DNA of 64,000 nt, taken from assembly GCF_003054195.1 (NCBI RefSeq), contig NZ_QBKP01000004.1, positions 107,350 through 171,349 on the forward strand, given 5' to 3'. The notes beneath the pieces were generated by a model. That model was given only the letters and a program-made list of their open reading frames with translations. It was not told where the DNA came from and ran no database searches. Position numbers and translations under genes: made by a program. The DNA comes from Gemmobacter caeni. Lineage in GTDB: Bacteria > Pseudomonadota > Alphaproteobacteria > Rhodobacterales > Rhodobacteraceae. Shown here piece after piece: positions 1-64,000 of the stretch. Within the stretch, counting starts at the first letter, position 1. Every line of letters begins with the position of its first letter.

Positions 1-121
1 CGGCACCGATCTGGGCTTCTGGTTTGCCCAGCAAGGATCGATCCTCGTCTTTCTGGTTCTCAACTTCGCCTATGCCGCGCGGATGAACAAACTCGACCGC
101 CAGTACGGCGTGGAAGAATAA
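1..121 (+). CDS. DUF4212 small subunit of a sodium/solute symporter (3' end only)
   Basis: The last 39 codons of a gene that begins before the window are visible, ending in TAA at 119-121. The peptide has a hydrophobic segment (ILVFLVLNFAYA) followed by a short charged tail ending in YGVEE. This matches the C-terminus of the DUF4212 family of small two-helix membrane proteins. Members are encoded directly before VC_2705-type sodium/solute symporters, as here (16 bp gap), and are thought to be their accessory subunit. The family call rests on this short tail plus position. Confidence 0.72.
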   Translation, partial: GTDLGFWFAQQGSILVFLVLNFAYAARMNKLDRQYGVEE

Positions 122-137
122 GGGAGCACCGGGAAAC

Positions 138-2024
138 ATGGATCAGTTTACCCTCAACCTCCTAGTGGTGGGCGCGACCTTCGTGCTCTACTTCGGGATC
201 GCGATCTGGGCCCGTGCCGGCTCGACCGCCGAATTCTACGCAGCGGGCGGCGGCGTTCACCCGATCGCCAACGGCATGGCAACCGGCGCTGACTGGATGT
301 CGGCGGCCTCGTTCATCTCGATGGCCGGGATCATCGCCTTCGGTGGCTACGATACTTCGGCCTATCTGATGGGCTGGACCGGCGGCTATGTGCTGCTTGC
401 GATGCTGCTCGCGCCCTACCTGCGCAAGTTCGGCAAGTTCACCGTGCCGGAATTCATCGGTGACCGTTTCTATTCGGGCTCCGCGCGGTTCATCGGCGTG
501 CTTTGCCTTCTCATCATCTCGATCACCTATGTGATCGGGCAGATGTCGGGTGTGGGTGTTGCCTTCTCGCGCTTCCTCGAAGTGTCCAACGCGACCGGCC
601 TCTACATCGGCGCCGCCGTGGTGTTCGCCTATGCCGTGCTTGGCGGCATGAAGGGCATCACCTACACGCAGGTTGCGCAGTACATCGTGCTGATCATCGC
701 CTATACCATTCCGGCGATCTTCATCTCGCTGCAACTGACCGGCAACCCGATCCCGGCGCTGGGCCTGTTCTCGAACGAGGTTCACACCGGCCAGCCGCTG
801 CTGCAAACCCTGGACCAGATCGTGACCGACCTGGGCTTCAAGTCCTATACCGAACAGTCCGACACCACGCTGAACATGTTCCTGTTCACCATGTCGCTGA
901 TGATCGGTACCGCGGGCCTTCCGCACGTCATCGTCCGCTTCTTCACCGTGCCGAAGGTTTCGGACGCGCGGTCGTCGGCGGGCTGGGCGCTGGTGTTCAT
1001 CGCGCTGCTGTATCTCACCGCCCCGGCGGTTGCGGCCATGGCGCGTCTGAACCTGATCAACACCTTCTACCCGAACGGCCTGACCTCGGCCCCGGTCTCG
1101 ATGGCCGATGTCGAAACCAAGGAAGAGCTGAAGTGGGTGAAGAACTGGGCCACCACCGGGCTGCTGAAGGTCACCGACCTGAACGGCGACGGGCTGATCC
1201 AGTACTACAATGACGGCGCCACCGCGCTGGCCACCAAACTGGCCGATGCGAAGAAAGCCGGGAACGAGGCCGCAATCGCCGAGGCGCAGGCCGCCTTCGA
1301 CGCCAAGGTTGCCGAAACCGCCGCCAAGATGGCCGAGAAGAACCCGCAAGCTGCCGACTGGAAGGGCAACGAGCTGACCGTGAACAACGACATCATGGTG
1401 CTCGCCAACCCGGAAATCGCCAACCTGCCGGGCTGGGTCATCGCGCTGGTTGCTGCCGGTGGTCTGGCTGCCGCGCTGTCGACCGCTGCGGGTCTGCTGA
1501 TGGCCATTTCCTCGGCCGTGTCGCATGACCTGATCAAGGGCCAGCTCAACCCCGGCATCTCGGAAAAGGGCGAGCTTCTGGCAGCCCGTATCTCGATGGC
1601 TGTCGCGATCGCTGTGGCGACCTGGCTGGGCCTGAACCCGCCCGGCTTTGCGGCGCAGACCGTGGCGCTGGCCTTCGGTGTGGCCGCCGCAACGATCTTC
1701 CCGGCGCTGATGATGGGCATTTTCTCCAAGCGCATCAACGCGCAAGGGGCCATCGCGGGTATGCTGGTGGGTCTGATCGTGACTGTGGTCTACATCTTCC
1801 TGCACAAAGGCTGGTTCTTCGTCGCCGATACCGCGTCCTATTCGGACAGCGCGCCGATGATCCTGTCGATCAAATCGACCTCCTTCGGTGCGGTGGGTGC
1901 CCTGATCAACTTCATCGTGGCCTTCGCGGTGTCGAAAGCAACGGCGGCCCCGCCCGCCCATGTGCAGGATCTGGTGGAATCGATCCGCATTCCGAAAGGC
2001 GCCGGTGTGGCCCAGTCGCACTGA
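138..2024 (+). CDS. Sodium:solute symporter, VC_2705 subfamily (acetate/organic acid type)
   Basis: A 628-residue inner-membrane transporter of the SSS family that would import a small solute, probably a short organic acid, with Na+. About 13 hydrophobic helices are visible. The early motif FYAAGGGVHPIANGMATGAD is typical of the ActP/VC_2705 branch. A soluble insert of roughly 100 residues (about 320-425) interrupts the helices. It holds a DLNGDGLIQYY segment resembling an EF-hand calcium loop (from about residue 347) and an Ala/Lys/Glu-rich stretch likely to be helical. The gene follows the DUF4212 partner by 16 bp and precedes a CBS/DUF294 protein, a common arrangement. The substrate cannot be read from sequence. 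Confidence 0.9.
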   Translation: MDQFTLNLLVVGATFVLYFGIAIWARAGSTAEFYAAGGGVHPIANGMATGADWMSAASFISMAGIIAFGGYDTSAYLMGWTGGYVLLAMLLAPYLRKFGKFTVPEFIGDRFYSGSARFIGVLCLLIISITYVIGQMSGVGVAFSRFLEVSNATGLYIGAAVVFAYAVLGGMKGITYTQVAQYIVLIIAYTIPAIFISLQLTGNPIPALGLFSNEVHTGQPLLQTLDQIVTDLGFKSYTEQSDTTLNMFLFTMSLMIGTAGLPHVIVRFFTVPKVSDARSSAGWALVFIALLYLTAPAVAAMARLNLINTFYPNGLTSAPVSMADVETKEELKWVKNWATTGLLKVTDLNGDGLIQYYNDGATALATKLADAKKAGNEAAIAEAQAAFDAKVAETAAKMAEKNPQAADWKGNELTVNNDIMVLANPEIANLPGWVIALVAAGGLAAALSTAAGLLMAISSAVSHDLIKGQLNPGISEKGELLAARISMAVAIAVATWLGLNPPGFAAQTVALAFGVAAATIFPALMMGIFSKRINAQGAIAGMLVGLIVTVVYIFLHKGWFFVADTASYSDSAPMILSIKSTSFGAVGALINFIVAFAVSKATAAPPAHVQDLVESIRIPKGAGVAQSH

Positions 2025-2036
2025 GCAGGCAAGGTT

Positions 2037-2084
2037 CTGCGGGCTTGATCTGGCGCATTGCGCGCCGGGTGCTCAGGCCCGCAG
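2037..2084 (+). terminator. Hairpin downstream of the symporter gene
   Basis: CTGCGGGC (2037-2044) pairs with GCCCGCAG (2077-2084), and inside lies a second GGCGC/GCGCC pairing. It starts 12 bp after the symporter stop. There is no T-tract, so it could be a Rho-dependent end, an mRNA 3' stabiliser or an attenuator before the next gene. Confidence 0.4.
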
Positions 2085-2151
2085 GCTCTGACCGAACGCC
2101 AACCGGCACGTCCCCGACAGGGGGCGTGCCACCCCTGAAAGGACGACGGTC

Positions 2152-3981
2152 ATGCCCCATTCCCCCGACGAGGCCGTTCTGGCCTTTCTCGAAACCGTCC
2201 ATCCCTATGACAGCCTGCCGCGGGACGAGATGGCGCGTGTCGCCGTTTCCTTCAGCCGCAGGGAGTTTTCGGCCGGGGAAGAGATCTATCAGGCGGGCGA
2301 GCCGCTGAAGGGTCTGTATCTGGTGAAACGCGGTGCGGTCGAGGTGCTGGATGCCTCGGGGATGCAGGTCTCGCTGCTGGGTCCGCGCAACAGCTTTGGC
2401 GAACGCGGGCTGATGCGTGACGGTCTGGCGGTCACCACGGCACGGGTCATCGAGGATTCGGTGCTGCTGCTGCTGCCCACCGCCGAGTTCCGCCGCCTGA
2501 TCGCCAATTTCCCCGCCTTCGACCGTTTCTTCCATCGCGGCCGGTCCGCCGCCGAGGCGCGGCGTGCCGATCTGACGGTGCAGAAGGTGGGTGATCTGAT
2601 GGCGCGCAAGCCGATCACGGTGGCGCCCGCCGACAGCATCCGCCTTGCCGCCGAAAAGATGCGCGACGCGCATGTCTCGTCGCTGGGTATTGTCGAGAAC
2701 GGGCGGTTTCTGGGCATCGTCACCACGCGGGACATGACCAACAAGGTGCTGGCGGGCGGGATCGACCCCGCGACGCCGGTCGTGCAGGTGATGACAGCCG
2801 ATCCGGTCAGCCTGAAGCCTGACGATCTGGGCTCGGACATCCTGCATGTCATGCTGGAGCGCCGCATCGGCCATCTGCCAGTGGTCGAGGACGGCAGGCT
2901 GGTCGGCATGATCACCCAGACCGACCTGACCCGGTTTCAGGCCGTCAGCTCAGCGCAATTGGTGCGCGATGTCGCCGCGGCTGATACGGTTGCGGAAATG
3001 GCGGCGGTCACCGCGCGCATTCCCAAGCTGCTGGTCCAGCTGGTCGGCGGCAATAATGCGCATGAGGTGGTGACCCGTCTGATCACCGACATAGCCGATA
3101 CCGTGACACGCCGCCTGCTGGCGCTGGCCGAGGCCGAGCTTGGCCCGGCGCCGGTGCCCTATGTCTGGGCTGCCTGCGGCAGCCAGGGGCGGCAGGAACA
3201 GACAGGTGTGTCGGATCAGGACAATTGCCTGATCATCGACGACCGTGCCACCGATGCGGATACGGGCTATTTCGCCCGGCTGGCACGCTTCGTCTGCGAC
3301 GGGCTGGATGCCTGCGGCTATGTCTATTGCCCCGGCGACATGATGGCGACCAACCCGCGCTGGTGCGCACGGCAATCCACATGGCGCGGCTATTTCGACG
3401 GCTGGATCGCCACGCCCGATCCGATGGCGCAGATGCTGGCCAGCGTCATGTTCGACCTGCGCCCCATCGGCGGGCAGGCATCGCTTTACCGTGACTTGCA
3501 GGCCGAGACGCTGGAACGGGCGGCGCAGAATTCGATCTTCGTGGCGCATATGATTTCGAACAGCCTGAAACACACGCCGCCTCTTGGCCTGTTGCGTGGC
3601 TTCGCCACCATCCGCTCGGGCGAGCACAAGAACCACATCGACATGAAACACAACGGCGTGGTGCCGGTGACGGACCTTGGCAGGGTCTATGCGCTGATCG
3701 GCAAGCTGGAGCCCGCCAATACCCGCGCCCGGCTGGACGCGGCGGAACATGCCGGGGTGATTTCCGTCTCCGGCGCGCGCGACCTGATCGAGGCTTATGA
3801 CCTGATCGCCCAGACCCGGCTTGAAAATCAGGCCCGGCTCATCCGTTCGGGCCGCAAGCCCGACAATTTCCTCGCCCCCTACGACCTGTCGGATTTCGAG
3901 CGCAGTCACCTGCGCGACGCTTTCGTCGTGGTGCGCACAATGCAATCCGCCATCGGGTCCGCCCGTGGCGCAAGAAGCTGA
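2152..3981 (+). CDS. cNMP-binding / CBS-pair / DUF294 nucleotidyltransferase-like signalling protein
   Basis: A 609-residue soluble protein with four parts. Residues about 18-125 form a cyclic-nucleotide-binding beta-roll (PRNSFGERGLMRDG resembles the phosphate-binding cassette). Residues 145-265 form a CBS pair, expected to bind adenine nucleotides. Residues about 330-440 are a DUF294/GlnD-like nucleotidyltransferase fold with GSQGRQEQT and DQDN at the metal site. The remainder is the DUF294 C-terminal helical domain. This architecture recurs beside VC_2705 symporters, so it probably controls uptake or linked metabolism. The ligand and any nucleotidylation target are unknown. The next gene starts 6 bp downstream. 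Confidence 0.87.
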   Translation: MPHSPDEAVLAFLETVHPYDSLPRDEMARVAVSFSRREFSAGEEIYQAGEPLKGLYLVKRGAVEVLDASGMQVSLLGPRNSFGERGLMRDGLAVTTARVIEDSVLLLLPTAEFRRLIANFPAFDRFFHRGRSAAEARRADLTVQKVGDLMARKPITVAPADSIRLAAEKMRDAHVSSLGIVENGRFLGIVTTRDMTNKVLAGGIDPATPVVQVMTADPVSLKPDDLGSDILHVMLERRIGHLPVVEDGRLVGMITQTDLTRFQAVSSAQLVRDVAAADTVAEMAAVTARIPKLLVQLVGGNNAHEVVTRLITDIADTVTRRLLALAEAELGPAPVPYVWAACGSQGRQEQTGVSDQDNCLIIDDRATDADTGYFARLARFVCDGLDACGYVYCPGDMMATNPRWCARQSTWRGYFDGWIATPDPMAQMLASVMFDLRPIGGQASLYRDLQAETLERAAQNSIFVAHMISNSLKHTPPLGLLRGFATIRSGEHKNHIDMKHNGVVPVTDLGRVYALIGKLEPANTRARLDAAEHAGVISVSGARDLIEAYDLIAQTRLENQARLIRSGRKPDNFLAPYDLSDFERSHLRDAFVVVRTMQSAIGSARGARS

Positions 3982-3987
3982 GGCCAG

Positions 3988-4512
3988 ATGCAGCTCTTCG
4001 AATTCCTCGCCGCCATCATCGCCGCTGCGACCTGTGCGGGCATCGTCTGGGGCCTGCGCAAGCTGATGCCGCACCGCATTCCCAAGATCGCGGTGCCGCT
4101 GGCAACGGGGCTGGGGCTGATCGGCACCACGATCGCGCTGGAATACGGTTGGTATGGCAATCAGGTGGCCAACCTGCCCGAAGGGGTGGTGGTGGTCGAA
4201 CATGGTTCGGGCAAGCAGATGATGCGCCCCTGGACCTACCTTGTGCCGATGACGACCGAGTTTACCGCCATCGACACCCGCACCATCGCCCCGCATCCGG
4301 CCAATCCGGCGCTGCGGCTGGTGCATATCTATCAATTTGCCCGCTGGCGGCCCGTGGAGGACGGGTTTCTGGCGGTGGACTGCGCCGCCGGGCGGCGCGT
4401 GCGGATCACTGAGGGGATGGAGGTTTTGCCGGACGGTACGCTTTCGGGTGCCGAATGGCAGACCACCGCCGCCGATGATCCGCTGACGAAGGCGGCCTGC
4501 CGGGAGGGATGA
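3988..4512 (+). CDS. Uncharacterised membrane-anchored protein of the symporter cluster
   Basis: A 174-residue protein with two N-terminal hydrophobic segments (about 5-22 and 34-52) and a soluble C-terminal region of about 120 residues containing WTYLVPMTTEFTAID and an RLVHIYQFARW segment. I do not recognise a named domain. It sits 6 bp after the CBS/DUF294 gene and 1 bp before the receiver gene, so it is almost certainly translated in the same operon. By position it could be a membrane accessory of the symporter or sensor; nothing in the residues identifies a reaction. Confidence 0.7.
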   Translation: MQLFEFLAAIIAAATCAGIVWGLRKLMPHRIPKIAVPLATGLGLIGTTIALEYGWYGNQVANLPEGVVVVEHGSGKQMMRPWTYLVPMTTEFTAIDTRTIAPHPANPALRLVHIYQFARWRPVEDGFLAVDCAAGRRVRITEGMEVLPDGTLSGAEWQTTAADDPLTKAACREG

Positions 4513-4513
4513 T

Positions 4514-4903
4514 ATGGCCGAGGACGGGAGGAAACACCGCATCCTTGTCGTCGAGGACGAGGATAACATCGCCATCGCGCTGGATTTCCTGATGACGCGC
4601 GAGGGCTATGCCCATGATCGCGTCGCCAGCGGCGCCGAGGCGATGCCGCGCATCCGTGAGACGCATCCCGATCTGGTGCTGCTGGATGTCATGCTGCCCG
4701 AGGTTTCGGGATACGAGATCTGCCAGTCGGTTCGGCTTGACCCCGCGCTGGCGGATGTGAAGATCCTGATGATGACCGCGCGCGGTTCGGCCATCGAGCG
4801 GCAGAAGGGCATCGCGCTGGGCGCCGACGGGTTCATCTCGAAACCCTTTGAACTGAAGGAGTTGCGACAGGAGGTCCGTCGCCTTCTGCAAGGCGAGGGT
4901 TGA
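4514..4903 (+). CDS. Single-domain response regulator (receiver only)
   Basis: A 129-residue CheY-like receiver with no output domain. The acidic pocket is in ILVVEDEDN near the N-terminus, the phospho-acceptor is Asp58 in LVLLDVMLPE, the conserved Thr is in MMTARG, and the Lys is in ISKPF (about 109). It follows the membrane protein by 1 bp and precedes the sensor/exonuclease gene by 3 bp, so the three are co-translated. Having no DNA-binding domain, it would act by protein contact. The adjacent sensor lacks a recognisable kinase H-box, so the phosphate donor may be encoded elsewhere. Confidence 0.88.
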   Translation: MAEDGRKHRILVVEDEDNIAIALDFLMTREGYAHDRVASGAEAMPRIRETHPDLVLLDVMLPEVSGYEICQSVRLDPALADVKILMMTARGSAIERQKGIALGADGFISKPFELKELRQEVRRLLQGEG

Positions 4904-4906
4904 GCG

Positions 4907-6976
4907 ATGCTGCACAGACTGAGCCTGCGTCTGCGTATCTTCCTGATCTTCGCGGCCCTTGCCTTTGGCGCGCTGGTCGCGCTGGCGGCAGGGCTGGTGT
5001 TCGGCTTTCAGCGGCTGGGCAGCCCCGAAACCCTGTCGGCCTTCGTGCAGGTGGGGGTGATTGCCGGGCTGGTGATCCTCGGGCTGGTCACCTGGGTCTG
5101 GTATCTGTTTGACGTGAACGTGGCCAAGCCCATAGACATCCTCGCCGGCGCGCTGCGCGCCCGCGCCCATTCCGATGTCAGCGGCGAGATGGATACCGCC
5201 ATTGCCCGCTATCTGGGTGATCTGGCGCCCGCTGCCACGGCCGCCGCCGCCTCGCTGGCCGAGACGCGGAACGCGCTGGCCGAAGCCGTCGCGCGTGAAA
5301 CGACGCGGCTGGCGGATGAAAAATCGCGGCTGGAGGCGCTCTTGTCCGACGTGCCGGTGGGGGTGCTGCTGTGTTCGGGGGAACATCAGATCGCCTTCTA
5401 CAACACGCCCGCCGCCGGGCTTCTGGGCGGTGATACTGCGCCGGGGCTGGATCGTTACCTGTTCGACTATCTGCGCGAGGGGCCGGTGCGCCATGCCCAT
5501 CGCCGCCTGATCGAGGCGGGGGATGCCGATGCGGCCTCGGATATCCTCTGTTCCACGCGCAGCGGCGGGCAGGTGCTGGCCGCGCGGATGCGTCTGATCG
5601 AGGGTGCGGGCGGTCCGCCGGGCTATGTGCTGACGCTGCGCGACGTAACCGCCGATCTGACGACCCGCGCGCGGCGCGATGCGGCGCTGTCGGTCGCGCT
5701 GGATCGTATCCGCAGACCGACCGCCAATCTGATGACGCTGTTCGGCGTGCTGCCCGAGGGTGAGCCGGTGCCTGCCCGCATGGAAACCGCGATGCGACAG
5801 GAGGTGACGGGACTGTCGGCGGCAGTGAATGACCTGAGCCGCCACCATGACGAGGATCGCGCCGAGGGGCTGCCGCTGGCCCCCGCCCGCGCGCTTGACC
5901 TGCTGGACGGGATGCGCGCCCGGCTGGAGGGGTTGGGCCTGACGGTGGAGACGGCAGAGGCCGCGCCGCTTCTCATGCGGTGCAACGGGTTCGAACTGAT
6001 CGCGCTGGTCGGTCATCTGGGCCAGCGCCTTGCGGCGACCGGGCATCCGGCGCCTTTTCACCTGCGGCTGGACGAGGCCGGGGCCGATGCCCGTGTGGTG
6101 CTGGGCTGGCAGGGTGCGGCCCTGTCACTGGCCACGCTGGATGGGTGGCTGGCCGAGCCTTTGGGCGAGGATCTGCCCGATATCACCGGCCGCAGTGTGC
6201 TGGCCGCCCATGCCACCGACCTCTGGCCCGAGGGCACCAATGGACACCAGAGCCTTGTGCTGCCGCTGCGCGCTGCGCGCCGCGCTGGTCCGCGCCCGAC
6301 CCCGGTGCCACGCGCGGTGGTTTATGATTTCGACCTGATGTCGAAGGCGCGCAACGCGCCGGTGGCCGATACGCGGCTGGAAGACCTGACCTTCGTGGTG
6401 TTCGACACCGAAACCACCGGCCTTCTGCCCGCGCAGGGTGACCAGATCGTGCAGATCGCGGCCGTCCGCATCGTCAACGGCAAGCGGGTGGCGGGCGAGG
6501 TGTTCGACACGCTGGTCAACCCGGGCCGCCCGATCCCGCCCGGCTCGACCACCGTTCACGGCATCACCGACGCCATGGTGGCCGATGCGCCGGGCATCGC
6601 AGAGGTTGGCCGTGCCTTCCACAAATTCGCCGAAGGTGCGGTGCTGATTGCCCATAACGCGCCCTTCGACATGGAATTTCTGCGCCGGCAGGAGGCGGTT
6701 ATCGGTGCCCGCTTCGATCATCCGGTGCTCGATACCGTGCTGCTGTCGGCGGTGATCTATGGCCAGCATGAGGTGCATAGCCTCGATGCGCTGACCCATC
6801 GGCTTGGCATCACCATCCCCGAAGAGGCGCGCCATACCGCGCTGGGTGATACCGTCGCCACGGCGGATGCCTTCCTGAAGCTTTTGCCGATGCTGAAGGG
6901 GCGGGGGCTGGACACGTTCGGCGCCGTGGTGGCCGAGGTGCGCCGCCATGGCCGGTTGCTGAAGGATCTGAACTAG
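4907..6976 (+). CDS. Membrane sensor (PAS, degenerate kinase-like) fused to a DEDDh 3'-5' exonuclease
   Basis: A 689-residue fusion. Two membrane helices (about 10-31 and 43-66) are followed by a HAMP-like/coiled-coil stretch to about 140, a PAS-like domain (about 140-250) and a region shaped like a histidine kinase (about 255-455). That region shows no phospho-acceptor His in an H-box and no clear N or G boxes. The C-terminal 200 residues are a DnaQ/PolC-type exonuclease: FDTETTGL (near 500, the D and E metal ligands), HNAPFDMEFL (near 581) and HTALGDTVATAD (near 642, catalytic His and Asp). The nuclease therefore looks intact while the kinase looks lost. It ends 3 bp from the convergent truA. 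Database annotation often calls such proteins DNA polymerase III epsilon-like, but this is not the replicative proofreading subunit. Confidence 0.83.
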   Translation: MLHRLSLRLRIFLIFAALAFGALVALAAGLVFGFQRLGSPETLSAFVQVGVIAGLVILGLVTWVWYLFDVNVAKPIDILAGALRARAHSDVSGEMDTAIARYLGDLAPAATAAAASLAETRNALAEAVARETTRLADEKSRLEALLSDVPVGVLLCSGEHQIAFYNTPAAGLLGGDTAPGLDRYLFDYLREGPVRHAHRRLIEAGDADAASDILCSTRSGGQVLAARMRLIEGAGGPPGYVLTLRDVTADLTTRARRDAALSVALDRIRRPTANLMTLFGVLPEGEPVPARMETAMRQEVTGLSAAVNDLSRHHDEDRAEGLPLAPARALDLLDGMRARLEGLGLTVETAEAAPLLMRCNGFELIALVGHLGQRLAATGHPAPFHLRLDEAGADARVVLGWQGAALSLATLDGWLAEPLGEDLPDITGRSVLAAHATDLWPEGTNGHQSLVLPLRAARRAGPRPTPVPRAVVYDFDLMSKARNAPVADTRLEDLTFVVFDTETTGLLPAQGDQIVQIAAVRIVNGKRVAGEVFDTLVNPGRPIPPGSTTVHGITDAMVADAPGIAEVGRAFHKFAEGAVLIAHNAPFDMEFLRRQEAVIGARFDHPVLDTVLLSAVIYGQHEVHSLDALTHRLGITIPEEARHTALGDTVATADAFLKLLPMLKGRGLDTFGAVVAEVRRHGRLLKDLN

Positions 6977-6979
6977 GGC

Positions 6980-7753
6980 TCAGGCCGCGAAAGGATCGTC
7001 GGGGTAGCCCACGCCGGTCAGATACAGCCCCTGCGGCGGGCAGACCGGGCCGCAGGCGGCGCGGTCGCGTGCCTCCAGCGCCTGCCTGACGGTCTCGGGC
7101 GCCCATGACCCGGCGCCCACCCGCTCCAGCGTGCCGACGATCGAACGCACCTGGTTGTGCAGGAAGCTGCGGGCACGCAGATGAAAGCGGATTTCCTGCC
7201 CGCCGGGGTAATCCAGCGTTTCCAGCCTGATCTCGTCCAGCGTCTTGACAGGCGAGGCCGCCTGACACATCGACGACCGGAAGGTGGTGAAATCATGCAG
7301 GCCGGTCAGGAAGGCGGCCCCTTCGCGCATCGCATCGGCATCCAGCGGGTTCAGCACCTGCCAGACCCGGCCACGATCATGCGTCACCGGCGCGCGGCGC
7401 TGCACGAGCCGGAAGGTATAGCGCCGCTCCACCGCCGAGAACCGGGCGTGAAAGTCATCGGCCACCCGCACCGCCCGCAGGATCGACACCGGCGCCGGCT
7501 TCAGATGGAAGTTCAGCGCCTCGGACAGACGGAACGCATCCCAGTCGCGCGCCAGATCACAGGTCGCCACCTGGCCGGTCGCATGCACCCCTGCATCGGT
7601 GCGCCCGGCGGCGGCGATGGTGTGCTGCCCCGGCTCCAGCTTTACCAGCGCGGCCTCCACCGCACCCTGAACGGACACCTGCCCCTGCGACTGGCGCTGC
7701 CAGCCCGCGAAGGGCGTGCCGTCATATTCGATTTTCAGGGCATATCTGGGCAT
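6980..7753 (-). CDS. truA: tRNA pseudouridine(38-40) synthase TruA
   Basis: A 257-residue enzyme that isomerises uridines 38-40 in the anticodon stem-loop of tRNAs to pseudouridine. The N-terminus [20 protein letters not shown] and the catalytic motif [10 protein letters not shown] with Asp53 are clear, as are the later [12 protein letters not shown] and HNQVRSIVG segments. The length is normal for the family. It is convergent with the sensor/exonuclease gene (3 bp between stops) and divergent from the ycjX-like gene. Confidence 0.96.
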
Positions 7754-7886
7754 GTCGCCGGGTTAGCGCAGTGCCCTGTTGCTGTCCAGCCGGACGCGGG
7801 GTCGTCAGACCCCACCCCTTCACCTGCCTGCATGCAGGGCATATGTTCAGCAGAAGAGGCAAGGTCGCGGGTTCCGGAGGGCAGGT

Positions 7887-9296
7887 TTGGCAATCGACAT
7901 AAGCGATCTGGTGACCGGCTCGGTGGAGGTGGTGGCGCGTTCCTTCGGCTCGGCGGCGGATACCGTGATCCGGCTGGGCGTGACCGGCCTGTCGCGGGCG
8001 GGCAAGACCGTGTTCATCACGGGACTGGTGGCCAATCTGCTGGATCGCGGGCGCATGCCGCAATTGCGGGCAGAGGCCGAGGGCCGGATTGAGGCGGTCT
8101 GGCTGCAACCCCAGCCCGACGACACCATTCCGCGCTTCGATATCGAAGGGCATCTGGCGCAGATGACCGGCGATGTGCCGGAATGGCCGGAAAGCACGCG
8201 GGCGATTTCGGAGCTTCGGCTGTCGTTCCGGGTGCGTCCGACGGGGTTCCTGTCGGGGGTGCGCGGCACAAGGAACGTGCATCTGGATATCGTGGATTAC
8301 CCCGGCGAATGGCTGCTGGATCTGGGCCTGCTGGACAAGACCTATGCGCAATGGGCTGAGGATACGCTGTCACGCATGGCGCGGCGGCCGCAGGGTGCGG
8401 GGTTTCTGGCAACCGCGCGGGCCGAGGACGGGTCACTGAAACATGACGAGGCGCGGGCGCAGGCGCTTGCAACCGAATTCACCGCTTATCTGCATGCTGC
8501 GCGGGCGGCAGGCTGGTCCGATTGCACGCCGGGGCGGTTCCTGCTGCCGGGGGAGCTTGCGGGCAGCCCGGTCCTGACCTTCGCGCCGCTGCCCGAGCCG
8601 GCCAGCGCCGGACGGCAGAGCCTCTGGCACGAGATGGAGCGGCGCTATGACGCCTATCGTGCCAAGGTGGTGCAACCCTTCTTCTACGACCATTTCGCCC
8701 GGATCGACCGGCAGGTGGTGCTGGTCGATGTGCTGGGCGCGGTGCATGCCGGACCACAGGCGCTGGAGGATCTGCGCCGCACCATGGCCGATATCCTGAC
8801 GGCGTTCCGTCCGGGGCGGAACAGCCTGCTGTCGCGGCTGTTCCGGGGGCGGCGGGTCGAGAAGATCCTTTTCGCCGCGACCAAGGCCGATCATCTGCAC
8901 CACGGCCAGCACCCGCAACTGACCGCCATTACCGAGGCGCTGGTGCGTGAGGCGCGCGACCGGGCGGCTTTTTCGGGGGCCGAGGTCAGCGCCATGTCGC
9001 TGGCAGGCTTTCGCGCCACGGTCGAGGATAAGGTGGAGCGTGACGGGCAGATGCTGGATGTGGTGCGCGGGCGGCTGATGGGCACGGGCAGGCAGGCGGC
9101 GATGTATCCGGGTGAATTGCCCACCGATCCCGCGCGTCTGCTCTCGCCCGCCCGGCAGGGGGCGGAACGCTGGCTGGATGCCGATTTCGCGCTGATGAGC
9201 TTTGCGCCCGCGCGCAGCAGTCTGAAACCCGGCGAGGGGCCGCCGCATATCCGGCTGGACCGCGCCGCCGAATTCCTGATCGGAGACCGGCTGTGA
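7887..9296 (+). CDS. YcjX-family P-loop protein (DUF463)
   Basis: A predicted 469-residue nucleotide-binding protein of the YcjX/DUF463 family, a GTPase-like group associated with envelope stress in other proteobacteria. The P-loop GLSRAGKT is at about 34-41, followed by DIVDYPGEW as a switch-like element and ATKADH as a base-recognition-like motif. I chose the TTG start at 7887 because GGAGG lies 6 bases upstream (7876-7880) and the family alignment begins there; an upstream TTG at 7779 is open but lacks a site and family similarity. It overlaps the next gene (ycjF-like) by 4 bp, the usual pairing. Confidence 0.87.
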   Translation: MAIDISDLVTGSVEVVARSFGSAADTVIRLGVTGLSRAGKTVFITGLVANLLDRGRMPQLRAEAEGRIEAVWLQPQPDDTIPRFDIEGHLAQMTGDVPEWPESTRAISELRLSFRVRPTGFLSGVRGTRNVHLDIVDYPGEWLLDLGLLDKTYAQWAEDTLSRMARRPQGAGFLATARAEDGSLKHDEARAQALATEFTAYLHAARAAGWSDCTPGRFLLPGELAGSPVLTFAPLPEPASAGRQSLWHEMERRYDAYRAKVVQPFFYDHFARIDRQVVLVDVLGAVHAGPQALEDLRRTMADILTAFRPGRNSLLSRLFRGRRVEKILFAATKADHLHHGQHPQLTAITEALVREARDRAAFSGAEVSAMSLAGFRATVEDKVERDGQMLDVVRGRLMGTGRQAAMYPGELPTDPARLLSPARQGAERWLDADFALMSFAPARSSLKPGEGPPHIRLDRAAEFLIGDRL

Positions 9297-10324
9297 GTGA
9301 TGACGATATTCCCCCGCCGCGCCGCCCGCTGCTGATCGAACTGGACGAAGCCGCGCCCGCCGATCCGGGCCTGGCTCCGCCGGTGCCCGAGGCTGGTGTC
9401 TCCGCCGATCTGGTGCCGCTGCCTGCGCGACAGCAGGGCCTGACGCTGGCGCGCGCACTGATCTGGGCGCTGGGTGCACTGTTCAGCTTTGCGCTTTCGG
9501 TTGCCGCCTATGATTTTGTCGCCAGCCTGATGGCCAGCTCCCCATGGCTGGGATGGGTGGCGCTGGTGCTGACGGGGGTTGCCACCGGGCTGGCGCTGGT
9601 TTTCGCCGCCCGCGAATGGATCGCCTATCTTCGGCTGTCCCTGCTGGACAAGCTGCGCGCGCGGGCGATTGCCGCGCGCCAGAAGGCCGATCTGCATGCC
9701 GCGCGCATCGCCTGCGCCGAGGTCGCCTCGCTCTATCGTCACCGCCCCGAGGCCGGACCGGCACTGCAACGGCTGCGTGACCGGCAGAGCGATGTGCTGG
9801 ATGCCGATGCGCTGATTGACCTGACGGAGCAGGAGCTTCTGGCGCCGCTGGACCTTGCCGCCCGGCGCGAGATCGAGACCGCAGCGCGGCAGGTCGCCAC
9901 CATCACCGCGCTGGTGCCGATGGCGCTTGCGGATGTGGCAACGGCGCTGTTTGCCAACCTGCGCATGATCCGCCGCATCGCGCAGCTTTACGGTGGCCGC
10001 TCGGGTCGCTTCGCCAGCTTCGGCCTGCTGCGGCGCGTCTTCACCTATCTGGTGGCGACCGGCGCCGTGGCGCTGACGGACGATCTGATCGGCTCGGTTG
10101 CCGGGGGCGGCGTACTGTCGAAAATCTCGCGCCGCTTTGGCGAGGGGGTGGTGAATGGCGCGCTGACCGCGCGGATTGGTGTGGCCGCGATGGAATTGTG
10201 CCGCCCCTTGCCCTTCCATGCCCTGCGCCGCCCGCAGGTCACCAATCTCATGGGCCGCGCGCTGGCCGGGGTGTTTGACCGCAGCCCCGCCGCGCGGGCC
10301 GCAACGGGCCAGGCGGAATCCTGA
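9293..10324 (+). CDS. YcjF/TIGR01620-family membrane protein (DUF697)
   Basis: A 343-residue protein starting with GTG inside the end of the ycjX-like gene. A proline-rich cytoplasmic N-terminus (about 1-60) is followed by two membrane helices (about 65-115), a charged helical stretch and a DUF697-like C-terminal region. Family members are the constant partner of YcjX. The translational overlap supports a shared complex at the inner membrane. Function in this group is not established. Confidence 0.84.
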   Translation: MSDDDIPPPRRPLLIELDEAAPADPGLAPPVPEAGVSADLVPLPARQQGLTLARALIWALGALFSFALSVAAYDFVASLMASSPWLGWVALVLTGVATGLALVFAAREWIAYLRLSLLDKLRARAIAARQKADLHAARIACAEVASLYRHRPEAGPALQRLRDRQSDVLDADALIDLTEQELLAPLDLAARREIETAARQVATITALVPMALADVATALFANLRMIRRIAQLYGGRSGRFASFGLLRRVFTYLVATGAVALTDDLIGSVAGGGVLSKISRRFGEGVVNGALTARIGVAAMELCRPLPFHALRRPQVTNLMGRALAGVFDRSPAARAATGQAES

Positions 10325-10379
10325 TTTCCGTTTGTGCCTCACCGGGTTAAGATCGCCCGGAGGATATGAGGGGTGCCTT

Positions 10380-13112
10380 ATGGATGCGATCATCGCCTTG
10401 GTGGTTCTTGTAGCTCTGGCCTTGCCGGTGGGGGTGATCGTCCTGTTCATCACCCAATCCGGCTTGCGCCGCAGGTTGCAAAGTGCCGAAGCGCGACTGG
10501 CCCTGCTTGAGGCGGCCAGAGAGGCCGCGCCGCCGGTGGTCGAAAGCCTGACGCCGGAACCTGCGCCCGCCTCTGGGCCCGATCCGGTTTCCGAGGGCCG
10601 GATTGCGGCCGTCACCCCTTGGGAGCGCGCCCTGGGCACACCTTCTGCGCCACTGTCCGCCGTCGATGCGCCGCCCGCCCCGCAGGAGGCCGGGCAGGAC
10701 CGCCCGCTCGTGCTGCGCGCCGACCGTTTTGCCGCGCTTGCGGGCTGGCTGCGCGAGAACTGGGTCTATGCCGTCTCGGCGCTGTCGCTGGCCCTGGCCG
10801 GTGTTTTCTTCGTGCAATACGGGGTCGAGAAGGGCCTGTTGCCGCCGCCGGTGCGGGTGGTGCTGGCGGTGCTGTTCGGTGCCGGGCTGATCGTGGCCGG
10901 AGAATGGGTGCGCCGGCGCTGGGGCGATGATACCGGCGCGGCAACCGCCTATCTTCCCTCCGTCTTCAGCGGGGCGGGGATCGTTGCGATCTTCGCGGGT
11001 GTGACGGCGGGGCGGCTGATGTACGGGCTTTACGGCCCCGGCCCGACCTTCGCAGGCCTGTTCCTGACCTCGGCGCTCGCGATCTGGCTGGGGTGGCGCC
11101 ACGGTCCCTTCCTGGCGGCGATCGGCCTGATCGGTGCGGCGGCAGCTCCCTTTCTGGTGGACGGCGGCGCCGCACCCACCCCGATCCTTTACGCGCATTA
11201 CCTGCTGGTCGCCGCAACCGGGCTTGCCATCGACGCCTGGCGTCGCTGGGCCTGGATCTCGGTTCTGGCGCTGGTGCTGGCTCAGGTCGGCCTGTGGCTG
11301 ATGGCTATGGGCGGCGCCGGGCTGGCGGCCTGGGGCTGGAGTCTTGTAGCGCTGGTGGTGCTGAGCATCATCATCCCCGAACGCGCGCTGATCCCGGGGC
11401 ATGAGGGACCTTCGACCCTGCGCATTCTGGTGAAGCGGCTGAAGGTCTGGCCCACCTTCCCGGTGCGGCTGGCGTTGGGCAATCTGGTGGCCTCGACCCT
11501 GTTCCTCGTGCTTCTGGTCTCCGGCTGGGGGGCAGAGGGGCTGCTGCCCTTCTTCCTGCTGGCCGGGCTGGCGGTGCTTCTGCTGATCTGGGCCGGGCGC
11601 GCGCCGGGGCTGGAGGATTTGCCGCTGCTGCCCGCCGCCGGATTTCTGGCGAAACTGGTGCTGGCGACGGGGCAGATCTATGCGTGGCAATCGCTGGCCA
11701 TTGACCAGCGTCCGCCGGAAAGCTCTGCGCCCTGGACGGTCAGCCTGCTGGTCGTGGCGGCGGGGGCCATCACGCTGGCCGCAGCGCTGCGCAGCCTGCG
11801 CGGCGGCGGGCTGTTGCCCGCGCTGATTGCGACGCTGGCCGCCCCGGTTGCGATTCTGCTGCTGGAATTCTTCTGGGCGCCCTCTGCCGTACTGGGCACG
11901 GGCCTCTGGGCGGCACATGCCATGGCTTTGGCCGCGGGCATGACCCTGCTTGCAGCGGTGTTCGCGAAGGCTGATGGGCAGCCGGGACGGCGCAGCGCCT
12001 GGGCCGTGCTGTCCGCGCTGTCGCTGATCGCGCTGGCGCTGTTCCTCCTGACCACCGCTGCGGCGCTGACGCTGGCTCTGGCTGTGCTGCTGCTGGTGGC
12101 CGTGGCGCTGGATCGCCGGTTCACCCTGCCGGAAATGGGCTGGTTCGTGCAGGTTGGCGCGGCGGTTCTGTCATGGCGGCTGGTGGTGGACCCCGGACTG
12201 GACTGGGGTATGCAGGCACCGCTGCCACAGGTGGCGCTGGCCTATCTGGGGGTTGCTGCGGCCTGTCTAGCCGGGCTGCGCCTGCTGCCGACGGGGCGGG
12301 CCATGCCCAAGGCCGTGCTGGAAAGCCTCGGGCTGGCGGCGCCGGTCCTGCTGGTCAATCTGGTGCTGACCCGCGCCATGATCCCGGATGACCCGACCAC
12401 GGGCATCGACTGGACGATGAGCCATTGGGGTCTGATCCTGAACGCAATCCCCTGGGCTGTGCTGGCGGGTACACAGCTTTGGCGTGCAGGCGCCTCGGGC
12501 GGGCTGACCCGCTGGCTTCGGCTGGGTCTCGCCAGCATCGCGGCGCTGATCGCGCTGGGCGGTCTGGCGATGGCGCTCGGGCCGGCGAACCCGCTGTTCG
12601 CCTGGTCGGAAGATCCGGCCGGCCGCATTCTGGGTGTGCCGCTGCTGGATACGCTGGCGCTGGCCTATGGCCTGCCCGGGCTGGCGCTGCTGCTTCTGGC
12701 GCCGCGCCTCGTGGCGCTGCCCGCGCGGGGGCGCCTGATTCTGCGCGGCGCGGGGGCGGCGCTTTTGTTGGTCTGGGCGGTGCTGGAGATCCGGCGGCTC
12801 TGGTGGGGCGACTGGATTGGCGCGCAGGATGTGATGCAGGGTGAGCTTTACAGCTATACGCTGGCCATGCTGGCACTGGGCGCGGCGCTTTTGTGGCAGG
12901 CGCTGGCGCGGCGGTCGCTGCACTTGCAGCGGCTGGCGATGGCCGTCATCGCACTGACGGTGGCGAAGGTGTTCCTGTGGGATGCCTCCGGGCTCAGTGG
13001 GCTGACGCGGGTTCTCAGCTTCGCGGGGCTGGGCCTGTCACTGGCGGGGCTGGCCTGGCTGAACCGTTGGGCGCGGGGAGCGATGGCGCAGGGTTCAGAA
13101 CCGCGGGACTGA
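10380..13112 (+). CDS. DUF2339 polytopic membrane protein
   Basis: A 910-residue, extremely hydrophobic protein with more than 20 predicted membrane helices after a short cytoplasmic segment holding a coiled coil (about 25-45, LRRRLQSAEARLALLEAARE) and a Pro/Ala linker. This is the DUF2339 family, whose role is unknown. The ATG at 10380 is preferred because GAGGGG lies about 6 bases upstream and the protein then begins with a membrane helix, as in relatives. The ORF continues open upstream through the end of the previous gene, but that part is not coding. It ends 18 bp inside the convergent globin gene. Confidence 0.85.
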   Translation: MDAIIALVVLVALALPVGVIVLFITQSGLRRRLQSAEARLALLEAAREAAPPVVESLTPEPAPASGPDPVSEGRIAAVTPWERALGTPSAPLSAVDAPPAPQEAGQDRPLVLRADRFAALAGWLRENWVYAVSALSLALAGVFFVQYGVEKGLLPPPVRVVLAVLFGAGLIVAGEWVRRRWGDDTGAATAYLPSVFSGAGIVAIFAGVTAGRLMYGLYGPGPTFAGLFLTSALAIWLGWRHGPFLAAIGLIGAAAAPFLVDGGAAPTPILYAHYLLVAATGLAIDAWRRWAWISVLALVLAQVGLWLMAMGGAGLAAWGWSLVALVVLSIIIPERALIPGHEGPSTLRILVKRLKVWPTFPVRLALGNLVASTLFLVLLVSGWGAEGLLPFFLLAGLAVLLLIWAGRAPGLEDLPLLPAAGFLAKLVLATGQIYAWQSLAIDQRPPESSAPWTVSLLVVAAGAITLAAALRSLRGGGLLPALIATLAAPVAILLLEFFWAPSAVLGTGLWAAHAMALAAGMTLLAAVFAKADGQPGRRSAWAVLSALSLIALALFLLTTAAALTLALAVLLLVAVALDRRFTLPEMGWFVQVGAAVLSWRLVVDPGLDWGMQAPLPQVALAYLGVAAACLAGLRLLPTGRAMPKAVLESLGLAAPVLLVNLVLTRAMIPDDPTTGIDWTMSHWGLILNAIPWAVLAGTQLWRAGASGGLTRWLRLGLASIAALIALGGLAMALGPANPLFAWSEDPAGRILGVPLLDTLALAYGLPGLALLLLAPRLVALPARGRLILRGAGAALLLVWAVLEIRRLWWGDWIGAQDVMQGELYSYTLAMLALGAALLWQALARRSLHLQRLAMAVIALTVAKVFLWDASGLSGLTRVLSFAGLGLSLAGLAWLNRWARGAMAQGSEPRD

Positions 13113-13499
13113 GCCTTCGGGCCGCCGCGCCTCGGTCACGCCCATCGACAGCGCGCGGCCGATGCGATGCGCGATGGCCGACCATGCCGCCGCCGCCTCC
13201 GGGGGCAGGGTGCGGGCCAGCGTAGTGTCGAAAAGGTCGAGCCAGACCGGGAAATGATCCGGCGTCACATCGCCCGCCTGCCGGTGGGCCAGCATGGGTG
13301 AGCCGTCATAGACCCCCTCGCGCAGGATGGCGTTGCGCCAGAACCGGCCGATCTTTTCTTCATGCGCCGGCCAGTCGGTGACGTGCCGCGCAAAGAGCGG
13401 GCCAAGCTGCGGGTGCTGCCGCACGGCGGCGTAGAAAGCCGCGACCTGCGCGTCGATCTGTTCGGGCGTGACGAAGAAGCGGGGCGGGAAGGCGGTCAT
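13095..13499 (-). CDS. Group III truncated haemoglobin-like protein
   Basis: A 134-residue protein of the truncated globin family, group III-like. FFVTPEQIDAQVAAFYAAVRQ gives the start of the B helix region, and LGPLFARHVTDWPAHEEKIGRFW covers the E-helix area. PMLAHRQ supplies the likely proximal (F8) His. Such proteins bind haem and handle O2 or NO. The Met at 13499 is chosen over an upstream one because family similarity begins there. The last 18 bases overlap the end of the DUF2339 gene on the opposite strand. Confidence 0.85.
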   Translation of the reverse strand: MTAFPPRFFVTPEQIDAQVAAFYAAVRQHPQLGPLFARHVTDWPAHEEKIGRFWRNAILREGVYDGSPMLAHRQAGDVTPDHFPVWLDLFDTTLARTLPPEAAAAWSAIAHRIGRALSMGVTEARRPEGSVPRF

Positions 13500-13672
13500 A
13501 GTGGCACCTGTAAAACTTGCACCATCGTTGCGGGTTTTCCGGTGCGGCTCAAGGTGGCGCTTTGACACGGGGGCCTTCCTCGGGGGCATCGAGCCCCCTC
13601 GTAAGGCATTGCCATGGCCTGCGGCATCGGGGCGCCCTGATCTGGCCGGGACAGGGCGTCGGGCGGGGAGGT

Positions 13673-13690
13673 GAGTATTTTTGCAAGAAG
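13673..13690 (+). repeat. Intergenic box, copy 1 (GAGTATTT-type)
   Basis: GAGTATTTTTGCAAGAAG. It matches 16 of 18 positions of a copy on the other strand at 13866-13883. I associate boxes of this type with intergenic regions of Rhodobacteraceae, often just after GC-rich hairpins, as here. Confidence 0.65.
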
Positions 13691-13732
13691 CAAAAAGGGT
13701 AAGGGGTTTCTTAACCTTTACCGGCGCAGTCT

Positions 13733-13755
13733 GCGGTTGCGGTTGCGGTTGCGGT
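13733..13755 (+). repeat. Tandem GCGGTT hexamer run
   Basis: Three full GCGGTT units plus GCGGT in a row, non-coding, about 385 bp upstream of ileS. It may be slippage-prone; no function is apparent. Confidence 0.7.
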
Positions 13756-13865
13756 ACAGGGAGGAGTCCCGATGACCGTCAAGGAGCAAGGCCATCCCGG
13801 CGCGGGTGAATCCGGATGCACGGATATCACGCGTTCATCTGTGCCGGGATGCGCTCTGGCCCCTG

Positions 13866-13883
13866 CTTCTTGCCCAAATACTC
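13866..13883 (-). repeat. Intergenic box, copy 2 (inverted)
   Basis: Read on the minus strand this is GAGTATTTGGGCAAGAAG, differing from copy 1 only by GG for TT. The two copies face each other across 175 bp. Confidence 0.65.
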
Positions 13884-14139
13884 ATGCGACGGCGGGGCCG
13901 GGGGATGCGGCCTGTTTCGCTGGACCCGCGCGCGGGGCTTGCGTATAAGGCCGCCATGATGACCCGACCCGTGCAAGCGGCCCCCGCGCATCTGGTTCTG
14001 CAGGCCTCTGCGGGGCCGTGGAAGATGCCGCATCGAATTACTTGCCCGGCGCTCTGATCGAGCTGCCGGGTTATACCGCTTTCCCTTCGGCCCGCGCAGC
14101 GGGCTGCCCCCGATACCTGCCGTTCAAGGATCGTCCGCG

Positions 14140-17034
14140 ATGTGCGCCGACACGCCTGATACTTCCGACCTGAAATATCCCGTTTTCCTGCCCGAAACCG
14201 ATTTCCCGATGCGTGGCGGCCTGCCGCAGCGCGAGCCGGGCTGGCTGGCCCGCTGGGCTGAGATCGGCATCTATGATCGTCTGCGCGAAAAGACGGGCCG
14301 CACGCCCTTCACGCTGCACGACGGCCCGCCCTATGCCAACGGGCATCTGCACATCGGCCACGCGCTGAACAAGATCCTGAAGGACTTCATCGTGCGCAGC
14401 CAGCAGATGCTGGGCCATGACGCGCGCTATGTGCCGGGCTGGGATTGCCACGGTCTGCCGATCGAATGGAAGATCGAGGAGCAGTATCGCGCCAAGGGGC
14501 TGAACAAGGACGATGTGGACATCGTGGCCTTCCGGCAGGAGTGCCGGAAGTTCGCCGAGGGCTGGATCGACATCCAGCGCGAGGAGTTCAAGCGGCTGGG
14601 CATCACCGGCAACTGGGCTGACCCTTACCTCACGATGGATTTCCACGCCGAGGCGGTGATCGCCGAGGAATTCATGAAATTCCTGATGAACGGCGCGCTG
14701 TATCAGGGATCGAAGCCTGTCATGTGGTCGCCGGTCGAAAAGACCGCGCTGGCCGAAGCGGAGGTGGAGTATCACGACCATACTTCACACACGATCTGGG
14801 TGCGGTTCCGTCCGCTGGATGGCGCGCTGGATGGCGCTTCGGTGGTGATCTGGACGACGACGCCCTGGACGATCCCGCAGAACCGCGCGGTGGCCTACAA
14901 TCCTGCAATCGCCTATGGCGCCTATCGCATCGACGCGGTGGCCGAGAATGCGACGGCGCAGGTCGGCGAGGTGGTGATTCTTGCCGACAAGCTGACCGAG
15001 GGTGTTATGGGTTCGGCCAAGGTTACGGCGGTGACCCGGCTGCGGGATGTGACGGCGGCGGAGTTTGCCAATGTTGCGCTGGCCCACCCCTACCGTGACC
15101 TCGCCGAAAACGGCGAATGGGACTACGACGTCCCCATGCTTCCCGGCGATCATGTCACCGATGACGCGGGCACGGGCTTTGTGCATACGGCGCCCTCGCA
15201 CGGGGATGACGACTATCAGCTTGGGCTGAAATTCGGTCTGCCGATGACCTATAACGTCGAGGCGGATGGCAGCTATCGCGCCGATCTGCCGCTGTTCGGC
15301 GGGCAGGCGATCATTCTGCCGGACGGCAAGGAAGGCCCGGCCAATGTCAGCAATATCAAGGCGCTGCATGGCGCCGGGGCGCTGCTGGCCAAGGGCAAGC
15401 TGAAGCACAGCTATCCGCATTCGTGGCGGTCCAAGGCGCCGTTGATCTATCGCAATACGCCGCAATGGTTTGCCGCCATCGACCGCAAGCTGGACGATGG
15501 CATGTCCACCTATGGCGAGACGATTCGCACCCGCGCGCTGCATTCGATCAACCAGCTTGTGCAGTTCACGCCCGTTTCGGGGCGCAACCGGCTGTATTCC
15601 ATGATCGAGGCGCGGCCCGACTGGGTGCTCAGCCGCCAGCGCGCCTGGGGTGTGCCGCTGACCTGCTTCACCAAGGTGGGGGCGAAGCCGACGGATGCCG
15701 ATTTCCTGCTGCGCGACCCGGAGGTGAATGCCCGTATCATCGCGGCGTTTGAAAAGGACGGCGCCGATGTCTGGTATCAGCCCGGCTTCAAGGAGCAGGT
15801 GCTGGACGGCATCGTGAACCCGGCCGACTATACGCAGGTGTTTGACGTGCTGGATGTGTGGTTCGACTCTGGCTCGACCCATGCTTTCGTGCTGCGCGAC
15901 CGGCCGGATGGCACGGCGGACGGGCTGGCGGACCTGTATCTGGAAGGCACCGACCAGCATCGCGGCTGGTTCCATTCCTCGATGCTGCAAGCCTGCGGCA
16001 CCAAGGGCCGTGCGCCTTATCGCGGTGTGCTGACCCATGGCTTCACGCTCGACGAGAAGGGCATGAAGATGTCCAAGTCGCTGGGCAATACCGTGGCGCC
16101 GCAAGAGGTGATCGACCAGTATGGCGCCGATATCCTGCGGCTCTGGGTGGCGCTGAGCGATTACACCGTCGACCTGCGCATCGGGAAAGAGATCCTGAAA
16201 GGCGTGGCCGACAGCTATCGCCGGCTGCGCAATACCATGCGCTATGTCCTTGGCAACCTTGACGGGTTCACCGAGGCCGAGCGTCTGGCCCCGGCGCAGA
16301 TGCCGGAGCTGGAGCAATGGGTGCTGCACCGTCTGGCCGAACTGGATACCGAGGTGCGCAAGGGCTATGCCGCCTATGATTTCCAGGGCGTGTTCCAGAA
16401 GCTGTTCACCTTCTGCACGGTCGATCTGTCCTCGGTCTATTTCGACATCCGCAAGGATGTGCTGTATTGCGACGCGTCGGACAGCCTCCGCCGCCGGGCC
16501 GCGCGCACGGTGCTGGACATCCTGTTCCACCGGCTGACCGCATGGCTGGCGCCGATCCTGGTGTTCACCATGGAGGAGGTCTGGCTGTGCCGCTTCCCCG
16601 AGGAAGGTTCGTCCATCCACCTGCAAGATATACCCGAGACGCCGAAAGACTGGCTGAACGAGCCGCTGGCGGCGAAATGGGCGCAGATCCGGCAGGTCCG
16701 GCGCGTGGTGACGGCGGCGCTGGAGGTGCAGCGCACCGCCAAGGTGATCGGTGCCTCGCTGGAAGCCGCGCCTGTGGTCCATGTGGAGGATGCCGCGGTT
16801 CTGGCCGCGCTGAAATCGGTGGATTTCGCGCAGGTCTGCATCACATCGGCCATTCAGGTGAGCGGCGATCCGGCGCCGGGCGAGGCGTTCCGCCTGCCCG
16901 AGGTGCCGGGCGTCGCGGTGGTGTTCGAAACGGCGGAGGGCGAGAAATGCGCCCGCTGCTGGCAGATCCTGCCAGATGTGGGCAGCCACAAACACCCGCA
17001 GACCTGTGCCCGCTGTGACGAGGCTTTGGGCTGA
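14140..17034 (+). CDS. ileS: Isoleucyl-tRNA synthetase
   Basis: A 964-residue class I aminoacyl-tRNA synthetase that charges tRNA-Ile. The HIGH signature (residues 71-74, in GHLHIGHALNK) and the KMSKS loop (about 643-647, in GMKMSKSLGNTV) are intact. WTTTPWTIP marks the start of the editing (CP1) domain, and DVWFDSGSTH the return to the Rossmann fold. The C-terminus has a four-Cys zinc site (CARC and CARC). Length is slightly long, as in related alphaproteobacterial enzymes. It is a single gene followed by a terminator at 17041-17070. Confidence 0.97.
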   Translation: MCADTPDTSDLKYPVFLPETDFPMRGGLPQREPGWLARWAEIGIYDRLREKTGRTPFTLHDGPPYANGHLHIGHALNKILKDFIVRSQQMLGHDARYVPGWDCHGLPIEWKIEEQYRAKGLNKDDVDIVAFRQECRKFAEGWIDIQREEFKRLGITGNWADPYLTMDFHAEAVIAEEFMKFLMNGALYQGSKPVMWSPVEKTALAEAEVEYHDHTSHTIWVRFRPLDGALDGASVVIWTTTPWTIPQNRAVAYNPAIAYGAYRIDAVAENATAQVGEVVILADKLTEGVMGSAKVTAVTRLRDVTAAEFANVALAHPYRDLAENGEWDYDVPMLPGDHVTDDAGTGFVHTAPSHGDDDYQLGLKFGLPMTYNVEADGSYRADLPLFGGQAIILPDGKEGPANVSNIKALHGAGALLAKGKLKHSYPHSWRSKAPLIYRNTPQWFAAIDRKLDDGMSTYGETIRTRALHSINQLVQFTPVSGRNRLYSMIEARPDWVLSRQRAWGVPLTCFTKVGAKPTDADFLLRDPEVNARIIAAFEKDGADVWYQPGFKEQVLDGIVNPADYTQVFDVLDVWFDSGSTHAFVLRDRPDGTADGLADLYLEGTDQHRGWFHSSMLQACGTKGRAPYRGVLTHGFTLDEKGMKMSKSLGNTVAPQEVIDQYGADILRLWVALSDYTVDLRIGKEILKGVADSYRRLRNTMRYVLGNLDGFTEAERLAPAQMPELEQWVLHRLAELDTEVRKGYAAYDFQGVFQKLFTFCTVDLSSVYFDIRKDVLYCDASDSLRRRAARTVLDILFHRLTAWLAPILVFTMEEVWLCRFPEEGSSIHLQDIPETPKDWLNEPLAAKWAQIRQVRRVVTAALEVQRTAKVIGASLEAAPVVHVEDAAVLAALKSVDFAQVCITSAIQVSGDPAPGEAFRLPEVPGVAVVFETAEGEKCARCWQILPDVGSHKHPQTCARCDEALG

Positions 17035-17040
17035 CGATCC

Positions 17041-17070
17041 GCACCCCCGCCACCGTGCGGGGGTGTTTGC
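17041..17070 (+). terminator. Rho-independent-type terminator of ileS
   Basis: GCACCCCCGC (17041-17050) pairs with GCGGGGGTGT (17057-17066; nine Watson-Crick pairs and one G-U) around a CACCGT loop, ending in TTT. It begins 6 bp after the ileS stop. Confidence 0.8.
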
Positions 17071-17084
17071 TTCCGGGAGATGCG

Positions 17085-17840
17085 ATGCTGAAAGTGGACC
17101 TCAATTCCGACATCGGTGAAGGTTTCGGCCCGTGGAAGATGGGTGACGATGCGGCGCTGATGGAGGTGATCAGTTCGGCCAATATCGCCTGTGGCTTCCA
17201 CGCCGGCGACCCGGATGTGATGGCCGCGACCATGGCGCTGGCGCAGCGGCACGGGGTGGGGATCGGGGCGCATCCGGGCTTTGCCGATCTTCAGGGTTTC
17301 GGGCGGCGGCGGCTGGCGCTGTCGGCGGCCGAGGTCGCCAATCTGGTGACCTATCAACTGGGCGCCGCGCAGGCGATGGCGCGGGCGGCGGGGGGGCGGG
17401 TGCGGCACCTTAAGCTGCATGGGGCGTTGTCCAACATGGCTTCGGAAGATGCCACTCTGGCGCGGGTCTGCTATGAGGCGGCGCTGAAGGTGCAGCCCGA
17501 TCTGGTGATCATGGTGCTGGCCGCCACGGCGATGGAACAGGTGGTGCGTGACCTTGGTTGCGCCTGGGCGGGCGAAATCTTTGCCGACAGGGCCTATGCC
17601 GATGACGCCACGCTGGTGGATCGCCGCGAACCCGGCGCGGTGCTGCATGATCCGGCGGTGATTTCCGGCCGTATCCTGACTATGCTGCGCGAGGGGGCGA
17701 TCATCGCGGACTCGGGCAAGCGCATCCCCTGCCGGATCGACACGATATGTCTGCATGGCGATACGGCGGGGGCCCTGTCCATCGCGCGCGGTTTGCGCCG
17801 CGATCTTGAGGCGGCGGGCGTGATGATCGCGGCACTTTAG
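17085..17840 (+). CDS. LamB/YcsF family protein (5-oxoprolinase subunit A-like)
   Basis: A 251-residue protein with the family opening DLNSDIGEGFGPWKMGDD and later NIACGFHAGDP, GVGIGAHPGFAD and HLKLHGALSN. In the characterised case (PxpA) the protein joins PxpB and PxpC to form an ATP-dependent 5-oxoprolinase. No pxpB or pxpC lies nearby, so the symbol is withheld. The start at 17085 is taken over an in-frame ATG at 17055, which lies inside the terminator. The gene ends 4 bp inside the convergent sensor kinase gene; the adjacent carboxylate-transport locus may share a theme. Confidence 0.85.
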   Translation: MLKVDLNSDIGEGFGPWKMGDDAALMEVISSANIACGFHAGDPDVMAATMALAQRHGVGIGAHPGFADLQGFGRRRLALSAAEVANLVTYQLGAAQAMARAAGGRVRHLKLHGALSNMASEDATLARVCYEAALKVQPDLVIMVLAATAMEQVVRDLGCAWAGEIFADRAYADDATLVDRREPGAVLHDPAVISGRILTMLREGAIIADSGKRIPCRIDTICLHGDTAGALSIARGLRRDLEAAGVMIAAL

Positions 17841-19210
17841 TCCGGCAGACGGATGCGCAGGGTGCAGCCCTGTGTATCGGGGCGCACCTCGGCGCTGCCA
17901 CCGTGGCTTTGGGCGATGTCGCGCACAATGGCGAGGCCAAGGCCGCAGCCCGCCACCGTGTCATGGTCCAGCCGGTAGAAACGGTCGAACACCCTTTCAT
18001 GCAGATGTGGCGGGATGCCGGGGCCGTTGTCGGCCACTTCAATCATCGCGGCATCCGGCGTGAACTCCACCCGCACCGCGATCTGTGCCTTCGGGCCTGC
18101 ATAGATCTGGGCATTGTCCAGAAGATTGGCCAGCATTTCGCGCAGGAGTACGGTATCCGCCTGTATCGGGCGGGCCGTGCCGATGACATCAAAAGTGACC
18201 TCACCACCCCCCGCCAGGAAACGCGCGGCGAAGTCTCGGGTGACGTCGCCGGTCAATGCCACCAGATCGACCGTCTCGGACAGTGAGCGCAGATCGCGGC
18301 CCCGGACCCGCTCCATCGACAGAAGCTGGTTGGTCAGGCGTCCGGTGCTGCGCGCCGTGGTGACGACCTCGGCCAGTCGGCGCCGCAGGGTGGCCTCGTC
18401 AGGGGCGCTTTGGGCGGCTTCGGCCTGGGCCTGAAGGGCGGCGATGGGATTGCGGACCTGATGCGCGGCATCCGAGATGAAGGCGTCGCGCAGGGCAAAG
18501 GCGCGGGTCAGCCGCTGGAACAACGAATTGGTGGCCCCGACCAGCGTGCGCAATTCGGGCGGCACCCAGCGGCGGATCGGGCGCAGGTCATCCGGGCTGC
18601 GGGCGAGGATCGCCTCTTCCAACTCGCGCAGGGGGCGCAGGCCGAAGGTGATGCCGAACCAGACGAGCGAGGCCGCCGCGAGCACGATTAGTGAGAAATG
18701 CGCGATGGTCTGCGCAATCAGCTCGCGGCTGAAGGTATTGCGCTGCTCAACCGTCTGCCAGACTTCGATGGTGACAACGCCGGGCGTATCGGGGTCTGTG
18801 CCCGTGTCGATCAGCGTCAGCGCCCGTCCGGGCAGGCCATTCACCGTCGTGTCGAAATATAGTGGCACGCCGGGTTCGGGTTCCTTCCCTTCGGGGCGTC
18901 GGGGGGCGGCGGAATAGCCGGTGATATAGGCGCCGTCCGGCCCGGTGATCCGGTAATAGATCCGGTCGCCCAGCGATTGCGTCAGCGCTGCCAGCAACTG
19001 ATCGGCCAGCATGTCGCCTTCGCTGAGCATCACATCGCGCGAAATGGTCAGGGCGACGGTGTAAAGCGTGTTGTCGTAGATCTGCCGGGAGAGGTGCGAG
19101 AATTGCACGAAGCGCGAAATGCTCAGCACCGTGGCCAGCACGACAAGTGGGGTGACCAGCAGCAGGAACAGCCGCCCGCGCAGCGACAGGCGCGACAGCG
19201 GGCGCTTCAC
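17837..19210 (-). CDS. Sensor histidine kinase, TctE-like
   Basis: A 457-residue inner-membrane kinase. One membrane helix lies at about 12-35 and a second at about 165-188, enclosing a periplasmic sensor domain of about 130 residues, followed by HAMP. The H-box has His250 in DAAHQVRNPIAAL. The N-box (MLANLLDNAQ) and G-boxes (DNGPGIPPH and GCGLGLAIV) are intact. It overlaps the response regulator gene by 4 bp. Its position beside a TctC-type binding protein and transporter suggests it senses an external tri- or dicarboxylate, as TctE does. Confidence 0.9.
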   Translation of the reverse strand: MKRPLSRLSLRGRLFLLLVTPLVVLATVLSISRFVQFSHLSRQIYDNTLYTVALTISRDVMLSEGDMLADQLLAALTQSLGDRIYYRITGPDGAYITGYSAAPRRPEGKEPEPGVPLYFDTTVNGLPGRALTLIDTGTDPDTPGVVTIEVWQTVEQRNTFSRELIAQTIAHFSLIVLAAASLVWFGITFGLRPLRELEEAILARSPDDLRPIRRWVPPELRTLVGATNSLFQRLTRAFALRDAFISDAAHQVRNPIAALQAQAEAAQSAPDEATLRRRLAEVVTTARSTGRLTNQLLSMERVRGRDLRSLSETVDLVALTGDVTRDFAARFLAGGGEVTFDVIGTARPIQADTVLLREMLANLLDNAQIYAGPKAQIAVRVEFTPDAAMIEVADNGPGIPPHLHERVFDRFYRLDHDTVAGCGLGLAIVRDIAQSHGGSAEVRPDTQGCTLRIRLPD

Positions 19211-19878
19211 GCGTTGTCCTCGTCCAGCATGTAGCCCAGCCCGCGCGCGGTGCGGATCGCCACGCCGGTATCCCCCAGTTTGCGGCGCAGGCGCGAGACC
19301 AGAAGTTCGATGGCATTCGGCTCCACTTCGGTGCCGGTGCCATAAAGCGTATCCGAGATATGTTCGCGCGCGACGATGCGACCGCGGTTTTCCAGAAGGC
19401 AGGCAAACAGCGCCATTTCACGACGGGGCAGGTCAATGGGGCCGGCCGGCCCGCTGAGCACGCGGGCCTCCCGGTCGAAGGACAGACTGCCGACGCTTTC
19501 TTCGCGTGCCTGAAGCATCGGTCGCCGCCGGGCGAGCGCACGCAGGCGGGCAATCAGCTCTGCCATCTCGAATGGTTTTACCAGATAATCGTCGGCCCCG
19601 GCCTCAAGACCCGTCACCCGCTCGGATGTTTTGCCCATGGCCGTCAGAATCAGTACGGGCGTGGCATTGCCGGACCGCCGCATGGCGCGGACGATGGACA
19701 GGCCGTCCAGACCCGGAAGATTGACATCGATGATGGCTACATCAACCCGCGATTGAGAAAGGAAGGCTTCCCCGTCCAGGCCATTCGCCAGATGGTCTAC
19801 GCCAAACCCATGATCTTGCAGGCTGTTTTTGATCGCATCCGCAAGTGGGGCGTTATCTTCGATAAGTGCGATTCGCAT
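19207..19878 (-). CDS. OmpR-family response regulator, TctD-like
   Basis: A 223-residue regulator with a receiver domain (Asp51 in DVAIIDVNLPG, Lys in YLVKPFE) and a C-terminal winged helix (about 130-220, ending in VAIRTARGLGYMLDEDNA). It is the first gene of a two-gene minus-strand operon with the kinase and is divergent from tctC. It probably activates the transporter operon from the direct repeats at 19888-19906. Confidence 0.9.
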   Translation of the reverse strand: MRIALIEDNAPLADAIKNSLQDHGFGVDHLANGLDGEAFLSQSRVDVAIIDVNLPGLDGLSIVRAMRRSGNATPVLILTAMGKTSERVTGLEAGADDYLVKPFEMAELIARLRALARRRPMLQAREESVGSLSFDREARVLSGPAGPIDLPRREMALFACLLENRGRIVAREHISDTLYGTGTEVEPNAIELLVSRLRRKLGDTGVAIRTARGLGYMLDEDNA

Positions 19879-19887
19879 TTTCCGGCC

Positions 19888-19906
19888 GGACAGGTTCTGG
19901 ACAGGT
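19888..19906. promoter_or_regulatory. Direct repeat GGACAGGT x2, candidate TctD-like operator
   Basis: GGACAGGT occurs at 19888-19895 and again at 19899-19906, 11 bp apart start to start. Tandem half-sites one helical turn apart are what OmpR-family dimers bind. The site lies just before the regulator start and about 100 bp upstream of tctC. Assignment to this regulator is inference. Confidence 0.5.
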
Positions 19907-20005
19907 AGGGGCGCTAATAAGATGCCATCAAGCCGTGCCTCGGAGGAGAAGGCAAGGGCGGTAGGGCATGCGTAAAGCTGCCTGCCACGTCATGGGGAGG
20001 ACAGA

Positions 20006-21112
20006 ATGACCGATTTTACCACTTTTACCCGGCGCAGGGCGCTTGGTCTGGCACTGGCGGCGGCGATGCTTCCGGCTGGTGCGGGCGCGGCCTGGGCCGA
20101 AACCGATTTCTCGGGCAAGACGATCGAATGGATCATTCCGTTCTCGGCCGGCGGCGGTTCGGATACCTGGGCGCGCTTTAACGCGCCGCTGCTGGGCAAG
20201 TATCTGCCGGGCAATCCCACCGTTGTGGTGGTGAACGAGCCCGGCGGTGGCTCCACCAAGGGTGCCAACCTGTTTGCCGCCCGCGCCAAGCCCGACGGGC
20301 TGACGCTGCTGGGCACTTCGGGCTCGACCCAGTTTCCCTATCTGCTGGGCGATCCGCGCGTGAAATATGAATACAAGGACTGGAAGGTCGCCATGGCCTC
20401 GCCGACCGGCGGCGTTGTCTATGGGGCGCCGGGCCTTGGCATTGCCGCGCCCGCCGACATCGCCAAGCTGAAAGACCAGAAGCTGACCTATGCAAGTCAG
20501 GGCGCGACCTCGCTTGACCTCGTGCCGCTGCTGGGGTTCCGTCTGCTCGGGCTGGAAGTCCAGCATGTCTTCGGCTTCAAAGGGCGTGGCGATGGCCGTC
20601 TGGCCTTCGAGCGCGGTGAGACGAACATTGACTACCAGACCTCGTCGGCTTTCATCACCAACGTGACCCCGCTGGTCGAGGCCGGTCAGGCGGTTCCGCT
20701 GTTCTCCTGGGGGGTGCTGGACGAGGCGGGCAATATCGTGCGCGACCCGAACTTCCCCGACCTGCCGAGCTTCCCCGAAGCCTATGAAATGATGACCGGG
20801 CAAAAGCCGTCGGGTGCCGATTACGACGCCTATGTTGCCTTCTTCACCGCAGGCTTCCCGGCGCAGAAGATGGCTTTCCTGCCCAAAGACACGCCGGATG
20901 ACATCGTTGCCACCTATCAGGCGGCCTTTGAGGCCATGAAGTCCGACGCGGACTATCAGGCCAACAAGGAAGCGGTGCTGGGCAATTACGAACAGGTGAC
21001 GGGCGCGCTGGCGCAGGCCCTGTTTGAAAAGGGCACCACCATTTCGCCCGAGAACCGCAAGAATGTCGTCGACATGCTGGCGGCGGATTACGGGGTCCGG
21101 CTGGGCGAATGA
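20006..21112 (+). CDS. tctC: Tripartite tricarboxylate transporter substrate-binding protein (TctC/Bug family)
   Basis: A 368-residue periplasmic protein that would capture a carboxylate for the TctAB permease. The N-terminus (RRRALGLALAAAM, predicted cleavage after AWA) is a signal peptide with a twin-arginine-like RRR. The mature part has IEWIIPFSAGGGSDTWAR and VVVVNEPGGGSTKGAN, which form the typical Bug-family ligand site. It is followed by the permease gene after 101 bp. Bug proteins bind many carboxylates, so the ligand is open; gene context favours a tricarboxylate. Confidence 0.9.
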   Translation: MTDFTTFTRRRALGLALAAAMLPAGAGAAWAETDFSGKTIEWIIPFSAGGGSDTWARFNAPLLGKYLPGNPTVVVVNEPGGGSTKGANLFAARAKPDGLTLLGTSGSTQFPYLLGDPRVKYEYKDWKVAMASPTGGVVYGAPGLGIAAPADIAKLKDQKLTYASQGATSLDLVPLLGFRLLGLEVQHVFGFKGRGDGRLAFERGETNIDYQTSSAFITNVTPLVEAGQAVPLFSWGVLDEAGNIVRDPNFPDLPSFPEAYEMMTGQKPSGADYDAYVAFFTAGFPAQKMAFLPKDTPDDIVATYQAAFEAMKSDADYQANKEAVLGNYEQVTGALAQALFEKGTTISPENRKNVVDMLAADYGVRLGE

Positions 21113-21213
21113 GCCCTCTGCCATCCGGCTGACCCCTGGGGTGGCTTCGTGAGGCGGCCACCCCGCCCGACCTTTCCCCATTCCTGACCTGACCCAACCT
21201 CGGAGGACTTTCC

Positions 21214-23211
21214 GTGGCCGATACCCTATTTGCCGCGCTGCATGCGCTGCTGACCTTCGACCATCTGCTTTACATGTTTCTTGGCGTTGCCGTCGGGCTG
21301 GTGATCGGGGTGATCCCCGGCCTTGGCGGGATTGCGGGTCTGTCACTGCTGATGCCGTTTCTTTACGGAATGGATGAAATCTCGGCGCTGGCCATGCTGA
21401 TCGGCCTTGTCGCGGTGATCCCGACTTCGGACACGTTCTCGTCGGTGTTGATGGGGATTCCGGGGTCGTCGGCCAGTCAGGCGACGGTGCTGGACGGCTT
21501 TCCGCTCGCCCGGCAGGGGCAGGCCGCACGGGCACTGTCGGCGGCGTTCATTTCCTCGATGTTCGGCGGGATTTTCGGCGCAGTCGTGCTGACCGGCTTC
21601 GTCGTGGTGGCACGGCCGCTGATCCTGATGTTCGGCTCGGCCGAACTGTTCATGCTGGCCCTGTTCGGCCTGTCGATGGTGGCGGTTCTGGCCGGTCGCA
21701 GCCTGCCCAAGGGGCTGGCGGCCTGTGCGGTGGGCCTGCTGATCGGCTCGATCGGCGGGGCACCCGCAACGGGCGAGTTCCGCATGACCTTCGGGCTGGA
21801 CTATCTGTATGACGGCATTCCGCTGGTCATCGTCGGCCTTGGCCTGTTCGCCATTCCCGAGATTTCGGATCTGCTCCGCCGCAATGCCGCGATTTCCGAC
21901 CAGCCTGCGCTGGGCAAGGGCTGGGGCGCGGGCTTCCGCGACTGGTACAGCAATATCTGGCTGTCGCTGCGCTGCTCTGGCATGGGCTGCATGATCGGGG
22001 CCATTCCCGGTCTGGGCGGATCGGTTGTCGACTGGATCGCCTATGGCCATGCGGTGCAGACCTCGAAAAACCCCGAGACCTTCGGCACCGGCGATCCGCG
22101 TGGTGTGGTTGCGCCGGAAAGCGCCAACAATGCGATGCAGGGGGGCGCGCTGCTGCCCACCATGCTGTTCGGCATTCCCGGCTCCGGCTCCATGGCGGTG
22201 TTTCTGGGCGGTATGGTCCTGCTGGGGATCGAGCCGGGCCCTTCGATGGTGCAGGCCAACCTGAACGTCACCTATTCGGTGATCTGGTCGCTGGCCGTCG
22301 CCAATATCATGGGGGCAGGCATCTGCCTTCTGCTGGCAGTGCCGATCTCGCGCCTGACGCAGATCCGCTTCCCGCTGCTGGCGCCCTTCATGATCTCGCT
22401 GATCTGCTTTGCCGCCTTCCAGGCAACGCGCGATATCGGCGACCTGCTGGCGCTGCTATTCGTCGGCGTGGTGGGCGTTCTGATGAAGCGCTTCGGCTGG
22501 CCGCGTCCGGCCTTGCTGATCGGCTTCGTTCTGGCCCCGCAGGCCGAGACCTACTTCTATCAGGCGCTGCAATTCTACGACTGGGGCTTCCTCACCCGTC
22601 CGGGCGTCATCGTGATCGGCCTGATGGCGCTGGCTTCGGTGATCTTCGGCCTGCGCAACCGGGTTGATGATCAGGGGCATGTGGTTTCGGCAGATGCCGA
22701 CACGCCGGAGCATGAAGGCCGCTGGACCTCGCGCGCGCCGCAGATCGTCTTTGCGGCACTGATGCTGGGCTTCCTGGCACTGGGGCTGACCGATGCGCTG
22801 GGGCAAAGCTTCCTTGCGCTGGTCTTCCCCGCTTCCGCTGCCGTTGTCGGGATCGCCATGGTCCTGTGGCTGCTGCCGGAACTGGTGGCAGGGCACCGCG
22901 GCCATGTTGCCCATTTCGACAGCGAACTGGATGGCGAGCTTGTCGGGCAACCCGGTTATGGGCGGCTCTGGGGGGGGCTGGGCTGGATCGGCGGGCTGGT
23001 GCTCGTGTCGGCTCTGGTCGGGTTCTACGCAGCCATGATCGCCTTCTTCCTGGCGTTCCTGCGTATCCGTGCCCGCGCAGGCTGGGTGCAGAGCGTGATC
23101 CTGACCGCCGCCGCCGCCGGTTTCATCCTGGGCATCGCCTACATGCTGAACCTGAACTTCCCGGCAGGGCTGCTGCAAGCGCAGCTTGATCTGCCGTGGC
23201 CGTTCCGCTGA
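21214..23211 (+). CDS. Fused TctA-TctB tricarboxylate transporter permease
   Basis: A 665-residue membrane protein. Residues 1 to about 480 are TctA: GVIPGLGGIAGLSLLMPFLYGMD, the glycine-rich GAIPGLGGSVVDWIAYG and FGIPGSGSMAVFLGGM are characteristic. A hydrophilic linker (about 485-505) leads to about 160 residues with further helices, resembling TctB in size and pattern; no separate tctB gene is present. The GTG start has GGAGGA (21202-21207) 6 bases upstream. The next gene starts 11 bp after the stop, making an operon with tctC and the catabolic genes. Confidence 0.87.
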   Translation: MADTLFAALHALLTFDHLLYMFLGVAVGLVIGVIPGLGGIAGLSLLMPFLYGMDEISALAMLIGLVAVIPTSDTFSSVLMGIPGSSASQATVLDGFPLARQGQAARALSAAFISSMFGGIFGAVVLTGFVVVARPLILMFGSAELFMLALFGLSMVAVLAGRSLPKGLAACAVGLLIGSIGGAPATGEFRMTFGLDYLYDGIPLVIVGLGLFAIPEISDLLRRNAAISDQPALGKGWGAGFRDWYSNIWLSLRCSGMGCMIGAIPGLGGSVVDWIAYGHAVQTSKNPETFGTGDPRGVVAPESANNAMQGGALLPTMLFGIPGSGSMAVFLGGMVLLGIEPGPSMVQANLNVTYSVIWSLAVANIMGAGICLLLAVPISRLTQIRFPLLAPFMISLICFAAFQATRDIGDLLALLFVGVVGVLMKRFGWPRPALLIGFVLAPQAETYFYQALQFYDWGFLTRPGVIVIGLMALASVIFGLRNRVDDQGHVVSADADTPEHEGRWTSRAPQIVFAALMLGFLALGLTDALGQSFLALVFPASAAVVGIAMVLWLLPELVAGHRGHVAHFDSELDGELVGQPGYGRLWGGLGWIGGLVLVSALVGFYAAMIAFFLAFLRIRARAGWVQSVILTAAAAGFILGIAYMLNLNFPAGLLQAQLDLPWPFR

Positions 23212-23222
23212 GGGGGCCACCC

Positions 23223-24272
23223 ATGAAGCTGCTGCTGCTTCCCGGTGACGGGATCGGGCCAGAGATCGCGGCCGCCACCGAAACTGTCCTGCGCGCCGTT
23301 GAGGCGCGCTACGGGCTGGGTCTGAGCCTCACGCGCCGCGATATCGGCTTTGCCGCGCTGGAGGCTGAGGGCACGACCATCCCCGATGCGGTGATCGCCG
23401 AGGCGCGCGGCGCAGACGGAGTGGTACTGGGGCCTGTGTCCCATAACGCCTACCCGCCGGTTTCGGCGGGTGGGCGCAACCCTTCCGGGGTTCTGCGTCG
23501 CGAGCTGGAGCTTTACGCAAATATCCGCCCCGCCCTGTCGCGCCCTGCCGTGCCCCGCCCGGTCAGCGCCGAGGTCGATCTGGTGGTGGTGCGCGAAAAC
23601 CTTGAAGGCTTTTACGCCGACCGCAACATGCATGAGGGCGGGGGCGAGTTTGCCCCCGAACCGGGTGTGGGTCTTGCCTTCCGAAAGGTGACGGCCAGGG
23701 CCTCGCGCCGGATTGCCGAGGCCGCCTTTGCTCTGGCCGAGACGCGGCCACGCCGCCGGGTTACGGCGATCCACAAGGCCAATGTGATGCGGCTGACCGA
23801 CGGCATTTTCCTTGCCGAGGTGCGCGCCGTGGCCGCAGCCCATCCGGGCATCGACTATGACGAACTGCTGGTCGACGCCGCCGCCGCGCATCTGGTGCGG
23901 CATCCGGGGCGGTTCGACGTGATCGTTACCACCAACATGTTCGGCGATATCCTGTCCGATCTGGCCTCTGAACTTTCGGGCGGGCTGGGGCTGGCAGCGT
24001 CGCTGAACCTCGGGCCGTCCTACGCCGTGGCGCAGGCGCAGCACGGCTCTGCCCCCGATATCGCGGGGCAGGATCGTGCCAATCCCGTGTCGCTGATCGG
24101 ATCGGCCGCCATGCTGTTGCGCCATCTCGGGGCAGGGGCGGCGGCGGCTTCGGTCGAAGCGGCCATCGACGCGGCCCTGTCCAGCCCGGAAACCCGCACC
24201 CGCGATCTGGGCGGGGCCCTGGGCACCCGCGCCTTCGCCGATCATCTTGCCACCCTCATTGTGGAGTCCTGA
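23223..24272 (+). CDS. Isocitrate/isopropylmalate dehydrogenase family enzyme (beta-decarboxylating)
   Basis: A 349-residue NAD(P)-dependent enzyme that would oxidise and decarboxylate a malate-type 2-hydroxy acid. [12 protein letters not shown] starts the fold. [13 protein letters not shown] and [14 protein letters not shown] supply substrate-binding Arg and Tyr, [11 protein letters not shown] holds the catalytic Lys, and [20 protein letters not shown] the metal-binding Asp residues. Relatives act on isocitrate, homoisocitrate, isopropylmalate, D-malate or tartrate, and sequence alone does not decide. Since leuB and icd would normally be elsewhere, a catabolic substrate imported by the Tct system is likely. 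ATG at 23223 fits family length. Confidence 0.82.
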
Positions 24273-24273
24273 C

Positions 24274-25365
24274 ATGCGCCAGACCGCCATTCCTTTCCAT
24301 TTCCTGCGCGGCGGTACCTCTCGCGGGCCGTATTTCAACCGGGCCGACCTTCCCGAGGACCGTGAGACGCTGGCCCGTGTGCTGGTCGCGGCACTGGGAT
24401 CGGGGCACAAGCTCAACATCGACGGCATCGGCGGCGGCGCGGCAGTGACCACCAAGGTGGCCATGCTGTCGCGGTCGGAAAACAATGATGCCGACATCGA
24501 CTATTTCTTCGCGCAGGTCTCGGTCGAGGACGGGCTGGTGGATTTCAAGCCGACCTGCGGCAATATCCTGTCGGGCGTCGGTCCTGCCGCGCTTGAAATG
24601 GGTCTGATCGTGCCGCAGGGCGATACGACGCGCATCCGCATCCGGTCCGTCAACACCGGGGCGCTGGTCGAGGCCGTGGTGGCCACCCCCGACGGCGCGG
24701 TGGAATACGAGGGCAGCGCGCAGATCGACGGCGTGCCGGGCGCGGCGGCGCCGGTGTTCCTGAACTTCATGGATGTGGTGGGCAGCGCCACCGGCAAGCT
24801 GCTGCCGACCGGCAATCTCCGCGACGTGATTGACGGGATCGAGGTCACCTGCATGGATGTCGCTATGCCCGTGGTCATTGCCCGTGCCGCCGATTTCGGC
24901 CTGACCGGGCATGAAACCGCCGCCGAACTGGATGAAAACCGCGACTTCTATGCCCGGATGGAGCCGATCCGGCAGGAAGCGGGGCGCCGCATGGGGATGG
25001 GGGATGTGACGAAGTCGGTCACGCCGAAATTCGCCCTTCTGGCGCCGCCGCGGAACGGTGGCACCGTCACCGCGCGCTATTTCATGCCATGGAACTGCCA
25101 TCCGACCATGGCAGTGACCGGGGCGCAGTGTCTGGCCTCTGCCGTGCTGACGCCGGGCACCGTGGCCGAGGGGCTGTTCACTCCGCCCGAGGGGCAGCCG
25201 GCGCTGGTGCTGATCGAACATCCGGGCGGCGCGATCGACGTAACGGTTGACTATGAGGCCGGGGCTGACGGGTTCCGCCTGCGCTCTGCCGGGTTGCTGC
25301 GCACGGCGCGGCTGCTGGCGCGGGGCGAGGTCTTTGTGCCCGGATCGGTCTGGGCCGGGCGCTGA
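24274..25365 (+). CDS. PrpF-family isomerase
   Basis: A 363-residue protein of the PrpF family (diaminopimelate-epimerase fold). FHFLRGGTSRGPYFNRADLP and DFKPTCGNILSGVGPAALE (conserved Cys) are recognisable. Known members move a double bond in tri- or dicarboxylates: 2-methylaconitate or trans-aconitate isomerase (PrpF), and 4-oxalomesaconate tautomerase (GalD). It begins 1 bp after the dehydrogenase stop and overlaps the next gene by 1 bp (TGATG). With tcuAB nearby, converting trans-aconitate to cis-aconitate is an attractive role, but this is inference. Confidence 0.85.
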   Translation: MRQTAIPFHFLRGGTSRGPYFNRADLPEDRETLARVLVAALGSGHKLNIDGIGGGAAVTTKVAMLSRSENNDADIDYFFAQVSVEDGLVDFKPTCGNILSGVGPAALEMGLIVPQGDTTRIRIRSVNTGALVEAVVATPDGAVEYEGSAQIDGVPGAAAPVFLNFMDVVGSATGKLLPTGNLRDVIDGIEVTCMDVAMPVVIARAADFGLTGHETAAELDENRDFYARMEPIRQEAGRRMGMGDVTKSVTPKFALLAPPRNGGTVTARYFMPWNCHPTMAVTGAQCLASAVLTPGTVAEGLFTPPEGQPALVLIEHPGGAIDVTVDYEAGADGFRLRSAGLLRTARLLARGEVFVPGSVWAGR

Positions 25366-26321
25366 TGCGGGTTCATGTCCTCGACGACTGGGCCGATACC
25401 CTGCGGCATTTGCCGGGGTTCGCCCGGCTGTCAGGGCATGAGGTCACGATCTGGACCGACCGCGCGCCGGATGAGGCGGCGCTGGCCGAACGGCTGGCCG
25501 GGGCCGAGGCGCTGGTGCTGTTTCGGGAACGCACGGTGATCACCGCCTCGCTGCTGGACCGACTGCCGGGGTTGCGGATGATCTCGGGGCGCGGAGCATG
25601 GCCGCATGTGGATGTGGCGGCCTGTGCGACGCGCGGTGTCACCTTCTGCTCCCGCAAGGCCGATGACATGCCGAACCATGCGGCGGCCGAGCTGACCTGG
25701 GCACTGGTGCTGGCGGCGATGCGCGATCTGCCGGGGCAGATGGCGGCCCTGCGCGACGGGCGGTGGCAGGCCGGTGTCGGGCGCAGCCTCCGGGGCCGCA
25801 CCATCGGCCTTTACGGCGGGGGGCGTATCGCCCGGCTGGTGGCAGGATATGCCGGTGCCTTCGGGATGCCGGTGATCTGGTGGGGGTCCGAGGGAAGGCG
25901 CGCCGAACTGCGGGCCGCCGGTGAAACGGTGCCGGACAGCCGGGCCGCCTTCTTCGGCGGGGCGGATGTGATCTCGCTCCACCTGCGGCTGGCGCCCGAA
26001 ACGCGCGGAGCAATCACAGCGGCGGATCTGGCGGCGATGCGACCGGGGGCGGTGCTGGTGAATACGGCCCGCGCCGGGCTGATCGCACCCGGTGCCCTGC
26101 TGGCCGGGCTGGAGGCCGGGCGCCCGGCGCGGGCGGCGCTGGATGTCTTCGATGTCGAGCCGCTGACCGATCCTGCCGATCCGCTGCTGTGCCATCCGCG
26201 TGTGATCGCCACCCCGCATATCGGCTTTGTCACTGAAGACGAGTTCGACCTGCAATTCTCGGAAATCTACGATCAGATCAACGCTTTCGCCGCAGGGCAG
26301 CCGATCAGCGTCGTCGCATGA
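25365..26321 (+). CDS. D-isomer-specific 2-hydroxyacid dehydrogenase
   Basis: A 318-residue NAD(P)-dependent oxidoreductase interconverting a 2-oxo acid and a D-2-hydroxy acid. The nucleotide site GLYGGGRIARLVAGYAG lies near 147-163. The Arg-containing LVNTARAGLI, the Glu in DVFDVEPLTDPADPLL and the catalytic His in TPHIGFVTEDEF are present. It is translationally coupled to the PrpF gene, so it may act on a product of the same pathway. The 3' end overlaps the convergent AbrB-type gene by 17 bp. Confidence 0.88.
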   Translation: MRVHVLDDWADTLRHLPGFARLSGHEVTIWTDRAPDEAALAERLAGAEALVLFRERTVITASLLDRLPGLRMISGRGAWPHVDVAACATRGVTFCSRKADDMPNHAAAELTWALVLAAMRDLPGQMAALRDGRWQAGVGRSLRGRTIGLYGGGRIARLVAGYAGAFGMPVIWWGSEGRRAELRAAGETVPDSRAAFFGGADVISLHLRLAPETRGAITAADLAAMRPGAVLVNTARAGLIAPGALLAGLEAGRPARAALDVFDVEPLTDPADPLLCHPRVIATPHIGFVTEDEFDLQFSEIYDQINAFAAGQPISVVA

Positions 26322-27336
26322 ACAGTTTCGCCGCGACCGGGGCGCCGAGGATCACGAGGATCACCCGCGTCAGGTGATGCACGATGACGAAGCCCAGATC
26401 GGCGCCGGTGATGATGGCCAGCAGCGTCATTTCGGCCTGTCCGCCCGGGGCAAAGGCGAGGAACGCATCAACCGGCGGTGCCAGATGCAGCAGCGTGATC
26501 GCCTCGGTGAAGGCTGCCGACAGCGCGGCGAGGATCACCACGAAGGCGACGCCGGTCACGACGAAGCGCCGCAATTCACGCCAGGTGACGCCGACATAGC
26601 TGATGCCGATGCCGAGCCCGATCAGCAGTTGCGCCGCCATGATCGCCTCACGCGGGGGGCGCATGTGCAGCAATCCGCTGAGCGACAGGATTGCCGCGAC
26701 GATCATCGGGCCAAGGATCGAGGCGCCGAACAGGCGCAGTTTCTCGGCCCCTTTCCAGCCTGCCAACGCGGCGAAGAGCATCAGCCCGATCTGGTCTGGC
26801 GGCATGTCGATGGCCGGGGCGCCGATGGGGTGGCTGAGGCTGACGCCGTAAAGGTGGGTGGCGATGAAGGGCGCCAGCGTCACGATGATGAGCACACGTG
26901 TCGCATGGATCAGCGACAGTGCCCGCACGTCGCCGCCCGCCTCCTGTCCGAAGACCACCATATCCTGCAACCCGCCCGGCATGGCGGCGTACCAGGAGGT
27001 CACCCGGTCGAACCCCAGCGCGCGAAAATACGGAACGCCCACCAGCGCGATCAGCACGACGAACAGCGGCACCAGCGCCACGGTCTGCGCCATGCGGGGC
27101 AGGGCATGCACGACATCAGGCGTGATAGAAGCCCCCGCCGCCACCCCCAGCACCGTGCGCGCTGCGACCGAGACCTGCCCCATCCCGCGCAGATCAGCCC
27201 CGGCCAGGGCGGCGACCAGACAGGCGGTCAGGGGGCCGAACAGGAACGGCAAGGGCAGCCCGGCGAACCAGAACAGCGCCGCACCTATGCCTGCAAGAGA
27301 CAAGGTCTTGATACGGATAGGGAAATCCTTGGTCAT
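26305..27336 (-). CDS. AbrB-type polytopic membrane protein
   Basis: A 343-residue hydrophobic protein of the family automatically labelled AbrB family transcriptional regulator or ammonia monooxygenase. Its residues show a membrane protein with about 10 helices and no DNA-binding domain. FAGLPLPFLFGPLTACLVAA and GVAAGASITPDVV resemble the duplicated AbrB membrane repeat, and AMPGGLQDM and AFAPGGQAEM are the conserved glycine-rich turns. The start at 27336 is preferred; the frame is open to 27429, but that would overlap the divergent gntR gene. Such proteins may be exporters of organic compounds. Confidence 0.8.
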   Translation of the reverse strand: MTKDFPIRIKTLSLAGIGAALFWFAGLPLPFLFGPLTACLVAALAGADLRGMGQVSVAARTVLGVAAGASITPDVVHALPRMAQTVALVPLFVVLIALVGVPYFRALGFDRVTSWYAAMPGGLQDMVVFGQEAGGDVRALSLIHATRVLIIVTLAPFIATHLYGVSLSHPIGAPAIDMPPDQIGLMLFAALAGWKGAEKLRLFGASILGPMIVAAILSLSGLLHMRPPREAIMAAQLLIGLGIGISYVGVTWRELRRFVVTGVAFVVILAALSAAFTEAITLLHLAPPVDAFLAFAPGGQAEMTLLAIITGADLGFVIVHHLTRVILVILGAPVAAKLFMRRR

Positions 27337-27371
27337 CACGATTCGCAGCTGCCTGTTGACTCGTTGTGTAT

Positions 27372-27401
27372 GCGATTGTATCCACTTGGATACAGAATCG
27401 C
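27372..27401. promoter_or_regulatory. Palindromic operator of the GntR-type regulator, with overlapping promoter
   Basis: TGTATCCACTTGGATACA (27377-27394) is a perfect inverted repeat with a 2-base centre, and outer arms GCGATT (27372-27377) and AATCGC (27396-27401) extend it. It lies 15 bp before the gntR start and 35 bp before the divergent AbrB-type gene, so one site could control both. A TTGACT at 27356-27361 with TATCCA 17 bp downstream could be a promoter whose -10 region is inside the operator, suggesting autorepression. Confidence 0.7.
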
Positions 27402-27415
27402 AACCAGAGGATAGC

Positions 27416-28087
27416 ATGACGGAGATCACCGAAGATATCCCGCAGGGTCAGCTGGCCTATCGCCGTCTGCTGGACGAGATCCGGCGCGGGCTGCTGCCGC
27501 CCGGAACGCGCCTGCGCGAGGTTGAACTTGCCGAGCGGCTGGGCCTGTCACGCACCCCGGTGCGCGAGGCCATGCGGCTGCTGGAAGGGGACGGGCTGGT
27601 CAGCCATCTGCCGCGCCTCGGCGCGACTGTGCGCAGCCTCGATTATGCCGAGATCATGGAGCTTTACGAAATGCGCGCGGTGCTGGAAGGCACCGCCGCG
27701 CGGCTCGCGGCGCGCGCCGCATCCGAGGTAGAGCTGGCCGAACTTCAGGCGCTGAACGCCGAATTTGCCGAAGCTTCAGCCGAGGAGGCGCGCGCGGCTG
27801 AACTGAATCGCCAGTTCCACATGATCCTGCAGGATGCCGCGAAGAACCGCTTTCTGATCAAGTCGATCGGTGCCCTGCAAAAGACCATGGCGATTCTTGG
27901 TCCGACGACGCTTATGGAACCCGACCGCGTGCAGGCGGCCGCCACCGAACATGCCCGCGTGCTGGAGGCGATGGCCGCCCGTGACGGGCTGCGCGCCGAG
28001 ACAGAGATGCGCGCCCATATCGAAGCTGCGCAGCGGATGCGCCTGCGGGCGTTGCGGGCGCGTCAACCCAAGCTGGAAGAGGAGTGA
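27416..28087 (+). CDS. GntR-family transcriptional regulator (FCD type)
   Basis: A 223-residue repressor-type protein. The N-terminal winged helix (about 10-75) has LREVELAERLGLSRTPVREA, the GntR recognition helix. The C-terminal FCD domain (about 80-205) has ELYEMRAVLEGTAARLAA and the metal/ligand His residues in ELNRQFHMIL and EHARVLEAM. The ATG at 27416 is chosen over a much longer upstream frame, which is antisense to the AbrB-type gene. tcuA starts 3 bp after the stop, so it probably controls tricarballylate genes in response to a carboxylate. Confidence 0.9.
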   Translation: MTEITEDIPQGQLAYRRLLDEIRRGLLPPGTRLREVELAERLGLSRTPVREAMRLLEGDGLVSHLPRLGATVRSLDYAEIMELYEMRAVLEGTAARLAARAASEVELAELQALNAEFAEASAEEARAAELNRQFHMILQDAAKNRFLIKSIGALQKTMAILGPTTLMEPDRVQAAATEHARVLEAMAARDGLRAETEMRAHIEAAQRMRLRALRARQPKLEEE

Positions 28088-28090
28088 CCG

Positions 28091-29509
28091 ATGTCCGAAG
28101 TGACCGGGATCTGGGATGTGATCGTGGTCGGTGGCGGCAATGCGGCGCTTTGTGCCGCGATCACCGCTGCCGAGGCAGGTGCGCGGGTGCTGTTGCTGGA
28201 GGGGGCGCCGAAGCCCTATCGCGGTGGCAATTCGCGGCACACGCGTAACTTCCGTTGCATGCATCGTGGCCCGCTGTCGGTGCTGACCGGCAGCTACGAG
28301 GAAGAGGAATATCTGCACGACCTTATGCTGGTGACGAAGGGCCGCACGGATGAATCCCTCGCCCGCTTTGCCATCCGCACCTCCGAGGAATGCCTGCCCT
28401 GGATGGAGGCGCATGGCGTGCGGTTCCAGCCCTCGCTGTCAGGTACGCTGAGCCTGTCGCGCACCAACGCCTTCTTCCTTGGTGGCGGCAAGGCGCTGGT
28501 GAATGCCTATTACGCCACTGCCAAGGATCTGGGCGTGCAGGCGGTTTACGAGGCGCAGGTGCGCCATATCGGGATCGAGAATAGCCGCTTTACCCATGTC
28601 GAGGTCGAAATTGCCGGTGGCCCGCGTCAGCGGATCGAAGGGCGCGCGGTGGTTCTGGCCTCGGGCGGCTTCCAGTCGGACCTCGACTGGCTGACCCGCG
28701 CCTGGGGGCCGGCGGCAGCAAATTTCCTCATCCGGGGCACGCCCTACAACCGGGGCGTGGTGCTGCGTGACATGCTGGACCAGGGGGCTGAAAGCGTGGG
28801 CGATCCGACGCAATGCCATGCTGTCGCCATCGACGGCCGTGCGCCGAAGTATGATGGCGGCATCGTCACCCGGCTGGATTGCGTGCCCTTCTCGGTTGTG
28901 GTGAACCGCGATGCCGAGCGGTTCTATGACGAGGGCGAGGATGTCTGGCCCAAGCGCTATGCCATCTGGGGGCGGCTGGTGGCGGGTCAGCCCGATCAGG
29001 TGGGTTTCGCACTGATCGACGCGAAGTCCATCGACCTGTTCATGCCTTCGGTTTTCCCGCCGGTGAAGGCGGATACCATTGCGGAACTGGGGGAGCGTCT
29101 GGGGCTGGACGGGCAGAAGCTGTCGCAGACCGTGGACAGCTTCAATGCCGCCTGTCGCCCGGGCCGGTTCCATCCGACCGAACTGGACGGGCTGGCGACC
29201 GAGGGGCTGACCCCGGCCAAGACCAACTGGGCGCGCCCGCTGGATACCCCGCCCTTCTATGGCTACCAGCTGCGCCCCGGTGTGACCTTCACCTATCTGG
29301 GCCTGAAGGTCGATGCCACCGCACGGGTGCAACATCCTGCCACGCCGCTGGAAAATGTCTGGGCTGCGGGCGAGATCATGGCCGGCTCCATTCTGGGGCA
29401 GGGCTATCTCGCCGGGTTCGGCATGACCATCGGTACCGTCTTCGGCCGCGTCGCAGGGCGCGAGGCCGCCGCTTTCGTCAATTCCGGAGCCCGCAGCAAT
29501 GCCGCTTGA
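28091..29509 (+). CDS. tcuA: FAD-dependent tricarballylate dehydrogenase
   Basis: A 472-residue flavoprotein of the TcuA family, which oxidises tricarballylate (propane-1,2,3-tricarboxylate) to cis-aconitate. The FAD-binding motif VVGGGNAALCAAITAAEAG is followed by GGNSRHTRNFR, typical of TcuA, and the end has AAGEIMAGSILGQGYLAGFG as the second flavin-contact region. tcuB overlaps its last 11 bases. The fumarate-reductase/succinate-dehydrogenase flavoprotein superfamily is certain; the tricarballylate substrate is supported by the TcuB partner and the tricarboxylate transporter upstream. Confidence 0.9.
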   Translation: MSEVTGIWDVIVVGGGNAALCAAITAAEAGARVLLLEGAPKPYRGGNSRHTRNFRCMHRGPLSVLTGSYEEEEYLHDLMLVTKGRTDESLARFAIRTSEECLPWMEAHGVRFQPSLSGTLSLSRTNAFFLGGGKALVNAYYATAKDLGVQAVYEAQVRHIGIENSRFTHVEVEIAGGPRQRIEGRAVVLASGGFQSDLDWLTRAWGPAAANFLIRGTPYNRGVVLRDMLDQGAESVGDPTQCHAVAIDGRAPKYDGGIVTRLDCVPFSVVVNRDAERFYDEGEDVWPKRYAIWGRLVAGQPDQVGFALIDAKSIDLFMPSVFPPVKADTIAELGERLGLDGQKLSQTVDSFNAACRPGRFHPTELDGLATEGLTPAKTNWARPLDTPPFYGYQLRPGVTFTYLGLKVDATARVQHPATPLENVWAAGEIMAGSILGQGYLAGFGMTIGTVFGRVAGREAAAFVNSGARSNAA

Positions 29510-30581
29510 TACCCCGTCCCTTGCGCAGGAAGCGCGCCGCCAGATCGAGATCTGCAATGCCTGCCGCTATTGCGAGGGCTTCTGTTCGGTCTTTCCCGCC
29601 ATGACCCGGCAAAAGGCCTTTTCCGATGGGGACCTGACCCATCTGGCGAACCTCTGCCATAACTGCCGCGGATGCTACTACTCGTGCCAGTACACTCCGC
29701 CGCACGAGTTCGACCTGAACCTGCCCGCCGCCCTGGCCGAATTGCGTCAGGACAGCTGGGAGCGGCTGGTCGGCCCGCGCTGGCTGTCGCAGGCGTTCCA
29801 CAGCAGCGGCGGGCTGATTGCTGCGGCGCTGGTGGCGGCGCTGACGCTGCTGATTGCGGTGCTGAGCCTGCGGGAGCCGGGCGAGGGCGCAGGCTTCTAC
29901 GCTTTCCTGCCGCATGAGGCGATGGTGGCGCTGTTCGCCCCGGCCTTCCTGCTGCCGCTGGTCGCGGTCGCGCTCGGCCTGCGCCGCTACTGGCGGGAAA
30001 GCGGTGCGGGGCCGTTGCGCCTGCGCGCCGTGCTGGCGGCGTTCACCCAGGCGGCGCGGCTGCGTGACCTGTCGGGCGGGCAGGGGCAGGGCTGCAACTT
30101 CGAGAAGGAAGAGCGTTATTCCAACGCCCGCCGCTGGTTCCATCAGGCGGTGATGTACGGCTTCCTGCTGTGCTTTGCCTCCACCGGCACGGCGACGCTG
30201 CTGCACTATCTGCTGGGGATGGAAGCGCCGTATCCGCCGCTGAGCCTGCCGAAGCTTCTGGGCGTACCCGGCGGGGTTCTGCTGGTGATCGGCACGATCG
30301 GCCTTGGCTGGCTGAAAACCCGCGCCGAACGCAAACTGGGCGCCGCGCGGGTCTGGGGCGGCGAGATGGGCTTCATCGCGCTGCTGGGTTTCGTCGCGGC
30401 GACGGGGCTGGCGCTCTACGCCGCCACCGGCACCGGCTGGGTTGCGCCGCTTCTGGCCGTGCATCTGGCCGCAGTGCTGAGCTTCTTTCTGCTGCTGCCC
30501 TATACCAAGATGGTGCATGGCTTCTTCCGCCTGACCGCGCTGATTGCCGAACAGACGCTGCAAGCCCGGAAACAGGGCTGA
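29499..30581 (+). CDS. tcuB: Tricarballylate utilisation 4Fe-4S membrane protein
   Basis: A 360-residue protein that in characterised systems takes electrons from reduced TcuA to the membrane quinone pool. Two cysteine clusters near the N-terminus (CNACRYCEGFC and CHNCRGCYYSCQYTPPHEF) would hold two 4Fe-4S centres. About six membrane helices follow (from about 105), with His residues for possible haem. It overlaps tcuA by 11 bp. No tcuC transporter follows; the Tct system upstream may replace it. Confidence 0.9.
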   Translation: MPLDTPSLAQEARRQIEICNACRYCEGFCSVFPAMTRQKAFSDGDLTHLANLCHNCRGCYYSCQYTPPHEFDLNLPAALAELRQDSWERLVGPRWLSQAFHSSGGLIAAALVAALTLLIAVLSLREPGEGAGFYAFLPHEAMVALFAPAFLLPLVAVALGLRRYWRESGAGPLRLRAVLAAFTQAARLRDLSGGQGQGCNFEKEERYSNARRWFHQAVMYGFLLCFASTGTATLLHYLLGMEAPYPPLSLPKLLGVPGGVLLVIGTIGLGWLKTRAERKLGAARVWGGEMGFIALLGFVAATGLALYAATGTGWVAPLLAVHLAAVLSFFLLLPYTKMVHGFFRLTALIAEQTLQARKQG

Positions 30582-30594
30582 CCGGCCCGCTGGC

Positions 30595-30624
30595 TTCCGG
30601 GGACGATTGTTTTCGCCCCCGGAA
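30595..30624. terminator. Hairpin between the convergent tcuB and antiporter genes
   Basis: TTCCGGGG (30595-30602) pairs with CCCCGGAA (30617-30624) around a 14-base loop, 13 bp after tcuB and 6 bp before the antiporter stop. It has no flanking T-tract. Confidence 0.55.
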
Positions 30625-30630
30625 CCGGCC

Positions 30631-32415
30631 CTAGGGATGGCCGTGCGGCTGGCCCATATTGCCATGGATCAGGGCCTTGCTGGCATCCTCCATGCCGCCC
30701 ACCTGTTCCAGTGCCATGCGTTCGGCATCTCGCGCGCGGACATCGGCAAGCGTTTCCTCCACGATTTCCGGCGTCTCGCCCAGACGGGTCAGCGCCTCAC
30801 GCCCCATCACCAGCGCCGATTCATAGGTTTCGCGGATCTGGAAAGCCGCCCCATGCCGGACCAGTTCCTGCGCATGCTGGCGCGTCAGGGCGCGGGCCAG
30901 AACCGGCACCATCGGAAATTCGTGTCGCGCCAGCTCGACGATCTGGGAAATCACATCGCGGTCTGATGCGGCGACAATGATCAGGCTCGCCTCATCCGCC
31001 CCGGCAGCATGCAGGATATCCAGGCGGCAGCCATCGCCATAAAACACCTTGAAGCCGAACCGTTCGGCATCGCGGATAGCCTGTGGATCGGTGTCGATGA
31101 TCGAGAGGCTGTGACCGCGCGCCAGAAGCGGCTGACTGGCGATCTGGCCGAAGCGGCCGAAGCCGATCAGCAGGACTCGCCCGGTCAGACATTCCACCTC
31201 TTCCACGCCTTCCAGCGATGCCGCGATCCGGGGCGTCAGCCTGCCATGAAGAATGATCATCAGCGGCGTCAGCACCATGGAGATGATGATGATGGCGGTG
31301 AGATTGGCATTCCATTCCGGCGTGAGGATGCCGAACTGGGTCGCGGCAGCATAAAGCACGAAAGCGAACTCGCCGCCCTGCGCCATGAGCACTGCACGCT
31401 CCAGCGCCTCGTCCTTCGGGGCCCTGGTAATGCGGGCCACGACATAGATCACCAGCATCTTCAGGATCATGAAAGCCGGAACCGAGATGGCGATGACGGC
31501 CCAGTTGGTTGCGATGATGTTCAGGTCCAGCGCCATGCCGACGCCAAGGAAGAACAGACCCAGCAGCAAGCCCCGGAACGGTTCGACATCCGCTTCAAGC
31601 TGATGGCGGAAGCTGGATTCCGACAGCAGAACCCCCGCAAGGAAGGCGCCCATCGCCATGGACAGGCCGCCCGCATTCATCAGGACGGCGGCGCCCAGCA
31701 CCACAAGCAGCGCGGCGGCGGTCATCACCTCGCGCGCGCCGAAACGGGCCAGCAGGCGGAACATCGGGTCCAGAAGATAACGCCCCGCCAGAACCAGCGC
31801 CGCAATGGCCGCCAGACCGATGGCGATACCCTCCAGCCGGTCGGTCAGGGTGGCATCACCGCCACCGGGGGCGAGGAAGGCCACGATGGCCAGCAGGGGA
31901 ACAATGGCCAGATCCTCGAACAGCAGGATGGCAATGATCCGGCGGCCCCGTGGCTGGGCCATCTGTCCCCGGTCCTGAAGCAACTGCATCACGATGGCTG
32001 TCGAGGTCAGCACGAAGCCGGTGCCGGAGACAAAGCTCGCCTCGACCGGATAGCCCAGCGTGATGCCGACCCAGATCAGCGCGAAGATGGCCAGACAGAC
32101 CTGAAGCGTGCCCAGCCCGAAGATCTCGCCCCGCATGGCCCAGAGCCGTGAGGGCTGCATCTCCAGTCCGATCACGAAGAGGAACAGCACGACCCCCAGT
32201 TCGGCGACATGGAGGATTGATTGCGCATCGTGGAAGAAGCCCAGACCATAGGGGCCGATTGCCAGCCCCGCTGCCAGATAGCCCAGAACCGACCCCAGCC
32301 CGATGCGGCGAAACACCGGAACCGCCACTACGGCCGCGGCCAGCAGCACGACGATGGGAACGAGGTCAAAGCCGTGATGCGCGGCTTCGGTCGCGGCGCC
32401 TACAGGATCGGACAT
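30631..32415 (-). CDS. Monovalent cation:proton antiporter-2 (KefB/KefC type)
   Basis: A 594-residue CPA2 transporter. Some 12-13 helices (residues 15-400) include the family motif GYLAAGLAIGPYGLGFF and the ion-site region MAMGAFLAGVLLSESSFRHQLE. A cytosolic RCK/TrkA-N domain (about 410-530) starts with VLLIGFGRFGQIASQPLL, an NAD-binding Rossmann turn. The tail is His-rich at the end (GNMGQPHGHP). Relatives exchange K+ or Na+ for H+, often gated by glutathione adducts. It lies 3 bp after a small membrane protein gene. Confidence 0.92.
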   Translation of the reverse strand: MSDPVGAATEAAHHGFDLVPIVVLLAAAVVAVPVFRRIGLGSVLGYLAAGLAIGPYGLGFFHDAQSILHVAELGVVLFLFVIGLEMQPSRLWAMRGEIFGLGTLQVCLAIFALIWVGITLGYPVEASFVSGTGFVLTSTAIVMQLLQDRGQMAQPRGRRIIAILLFEDLAIVPLLAIVAFLAPGGGDATLTDRLEGIAIGLAAIAALVLAGRYLLDPMFRLLARFGAREVMTAAALLVVLGAAVLMNAGGLSMAMGAFLAGVLLSESSFRHQLEADVEPFRGLLLGLFFLGVGMALDLNIIATNWAVIAISVPAFMILKMLVIYVVARITRAPKDEALERAVLMAQGGEFAFVLYAAATQFGILTPEWNANLTAIIIISMVLTPLMIILHGRLTPRIAASLEGVEEVECLTGRVLLIGFGRFGQIASQPLLARGHSLSIIDTDPQAIRDAERFGFKVFYGDGCRLDILHAAGADEASLIIVAASDRDVISQIVELARHEFPMVPVLARALTRQHAQELVRHGAAFQIRETYESALVMGREALTRLGETPEIVEETLADVRARDAERMALEQVGGMEDASKALIHGNMGQPHGHP

Positions 32416-32418
32416 GGA

Positions 32419-32685
32419 TCAGCCTTTCAGTTGCCAGGCGGTGAGGGCGGCCACTGCAGCCGGAACGGCAAAGACCAGTGCCAGAATCGGCAGTTCCTGT
32501 GCCAGGGTGTAGCCGGCGCGGGTGACGCCAACCCACATGTTGACCAGTGCGACCCCGGCCCAGGCCGGAACAAACCATTTTGCCGCCAGGGCAACCCCGG
32601 CGGCGTCATGGCCCCAGAGCCGCCCGAACAGCGCAAAGACCGCCAGAAGCAGCAGCCCCGCGAAAATCACCATTACCATATGCAT
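32419..32685 (-). CDS. Small membrane protein upstream of the antiporter
   Basis: An 88-residue protein with three likely membrane helices (about 3-20, 35-53, 62-84) and no recognised domain. It is the first gene of a two-gene operon with the CPA2 antiporter (3 bp gap), so it may be an accessory subunit, comparable in position to KefF/KefG-type partners but unrelated in sequence. Alternative in-frame starts at the third or fifth codon would change the length only slightly. Confidence 0.7.
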   Translation of the reverse strand: MHMVMVIFAGLLLLAVFALFGRLWGHDAAGVALAAKWFVPAWAGVALVNMWVGVTRAGYTLAQELPILALVFAVPAAVAALTAWQLKG

Positions 32686-33244
32686 CCGTTCACTCCTTGC
32701 GCGTCGGCGCGCCTTGTCTTTGCGCAGTAGGTCGGAACTGCGCCGGTCCGTAAAGCCCCTGCCTTCGGCGGAGCGTGATATCCTGATCAGACTCTGCGGA
32801 CGGGTCGGATAGCTGTTCCTGACAGGACTGCGGGAAGGAAAAGCGGCCCGACCTCTGGGGAAGGCCGGGCCAGACGGGTTGTCACCTCGCGGTGAAGCCG
32901 CCGTCGACGGGGATCATCCGCTCCGCCCGCCCGCTGCCCTCGGGGACGAGAGCAGGGGGGCCGGAACGGGTGCCCCGATTTTGGCAAGGTTTGCCGCTGT
33001 TGCCGTCTGCCTTGCCTGCCGCGAACAGCGCATTCGGCGCGCTGATCCGCCCTGAGCCGCGAAGCATGGCCGCCATGCGGGCGGCCCTTGCTTCCGGCCC
33101 GGCCTGCACGTCGGACGGTTGAGAGGTGCAGGGGCTCAATACGCATTCCACTCGCTATACCTTAAACATGGATCTGCAATTTATATTCTGGAACTCGTCG
33201 AAAAATCCGGCGATCCTGACTTCACCTGTCGGAATGTTCGAACA
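32686..33244. other. Non-coding stretch with a gene remnant, upstream of a LysR gene
   Basis: About 560 bp lie between two divergent genes. Apart from the short SDR-like tail at 32882-32938, no frame has a recognisable product. The last 100 bp (33140-33240) are clearly AT-richer than the surroundings and probably carry the LysR promoter. Confidence 0.55.
32882..32938 (-). pseudogene. C-terminal remnant of a short-chain dehydrogenase/reductase
   Basis: The minus strand encodes a tail ending in ERMIPVDGGFTAR and a stop. The VDGGFTA ending is the usual C-terminus of SDR enzymes. Upstream in the same frame there is no Rossmann motif or catalytic YxxxK, so only the tail would survive. A LysR regulator is divergent from it, the usual partner layout. 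Short match, moderate confidence. Confidence 0.4.
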
Positions 33245-34141
33245 ATGGACCGGATCGACCTCTATCGCATTTTCGCCCGCGTGATCGAAACCCGCAGCTT
33301 CACCCGCGCGGCCGATACGCTGCACATGCCGCGGTCCAGTGTCTCGACCGCGATTGCCGAACTGGAGGCGAGACTGGGCGCGCGTCTGCTGAACCGCACG
33401 ACCCGGATGGTCGCGCCCACCGACGAAGGGGCAGAGCTTTACGAACGTTGCCTCGTCTTTCTGGCCGAGAGCGAGGAACTGGAGACGATGTTCCGCTCCG
33501 CCTCGCGCCGGATCGAGGGGCGTATCCGCGTCGATGTGCCAGGCCGCATCGGGCGGCTGATCCTTGCCCCGGCTCTGCCGGAGTTTCTGGCGCTGTGGCC
33601 GGGCATCCGGGTCGAGCTGGGGATGACGGACCGTGCAGTCGATCTGGTCGGCGAACGGGTGGACATTGCCCTGCGCGTGGGGCCGCTGCGCGATTCCGGC
33701 CTGCGCGCCCGGCGGGTGGGGGAGATTGCCCAGATCAATGTCGCGAGCCCCGGTTATCTGGCGGAATACGGTCTGCCGATGTCACCGGATGATCTCGAAC
33801 AGCATTGGCAGGTTGCCTATGCCTCGCCTTCAAACGGGCGGTTGATGGACTGGGAATGGCAGGAGGGGGGCCAGACCCGGTCACGTCCGATGCCGTGGCG
33901 GGTATCGGCCAACAGCGCCGAGGGCTATATCGCCTGCGCGCTTGCGGGGTTGGGGCTGATCCAGATTCCGGCTTATGACGTAGCTGCGCACCTTGCCTCG
34001 GGCGACCTGGTCGAGATCCTGCGCCAGCATCGGCCCGAGCCGATGCCGATGCACCTGCTGTTCCCCGGCAGCTTGCGAACCATGCGGCGCCTGACGGCGT
34101 TTTCCGACTGGATGGAAGCGGTGCTGCGCCGCAGCCTGTGA
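33245..34141 (+). CDS. LysR-family transcriptional regulator
   Basis: A 298-residue regulator. The N-terminal winged helix (residues 1-60) has RIFARVIETRSFTRAADTL and the recognition helix PRSSVSTAIAELEARLGARL, followed by LLNRTTRMVAPTDEGAELY. The effector domain (about 90-295) is complete. The Met at 33245 starts the conserved domain, so the open frame upstream is not used. Its usual partner gene, an SDR, seems to be lost on the divergent side, leaving possibly an orphan regulator. Confidence 0.92.
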   Translation: MDRIDLYRIFARVIETRSFTRAADTLHMPRSSVSTAIAELEARLGARLLNRTTRMVAPTDEGAELYERCLVFLAESEELETMFRSASRRIEGRIRVDVPGRIGRLILAPALPEFLALWPGIRVELGMTDRAVDLVGERVDIALRVGPLRDSGLRARRVGEIAQINVASPGYLAEYGLPMSPDDLEQHWQVAYASPSNGRLMDWEWQEGGQTRSRPMPWRVSANSAEGYIACALAGLGLIQIPAYDVAAHLASGDLVEILRQHRPEPMPMHLLFPGSLRTMRRLTAFSDWMEAVLRRSL

Positions 34142-34273
34142 TACGAGCAGGGGGGGCAGCCTGTATCCGGCAGGAGAGGAATATCCTCAGCTTCTCCGGC
34201 AAGCTGGATCAGCCCGACTCAACGCATAAGAAAAAGCAACCTTTCGCAACGGGTTGAAAGGCAAGGCGGTGGT

Positions 34274-34813
34274 TCAGCAAGTTAGCAGCCCGACCACGAA
34301 ATCGGCGCGTTGCCGGATATCGGTGCGGGGAAGTTCCGTGATCTCGTATCCGAGTGCGGCGTAGGTTTCACGCATGATTGCGCAGGTTGCTTCGGCTTCG
34401 GTGCGGCCTTGCCTGCGCTCGGTATCCTGCGTGAAGATCGCGTCCCAGTGCGGGGCCAGAAAAACACTGCGGTTGTAACGGGTTGCCTTGGCTGCCGTCG
34501 TAAGCCTGGGCGGCGGCGTAAGCCCGCAGAGCCTCAGATAGCCCAGGACATCGGGGATGGCCCGGTCAAAGATCACAGGCCCGGCAAGGCCCTGTGCCGT
34601 GTGGTGGGCGTGGAGGTCACGCTGAAGCATCCTCTCGGCATAGCTGACGCGATCTGCCCAGGGGAGGGCGCTGCCGCCGGATTGCATCTCGGCGCGGATG
34701 ATCGCGCGACCGGCTTCGGGAACCGTATGAAAGCCGCGGCGGGCGAGTTCGGTGATCAGGCTGGTCTTGCCCGCACCAGGGCCGCCCGTCACGACGAAGA
34801 AATGGTCACTCAT
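34274..34813 (-). CDS. AAA/P-loop ATPase of the AAA_28 type
   Basis: A 179-residue soluble protein. The Walker A motif GGPGAGKTS (about 10-18) follows the first strand, and VIFDRAIPDVLGYL may supply the Walker B-like Asp. The fold resembles nucleotide kinases. No substrate is evident. It stands alone between the LysR gene and tRNA-Ala. Confidence 0.85.
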   Translation of the reverse strand: MSDHFFVVTGGPGAGKTSLITELARRGFHTVPEAGRAIIRAEMQSGGSALPWADRVSYAERMLQRDLHAHHTAQGLAGPVIFDRAIPDVLGYLRLCGLTPPPRLTTAAKATRYNRSVFLAPHWDAIFTQDTERRQGRTEAEATCAIMRETYAALGYEITELPRTDIRQRADFVVGLLTC

Positions 34814-34981
34814 GGGCCATCCTCGGGTTTGACAGGGGGAAGGGCAGTGCCACCATCAGCGCGCCCTGTGCGTGGACCGAAGCGGTATGGGTGGTTGGGA
34901 GGAAACGGCACAAGCCGCTATGAAACCAGAAGCATCTCACCTCAAAGAGGCCGCGCAACTCTGATTTTGTATCGGTTTATT

Positions 34982-35057
<76 letters not shown>

Positions 35058-35174
35058 ACCGGGTATCTTCGCGTTTTACTTTCGATCTGGGCGACCGAAC
35101 CGCGTCGATGCGGGCTATCTATGGGATGGCGCGGAGGGCTGCAAGCAGAAAATTCATCCCTCCGCACCAAATTT

Positions 35175-35507
35175 TCAGACGTCTTCCTCGTCCCCGGCCA
35201 CATCGGCCAGTTCGTCCAGCGACACATTGTCGTCGGCGTCGTCTTCCAGCAGATCATCGTCCAGATCGTCGTCGTTGCCGACGCCGGCTTCCAGCAGATC
35301 GTCATCGGTATCCAGATCGTCGACCAGCGTATCGTCATCCTTCTCGGGCGTGCGCGAGACGGTCGAGGCGGCGAGTTTGCGCCGCGCGCTTTCGATATCC
35401 ACGATCTCGCCCGTGTAGGGGCTGACGATCGGCGTCCGGTTCAGGTCATAAAAGCGCTTCCCGGTGGTCGGGCAGAGGCGCTTCGTCCCCCATTCTTCAT
35501 TGGGCAT
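35175..35507 (-). CDS. TIGR02300-family acidic protein (FYDLN motif)
   Basis: A 110-residue protein. The N-terminal part has WGTKRLCPTTGKRFYDLNR, the signature of the family found across alphaproteobacteria, with PIVSPYTGE after it. The C-terminal half is nearly all Asp, Glu and Leu (long DDD runs) and likely disordered. The start at 35507 is taken because the conserved MPNEEWGTKR opening is there. Function unknown. Confidence 0.9.
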   Translation of the reverse strand: MPNEEWGTKRLCPTTGKRFYDLNRTPIVSPYTGEIVDIESARRKLAASTVSRTPEKDDDTLVDDLDTDDDLLEAGVGNDDDLDDDLLEDDADDNVSLDELADVAGDEEDV

Positions 35508-35658
35508 GGTATTTCCCTTGAAACTGGCCATAAGGGCGGCCGGCTGAGCCAGCGAATGCTGGCCCATGCCACAGTGAGACGGCGCTGTCAAAACCTTTTG
35601 CCAAGGTTGCGCCCTGCGGCCATCTGGCTATCTTCTGGGAAAAAATCAAGAGGCGTCC

Positions 35659-36351
35659 ATGCCATTGCTGCCGAGTTCCGACCCCGCGCTGCCGCCGGTC
35701 GAGATCACTTTGCGCCGGTCGGCGCGCACGCGGCGGTTTTCGCTGCGTGTCTCGCGGCTTGACGGACGTGTCACGCTGTCGCTGCCCCAGCGCGCGCGCG
35801 AATCGGATGCGCTGGCCTTCGCCCGGGAACAGGAAGGCTGGATTCGCCGGGCGCTGCGCACTGTGCCCGAGGGGCGGGATATCCGCTTCGGCTCGGTCTT
35901 CCCTGTCGAGGGGCAGGGGCTGGTGCTGCGGCCGGGTCCGGGACGAACCATCCGGCTGGCGGATGATTCGCTTTTCGTGCCGGGGGAGGAGGCGCAGTTG
36001 CCGCAACGGCTCGGGGCCTGGCTGAAACACCGCGCGCGAGACCGGCTGGCAGCAGCCTCGGATCTGTATTCAGGGCGGCTGGGTCGACCCTACCGCAGCC
36101 TTACCTTGCGTGACACGCGGTCGCGCTGGGGCAGTTGCACGCATGACGGGCGGCTGATGTATTCATGGCGGCTGATCCTCGCGCCGCCTGCTGTGCTGGA
36201 TTATGTCGCCGCGCATGAGGTGGCGCATCTGGCCGAGATGAATCACTCCGACGCCTTCTGGGCCGAGGTGGCGCGGCTTTGCCCAGGTTATCAGGCGCCC
36301 CGGCGCTGGCTGAAAACCGAAGGGCAGGTGCTGCATGCCTATCGTTTCTGA
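35659..36351 (+). CDS. YgjP/M48-like metal-dependent hydrolase (DUF45)
   Basis: A 230-residue protein with the zinc-protease-like motif HEVAHLAEMNHS (about 186-197), where the two His of HExxH-type spacing and a third His bind metal, and RWGSCTHDGRLMYSWRL ahead of it. This is the DUF45/YgjP family, annotated either as M48-type metallopeptidase or as nucleotide hydrolase. It is upstream of a GntR gene in the same direction. Confidence 0.87.
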   Translation: MPLLPSSDPALPPVEITLRRSARTRRFSLRVSRLDGRVTLSLPQRARESDALAFAREQEGWIRRALRTVPEGRDIRFGSVFPVEGQGLVLRPGPGRTIRLADDSLFVPGEEAQLPQRLGAWLKHRARDRLAAASDLYSGRLGRPYRSLTLRDTRSRWGSCTHDGRLMYSWRLILAPPAVLDYVAAHEVAHLAEMNHSDAFWAEVARLCPGYQAPRRWLKTEGQVLHAYRF

Positions 36352-36398
36352 CGGAGGTATTGACCCCGCCCCGCTGCGGGTGTTTCGCTGAGACCACC

Positions 36399-37043
36399 AT
36401 GCAGACGCCCCGACCCAGCGATACCGCCGCCGCCCATGAACGGCTTTACCGCAGCCTGCGAACGCAGGTGATGCATGGCGAACTGGCTCCTGGTCAGGCG
36501 CTGACCCTGCGCGGTCTCGGCAAGCAATACGGCGTGTCGATGACACCCGCGCGCGAGGCGGTGCGGCGGCTCGTGGCGGAAGGGGCGTTGACGCTCTCGT
36601 CGTCCGGTCGGGTCGCGACCCCCGAACTCGGACCGGAACGGATCGAGGAACTGGCGGCCATTCGCGCCCTGCTGGAGCCGGAACTGGCCGCCCGCGCCCT
36701 GCCGCGCGCCCATTTCGCACTGATTGACCGGCTGACGGCGATCAACGTCGCCAATGCCGAGGCGGTGGCCCGGCAAGATTCGGTGGCCTACATCCGTACC
36801 AACCTCGAATTTCACCGCACGCTCTATCTGCGGGCACAGGCGCCAGCGATGCTGGCCATGCTGGAAACCGTGTGGCTGCAACTGGGGCCGACGATGCGCG
36901 CGCTATATTCGCGCCTGCGCCGGAACGAACCCCCGCAACATCACCGCATGATCCTTGCCGCCCTGCGCGCGGGCGACGAACCGGCGCTGCGGCTGGCGGT
37001 GCGTACCGATGTGACGCAAGGTCTGCGGCATCTGGCCAGCTGA
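36399..37043 (+). CDS. GntR-family transcriptional regulator (FCD type)
   Basis: A 214-residue regulator. The N-terminal winged helix has ALTLRGLGKQYGVSMTPAREAVRRLVAEGAL, and the FCD ligand domain has ELAAIRALLEPELAARALP and LEFHRTLYLRAQ. The Met at 36399 precedes the conserved helix; the frame is open upstream into the ygjP-like gene's end but without family similarity. It has no obvious target beside it. Confidence 0.9.
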   Translation: MQTPRPSDTAAAHERLYRSLRTQVMHGELAPGQALTLRGLGKQYGVSMTPAREAVRRLVAEGALTLSSSGRVATPELGPERIEELAAIRALLEPELAARALPRAHFALIDRLTAINVANAEAVARQDSVAYIRTNLEFHRTLYLRAQAPAMLAMLETVWLQLGPTMRALYSRLRRNEPPQHHRMILAALRAGDEPALRLAVRTDVTQGLRHLAS

Positions 37044-37068
37044 CGTATCGCAACACTCGCGGGTGGAT

Positions 37069-37082
37069 TTGACCCTGATCAA
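37069..37082. promoter_or_regulatory. Fnr/FnrL-type box
   Basis: TTGACCCTGATCAA matches the FNR consensus TTGATnnnnATCAA at 9 of 10 specified positions (C for T in the left half). It lies about 55 bp before the ATG of the Cys-rich gene at 37137, a distance suited to activation under low oxygen. Confidence 0.7.
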
Positions 37083-37136
37083 GTCACTTGCGGGGACTTG
37101 GGCCTATGACGGATCAAACCCGGAATGGAGGCCCCC

Positions 37137-37508
37137 ATGCGTGACCGTCTGCTTGCCCTTTTCGCCCGCTGGCGTGCCTTGCAGGAAATCGAGGCGATGT
37201 CAGATCGTGATCTGGCGGATCTGGGCATGACCCGTGACCAGATCCTCGATTTCGCCAGCGCGCCCGCCGATACCGAACAGCGCATGGCGGCCATGGCCCG
37301 CATCTTCGGCCTGAGCATGGACGAGCTTCGCCGGGAATATGCCACCTATCTTGATATGGTGCAGACCTGCGGCCATTGCAGTGCCCGGCGTCAGTGTTCT
37401 GACACGCTGGCCCATGCAGCGCAGGCCCATCCCGAGGATTGCGGATTCTGCCCGAATGCCCGCGATTATGCGGATCGTGCCGCGATGAAGTCCGTCCGCG
37501 CCGCCTGA
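37137..37508 (+). CDS. Cys-rich small protein of DUF6455 type
   Basis: A 123-residue protein. The N-terminal third is a helical DUF1127-like segment ([31 protein letters not shown]). The C-terminal third has [10 protein letters not shown] and CGFCPNA, five Cys suited to binding zinc or an iron-sulfur cluster. The ATG at 37137 has GGAGG 6-7 bases upstream; an in-frame ATG at 37125 lies before that site. An Fnr-type box sits in the promoter, so expression is probably oxygen-dependent. Confidence 0.78.
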
Positions 37509-37584
37509 CCCTGCGGCGGGTGTTCGGGGGCCTTCCCCTCGTGGCGTCCTCGGCTATAGTCCGGGGACGACAGGAGAAACGTGC

Positions 37585-38289
37585 ATGACCATCCATATCG
37601 GAGCCAAACCAGGCGATATTGCCGAAACCGTCTTGTTGCCGGGCGATCCCTATCGCGCCCGCTGGGCGGCACAGACCTTTCTCAAGGATGCCGTTCTGGT
37701 GAACGAGGTGCGCGGAATGCTGGCCTATACCGGCACCTGGAACGGGCATCGCGTGACGATCCACGGCACCGGCATGGGCATGCCGTCGCTGTCAATCTAC
37801 GTTAACGAGCTGATCCGCGATTACGGGGCGCAGACGCTGATCCGCATTGGCTCAGCCGGGGGCATGCAGCCGCATGTGAAAGTGCGCGATGTGGTGCTGG
37901 GGATGTCGGCCTGCACCACGGGCACGCCCTCCAGCACGATATTTCGCGAACTCAACTATGCGCCGACCGCGGATTTCGGGCTGTTGAAAGCCGCGTGGGA
38001 GGCCGGGCAGGGCAAGGGGATCGGTCTGCATGCCGGGCAGATCTATTCCTCCGACACCTTTTATGACGAACGGCCAGACCTGAACGAACAGATGCAGCGC
38101 CATGGCGTGCTGGCGGTGGAGATGGAGGCGGCGGAGCTTTATATCCTCGCCGCCCGCTATGGCCGGCGCGCGCTGGCAGTGCTGACCATCTCGGACCACC
38201 TGCTGACGCATGAGGCGCTGCCGTCGGACCAGCGTGAGCAGAGCTTCGGCGATATGGTCGACATCGCCCTGACCGCCGCCTTCGCCTGA
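37585..38289 (+). CDS. deoD: Purine-nucleoside phosphorylase, DeoD type
   Basis: A 234-residue cytosolic enzyme that splits purine (deoxy)nucleosides with phosphate to base and (deoxy)ribose-1-phosphate. [11 protein letters not shown] and [16 protein letters not shown] form the phosphate and nucleoside sites, [17 protein letters not shown] is the ribose-binding EMEAA motif, and [12 protein letters not shown] contains the catalytic Asp. Length is exactly typical. It is a single gene, followed by a double hairpin. Confidence 0.95.
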
Positions 38290-38296
38290 GCGCGAC

Positions 38297-38346
38297 GCAA
38301 GAGTTTTCCTTAAAACTCTTGCAAATTCCTTGAGGAAGGAATTTGC
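38297..38346. repeat. Double perfect hairpin downstream of deoD
   Basis: Two perfect 11-bp stems share the bases GC at 38321-38322. The first is GCAAGAGTTTT / AAAACTCTTGC with loop CCTT (38297-38322). The second is GCAAATTCCTT / AAGGAATTTGC with loop GAGG (38321-38346). The stems are AT-rich in a GC-rich genome. They lie between convergent genes and may end transcription from both sides or be a dispersed repeat. Confidence 0.85.
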
Positions 38347-38360
38347 GCGGGGCTGGTGCC

Positions 38361-39227
38361 TCAGGGTGCCCGAAGGGCCCGCGCGACCCGCTCTGCCGGG
38401 TGGCCGGGCTTCAGCGACCGCGCCGACCACAGGCGCAGCGCCGTGGGCAGGCGCACCCGCTGCGGCAGCGGAGCCACCAGTTGACCGCGCGCCAGATGCC
38501 CGGCGACCAGCGATCCATGCGCCATCAGCACGCCCGCGCCATTTGCCGCCTCTTCCACCGCCAGCGCATAGAGCGAAAACACCGGGCCACGCGGGCGAAA
38601 GGCGGTGCCGGGCATCGCGACGGCGGCCCAGTCCTGCCAGTCTTCCGCCCAGGCGCTGTCAATCAGGCAGGGCAGATCCGCCAGATCCTCGGGTCGTGTC
38701 AGCCGTGCCGCAAGTTGTGGCGCGCAAACCGGGAAGATGACTTCCTCTGCCACCAACCGGCCTTCCCGTCCCGGAAACAGGCTCAGGTCATAGGGCGCGC
38801 GTTTCAGGTTGGGCGGCGCCTCCATCGCGGTGATCGAGATTTCGACACCCGGCATCTGCGCCCGCAACCCCGGCAGCCGGGGTGACAGCCAAAGCTGGGC
38901 GAGCGCGGGCAGGGTGGCGATATGCACGATCTTCGGTGCTGACTCGGCCCGCAGGTGGTGCACGGCCAGCCCAAGCGCATCGAAAGCGGCGGTGAATTCA
39001 GGCAGCACACGCGCACCAAGCGCGGTCAGTTCGACGCCTTTCGGCCCGCGTATGAACAACCTCGCAGCCAGCCGCGCCTCCAGCGCCTTGACATGCGCCG
39101 TTACCGCGCCGGGGGTTACGCCGAGTTCCTGTGCCGCCGCCGAAAAACCACCCAGCCGCGCGGCGGCCTCGAAGGCGCGCAGGGCTGTCAGCGGCAGGTC
39201 GGTTGGGCGGGGTGGGGCGACGGGCAT
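38361..39227 (-). CDS. LysR-family regulator, GcvA-like
   Basis: A 288-residue regulator. LTALRAFEAAARLGGFSAAAQELGVTPGAVTAHVKALEARL is the GcvA-type winged-helix opening, and the effector domain starts near residue 90. It is divergent from the SHMT-like gene at 39320 with a 92-bp shared promoter, and probably controls that gene and the aldo-keto reductase. Confidence 0.9.
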   Translation of the reverse strand: MPVAPPRPTDLPLTALRAFEAAARLGGFSAAAQELGVTPGAVTAHVKALEARLAARLFIRGPKGVELTALGARVLPEFTAAFDALGLAVHHLRAESAPKIVHIATLPALAQLWLSPRLPGLRAQMPGVEISITAMEAPPNLKRAPYDLSLFPGREGRLVAEEVIFPVCAPQLAARLTRPEDLADLPCLIDSAWAEDWQDWAAVAMPGTAFRPRGPVFSLYALAVEEAANGAGVLMAHGSLVAGHLARGQLVAPLPQRVRLPTALRLWSARSLKPGHPAERVARALRAP

Positions 39228-39319
39228 GAAGAGGCTCAGATTTCCTCACCCTAGATTTTCGCAAAACTGGTTTGCCCGCAAGGAACTCCTGCGTTTTGCT
39301 GCGTCAAAAGGAGATCGCC

Positions 39320-40639
39320 ATGCCCCACCTTGCCCGCCGCCCCTGGGTTCCCGCCGCCTGCGAGGATCATATCCAACGCCTCGCCGCTGCCGTCCGAGCG
39401 CCTTCTGACGCGGTGGCAGACCGGATCGAGGCATTGATTGCCCGCAACAGTGTCATCCACGATACGGAATGCTTCAACCTGAACCCCGCCACCAATGTGA
39501 TGAACCCGAAGGCAGAGGCGGCACTGGCGCGGGGCCTCGGCTCCCGCCCCTCGCTGGGCTATCCGGGCGACAAATACGAAATGGGGCTGGAGGCGATTGA
39601 GGAAATAGAGGTCATCGCGGCTGAACTCGCGGCAGAGGTCTTTGGCGCGACCCATGCCGAGATCCGCGTGGCCTCGGGCGCGCTGGCCAATCTTTACGGT
39701 TTCATGGCGCTGGCGCAGCCAGGCGATGCGATCATCGCGCCGCCGCCGGCAGTGGGGGGTCATGTTACCCATCACAAGGCGGGCTGCGCCGGGCTTTATG
39801 GCCTTCACACCCATGCCGCGCCGGTGAATGCCGATGGCTACACCGTTGATCTGGACGCGCTGGAGACGCTGGCGCTGCGCGTGAAGCCGAAGATCATCAC
39901 CATCGGTGGCAGCCTGAACCTGTTCCCGCATCCGGTGCGCGAGATCCGGGCGATTGCCGACAAGGTGGGCGCTAGGGTGCTGTTCGATGCGGCGCATCAA
40001 TGCGGCATCATCGCGGGCGGTGTCTGGGCCAATCCGCTGGCTGAGGGCGCGCATCTGATGACGATGAGCACCTACAAAAGCCTCGGCGGTCCGGCGGGCG
40101 GGCTCATCGTGACCAATGACGCCGAAATCGCCGGGCGACTGGACCAGATCGCCTTTCCCGGCCTGACCGCGAATTTCGATGCCGCCAAATCGGCGGCGCT
40201 GGCGATCAGCCTGCTCGACTGGCGCGATTTTGGCGCGGCCTATGGGCAGGCGATGGTCGACCTCAGCCGCGCGCTGGCGGGCGAACTGGCGGCGCAGCGC
40301 CTGCCGGTTTTCGGTGCGGCGCAGGGCATGACCCAGAGCCACCAGTTTGCTGTCGAGGCGGCGGCTTTCGGCGGCGGTCAGGCGGCGTCGAAAGTGCTGC
40401 GCAAGGCGGGCTTCCTCGCCTGCGGCATCGGCCTGCCATTGCCAGAGGTGCCGGGCGATCTGAACGGGTTGCGCATTGGCACGCCGGAACTGGTGCGCCG
40501 CGGCGTCACACCCGCTGATGCCCCCGCGCTGGCGACGCTGATCGCCGAGGCGCTGCGCGGCAATGATCCGGCGGCGCTGGCCCCCCGCACTGCCGAGATG
40601 CGCAAGAAATTCACCGGGGTGCATTACATCCACCCTTGA
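39320..40639 (+). CDS. Serine hydroxymethyltransferase-like PLP enzyme
   Basis: A 439-residue fold-type I PLP enzyme with SHMT features: SLGYPGDKYEMGLE, ASGALANLYGFMAL, VLFDAAHQCGIIAGG (PLP-binding Asp and His) and the Schiff-base Lys253 in STYKSLGGPAGG. It differs from housekeeping GlyA at many conserved positions (for example STYK for TTHK), so it probably is not the folate-cycle enzyme. It could cleave or transfer the side chain of another beta-hydroxy or alpha-methyl amino acid. It is divergent from a GcvA-like regulator and 53 bp before an aldo-keto reductase. Confidence 0.82.
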   Translation: MPHLARRPWVPAACEDHIQRLAAAVRAPSDAVADRIEALIARNSVIHDTECFNLNPATNVMNPKAEAALARGLGSRPSLGYPGDKYEMGLEAIEEIEVIAAELAAEVFGATHAEIRVASGALANLYGFMALAQPGDAIIAPPPAVGGHVTHHKAGCAGLYGLHTHAAPVNADGYTVDLDALETLALRVKPKIITIGGSLNLFPHPVREIRAIADKVGARVLFDAAHQCGIIAGGVWANPLAEGAHLMTMSTYKSLGGPAGGLIVTNDAEIAGRLDQIAFPGLTANFDAAKSAALAISLLDWRDFGAAYGQAMVDLSRALAGELAAQRLPVFGAAQGMTQSHQFAVEAAAFGGGQAASKVLRKAGFLACGIGLPLPEVPGDLNGLRIGTPELVRRGVTPADAPALATLIAEALRGNDPAALAPRTAEMRKKFTGVHYIHP

Positions 40640-40692
40640 ACGTTCCGATTCGCGCGTGTTGACTGCGGTCCCCTTTGAGAAAGGACCTCCTC

Positions 40693-41667
40693 ATGCAGAT
40701 GCGCAAACTCGGATCGCGGGGGCCGATGGTTTCGGCCATCGGCCTCGGCGCCATGTCATTCGGTGGCATTTTCGGTCCGACGACCGAGACGGAAAGCCTC
40801 GCCTGCCTCGATGCAATGGTTGAGGCCGGTATCAATTTTATCGACACCGCCAATATCTACGGCATGGGCGTCAGCGAGACGGTCATCGGCAAATGGCTCG
40901 CCTCGCGCCGCCCCGATGTGGTGATCGCCACCAAGGCCAGTATCGTGAATGGCCCGCCGCGCCGGATCGACAATTCGGCGGGCCATCTGCGGACGGAACT
41001 CGAGGCCTCGCTGAAACGGCTCGGGGTCGAACGGGTGGATCTCTTTTACATCCACCGTCGCGAACATACGCGCCCGCTGGCCGAGGTGATCGGCACGCTG
41101 CGGGATCTGGAGACCGAGGGCAAAATCGGTGGCTACGGCCTGTCGGAAGTGGCGCCCGAGACCCTGCGCGCGGCGCACGCGATCCATCCCTGCACCGCCG
41201 TCCAGAACGAATATTCGCTGTGGAGCCGCCAGCCAGAACTGGGCCTTATCCAGGAATGCGCGCGTCTGGGAACGACTTTCGTCGCCTTCTCGCCACTGGC
41301 GCGCGGTATGCTGGGCGAGACCCCGCTGCGCCATGATCAGGTGCAGGACGGGTTTCGCGCGCAGAACCCGCGCTTTACCGAGCCGAACTTCAGTCGCAAC
41401 ACCGCCCGGATCGACCGTTTCCGCAACTGGTGCAAGGCGCGCGGCTGGTCAGTGCCAGCCACGGCGCTGGCCTGGGCGATGGGTGCGGGCGATCATGTGT
41501 TGCCGATCCCCGGCACGCGCCGGGCAGACCGCCTGCGCGAATGGCTGCCGCTGCCCGATCTGACCGCCGCTGACCGCGCTGAAATCGAAGCTCTGCTGCC
41601 CGCAGGCTTCGCCGCCGGGGACCGTTATGGCGATCATCAGCTTCTCGCCATCGAGCGCTACTGCTGA
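40693..41667 (+). CDS. Aldo/keto reductase
   Basis: A 324-residue NADPH-dependent reductase (AKR13/YhdN-like). FIDTANIYGMGVSETVIG holds the catalytic Asp and Tyr, VIATKASI the Lys and FYIHRREH the His. VQNEYSLWSRQPE and the C-terminal IPGTRRADRLREWL complete the barrel and cofactor site. The start at 40693 follows AAAGGA. Its position suggests it reduces an aldehyde made by the SHMT-like enzyme upstream. Confidence 0.92.
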   Translation: MQMRKLGSRGPMVSAIGLGAMSFGGIFGPTTETESLACLDAMVEAGINFIDTANIYGMGVSETVIGKWLASRRPDVVIATKASIVNGPPRRIDNSAGHLRTELEASLKRLGVERVDLFYIHRREHTRPLAEVIGTLRDLETEGKIGGYGLSEVAPETLRAAHAIHPCTAVQNEYSLWSRQPELGLIQECARLGTTFVAFSPLARGMLGETPLRHDQVQDGFRAQNPRFTEPNFSRNTARIDRFRNWCKARGWSVPATALAWAMGAGDHVLPIPGTRRADRLREWLPLPDLTAADRAEIEALLPAGFAAGDRYGDHQLLAIERYC

Positions 41668-41676
41668 CGCGCAGGT

Positions 41677-41720
41677 CATTCTCTGTCCCGAAATCTTCTC
41701 GGTGGGGGCAGACCGCCCCC
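41677..41720 (-). repeat. Composite intergenic element (hairpin plus ATTT box), copy B
   Basis: On the minus strand a GGGGGC/GCCCCC hairpin (41704-41720) is followed by GAGAAGATTTCGGGACAGAG. The same layout of GC hairpin and AT-richer box occurs at 48719-48774. It lies between convergent genes and may act as a terminator. Confidence 0.5.
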
Positions 41721-41726
41721 GCGCTC

Positions 41727-42590
41727 TCACCGCCCGTGACTGCGGTCGTAGCCGTTGACGGGCGGGCTGACCCAGCCCGCGGGAGGGGCCTTGGGACGGA
41801 AGACCTCGACCAGCAGCGGATGGCAGGTGGCGGTATCTGACGAATGCTCGGCCGAACAATCGCCCCCGGGACAGGCCGACAGCCCGCCCAGCAGGTCGAT
41901 TTCTGCGAAGAATTCAAGATAATCGCCTGGCCGCACCGGCGAGGCTTTCATGAAATATTGTCCGGTGTCACGGGTGAAGCCCGTGCACATGAAGACGTTC
42001 AGCACATCATGCACATGGCTCTCGGCCTCGGCCAGCGAGAGCCCGCGCGCATCGGCCAGTGCGCGGGTCAGGTTGGAATGGCAGCAATGGTGATACTGTC
42101 CGCCATGACTCAGCAGGTTGTGGGTATAGGGATCGCAGCGCGTGCCGATCACGTCATGGACCGAGCCACCGAAAGCGTCGAACCCATACCAGTCCAGCGT
42201 GTCATCGGTAATCGTGGCCATCGGGCGCAGGTAGGGATGGCTGGTCCACATCCGGTCGCCGGTGGAAAGATGCGTGCCATGCAGGGCGCGGGTCTTGCCG
42301 GAATAGAACCGCTCGGCCAGATTGACGGCGTTCCACAGGTTCAGGTCACCGACCTGAGGCCCCTCGACGCTGCGGATTCGGAAGAAATGCCCGGCGGGCA
42401 CCTCGAAACAGCGGGCGTCGCGGGCGGGCACCAGAACCTCGGCCACGCGAGTCCAACCGTCGCGGGCATCGCGACAGGCGGCCAGATCGGGTATGGGCAG
42501 GGTTTCCGGCGGATAGCAAATCACCGGCGCGATGGCGCGGCGGGTATCGGCATCAGCGGGGGCGCTATGGTCTGGGTAGGCGGGCTTCAT
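41727..42590 (-). CDS. DUF1989 (urea carboxylase-associated) family protein
   Basis: A 287-residue protein. The central region has FEVPAGHFFRIRSVEGPQVGDLNLWNA, THLSTGDRMWTSHPYLRPM and DPYTHNLLSHGGQYHHCCHSN, then DVLNVFMCTGFTRDTGQYF: this is the DUF1989 family. Members lie with urea carboxylase or aminomethyl-transfer genes; the exact reaction is not settled here. The frame is open upstream to 43067, but the conserved N-terminus and next gene's end support the Met at 42590. Confidence 0.85.
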   Translation of the reverse strand: MKPAYPDHSAPADADTRRAIAPVICYPPETLPIPDLAACRDARDGWTRVAEVLVPARDARCFEVPAGHFFRIRSVEGPQVGDLNLWNAVNLAERFYSGKTRALHGTHLSTGDRMWTSHPYLRPMATITDDTLDWYGFDAFGGSVHDVIGTRCDPYTHNLLSHGGQYHHCCHSNLTRALADARGLSLAEAESHVHDVLNVFMCTGFTRDTGQYFMKASPVRPGDYLEFFAEIDLLGGLSACPGGDCSAEHSSDTATCHPLLVEVFRPKAPPAGWVSPPVNGYDRSHGR

Positions 42591-42685
42591 CCGGGGTCTC
42601 CTGCGCGGTGGTGGCAGGTTGCTTTGCCCGGCGCAACGGGTCAAGGGCCGCTGCCTCCTCGACGGTCCTGGGATCATGGACAGGC

Positions 42686-42880
42686 TCAGCCCCTCGGGCG
42701 CAGGCAATCGCGGGGCGTGCCCTTCGCAGGCTGGCAAGTGGCGCCGCAGGCGGCGCAGCGCCACAATCCCTCGGCCCGGTGTTCGCGCCAGCGGCATTGC
42801 CGGGTCAGCGTGCTGTTCCGGCGCGAGAGCCACATGTAGCCGAAGACGGCGATAGCGAGGAGAAGCAGGAGAAGCGGCAT
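42686..42880 (-). CDS. Small membrane-anchored Cys-rich protein
   Basis: A 64-residue protein with one N-terminal membrane helix (PLLLLLLAIAVFGYMWL) and a short cytosolic tail with CAACGATC and a further Cys, resembling a minimal zinc ribbon. It starts 3 bp after the permease stop, so it is probably cotranslated. It is short and no family is recognised. Confidence 0.6.
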   Translation of the reverse strand: MPLLLLLLAIAVFGYMWLSRRNSTLTRQCRWREHRAEGLWRCAACGATCQPAKGTPRDCLRPRG

Positions 42881-42883
42881 GAT

Positions 42884-44074
42884 CTATTCCACGGCACGAC
42901 CGAAAATGGCGATGGCAAGGCCCAGAGCCGCCAGCGCGGCAGCGCCCGTGGCGGTCGGTCGCCGGGTCGGCCAGAGGCTTATGGCGGCCAGCGCGGCCTC
43001 GATCGCATAATAAAGCGCGAAGGCCCGCGAGGCCCAGGCGATGATCTGGAACACATCCGCCGCCCATGTCAGCGCGACCCCGGCGAGCACGAGCACCGCA
43101 TAGGCGGCGCGGGTCGGGATGCGCCCGCCCGATTGCTCCACCGCCAACCCGCCTGCACCGGCGGTATCTGCCACCGCCGCGCTGAACTGCGCCGCCAGCG
43201 CCGCTGCGACCAACAGAGCGGGCAGGACGGGCGAGACCTGCGCCATCAGGCCGATGATGGCGGTTTCGGTCAGCTTGCCCGCGGGCGGCCCCAGCGAGAA
43301 CACCAGCAGCAGCACATAGACCATGTAGATTGCCGTTGCCGCCAGCTGCGCGAGTTTCATCGAGCGGATGCGGGTTTCGGCGTGATATTCATCGCCCAGG
43401 TAGCGGGACGTTTCAAAGCCCTGCACCGTGACGATCAATCCGAAGCCAAGCGTCAGCGCCTGCCAGCCCGAGAGGCTGGGCGGTGTCAGGATCAGGTCGC
43501 CCGCCTGCGCCCTGGCGCCGAAGAACAGCGCCAGCCCCACCAGAAGGCCAAGGATGATGGCAAGCTTCAGGCTGACCGAATATTGCTCCATCCGTTCCAG
43601 CGCGGTGAAGCCGCGGGTCCAGCCGATCACAAGGATCAGCGCGAAGACGGCGGTGGTTACGCCGCGGGCGAAGACCGGGTCCGACCATGGGGTCAGCCCC
43701 AGTGCGAAGGCACCGAAGAGGTTGAGGTAATAGGCAACCGAAACGATGTAGGAAAAGGCCAGCGCCCAGCCGCCCGCGCGCTCCAGCGTCGCAGCGGGGC
43801 CTGTGAACGGGCCATGGCTGTCCAGCCGGGCGATATTGTTGCGGATCGTGGCGCCGAAGCCCCAGGCCCCGGCGCAAAGCGCCAGCATGACCATCGGCGC
43901 CCACATGCCGTAGCTGTCATTCAGGATCGGGCCGAGCACCAGAAAACCCGAACCGATGATCGAGGCGAGTGGCGTGACGGTGGCCCGCCACAGGTGCGCG
44001 CGGCGCAGGGCGGGCGACAGCAGCAATCCAAGACCGGCCACGGTGGCGGTGAAGATCAGCAAGTCGTCGCGCAT
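42884..44074 (-). CDS. APC-superfamily-like permease
   Basis: A 396-residue protein with 10-11 predicted helices. The first pair (TPLASIIGSGFLVLGPILND) resembles the amino-acid/polyamine transporter G-rich start, and GFGLIVTVQGFETSRYLGDEYHAETR the substrate-side helix 6 with an acidic turn. It lies downstream of the sdh operon and upstream of the DUF1989 gene on the same strand, so it may import the nitrogen compound processed by the DUF1989 protein. The substrate is unknown. Confidence 0.75.
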   Translation of the reverse strand: MRDDLLIFTATVAGLGLLLSPALRRAHLWRATVTPLASIIGSGFLVLGPILNDSYGMWAPMVMLALCAGAWGFGATIRNNIARLDSHGPFTGPAATLERAGGWALAFSYIVSVAYYLNLFGAFALGLTPWSDPVFARGVTTAVFALILVIGWTRGFTALERMEQYSVSLKLAIILGLLVGLALFFGARAQAGDLILTPPSLSGWQALTLGFGLIVTVQGFETSRYLGDEYHAETRIRSMKLAQLAATAIYMVYVLLLVFSLGPPAGKLTETAIIGLMAQVSPVLPALLVAAALAAQFSAAVADTAGAGGLAVEQSGGRIPTRAAYAVLVLAGVALTWAADVFQIIAWASRAFALYYAIEAALAAISLWPTRRPTATGAAALAALGLAIAIFGRAVE

Positions 44075-44090
44075 GGCGGGGATACGGGCG

Positions 44091-44390
44091 TCATGCCGGC
44101 TTCTGCGGGTAGATCAGCGCGAACAGCGCCGCAGCCCGTTCTTCACGGGGCAAGGAGCCTGTGGCCCAGCCATTGCCAAAGGCAGCCCTGATCGCCGGAT
44201 CGTCGTAATAGGTTTCGAAGCAGCGGCCAAGGCGACGCAGCGCATCGGCCACCTGCCAGACGAATTGCGATTCACCCATCGCAATCCGGTTCTTTGCATG
44301 CAGGGCATCGGCCAGCCCCGCGCAAAGATCGCCGAATTCTTCCGGCGATGCAAAGCGCGGCAACGGCTGGCCGTCGCCCGGCGCCGTCAT
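44091..44390 (-). CDS. Uncharacterised protein coupled to sdhB
   Basis: A 99-residue soluble, helical protein ([13 protein letters not shown] start) with no recognised domain. Its ATG overlaps the sdhB stop (ATGA), so it is translated with the succinate dehydrogenase operon. It has no Cys motif or membrane segment. It does not resemble SdhE in the residues I can compare. A role in complex assembly is only a positional guess. Confidence 0.7.
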
Positions 44391-45163
44391 ACGGCGCGTT
44401 CCACCATCATCTTCTTGATCTCGGCAATCGCCTTCGCCGGATTCAGGCCTTTGGGGCAGGTCTTGGCGCAGTTCATGATGGTGTGGCAGCGATAGAGCTT
44501 GAAGGGGTCTTCAAGCTGGTCCAGCCGTTCGCCGGTGGCTTCATCGCGCGAGTCGATGATCCAGCGATAGGCATGCAGCAGCGCGGCCGGGCCAAGGTAT
44601 TTGTCGCCGTTCCACCAGTAGCTCGGGCACGAGGTGGAGCAGGAGGCGCACATCACGCATTCATAAAGACCGTCGAGTTTCTTGCGATCCTCGATCGACT
44701 GCCGCCATTCCTTTTGCGGCGTGTTGGTCTTGGTTTCCAGCCAAGGCATGATCGAGGCATGCTGGGCATAGAAATGCGTCAGGTCGGGGATCAGGTCTTT
44801 CACCACCGGCATATGCGGCAGGGGATAGATCTTCACGTCGCCCTTGATCTCGTCCAGGCCATAGATGCAGGCCAGCGTGTTGATCCCGTCGATGTTCATC
44901 GCGCAGGAGCCGCAGATCCCTTCGCGGCAGGAGCGGCGGAAGGTCAGGGTCGGGTCGACCTCGTTCTTGATCTTGATCAGCGCGTCCAGAACCATGGGGC
45001 CGCACTTGTCCATATCAAGGAAATAGGTGTCGACACGCGGGTTTTCGCCGTCATCGGGGTTCCAGCGGTAAATCTGGAACTTGCGGATGTTCTTGCCTTC
45101 CGGCTTCGGCCAGGTCTTGCCGGTGCGGACCTTGGAGTTCTTTGGCAGGGTGAACTGAACCAT
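44387..45163 (-). CDS. sdhB: Succinate dehydrogenase iron-sulfur subunit
   Basis: A 258-residue subunit of complex II carrying electrons from SdhA flavin to quinone. The 2Fe-2S site is in [16 protein letters not shown] plus a later Cys; the 4Fe-4S and 3Fe-4S sites are in [16 protein letters not shown] and [30 protein letters not shown] and the Trp of YWW line the quinone region. The gene follows two small lipoprotein genes rather than sdhA directly. Confidence 0.97.
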
Positions 45164-45166
45164 TGG

Positions 45167-45460
45167 CTAGTTTCTCCAATCGGGACGGGAGTAGAGCGGT
45201 TGCGACGGCAACTGCCCGGATTGTCTGTAGACGCAGCTTTCATAAAGCTGCGCGGGGTCACGCCCGGCCAGATAGTCGGACGAGACCTCGATCTCCATGC
45301 GCGCCACGGGGCCATCGCTGGTGGCGCCCATCGCGATTTCGCCGCGCGGCTTGGCCGCCAGTTGCGCCTGCCGGAAGCAGGACCGCTCTGCCGCCTCTCG
45401 CGAGACCGGGCCGCAGGCGGCCAGCAACGCAAGAAGGATCAGCGCGGCCCGCATCGGCAT
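45167..45460 (-). CDS. Small lipoprotein within the sdh operon (second)
   Basis: A 97-residue protein with a lipoprotein signal (MRAALILLALLAACG, lipobox LAAC, Cys near 15). The mature part has two further Cys residues, one in ERSCFRQAQL and one in YESCVYRQSGQLP. No family is recognised. It starts 1 bp inside the preceding gene (TGATG) and ends 3 bp before the sdhB start. An in-frame ATG two codons on (45454) is an equal choice. It would be exported and anchored in a membrane. Confidence 0.75.
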   Translation of the reverse strand: MPMRAALILLALLAACGPVSREAAERSCFRQAQLAAKPRGEIAMGATSDGPVARMEIEVSSDYLAGRDPAQLYESCVYRQSGQLPSQPLYSRPDWRN

Positions 45461-45774
45461 CACCCCGCAACCGGGCCGACGCCGCGCGCGCGCAGACAGG
45501 CGGCGGTGGCCGGGCGGCGCAGGATCGTCGCCACGTTCTGCACGGTCAGCGTGCCGGCGCGGGTGCCGACATCGCGCGCCAATGCCCGGATTTCGCCGGG
45601 GCTGGCATTGGCCATCACGCAATCGGCGGCGGTTTCGGCCTGCGGGGCTGCCATGTAGTTCTGCATCACTGGCACCACGACAGACCGTGCCGCGCGGGCG
45701 GTCACATTGTCGGCCATGGCCTGCGGCGAGCAGGCGGTGGCAAGCAGAAGGCAGGCGAGGGCAAGGCGGGGCAT
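45460..45774 (-). CDS. Small lipoprotein within the sdh operon (first)
   Basis: A 104-residue exported protein. The N-terminus MPRLALACLLLATACSPQAMA carries a lipobox (ATAC). The mature part has DCVMANASPGEIRALARD and AACLRARGVGP, with two Cys that could form a disulfide. No known family. It follows sdhA after 134 bp and overlaps the next lipoprotein gene. Its codon use resembles neighbouring genes. Confidence 0.75.
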   Translation of the reverse strand: MPRLALACLLLATACSPQAMADNVTARAARSVVVPVMQNYMAAPQAETAADCVMANASPGEIRALARDVGTRAGTLTVQNVATILRRPATAACLRARGVGPVAG

Positions 45775-45908
45775 GGTGTTTCTCCGTTCCGTCGGTGCGT
45801 CGAGCCTAAGCCCGCTGCCCGCCGGTTGGGAGACACATGCCCGCAAGGCGCGCGGGAATCCGCCGCTCTGCCCGTCCGGGCAGGGAAGGATATCGCGCGC
45901 CCGTGCCA

Positions 45909-47711
45909 TCAGAACTTGCGCTCCGCCGGGGCGATCTTCTTCAGGCTGATGCCACCTTCCGCCTCGGTCGTCAGTGGATCGACATGCACCGCACGGTAGC
46001 TGAGCGTCACCTGGTTGCCATCGACGTGGGCCAGCGTGTGCTTGCGCCAGTTCGCGTCGTCGCGGTTCGGATAATCCTCGTGGGCATGCGCCCCGCGGCT
46101 TTCCTTGCGGGCATTCGCGCCGTAGATCGTGGCCAGCGCGTTGGGCATCAGGTTGGTCAGTTCCAGCGTTTCCATCAGATCGCTGTTCCACACCAGGCTG
46201 CGGTCGGTGACTTTCAGGTCGTTCAGCTTTGCGGCGATCGAGGTCATCTTGGCCTCGCCCTCGGCCAGCGTCTTTTCGGTGCGGAACACGGCGGCATCGG
46301 CCTGCATCGTCTTCTGCATCTCAAGCCGCAACTCGGCCGTCGGCGTACCGCCATTGGCGTTGCGCAGGCTGTCAAAGCGGGTCAGGGCCTTGTCGACCTC
46401 GACCTTGTTCACCGGGGCGATGCGTTCCCTCGGGTCGACGATCTGTCCGGCGCGGATCGCGGCGGCGCGGCCGAAGACCACGAGGTCGATCAGCGAGTTC
46501 GAGCCCAGACGGTTCGCGCCATGCACCGAAGCACAGCCTGCCTCGCCCACCGCCATCAGACCAGGGAAGATGGCATCCGGGTTGTCGGCGGTCGGGTTGA
46601 GGACTTCGCCCCAGTAGTTCGTCGGGATACCGCCCATGTTGTAGTGAACGGTCGGCAGAACAGGGATCGGTTCCTTGTTCACGTTCACACCGGCGAAGAT
46701 TTTTGCCGATTCCGAGATGCCGGGCAGACGTTCCGCCAAGGTCGCGGGCGGCAGGTGGTTGAGGTGCAGGTGGATATGGTCGCCCTCGGCACCCACACCG
46801 CGGCCTTCACGGATTTCCAGCGTCATGCAGCGCGAGACGTAATCGCGCGGCGCCAGATCCTTGTAGTGCGGCGCATAACGCTCCATGAAGCGTTCGCCCT
46901 TGGAGTTGGTCAGATAACCACCCTCGCCGCGTGCGCCTTCGGTAATCAGGCAGCCCGAACCGTAGATGCCGGTCGGGTGGAACTGCACGAATTCCATGTC
47001 TTGCAGCGGCAGACCGGCGCGGGCCACCATGCCGCCACCGTCGCCGGTGCAGGTATGGGCGGAGGTCGCGCTGAAATAGGCGCGGCCATAGCCGCCGGTC
47101 GCCAGCACGGTCATCTTGGCGTTGAAGACGTGGATCGTGCCGTCATCCAGCTTCCAGCACACCACGCCGGTGCAGCGGCCGTCGGTGATGATCAGGTCCA
47201 GCGCGAAATATTCGATGTAGAATTCCGCGTTGTTCTTCAGGGACTGACCATACAGCGTATGCAGGATGGCGTGGCCGGTGCGGTCGGCGGCGGCGCAGGT
47301 GCGCTGCACGGGCGGGCCTTCGCCAAACTCGGTCGTATGCCCGCCGAAGGGGCGCTGGTAGATCTTGCCCTCTTCGGTGCGGCTGAACGGAACGCCGTAA
47401 TGTTCCAGCTCGTAAACCGCCGCCGGGGCTTCGCGCGCGAGGTATTCCATCGCGTCGGTGTCGCCCAGCCAGTCCGACCCCTTCACGGTGTCATACATGT
47501 GCCACTGCCAGTTATCGGGGCCCATGTTGGCAAGGCTGGCGGCGATGCCGCCCTGTGCCGCGACGGTGTGGCTGCGGGTCGGGAACACCTTGGTCACGCA
47601 GGCGGTGCGCAGGCCCTGTTCGGCCATCCCCAGCGTGGCGCGCAGACCGGCGCCACCGGCACCGACCACCACGACATCATAGTCGTGAACTTCGTAAGGA
47701 TAAGCAGTCAT
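45909..47711 (-). CDS. sdhA: Succinate dehydrogenase flavoprotein subunit
   Basis: A 600-residue catalytic subunit oxidising succinate to fumarate. The FAD site [16 protein letters not shown] and the covalent-FAD His48 in [14 protein letters not shown] are present, as are the active-site region [17 protein letters not shown] and [10 protein letters not shown]. The end [13 protein letters not shown] is standard. Met at 47711 replaces a longer open frame, because the alphaproteobacterial family starts with TAYPYE. Confidence 0.97.
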
Positions 47712-47721
47712 CTTCAGCCTC

Positions 47722-48093
47722 TCAGAGCGCGATCTTGGCCAGGGCATAGAAGCCCACCGCGATCACCGCGTAGGAAATCGAAATCGCCAGCATGATCAGG
47801 CCCTTCTTCATGCTGCCGCGCGCATAGTCCTCGATCATCATCTGCGCGCCCTTGGCGAAGTGGCGCATACCGACGAATAGCACGAGGCCGGTCAGGATGG
47901 CCGGGAACGGATGCGAGAAGGTTTCAAGCACCTCTTCATAGGGTTTGCCCAGCGTCGAGCCGAAAATATACATCCAGACCGGGATCATGAAGGCCAGGCC
48001 CACGGCCGAGACCTGCATGTACCAGTGATGCTCGGTGCCGGTATGGGCGGCGCCCTTGCCCTCGGCGCGCTTGCGGGCGGTCAGGTAACGCAT
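47722..48093 (-). CDS. sdhD: Succinate dehydrogenase membrane anchor subunit
   Basis: A 123-residue anchor with three helices. [23 protein letters not shown] starts helix 1. [30 protein letters not shown] has the haem-ligand-type His and the quinone-region Asp/Tyr motif of SdhD. It lies 10 bp after sdhC and 10 bp before sdhA. Confidence 0.93.
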
Positions 48094-48103
48094 GGCTGCC
48101 TCC

Positions 48104-48487
48104 TCAGACCAGAATGACGGTGATGACGGTCAGGACGACCGAGCCGATGATGCAGGCCCAGCCCAGCTTTTCGGCGGTCGGGATGTCGAGCCCCTTGCCC
48201 GCATCGTAGTAAAGGTGCCGCAGCCCGGCGAGGTAGTGATACCAGAGCGCCCAGGCCGACAGGAAGAACACCAGATCGCCGAACCACGAGGTCACCACCG
48301 CATCGGCGAAGGCGAAATATTCGGGGCTGACGGCGGCGGCGAGCAGCCACCAGACCGCCAGCAGCGTGCCGACGATCAGCCCGTTGCCGGTGATCCGCGT
48401 CAGGATCGAGGTGATCGAGGTCAGCTGCGGACGGTAGATTTGCAGATGGGGGGAAAGGGGGCGCTCGACCCGCTTTGCTTCGGCCAT
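48104..48487 (-). CDS. sdhC: Succinate dehydrogenase cytochrome b556 subunit
   Basis: A 127-residue haem-binding anchor. RPLSPHLQIYRPQLTSITSILTRITG is the family signature (the Ser and Arg contact quinone), and HYLAGLRHLYYDAGKG carries the haem-ligand His. It has three helices and is the first gene of the sdh operon; its control region has the GTGATCAC pair about 150 bp upstream. Confidence 0.96.
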   Translation of the reverse strand: MAEAKRVERPLSPHLQIYRPQLTSITSILTRITGNGLIVGTLLAVWWLLAAAVSPEYFAFADAVVTSWFGDLVFFLSAWALWYHYLAGLRHLYYDAGKGLDIPTAEKLGWACIIGSVVLTVITVILV

Positions 48488-48637
48488 GGTATTGTCCCTC
48501 TGTCGCTTGGCGCGGCCCGAGCGTCGCGCACTGGCAGGATTTCCTGTTGTTCAATAGCGCGTTTTTCGCGCAAGTCACGCGGGCAATCGGCTGTTTAGGG
48601 GGCCGTTTCCGCTATCAACCCCGAATATTTGCAATTT

Positions 48638-48666
48638 GTGATCACGTTTTTTTCAGCTGTGATCAC
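48638..48666. promoter_or_regulatory. Paired GTGATCAC operator upstream of sdhC
   Basis: The 8-base palindrome GTGATCAC occurs at 48638-48645 and 48659-48666, 21 bp apart (two helical turns), with a 13-base spacer containing seven consecutive T. The layout matches the pair before sucC. The bound protein is unknown; the Rhodobacter TCA regulators AkgR and CceR are candidates to test. Confidence 0.75.
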
Positions 48667-48718
48667 GCAATCGCGCGGGGTGTGGCGACTCGACCGCACC
48701 TCTGATCCCGATGGAGGA

Positions 48719-48774
48719 GGGGGCGCTGCCCCCGCGCCCTGCGGCGCCTCCCGGGATATTTTGGCCAGTATGAA
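48719..48774 (+). repeat. Composite intergenic element (hairpin plus ATTT box), copy A
   Basis: A GGGGGC-GCT-GCCCCC hairpin (48719-48733) is followed by a GC-rich stretch and the box GATATTTTGGCCAGTATGAA (48755-48774), ending 8 bp before the mch stop. Comparable boxes are at 13673, 13866 and 41677. Confidence 0.6.
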
Positions 48775-48782
48775 CGCGCGGC

Positions 48783-49814
48783 TTATTTGGGCATCACGGC
48801 CCAGTAATCGAGGTCCAGAAGAACCTCCGGTGCGTATTTGCCGTCCGCGCCCTTCAGCGCGAAGGGTGCGGCGCCCTGTTTCACTGCGACCAGCCGCAGC
48901 CGGATGGCGCCGACACCCGGCGCATCGGTATCGGCTTTGTCCAGGACCTCGGACCAGGCCTTGACGGTATCGCCCGAGAAGCAGGGGTTGGCGTGCGCCC
49001 CGCCGTTCAGCGCGACGATCATCTGGGCATTGGCGAGGCCGTTGAACGACAGGGCGCGGGCCATGCTGATGATATGGCCACCGTAGATCAGCCGCTTGCC
49101 ATCATCACGGAATGTCGCGTCAAAATGCACCTTGGCGGTGTTCTGCCACAGGCGGGTGGCAATCATGTGTTCGGCTTCCTCGATCGTCACGCCATCCACA
49201 TGGTCGATCTGTTCACCAACCTGATAGTCGCCCCAGCGATGCGGCTCGCCCGCCAGCGCGAAATCGTAACGGGTGAAATCAAGGCCCGCCGGGATCACCA
49301 GATCGGACGGCGCGAGCGCCTTCTTCAGCTCCGGCACCACGGCTTCGGGCGCGGGGGCGTCGAGATGGTTCTTCCGCACCATCACCCAGCGCACATATTC
49401 CAGCACGCAATCGCCGTTCTGGTTCAGTCCGCGGGTGCGGACATAGACCACGCCCGACTTGCCATTGGAGTTTTCCTTCAGCCCGATGACGGTGGATTCC
49501 GACCGCAGCGTATCGCCGGGGTAAACCGGGGCGAGCCAGCGGCCTTCTGCATAGCCGAGGTTCGCCACCGCGTTCAGGCTGATATCGGGCACGGTCTTGC
49601 CGAAGACCACATGGAAGGCGGCCAGATCGTCAATCGGACTGGCGCTGAGGCCGCTGGCGCGGGCAAATTCATCCGAGGAATACAGCGCATGCCGGGCAGG
49701 GTAGAGCGCATGATACAGCGCGCGTTCCCCGCCCGAAACCGTGCGGGGCACGGCATGGGTGATGGTTTCGCCGATGCGGTAATCCTCGAAGAACCGGCCG
49801 GGATTGGTTTTCAT
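48783..49814 (-). CDS. mch: Mesaconyl-CoA hydratase (beta-methylmalyl-CoA dehydratase)
   Basis: A 343-residue tandem MaoC/hotdog enzyme interconverting mesaconyl-C1-CoA and beta-methylmalyl-CoA in the ethylmalonyl-CoA pathway, which lets cells assimilate acetyl-CoA without isocitrate lyase. MKTNPGRFFEDYRIGET, ERALYHALYPARHALYSSDE and LANLGYAEGRW-like segments match the Rhodobacter enzyme as I know it. Two hydratase-like halves are visible (about 10-155 and 185-340). It is last in a minus-strand group with DUF1737, NnrU-like and mcl2. Confidence 0.93.
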   Translation of the reverse strand: MKTNPGRFFEDYRIGETITHAVPRTVSGGERALYHALYPARHALYSSDEFARASGLSASPIDDLAAFHVVFGKTVPDISLNAVANLGYAEGRWLAPVYPGDTLRSESTVIGLKENSNGKSGVVYVRTRGLNQNGDCVLEYVRWVMVRKNHLDAPAPEAVVPELKKALAPSDLVIPAGLDFTRYDFALAGEPHRWGDYQVGEQIDHVDGVTIEEAEHMIATRLWQNTAKVHFDATFRDDGKRLIYGGHIISMARALSFNGLANAQMIVALNGGAHANPCFSGDTVKAWSEVLDKADTDAPGVGAIRLRLVAVKQGAAPFALKGADGKYAPEVLLDLDYWAVMPK

Positions 49815-49853
49815 GCGCTGTGCTCTCCTGCTGCGGCGGGGTGTCCCGCCGGG

Positions 49854-50057
49854 TCAATGCTCGCCGAGCTTGGTTTCGGGGGTGTAGATGCCGGGGGCTT
49901 CCTTCACCACAGCCTGACCGCAGCGCATCACGCCGCGGGCGGCGTCGAAGGCATAGGTGGGGGCGCCGTGCAGTTCCCACCCCTTGTTGAGGGCGGCGGT
50001 CACCTTGTGGCAGAAGGCCGATGTGTCGTCATCGCTGAGAAAACGATAGAGTTTCAT
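49854..50057 (-). CDS. DUF1737 small protein
   Basis: A 67-residue protein starting MKLYRFLSDDDTSAFCHKVTAALNKGWELHG, the DUF1737 pattern, with a C-terminal VVKEAPGIYTP. Function unknown. It lies 4 bp after the NnrU-like gene and 39 bp before mch, so it shares their transcript. The start at 50057 is fixed by the conserved N-terminus. Confidence 0.85.
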   Translation of the reverse strand: MKLYRFLSDDDTSAFCHKVTAALNKGWELHGAPTYAFDAARGVMRCGQAVVKEAPGIYTPETKLGEH

Positions 50058-50061
50058 GGGG

Positions 50062-50604
50062 TCACCCGAATGCAGGATAGCCGAGCGCATAGTGGACGCC
50101 CGCGATGGCACCATAGACGATCAGCGTGCCGGCGACAGCCATGGCCTCGAACTTCGCGGGTTTGGCGGGGGGCGGAACCCAGGGGCCGGCGCGGTTGATG
50201 ACCACCATTTCCACCAGCGCCCAGAGGCCGAGGCCGCCGAACAGCAGGAAGGACGGCGTGTCACCATTGACCAGCAAATGCGCGGTGGACCACAGCAGCA
50301 CACCCGTCAGCATCGGGTGCCGCAGGCGGCGGGCGATGGCCGTTTTCATCCCGGCGGCGGCGAACAGATAGACCGAAATCAGCATCAGGAGATTGTTGAT
50401 GCCGACAAGCGCCGGGCTGCGACCCCAGTAGAAGGTGCCTTCGGTGCTGCGATAGCCAATCACCATGAGCACCACCCCGGCGAGGATGGCCAGCGTAACA
50501 ATACCGCGCCCGCGATCCCCCAGCCCCGCTCGGGCATCAGGGGCAAGGCGCTTGAACAAATGGGCGGCGATCCAGAGGATCAGGCCGAGGGCGAGCAGGG
50601 TCAT
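50062..50604 (-). CDS. NnrU-family membrane protein
   Basis: A 180-residue protein with five to six helices. LLALGLILWIAAHLFKRLAP and RRLRHPMLTGVLLWSTAHLLVNGD are the NnrU family signature (His residues suited to haem or substrate binding). Family members were first seen near denitrification genes, but here the context is carbon metabolism. Relatives such as PEMT/isoprenylcysteine methyltransferase-like folds are distant. The gene is 39 bp after mcl2 in the same direction. Confidence 0.85.
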   Translation of the reverse strand: MTLLALGLILWIAAHLFKRLAPDARAGLGDRGRGIVTLAILAGVVLMVIGYRSTEGTFYWGRSPALVGINNLLMLISVYLFAAAGMKTAIARRLRHPMLTGVLLWSTAHLLVNGDTPSFLLFGGLGLWALVEMVVINRAGPWVPPPAKPAKFEAMAVAGTLIVYGAIAGVHYALGYPAFG

Positions 50605-50643
50605 GGCTGGCTCCGTTGAATGTGAACTGGGTTCACACTCGCA

Positions 50644-51507
50644 TCACTCTGCCATGGCCGCAATCGCATCGGCCTTGGCGAGCGTGGCCCGCGCCGTCAC
50701 GATATGGAGATTTTCAACGATCTTCCCATCGACCACGGCGACGCCGCCGCCCTGGGCCATCACCTCGTCAAAGGCGGCGATCTGACGGCGGGCGAGGGTC
50801 AGCTCGGCCTCGGACGGTGCAAAGGCGGCGTTGGCGATGTCAAGCTGCGCCGGATGGATCAGCGTTTTGCCGTCAAAGCCCATATCGCGACCCTGTTCGC
50901 ATTCAAAGCGCAGCCCGTCCTCATCCTTGAAGGCGTTGTAAACGCCGTCGATCAGCGTCACGCCATGGGCGCGACCCGCCAGCAGGCAGAGGCCCAGCCC
51001 TGTCTGCATCGGCAGGCGATCAGGGCGGAAGCGGCTGTTCAGCTCTTTGGCAAGGTCATTGGTGCCCATGACCATGCCTTTGAGACGCGGATGGGCCGCA
51101 ATCTCGGCGGCGTTCAGCATCCCGGCGCAGGTTTCCATCATCGCCCAGAGATCGGCGCCCGGCACGGCATCGGCCACGGCATCCAGATCAGCGGCCCGGT
51201 TCACCTTGGGCACCAGAATGGCGTCAATCCTGGCCCCGCGTGCGATGGCCTCGTCCATCGCGTCGGCATCGGCGCGGCCCCATTCGGTATCAAAGCCGTT
51301 GATCCGCACGATCCGCATACGGCGACCGAAATCCCAGTCGGTCAGCACCTGCGCCAGCAGTTTGCGGGCGGCGGGCTTTTCCTCGGGCGCAACGGCATCT
51401 TCCAGATCGAAGATGATCCCATCGGTGGCAAGGCCGCGCGCCTTTTCCAGCGCACGTTCTTTCGAGCCGGGGATGTAAAGGACAGAGCGGCAGGGGCGGG
51501 CGGTCAT
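50644..51507 (-). CDS. mcl2: (3S)-malyl-CoA thioesterase
   Basis: A 287-residue CitE/HpcH-superfamily enzyme. RSVLYIPGSKERALEKARGL, DGIIFDLEDAV, GMVMGTNDLAKELNSRFRPDR and GMLNAAEIAAHPR are clear, and the close similarity to Rhodobacter Mcl2 and position beside mch argue for the thioesterase that hydrolyses malyl-CoA to malate, rather than the lyase Mcl1. Start at 51507 precedes the conserved barrel start; the longer frame to 51639 has no similarity. Confidence 0.88.
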   Translation of the reverse strand: MTARPCRSVLYIPGSKERALEKARGLATDGIIFDLEDAVAPEEKPAARKLLAQVLTDWDFGRRMRIVRINGFDTEWGRADADAMDEAIARGARIDAILVPKVNRAADLDAVADAVPGADLWAMMETCAGMLNAAEIAAHPRLKGMVMGTNDLAKELNSRFRPDRLPMQTGLGLCLLAGRAHGVTLIDGVYNAFKDEDGLRFECEQGRDMGFDGKTLIHPAQLDIANAAFAPSEAELTLARRQIAAFDEVMAQGGGVAVVDGKIVENLHIVTARATLAKADAIAAMAE

Positions 51508-51574
51508 GGGCGAGTCTCCCGTGAAAGATTCTTTCGCCAAAGACCACATCTGCGGCACATTCGGCAAGCCCCGA

Positions 51575-51592
51575 TTTGCCGCATTGCAGAAA
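51575..51592. promoter_or_regulatory. Possible TTTGC-type operator upstream of mcl2
   Basis: TTTGCCGCATTGCAGAAA is an imperfect palindrome about 70 bp before mcl2. Regulators of short-chain acyl-CoA genes in related bacteria (PccR/RamB type) bind TTTGC-rich sites. The match is weak. Confidence 0.25.
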
Positions 51593-51619
51593 TTCTTGCT
51601 GCGGGGCCGCGCGTGGCGG

Positions 51620-52387
51620 TCAGCCCAGCGGAAAGGCACCCCAGACCAGTTTCAGCGACAGCAGCAGCAAGGCCCAGGTCACCAGTTTGAAAAACAGTGC
51701 TTCCGGCAGCCTGCGCACCAGCCAGACCCCGCCGAACACCGCGGCGGAGGCCGGGATCGCCATCAACAGCGTAACCTTCAGGTTGCCGAGGCTGATCTGA
51801 CCCAGCGCCCAATAGGGGATCAGCTTGATCGCATTCACATAGGCGAAAAGGATGGTCGATGTGCCCGCGAACACCGCTTTCGACAGGCCCAGCGGCATGA
51901 CATAGACCTGATAGGGCGGGGCACCTGCATGGCTGACGAAGCTGGTAAAGCCGGTAGCGGCGCCCCAGAACAGGCCCGGCGCCACTTTCGCGGGTTGCGG
52001 CTCGGTCACGCGCGGGCGGCGCAACAGCAGGTTGGCGGCAAAGACCGCGCCGACCAGACCAACGATGCCGCCGACAATCCGTTCGGGCACCAGATGCGCG
52101 GTGGCCCATCCCAGCGCGACACCCAAAGTGGTGGCAGGCACCATGATGGCCAGCACCCGTTTGTCAGAGGCATGGCGATAGGCATAGAGCCCGAACATAT
52201 CCGAGACGATATAAATGGGCAGCAGCAGCCCCGCCGCCATGACCGGCGACATCACCAGACTCATCAGCGGCACTGAGAGCATGGCCACCACCGGCACACC
52301 GCCCTTCCCCATGCCCATCAGAACCGCGGCCGGAATTGCGGCTGCCCAGAACGCCAGATCTTCCACTTGCCCTGCCTCCGTCGCCAT
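51620..52387 (-). CDS. TSUP-family permease (TauE/SafE type)
   Basis: A 255-residue membrane protein with about eight helices. AAVLMGMGKGGVPVVAMLSVPLMSL and FTSFVSHAGAPPYQVYVMPL are the two repeats of the TauE/SafE signature. Relatives export sulfite, sulfoacetate or other organosulfur or carboxylate anions. It is upstream of mcl2 on the same strand with 112 bp between, so cotranscription is uncertain. Confidence 0.87.
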   Translation of the reverse strand: MATEAGQVEDLAFWAAAIPAAVLMGMGKGGVPVVAMLSVPLMSLVMSPVMAAGLLLPIYIVSDMFGLYAYRHASDKRVLAIMVPATTLGVALGWATAHLVPERIVGGIVGLVGAVFAANLLLRRPRVTEPQPAKVAPGLFWGAATGFTSFVSHAGAPPYQVYVMPLGLSKAVFAGTSTILFAYVNAIKLIPYWALGQISLGNLKVTLLMAIPASAAVFGGVWLVRRLPEALFFKLVTWALLLLSLKLVWGAFPLG

Positions 52388-52527
52388 TTGGGCGACCCTG
52401 TTCCGGCCGACTCGCGCCGGTTGCCACGCAACTTTCCGCAGCCTTTAGCGCAAACAACTTGCGCAGGGCAACTTGGCCTGTCATGCCGCATCGCGGCAGT
52501 CTTGCGTGAATCCCGCGAGACGCCTAA

Positions 52528-53529
<1,002 letters not shown>

Positions 53530-53550
53530 TCCGGCCCCGCTTACGAATTG

Positions 53551-53579
53551 CAAAAGCCCGGCCATGTGCCGGGCTTTTG
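53551..53579. terminator. Bidirectional rho-independent terminator after mdh
   Basis: CAAAAGCCCGGC pairs perfectly with GCCGGGCTTTTG over 12 bp around loop CATGT. T-runs lie on both strands within the arms. It separates mdh from the convergent PAP2 gene. Confidence 0.92.
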
Positions 53580-53600
53580 TCATGGTGCTTCGGCCTCGTC

Positions 53601-54140
53601 TCAGAACTCCATGTGATAGCCGATGGCGACATTGTCGCCGGAAAGATCCATGGTGACGCCATGGGCAAGGTAACCCACCAGCGCCCCGGCCAGAACCTGA
53701 CCCACGGTATGCTGGTCGGCTTTGACGCGCGAAACCCCGACAAGCGTTGCCGCGCCGAAAGCCAGCGCGCCTGCAACCGGGCTGTCGCGCCAGCAATCCC
53801 GCGCAAGGCTGGTCGCGCCGTAGAATGCCATGGAGGTGTGCCCCGACGGAAAGCCCCGGTCATGCCCGTTGGGGCGGCGACCGATCCGGCTGTCGCGGGT
53901 GGCTGCCTTCAGGCCCTGCGTCACCAGCTCTGTCGTGGCAAGGCCGGCCACGAAATTCGCTGTCCGCTGCTGCCGGATCGCGCAGACCCCGGCCATCGCG
54001 GGCAGAATGACCTGAAGCGCATCGCCCGTGCGTTCCAGTCCGGTCTTGTCCTGGGCCATGACAGGCGTGGAAAGGCCAAGACAGGCGGCAAGGGTCAGGG
54101 CGCACGCGGGCAGGCGGTGCCAAAGGTGGATCGGGGGCAT
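53601..54140 (-). CDS. PAP2-family phosphatase, secreted
   Basis: A 179-residue protein with an N-terminal signal (ACALTLAACLGLSTPVMAQ, cleavage after VMA). The acid-phosphatase motifs are KAATRDSRIGRRPNG, GFPSGHTSMAF and SRVKADQHTVGQVLAG (with the catalytic His residues). It would hydrolyse lipid or other phosphates in the periplasm. It is short for the family and largely soluble apart from two weak helices. It is divergent from the methyltransferase gene. Confidence 0.88.
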   Translation of the reverse strand: MPPIHLWHRLPACALTLAACLGLSTPVMAQDKTGLERTGDALQVILPAMAGVCAIRQQRTANFVAGLATTELVTQGLKAATRDSRIGRRPNGHDRGFPSGHTSMAFYGATSLARDCWRDSPVAGALAFGAATLVGVSRVKADQHTVGQVLAGALVGYLAHGVTMDLSGDNVAIGYHMEF

Positions 54141-54286
54141 GGCAGTGTCCTTGGGGGCTGCGGAGATCGCGCCAGCCTTCGGTCGCTGGCCTCGTCGCCG
54201 CCATGCAACCGGAGTTGCAGACCATCATCAGGACTAGGCGCCATGCCCTCTTCCGCGCGTCGCGACACCGTGCTAGCGCCGGGGGT

Positions 54287-54979
54287 ATGAGCAAGGGCCA
54301 CATCTCTCCCTATCACGCGCCTGCCTTCATTCCCGACGCGCTGGCGAAGGGGCAGCATCGTGCCATCATCGGGGGGCGATGGGAGGAAACCGGCATCATC
54401 CAGATGGAGATGCTGCTGGCCGAAGGGCTGCGCCCGCGCCACCGCATGCTGGACATCGGCTGCGGCCCCCTGCGCACCGGCTGTCGCGTCGTGCCCTATC
54501 TGAACCCCGGCCATTACTGGGGCAGCGACCTGTCGCGCGACCTGATCCTCAAGGGCTACCGCGCGGAACTGACCGAGGGCGACCGCGCCCGTCTGCCCGC
54601 CCTGCAGTTGGTAGAGGACGCGGATTTCAGCTTTCCCGGCATTCCGCGCGATCTGGATTATCTGCTGTGTTTCGCAGTGTTCACCCACCTGCCGGTGAAT
54701 CACCTGCGCCGGGGTCTCCTTCGGGTGGCCGACCACTTCACCCGGTTCGAGAAATTCCTGTTCACGGTGTTCCTTGCCCCCGATGCGCAATCGAGCCTCG
54801 GCCCGGTGCGGCAGCCCGATGGCGTGGTCACCCACGACATCCGCCCGCCCTATCATCTGCTGGAATCCGACATCCACTATTTCTGCGCGCAGGCCGGATT
54901 GCAGGTGAGTATCCGCGCAAACCGGCTGCCGAGGGGGCAGGTTCTCTGCGTGGCGAGTCGCAGCACCGCGAATCGTTGA
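54287..54979 (+). CDS. SAM-dependent methyltransferase (class I)
   Basis: A 230-residue protein. MLDIGCGPLRTGCRVVPYL (about 62-80) is the SAM-binding GxGxG-type motif I, and YWGSDLSRDLI the acidic motif after it. DLDYLLCFAVFTHLP is motif IV. The substrate cannot be read. Met at 54287 is preferred; the frame is open to 54203 without similarity. Confidence 0.82.
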   Translation: MSKGHISPYHAPAFIPDALAKGQHRAIIGGRWEETGIIQMEMLLAEGLRPRHRMLDIGCGPLRTGCRVVPYLNPGHYWGSDLSRDLILKGYRAELTEGDRARLPALQLVEDADFSFPGIPRDLDYLLCFAVFTHLPVNHLRRGLLRVADHFTRFEKFLFTVFLAPDAQSSLGPVRQPDGVVTHDIRPPYHLLESDIHYFCAQAGLQVSIRANRLPRGQVLCVASRSTANR

Positions 54980-55037
54980 CAGGTTGTGCTGGTCGACCCG
55001 AAATTTGCTCTCATATTTTCAATGGGAGTTATGGGGA

Positions 55038-56221
55038 ATGGCCGATATTGCGGGGAATACAGGGACGAAGGCGAGGCTCTTGCCTGAAAAAGCGTAACCG
55101 GCATCTTGGAGCGATCAGATGTTTCGGATTGGTTTCGGGTCAGCCTGAAAGCTGGGATGTCCTACCAGATCAATGCGACGGGAACCGGCGGGGCAAACAG
55201 CGTCGAGGAACTTCAGCTTCTGGTTCTGGACAAGACCGGTGGTATCATCGACAGCGACGGTGGCGGTTGGTATGATCGTCGGACTGTCGTGGTGGGCGGC
55301 GGTACGGGCGCCGAGGTCTTTGCCGAGGTCACGTCACGCGGGGCGACTGGCGAGTATATCCTCAGCTGGGTTTCCAGCGACAATGTCCGAAATGATGTTG
55401 AAACAACGAAAACTGCAAGGATCGGTGGTGTCACGGCAGGCGTCATCGACTGCTATCTCGACTCTGACTGGTACAAGGTCAACGCCAGGGCTGGCGTAAC
55501 CTATACTTTCCGCGTCGAGGGGGATGGAACAGCAAAGGGCCTCCCCCAACTGGAACTGACGATCCGAAGTGAACGGGGTATCGTGCTGGATGAGGCATGG
55601 GGCGGCAGAGATTACAGGGAAATCAGCTGGACGGCTGAGAAAGACGGCAAGGTGTTTCTGGATATTACCGGGCACAATCCTTATGGTATTACGTCCGATA
55701 CCGGAAAGTTCGTGCTTCTGGTGACCTCTGACCAGCGACTGCTTTCCGGCACTCGCAAGAGTGACGATCTGACGGGTGGCGAGACGGCAACCTTCATGAC
55801 CGGAAAGCAGGGCAACGATACGCTGCATGGCGGCGGCGGGAACGACACGCTGTTCGGGGGGCAAGGCAACGATCTGCTGGAAGGCGGGGTGGATTCTGAT
55901 CGGCTTTCCGGGGATGCCGGTCAGGATACTCTTCTTGGCGGTGCCGGTGCTGACCGGCTGAGTGGTGGCAAGGGGAATGACAGGCTGACCGGCGGCGCGG
56001 ATAAGGATGTCTTCCTGTTCTTCAAGGGAGGTGGCACCGACAGGATCACCGATTTCGAGGACGGGATTGATCGGATCACCTTCGGGGGCTCCATAACCTT
56101 TTCCGATCTGGTGATCCGCCAGCGTGGGGCCAATGTCTCGATCAGCGCCGATAAGGTGGAGGTTCTGGTCGAAAACATGCTTGCTTCAGACCTGATGCGG
56201 GCAGATTTTGCCTTCATCTGA
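55038..56221 (+). CDS. Secreted RTX calcium-binding protein with two PPC-like domains, split by a -1 frameshift
   Basis: The ATG at 55038 (GGGAG and GGGGA upstream) opens a peptide MADIAGNTGTKARLLPEK that stops at 55095-55097. The rest reads in another frame from TTG at 55106 or before. With one more A in the run at 55087-55091, the two join as PEKSVTGILERSDVSDWFRV. The joined unit mirrors the second PPC-like unit (VETTKTARIGG and VIDCYLDSDWYKV), so the split is within a real domain. After the second domain come four or five GGxGNDxL nonapeptides (about 55800-55990), a calcium roll, and a DFEDGIDRITF C-terminal cap. Such proteins leave by type I secretion. Codon use and GC are lower than in neighbours. 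Confidence 0.8.
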
Positions 56222-56317
56222 CGGGAAGCCTGGCCCGGCAGGGCGCGTTTTCCCGGCCGGGAGACGCGCTCCGAGTCGGGTTTTCTCTCGCTGCGCTGCG
56301 GCGTTTGCGGCAACGGC

Positions 56318-56364
56318 ATCGCCTTTGTGATCACACTTTTTCGGCGTGTGATCACAAAGGCGAT
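56318..56364. promoter_or_regulatory. Paired GTGATCAC operator upstream of sucC (19-bp inverted repeat)
   Basis: ATCGCCTTTGTGATCACAC (56318-56336) is repeated perfectly inverted at 56346-56364 around TTTTTCGGC. Inside it, GTGATCAC occurs at 56327-56334 and 56348-56355, again 21 bp apart. The site is about 100 bp before sucC. The large repeat could also form a hairpin in RNA, so a terminator for the RTX gene is an alternative reading, although the shared sdh layout favours an operator. Confidence 0.75.
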
Positions 56365-56463
56365 TTTTATGCGTCAAATCCCGCCGATCACGCAAATGCC
56401 GTTTTGAAAGCGCCTTCCATTATGGCATCACGCCCCCAAATCAGCAGCGATGGGACATGATCC

Positions 56464-57657
56464 ATGAACATCCATGAATATCAGGCCAAGGCGCTTCTCC
56501 GCAGCTATGGCGCCCCGGTTTCGGACGGCCGTGTCGTCCTGAAAGCCGAGGAAGCCAAGACCGCGGCGGGCGAACTGGACGGGCCGCTCTGGGTCGTCAA
56601 GGCGCAGATCCACGCCGGTGGCCGCGGCAAGGGCAAGTTCAAGGAACCGGAAGCCGGTGAAAAGGGCGGTGTCCGTCTGGCGAAATCGGTGGAAGAAGCC
56701 GAAACGCTGGCCAAGCAGATGCTGGGCCGCACGCTGGTCACCCATCAGACCGGCCCGGCCGGTAAACAGGTGAACCGCATCTACATCGAGGCCGGTTCCG
56801 ACATCTCGCGCGAACTCTACCTCGCGCTGCTGGTGGATCGCCAGACCAGCCGCATCTCCTTCGTCTGCTCGACCGAAGGCGGCATGGATATCGAAGAGGT
56901 CGCCGCCTCGACCCCTGAGAAGATCCTGTCCTTCTCGGTCGACCCGGCTTCGGGCCTGTCGGATTTCCACGGCCGCCGTCTGGCCTTCTCGCTGGGCCTC
57001 GAAGGGGCGCAGGTGAAGCAGATGGTCGCGCTGGCCAAGACGCTCTACAAGGCCTTCGTCGAGAAGGACATGGAGATGCTGGAGATCAACCCGCTGATCG
57101 TGACCCCGGAAGGTCAGATCAAGGTGCTGGACGCCAAGGTGTCGTTCGACGGCAACGCGCTTTATCGCCACGCCGACATTCAGGCGCTGAAGGACGAGAC
57201 CGAGGAAGACCCCAAGGAACTCGCCGCTTCGAAATTCGACCTGAACTACATCGCGCTGGACGGTGAGATCGGCTGCATGGTGAACGGCGCGGGCCTTGCC
57301 ATGGCGACCATGGACATCATCAAGCTCTATGGCGCGGAACCCGCCAACTTCCTCGACGTGGGCGGCGGTGCGACCAAAGAGAAGGTGACCGAGGCCTTCA
57401 AGATCATCACCTCGGACCCGAACGTCAAAGGCATTCTGGTCAACATCTTCGGCGGCATCATGCGCTGCGACGTCATCGCCGAGGGCGTCATTGCTGCGGT
57501 GAAGGAAGTGGGCCTGAAGGTTCCGCTGGTCGTGCGTCTGGAAGGCACCAACGTCGAGCTGGGCAAGAAGATCATCAACGAAAGCGGGCTGAACGTGATC
57601 GCGGGTGACAACCTCAGCGACGCGGCGCAGAAGATCGTGAAAGCGGTGAAGGGCTGA
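56464..57657 (+). CDS. sucC: Succinyl-CoA synthetase beta subunit (ADP-forming)
   Basis: A 397-residue ATP-grasp subunit. [38 protein letters not shown] (nucleotide-binding Lys and Gly-rich loop) and the C-terminal [18 protein letters not shown] are invariant. It converts succinyl-CoA to succinate with ATP formation, together with SucD. It is first in the suc operon; a small gene follows after 7 bp. Confidence 0.98.
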
Positions 57658-57664
57658 GGCTTCG

Positions 57665-58135
57665 ATGATCCGCTGGCGTCACAGCCTGATCGCGCTGACC
57701 GTTGCCATGGCTGGGGGCATCACCCCCGGTCATGCTTCTGACAATCATATGGACGTTGAACTTAGGTTCTTCGAGTCCATCTGTGTGGCGACCGCGCCAG
57801 GACTGTCTGATCGTGACGTGCGCGCTGCCGCGAAAAAGCTTGTGGCTTCCAAGATCAAACTTGGTCCCGGCAGCAACTTTATTTCCTCGGCGGGAAAGTC
57901 TTGCGGCGCCAGCTTTAGATGGAACGGCGAGAAGCTTTCAGCAGTCCCTGAGGCGAAGGCCAAGCGGATGGTACAGGATCTTGCAAAGCGTATTGGCGCA
58001 TCAGATGTATCGCTCGAAGCGGGTCAGGGCGGCAAAGCCCTGAAGTACACAGTCAAAGCTGACAAATACCAATTCACCTTGATCTTCGAAGTCAAAGGGT
58101 CTGAACGACTCTATTCGATTTCGAAACACAGATAG
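57665..58135 (+). CDS. Secreted protein of unknown function between sucC and sucD
   Basis: A 156-residue protein. The N-terminus ([21 protein letters not shown]) is a cleavable signal. The mature part has [13 protein letters not shown] and [15 protein letters not shown], with two Cys suited to a disulfide, and ends in RLYSISKHR. No family is recognised. It is 7 bp after sucC and 12 bp before sucD, and visibly less GC-rich with more A/T-ending codons, so it looks inserted into an old operon. Confidence 0.8.
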
Positions 58136-58147
58136 GAGGCGCCAAAG

Positions 58148-59032
58148 ATGGCCGTACTCGTCAACGAAAATACCAAGGTTATCTGCCAGGGCATCACCGG
58201 CTCGCAGGGCACCTTCCACACCGAACAGGCGATTGCCTATGGGACCAAGATGGTCGGTGGCGTGACGCCCGGCAAGGGCGGCACCAGCCACCTTGACCTG
58301 CCGGTCTTCAACTCGGTTCACGAAGCGAAAGCCGTGACCGAGGCCAATGCCACTGTGATCTACGTTCCGCCGCCCTTCGCGGCGGACTCGATCCTTGAAG
58401 CGATCGATGCTCAGATGGAGCTGATCGTCTGCATCACCGAGGGCATTCCGGTGCTCGACATGATGAAGGTGAAGCGGGCGCTGGAAGGGTCCAAATCGCG
58501 ATTGATCGGGCCGAACTGCCCTGGCGTCATCACCCCCGGCGCCTGCAAGATCGGCATCATGCCGGGCCACATCCATCAGCGCGGCAGCGTCGGCGTGGTG
58601 TCGCGTTCGGGCACGCTGACCTATGAGGCGGTGAAGCAGACCTCCGACCTTGGTCTGGGTCAGTCCTCGGCCGTGGGCATTGGCGGCGATCCGATCAAGG
58701 GCACCGAGCACATCGACGTGCTGGAAATGTTCCTCGCGGACCCGGAAACCCATTCGATCATCATGATCGGTGAAATCGGTGGCTCGGCCGAAGAAGAAGC
58801 CGCGCAATTCCTCGCCGATGAAAAGAAGCGTGGCCGCTGGAAGCCGACCGCCGGTTTCATCGCGGGCCGCACCGCGCCGAAAGGCCGTCGCATGGGTCAT
58901 GCCGGTGCCATCGTGGCCGGTGGCAAGGGCGATGCGGAATCCAAGATCGAGGCGATGAAATCCGCCGGGATCGTGGTTGCCGACAGCCCCGCCCATCTGG
59001 GCGAAGCCGTGATGAAGGCGCTGGGCAAGTAA
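58148..59032 (+). CDS. sucD: Succinyl-CoA synthetase alpha subunit
   Basis: A 294-residue subunit. [19 protein letters not shown] binds Co[21 protein letters not shown] is the family signature, and [13 protein letters not shown] holds the phospho-His (about 252). An AGGAGG-type site precedes the start. It pairs with sucC despite the intervening gene. Confidence 0.98.
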
Positions 59033-59037
59033 ATCTC

Positions 59038-59065
59038 GTTCCCCGGGGGTATGCCTCCGGGGAAC
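59038..59065 (+). other. Hairpin between sucD and the lipoprotein gene
   Basis: GTTCCCCGG (59038-59046) pairs with CCGGGGAAC (59057-59065), with three further pairs inside. No T-tract follows, so it may tune mRNA decay or partial termination in the operon rather than end it. Confidence 0.55.
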
Positions 59066-59084
59066 CTCTCGAAGGGAGGCGAGC

Positions 59085-59435
59085 ATGCGATTTCTGACCA
59101 TGGCCACGCTGGCGAGTGTTGCACTTGCAGGGTGTGTCACCTCCGGGCCCACAACGGGTGCCCGCAATGGCATGGCGGCCGCCGAGGCCGCCACCGGCGT
59201 TTCTGCCGCGAATATCGTCGCCTATTCCGCGAACGGGGCGGGTATAGGCGGGCTGGTTATTCAGGGCGTGCCGAACGTCCTGTTCTACAAGGCGGCCAGC
59301 ACCGACAAGGCCCAGCTCAAGGCCGCCCCGGCGCGCATTTGCGGCACCCGTGGCGTCGCATCGGCCGAGGATCGCGCGCTGGAACATCCCGAACAGATGC
59401 CGGGTGTGCGCAAGCTTGTCGTAAGCTGCAAGTGA
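59085..59435 (+). CDS. Small lipoprotein between sucD and sucA
   Basis: A 116-residue protein with a lipoprotein signal: MRFLTMATLASVALAGCVTS (lipobox LAGC, Cys17). The mature part is Ala/Gly-rich early (ARNGMAAAEAATGVSAAN), then has CGTRGVASAED and a C-terminal VSCK; the two Cys may pair. No family is recognised. An AAGGGAGG site lies just before the start. It precedes sucA by 39 bp. Confidence 0.8.
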   Translation: MRFLTMATLASVALAGCVTSGPTTGARNGMAAAEAATGVSAANIVAYSANGAGIGGLVIQGVPNVLFYKAASTDKAQLKAAPARICGTRGVASAEDRALEHPEQMPGVRKLVVSCK

Positions 59436-59474
59436 CGCCCCCCCTTCGTCCATACGTCTCAATGAGGCACTGAC

Positions 59475-62438
59475 ATGACCGATCAATCCCCCAACGCCAC
59501 GCTGAACGCGCAATCCTTCATGGACGGCGCCAATGCCGATTACATCGACCAGCTTCAGGCCCGCTATGCCGCCGACCCGAATTCGGTCGATGCCGGCTGG
59601 GCCGCTTTCTTCAAGGCGCTGGGTGACAGCGAGCTGGAAGCCAAGCGCGCCGCTGCGGGCCCGTCCTGGGCGCGCAATGACTGGCCGCAGCAACCGGCGG
59701 ACGAACTGACTGCCGCGCTGACCGGCGAATGGCCGCTGGTGCCGAAAGAGGCCAAGGGCGCGGGCAAGAAAATCGCCGAAAAGGCGGCCGAGGCCAATGT
59801 GGCCCTGACACAGGAGCAGATTCAGCGCGCCGTGCTGGATTCGATCCGCGCCATCATGATCATCCGCGCCTACCGGATTCGCGGCCACCTGGCTGCCGAT
59901 ATCGACCCGCTGGGCATGCGCGACAGTTCCAACCACCCGGAACTGGACCCGAAATCCTATGGCTTCACCGAAGCCGACATGGATCGCCCGATCTTCATCG
60001 ACAATGTGCTGGGCCTGACCCATGCCTCGATGCGGCAGATCATGGAGATCGTGAAGCGCACCTATTGCGGCACGTTCGCGCTGCAATACATGCACATTTC
60101 CGACCCTGAACAGGCCGCCTGGCTCAAGGAACGGATCGAAGGCTACGGCAAGGAAATCGCCTTCACCCGCGAAGGCCGCCGCGCCATCCTGAACAAGCTG
60201 GTCGAAGCCGAGGGCTTTGAGAAGTTCCTGCATGTCAAATACATGGGGACCAAGCGTTTCGGTCTGGATGGCGGCGAGGCGCTGATCCCCGCGATGGAAC
60301 AGATCATCAAGCGGGGCGGTAATCTGGGGCTGAAGGAAATCGTCATCGGCATGCCGCACCGCGGTCGCCTGTCGGTTCTGGCCAATGTTCTGGGCAAACC
60401 CTACCGCGCCATCTTCAACGAATTCCAGGGCGGCAGCTTCAAGCCCGAGGATGTGGATGGCTCGGGCGACGTGAAATATCACCTCGGCGCCTCGTCGGAC
60501 CGCACGTTCGACGGCAATACCGTCCACCTGTCGCTGACCGCGAACCCCTCGCACCTTGAGGCGGTGAACCCGGTCGTTCTGGGCAAGGTCCGTGCCAAGC
60601 AGGACCAGCTTGGCGATACGGAACGCCGTCAGGTTCTGCCGATCCTGCTGCATGGCGATGCGGCTTTCGCGGGTCAGGGCGTCGTGGCCGAATGCTTCCA
60701 GCTTTCGGGCATCAAGGGCCATCGCACCGGCGGCTGCATCCATATCGTCGTGAACAACCAGATCGGCTTCACCACCGCACCGCATTTCTCGCGCACCTCG
60801 CCTTATCCGACGGATATCGCGCTGATGGTCGAGGCGCCGATCTTCCATGTGAACGGCGACGATCCCGAAGCCGTGGTGCACGCCGCCCGCGTGGCGACCG
60901 AGTTCCGGCAGAAGTTCGGCAAGGATGTCGTTCTGGACATCTTCTGCTACCGCCGCTTTGGTCACAACGAGGGCGACGAGCCCATGTTCACCAACCCGAT
61001 CATGTATAACCGCATCAAGCGTCACAAGACGACGCTTCAGCTTTATACCGACCGGCTGGTGAAGGATGGCCTGATCCCGGAAGGCGAGATCGAGGACATG
61101 AAAGCCGCTTTCCAGGCCCGCCTTAACGAAGAGTTCGAGGCTGGCAAGGAATTCAAGCCGAACAAGGCCGACTGGCTGGATGGCCGCTGGAAGAACATGT
61201 CGCGCGAAGGCGAGGAATATATCGCCGGCAATACCGCGATCAAACCCGAGACTCTGGCCGAGGTAGGCACCGCGCTGACCCGTGTGCCGGACGGGTTCGA
61301 GATCCACAAGACCGTCGCGCGCCAGCTGGAAGCCAAGAAGAAGATGTTCGAGACCGGCGCCGGTTTCGACTGGGCAACGGCCGAGGCACTGGCCTTCGGC
61401 TCGCTGCAAACCGAGGGCTATCCCGTGCGTCTGTCCGGTCAGGACTGCACGCGCGGCACCTTCTCGCAGCGGCATTCGGCCTTCATCGAGCAGGGTACCG
61501 AAGAGCGTTACTATCCGCTGAACCACATCCGGGCCGGTCAGGCGCGGTATGAGGTCATCGACTCGATGCTGTCGGAATATGCGGTGCTGGGCTTCGAATA
61601 CGGTTATTCGCTGTCCGAGCCGAATGCGCTTGTGCTGTGGGAAGCCCAGTTCGGCGATTTCGCCAATGGCGCGCAGATTATGTTCGACCAGTTCATCAAC
61701 TCGGGCGAAAGCAAGTGGCTGCGGATGTCCGGTCTGGTCATGCTGCTGCCGCACGGGTTCGAAGGGCAGGGGCCTGAACATTCGTCGGCACGCCCCGAGC
61801 GCTTCCTGCAACTTTCGGCGCAGGAAAACTGGATCGTGGCGAACTGCTCGACCCCGGCGAACTACTTCCACATCCTGCGGCGTCAGATCCATCGCGATTT
61901 CCGCAAGCCGCTGGTGCTGATGACGCCGAAGTCGCTGCTGCGGCATCCGATGTGTGTCTCGACCGTCGAGGATTTCACCACCGGCTCGTATTTCCATCGC
62001 GTGCTGTGGGATGACGCCCAGAAGGGCAATTCGTCGCAGCAACTGAAGCCCGATGCCGAGATCCGGCGCGTGGTGATGTGCTCGGGCAAGGTCTACTATG
62101 ACCTGCTGGCCGAACGGGATGCCCGAGGCGCCGATGATGTCTACCTGCTGCGGGTGGAACAGCTTTACCCCTTCCCGGCGCAATCGCTGCGCGCCGAACT
62201 GGGGCGCTTCCCGCAGGCCGAGGTGGTCTGGTGTCAGGAAGAACCGAAGAACCAGGGTTACTGGAGCTTCATCGAGCCGAATATCGAATGGGTGCTGGAT
62301 CAGGTCGGTGGCGCTGCGAAACGCGCGCGCTATGCCGGCCGCACGGCCTCGGCTTCGCCCGCCACCGGCCTCGCCTCCAAACACAAAGTTGAACAGGAAG
62401 CGCTCGTGAATGATGCGCTGTCTTTCGAAGGGAAATAA
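59475..62438 (+). CDS. sucA: 2-oxoglutarate dehydrogenase E1 component
   Basis: A 987-residue thiamine-diphosphate enzyme that decarboxylates 2-oxoglutarate. The N-terminal [19 protein letters not shown] helix binds E2. [18 protein letters not shown] and [15 protein letters not shown] form the cofactor site, and [10 protein letters not shown] and [18 protein letters not shown] bind metal. [20 protein letters not shown] is the C-terminal domain signature. Standard length. sucB begins 4 bp after its stop. Confidence 0.98.
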
Positions 62439-62442
62439 GCCA

Positions 62443-63669
62443 ATGACCGTTGAAGTTCGCGTTCCCGCCCTTGGCGAAAGCGTCACCGAAGCGACCATCG
62501 CGACCTGGTTCAAGAAGCCGGGCGATGCCGTTGCCGTCGATGAAATCCTCTGCGAGCTGGAAACCGACAAGGTGAGCCTCGACGTGCCCTCGCCCGCCGC
62601 GGGCGTGCTGGGCGAGATCGTCGCACAAGAAGGTGAAACCGTCGCTGCGGCCGCGCTGCTGGCGACGATCAACGAAGGCGCCACCGCTGCCGCAGCCCCC
62701 AAGGCCGAGGCGAAAGCCGAAGCCGCCGCTGCGGTGAACTCGCCCGGTGCAGGGCCGGAAACTCCGGCTGCCCGCAAGGACGTGGAAGATGCGCCTTCGG
62801 CCAAGAAAGCCATGGCCGAGGCGGGGATTTCCGCCGCGCAGGTGCAGGGCTCGGGCCGTGACGGCCGTGTGATGAAGGAAGACGTGGCCAAGGCCGTCGC
62901 TTCTGCCGCTGCTGCCCCGGCGCCCGCCCCGGTTTCGGTGCCGCGCGCGCCGGTCCCGGCCGATGATGCCGCCCGCGAAGAGCGCGTCAAGATGACCAAG
63001 CTGCGCCAGACCATCGCGCGCCGCCTGAAGGACAGCCAGAATACTGCCGCCATGCTGACCACCTATAACGAGGTGGACATGTCCGGCATCATGGGCCTGC
63101 GCAACGAATACAAGGACGTGTTCGAGAAGAAGCACGGCGTGAAGCTCGGCTTCATGTCCTTCTTCGTGAAAGCCTGCTGCCACGCGCTGAAGGAAGTGCC
63201 CGAAGTCAATGCCGAGATCGACGGCACCGACATCGTCTACAAGAACTACGTCCACATGGGTGTGGCGGTGGGCACGCCCTCGGGTCTTGTGGTGCCGGTG
63301 GTGCGCGACGCCGATCAGATGGGCTTTGCGGCGATCGAGAAGAAGATCGCCGAACTGGGCGTCCGCGCCCGCGACGGCAAGCTGTCGATGGCCGAAATGG
63401 CGGGCGGCAGCTTCACCATCTCGAATGGCGGCGTCTATGGCTCGCTGATGTCCTCGCCGATCCTGAACCCGCCGCAGTCGGGGATCCTTGGCATGCACAA
63501 GATCCAGGACCGCCCGGTGGTGGTGAACGGCCAGATCGTCATCCGCCCGATGATGTATCTCGCGCTGAGCTACGATCACCGCATCGTGGACGGCAAGGGC
63601 GCCGTGACCTTCCTCGTCCGCGTGAAGGAAGCGCTGGAAGACCCGCGCCGCCTGTTGATGGATCTGTAA
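62443..63669 (+). CDS. sucB: Dihydrolipoamide succinyltransferase (E2)
   Basis: A 408-residue E2 of the 2-oxoglutarate dehydrogenase complex. One lipoyl domain (1-75) carries the modified Lys in [12 protein letters not shown]. After an Ala/Pro linker comes a peripheral-subunit-binding segment (about 108-145, [20 protein letters not shown]). The catalytic domain ends with [16 protein letters not shown] (catalytic His and Asp). Met at 62443 starts the lipoyl fold; the longer open frame from 62410 is the end of sucA read in another frame. A terminator follows at 63684. Confidence 0.98.
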
Positions 63670-63683
63670 CAATCCAGAAGAAT

Positions 63684-63715
63684 CCCGGCCCGCTCTGTTG
63701 TGGGCCGGGGTTTTT
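63684..63715 (+). terminator. Rho-independent terminator after sucB
   Basis: CCCGGCCC (63684-63691) pairs with GGGCCGGG (63702-63709) around a 10-base loop and is followed by GTTTTT. It is 14 bp after the sucB stop, so lpd and the following genes may be expressed partly from their own promoter. Confidence 0.9.
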
Positions 63716-63738
63716 ATCGCCGTGCATATAGGGGCGAC

Positions 63739-63960
63739 ATGACAACTGACGAACTCGCGCGCATTTTCAAGGATCGGTATCAGAAAGCGCCCAAGGGTCG
63801 GGTTGTGACCACGATCCATCTTTTCGGGATCGAATTTGCCTCCGCGCTGGCGGGGAAGTCGATTAAGGAAATCTGTGCGCGCGCCGATGTCCCGGTGTCC
63901 TATCACACGGAAATTCACAAAGGCATCCGCCTCGCCGAATATGTTTCGTTGAAATCATGA
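63739..63960 (+). CDS. Small uncharacterised protein between sucB and a MAPEG gene
   Basis: A 73-residue protein (MTTDELARIFKDRY) with TIHLFGIEFASALAGKSIKEICARADVPVSYHTEIHKG, a pattern compatible with a small helix-turn-helix, but no family is recognised. It starts 24 bp after the terminator and overlaps the next gene by 4 bp (ATGA). The Met at 63739 is chosen because the open frame upstream crosses the terminator. Confidence 0.7.
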   Translation: MTTDELARIFKDRYQKAPKGRVVTTIHLFGIEFASALAGKSIKEICARADVPVSYHTEIHKGIRLAEYVSLKS

Positions 63961-64000
63961 CTCCCGAACTCACCGCCCTCGCCCTCGCGGGCCTGCTCCA
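63957..64000 (+). CDS. Start of a MAPEG-family-like membrane protein (5' end only)
   Basis: The ATG overlaps the previous stop (ATGA). The visible residues MTPELTALALAGLL open a membrane helix. MAPEG proteins beginning this way occur between sucB and lpd in related genomes as I recall them. The window ends after 14 codons, so the call is tentative. Confidence 0.5.
   Translation, partial: MTPELTALALAGLL

Follow-up and report, generated by a model that had tools for sequence, protein, structure and literature searches.

The window analysed here, a stretch of 64,000 nucleotides of the Gemmobacter caeni genome, holds two groups of citric acid cycle genes that are preceded by the same paired site. 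On the minus strand lie sdhC (48104..48487, TIGR02970), sdhD (47722..48093, TIGR02968) and sdhA (45909..47747, TIGR01816). On the plus strand, sucC (56464..57657, NF001913) is followed by sucD (58148..59032, NF004230), by an ORF taken from its place and length only as sucA, the gene for 2-oxoglutarate dehydrogenase E1 (59475..62438), and by a gene for a sucB-type E2 acyltransferase (62410..63669; PF00198, PF00364 and PF02817). Both sdhC and sucC are the first genes past their operators, which are exact GTGATCAC-N13-GTGATCAC pairs at 48638..48666 (minus strand, on which sdhC reads) and 56327..56355 (plus strand). The preliminary description had placed the four copies at 48638 and 48659 before sdhC and at 56327 and 56348 before sucC, exactly 21 bp apart within each pair, and the positions and both N13 spacers were confirmed. 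Its statement that mdh (52537-53529, plus strand) lacks the site also holds, as no GTGATCAC occurs in the kilobase 52001-53000 around the mdh start.

Across the whole genome (5,135,347 bases), the exact pair occurs only before sdhC and sucC and points to no further target; a search allowing up to two mismatches returned three other pairs, carrying 1, 2 and 2 mismatches. When the window was shuffled and up to three mismatches were allowed, a mean of 0.20 pairs arose, and both observed pairs have none. A chance origin is rejected by these shuffles, by the whole-genome search and by the family-wide conservation described below. A fifth copy of GTGATCAC in the window (25536) was discarded; it is single and lies inside an ORF (25365-26321). 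Two other TGTGATCACA sites in the genome are likewise single, one within a 647-aa reading frame (L029) and one between listed ORFs (L028).

The preliminary description had named poor conservation in relatives, or equal abundance at random intergenic places, as grounds for giving up its proposal. Instead, 133 of the 149 Rhodobacteraceae genera searched have one pair or more with a spacer anywhere between 3 and 33, and a reversed control pattern matched in none of the 149. At sdhC, the pair is present in 119/142 family genomes (up to two mismatches), with a spacer of 13 in 106 of these 119 promoters, 12 in 12 and 11 in one, where ties for the best pair were settled by the gap nearest 13; the 142 regions do not include the second SdhC matches in G028, G047 and G087 or a fragment of 25 residues in G098. 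Among the 127 pairs in the fetched contigs, 101 stand before sdhC (43) or sucC (58), and the other 26 carry no assignment, one of them (L122) preceding a truncated sucC. One relative (G042) has a third N13 pair before fumC (L299), another genome carries a triple array with 21-bp steps (L307), and an extra site stands at a 13-bp step in L310. In a class-wide search of 385 genomes, the class being taken as Alphaproteobacteria, the pair with N3-33 was found in 29, five of them Rhodobacteraceae; the spacer is N13 in two of the remaining 24 and differs in the others, and the reversed control also matches in two genomes of this search. Among the 80 listed pair-bearing contigs, ten have titles naming organisms outside Alphaproteobacteria, and in these no pair stands before sdhC or sucC.

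About 12 kb from sdhC, the same window encodes a candidate regulator of 214 aa (36399..37043, plus strand, start codon placed by eye) with a GntR helix-turn-helix (PF00392, 52.0 bits) and an FCD domain (PF07729, 67.3 bits). Its best NCBIfam match is the GntR family regulator PRK11414 (86 bits against a cut-off of 225), and the closest solved structure by sequence is PDB 4p9f (E 3e-21), presumably McbR of Escherichia coli, a GntR/FCD protein. A match to the candidate at E<=1e-50 was found in 133/149 genera, where 130 have both regulator and pair, 13 have neither and 3 + 3 are discordant (Fisher P = 2e-13, uncorrected for kinship); on the SucC tree, genomes without the regulator group together (3 changes), so that this co-occurrence rests on few independent events. 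Of the genomes with the regulator and no exact pair, G040 has pairs with one mismatch at both sdhC and sucC, and G122 (76% complete) and G147 (73% complete) yielded neither an SdhC match nor a close SucC match. The pair is present without a close regulator in G019, G096 and G114, the last rated 100% complete, and among 128 genomes that have the regulator and for which sdhC was available, 11 have no pair at sdhC. In blastp searches of five small genomes, the window regulator was the best own match of one GntR gene in four, two of which have only 2 and 3 GntR genes; in the fifth, the regulator was found by the E<=1e-50 match search.

We take AkgR of Rhodobacter sphaeroides to be RSP_0981 and CceR to be RSP_1663. 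Motif, regulator type and targets are already known: in the accessible text of PMC6365646, GTGATCAC is among the sites of the R. sphaeroides activator AkgR, and in that of PMC4344238 the GntR protein RSP_0981 is predicted to control sdh, suc and the 2-oxoglutarate dehydrogenase genes. The link from motif to regulator and the predicted targets are taken from these papers; to them we add the sites in this genome, their conservation, the co-occurrence with the regulator gene and the phasing of predicted promoter boxes. As in the published regulon, a GntR-family protein is encoded here (with GntR and FCD domains), the sites have the core GTGATCAC, and the pairs stand before sdhC and sucC, first genes of predicted target operons, with a sucB-type gene downstream. 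The regulator of the paired operator is very probably AkgR, and the suggestion that one regulator acts jointly on sdh and suc is supported by the conservation at both operons, the co-occurrence with the GntR/FCD gene and the two papers. The R. sphaeroides locus numbers in the accessible text of PMC4344238 (RSP_0974-6 and RSP_0981) suggest that the regulator gene lies close to sdh there too.

At sdhC, the predicted -35 box GTGACT (48573..48578, minus strand) starts 60 bp after the operator, in the modal class of the family, and the predicted -10 box TATTGA lies at 48551..48556 (minus strand); at sucC, a -35-like TTGAAA (56404..56409, plus strand) starts 49 bp after the operator, with no clear -10. 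From 163 sdhC promoters, 4 near-copies or duplicates were dropped, including the window copy, which recurs as L312, and 17 of the remaining 159 gave no -35 match, the boxes being consensus calls; in 9 promoters with more than one -35 match, the quality of the -10 decided between them. The called -35 starts 58-62 bp after the operator in 115/142 sdhC promoters and at 37, 47-52, 69-72 or 79-81 in the other 27, and none of the 142 has it at 53-57, 63-68 or 73-78. The -35 motif was chosen after 43 of the promoters had been seen, and the 16 off-mode promoters fetched after that choice show phasing when taken alone (0.76, P<=5e-5). A looser first rule (TTGACA/TATAAT anywhere) called 129/159 promoters, was noisier than the final rule and put some boxes off phase (for example at 5, 10, 16, 23, 41 and 92), with a phase score of 0.68 for its 28 off-mode calls. 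When the off-mode promoters were grouped by identity, shuffled sequences reached similar identity. At sucC, the commonest -35 class is 47-49 (24 of 59 promoters), and the other 35 are scattered, with weak boxes. Operator and promoter are thus predicted to lie whole helical turns apart, as for class I activators, judging from natural variants of predicted boxes against a crude null.

Between operator and promoter, A/T blocks recur in helical phase, at about +8 to +14, +20 to +25, +30 to +32 and +41 to +44 for sdhC (48594..48637, minus strand) and at about +8 to +15, +21 to +24 and +39 to +42 for sucC (56363..56397, plus strand). Their period is 10.4 bp over 159 sdhC promoters and 9.9 bp over 58 sucC promoters (P = 0.0005 each, by permutation and by rotation). 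The recurrence is strong on the promoter side and hardly present on the far side of the operator, where the power is 0.023 against 0.14 (P = 0.13 by permutation, 0.003 by rotation) in profiles that took in 101 and 99 promoters rather than 159; among 12 sdhC promoters without an operator, the promoter call was usable in only 3, too few for an A/T control. Promoter distances and A/T periodicity fit an activator that works from one face of the helix. The earlier proposal of two dimers on one DNA face has only indirect support, from the spacer near 13, the 21-bp steps of the triple array and the promoter phasing, and the 13-bp step in L310 is not in its favour.

Our preferred interpretation, which we consider highly likely, is that AkgR-type GntR/FCD dimers at the paired sites activate sdh and sucCD-sucAB together as upstream, class I-like activators. 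A dimer of the protein encoded at 36399-37043 would bind at each GTGATCAC and its T/A flanks, and two dimers, 21 bp apart, would occupy one DNA face upstream of sdhC and sucC. The predicted -35 box would lie whole turns away, about 49, 60, 70 or 81 bp past the operator, and the A/T blocks at ~10-bp steps may either bend the DNA back to the dimers or serve as docking places for the RNA polymerase alpha C-terminal domain. We lean slightly towards a further step, in which operator, phased A/T blocks and promoter form one composite device with two GntR dimers on one face, a pre-bent linker and RNA polymerase in a small loop. If this is true, activation could survive a move of the promoter by one or two whole turns in the evolution of the family, and evolution has in effect carried out the classical helical-phasing experiment across the genera with a single promoter.

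It is possible, although we think it rather doubtful, that a different DNA-bending protein or UP-type elements, rather than dimer contact, lie behind the quantised distances and A/T blocks. The blocks, at about +12, +22, +32 and +43, do reach to the promoter; however, the first (+10 to +13) is fixed relative to the operator in both operons, even though the commonest promoter positions of sdhC and sucC differ by about one turn.

Repressors are numerous among GntR/FCD proteins, and the pair could be a repressor operator through which the same GntR protein, or a paralogue among the 20 FCD-family matches in this genome, blocks the promoters. We judge this improbable, as in the 142 sdhC promoters for which a -35 box was called, that box starts 37-81 bp beyond the end of the operator. 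Proteins bound at such a distance are usually activators rather than repressors. AkgR itself is termed an activator in the accessible text of PMC6365646.

Around the sucC operator, the 19-bp perfect inverted repeat of the preliminary description was verified directly (56318..56364, without strand; 56318-56336 pairs with 56346-56364 around a 9-bp centre). With perfect arms, a 9-base loop and a T run beyond (ATTTTTA), it could be read as a transcription terminator or RNA hairpin of the upstream gene rather than as an operator, which is very unlikely: in the logo of relatives, the outer GCC/GGC arms are not conserved, whereas the two 8-mers, their spacing and the TTT/AAA flanks are kept, the sdhC pair has no such arms, and 48000-57000 gave no Rfam match at the gathering score. 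The spacer, described as T-rich, has an A/T-rich middle in relatives, with either A or T there, so that this feature is only partly general.

That CceR (LacI family), the other candidate named at the outset, or a further global regulator binds the pair in place of the GntR protein is extremely improbable, since, although RSP_1663 is predicted on sdh and mdh in R. sphaeroides, its predicted site [AGT]GTT-N6-8-AAC[ACT] (both in the accessible text of PMC4344238) differs by eye from the conserved element GTGATCAC-N13-GTGATCAC, mdh is without the pair, and the motif is credited to AkgR in the accessible part of PMC6365646.

These results tie one citric acid cycle switch of the Rhodobacteraceae to a defined DNA device, name the gene that probably encodes the regulator in this genome, and identify sampled genomes that lack both regulator and pair. 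To our knowledge, GntR-family activators are little studied compared with GntR repressors, and the natural series of promoter distances is a ready test of how such an activator reaches RNA polymerase. Class I activators such as CRP of E. coli act from upstream sites placed whole helical turns from the promoter. The same placement is seen here for predicted promoter boxes; CRP, however, belongs to an unrelated protein family, and the present system has two sites and phased A/T blocks, with a polymerase contact that we infer. McbR (PDB 4p9f), the closest solved structure by sequence, is a different regulator. CceR acts on overlapping central-carbon pathways but, in the accessible sources, differs in protein family and motif. 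The GntR-like PS417_07240 of the deoxyribonate cluster of Pseudomonas simiae also has a conserved GTGATCAC upstream of its cluster; as far as its accessible description goes, it differs in having one 8-mer described, in being 32% identical to AkgR and in serving another pathway. The AkgR regulon of R. sphaeroides, as far as the two papers are accessible, shares with the present system the motif (PMC6365646) and, as predicted RSP_0981 targets, sdh, sucCD and 2-oxoglutarate dehydrogenase (PMC4344238), and it resembles the present system in a GntR/FCD gene near sdh. Compared with that regulon, we describe a different genome and, from sequence, a fixed double site, helical quantisation of promoter distances and phased A/T blocks.

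The preliminary description placed two copies of the 8-mer GTGATCAC before sdhC (48638 and 48659) and two before sucC (56327 and 56348), and a check of the sequence found all four there, as two pairs with 13 nucleotides between the copies. The 5,135,347-base genome contains no further exact GTGATCAC-N13-GTGATCAC pair. The first pair is followed on the minus strand by sdhC, sdhD and sdhA, and the second on the plus strand by sucC, sucD, a presumed sucA ORF and a sucB-type gene. As also described initially, the sucC pair is enclosed by a perfect 19-bp inverted repeat, and mdh (52537-53529) has no GTGATCAC near its start. The ORF that immediately precedes the sucC operator, located between mdh and sucC (55106-56221, plus strand), contains RTX calcium-binding repeats.

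The pair is kept upstream of sdh and suc in relatives, and the lack of such conservation that the preliminary description named as a refutation is not seen. In a family sample of one genome per genus, 133 of 149 genomes carry at least one pair with a spacing of 3 to 33 nucleotides, and the backwards-read control pattern is found in none of the 149. SdhC was matched in 143 genomes, and the sdhC upstream region was taken from 142 of these. In 119 of the 142 it contains the pair with at most two mismatches (109 with no mismatch), with a spacing of 13 in 106, 12 in 12 and 11 in one; the 23 regions without it comprise 12 from genomes that lack the candidate regulator and 11 from genomes that have the regulator but no site at sdhC. 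A scan of named genomes yielded at least 120 loci with the pair, and most of the 80 whose titles were viewed were judged from these to be Rhodobacteraceae. Among the loci listed were 127 exact N13 pairs, of which 43 are upstream of sdhC, at 113-204 bp from its start, and 58 upstream of sucC, at 95-149 bp. In the logo from these loci, TTT precedes the pair and AAA follows it; the inner edges are mainly A or G and T or C, and the middle is rich in A/T. Across the class, 29 of the 385 genomes drawn have an N3-33 pair, five of these from the family itself, and the N13 spacing occurs in two of the 24 pair-bearing genomes outside it. One contig labelled Robiginitomaculum carries a sucC pair (L125, 291-319) with a SucC that shares 94% identity with that of the window, and this bin label may be wrong. 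Further arrangements were seen in single genomes: three copies of GTGATCAC at successive 21-bp steps before sucC (G135; L307, 1501-1550), an additional copy at a 13-bp step (L310), and a third N13 pair preceding fumC, a further citric-acid-cycle gene (G042; L299, 1501-1529).

Predicted promoter boxes are placed at whole helical turns from the operator. We sought [GAT]TGAC[AT], a motif chosen after viewing 43 sdhC promoters, in the stretch +25 to +100 downstream of the operator without positional preference, the best -10 deciding between several hits. Such a -35 box was called in 142 of 159 sdhC promoters, starting 58-62 bp after the operator in 115 and at 37 (1), 47-52 (12), 69-72 (9) or 79-81 (5) in the remaining 27; no call started at 53-57, 63-68 or 73-78, gaps that are also empty among unselected motif hits. 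Relative to the mode, the phase of the 27 off-mode boxes has a mean cosine of 0.80 at 10.8 bp, and the subset of 16 off-mode promoters retrieved once the motif had been chosen scores 0.76 alone, values reached in neither case by any of 20,000 draws from a uniform null that is crude and leaves shared ancestry in. Under a looser rule (TTGACA/TATAAT anywhere), 129 of 159 promoters were called and 28 were off-mode, scoring 0.68 at 10.7 bp, with some calls out of phase (5, 10, 16, 23, 41, 92). The window's own sdhC has a predicted GTGACT at +60, with TATTGA 16 bp on. Boxes at sucC are weaker, the commonest best-scoring starts lying one turn nearer, at 47-49 (24/59), and the other 35 being scattered; the window's sucC has TTGAAA at +49.

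The DNA between operator and promoter carries phased A/T blocks, peaking at about +12, +22, +32 and +43, with a period of 10.4 bp at sdhC (n = 159) and 9.9 bp at sucC (n = 58; P = 0.0005 each, by position permutation and by per-sequence rotation). At sdhC, the power of 0.14 is reproduced when the 119 promoters added later are analysed by themselves. Beyond the operator, away from the promoter, periodicity is weak, its power (0.022-0.023) being six times smaller (P = 0.13 by permutation, n = 101; 0.003 by rotation, n = 99).

The pair co-occurs with one GntR/FCD protein, the 214-aa candidate AkgR-type regulator at 36399-37043 (plus strand); AkgR itself we take to be RSP_0981. Counting the regulator as present where a genome matches this protein at E ≤ 1e-50, 130 of 149 genera have both regulator and pair and 13 have neither (Fisher P = 2e-13, kinship not corrected for). 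A 24-genome SucC tree, with weak support for 12 of its 21 inner branches, requires three changes for the operator-less genomes, so the co-occurrence reflects few independent events. Three genera have only the protein: G040 has one-mismatch pairs at both sdhC and sucC, and the assemblies of G122 (76% complete) and G147 (73%) both lack an SdhC match, with no SucC match in G122 and a single one in G147 (51% identity). Three have only the pair (G019, G096 and G114; L030-L059 context), where an assembly gap or another protein in the regulator's place may account for the lack of a close match. In four of five small genomes, one GntR gene, 47-72% identical to the candidate, had it as the best own FCD hit, two of these genomes carrying only two and three GntR genes; the search of 149 genera gave a 74% match in the fifth. 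Half of the 30 best-scoring genomes (15, counted by eye) have protein and sdhC on one contig, always within 25 kb; the other 15 have them on different contigs or lack an SdhC match. The window has no copy of GTGATCAC close to the regulator gene, and thus nothing points to autoregulation through this motif. Outside the family, paired GTGATCAC adjoins GntR/FCD genes at L241 (992-1020, N13) and L263 (1501-1532, N16), whose products are 29% and 37% identical to the candidate. The window encodes a second GntR/FCD protein (26858-28087, plus strand); at 409 aa its ORF is long, with the GntR domain beginning at residue 200, and the true start is therefore probably internal.

We propose that each GTGATCAC 8-mer would hold one dimer, that the two dimers would lie on one DNA face, and that they may activate by polymerase contact across a bent or docking linker. 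In the literature searched, which did not extend to the primary AkgR paper, we saw no account of the double-site geometry. The motif, regulator type and targets are already published (PMC6365646, PMC4344238). The R. sphaeroides activator AkgR has GTGATCAC among its binding sites, and the motif also accompanies a Pseudomonas GntR-like protein to which AkgR is 32% identical (PMC6365646), and the GntR protein RSP_0981 has the succinyl-CoA synthetase, succinate dehydrogenase and 2-oxoglutarate dehydrogenase genes as predicted targets (PMC4344238).
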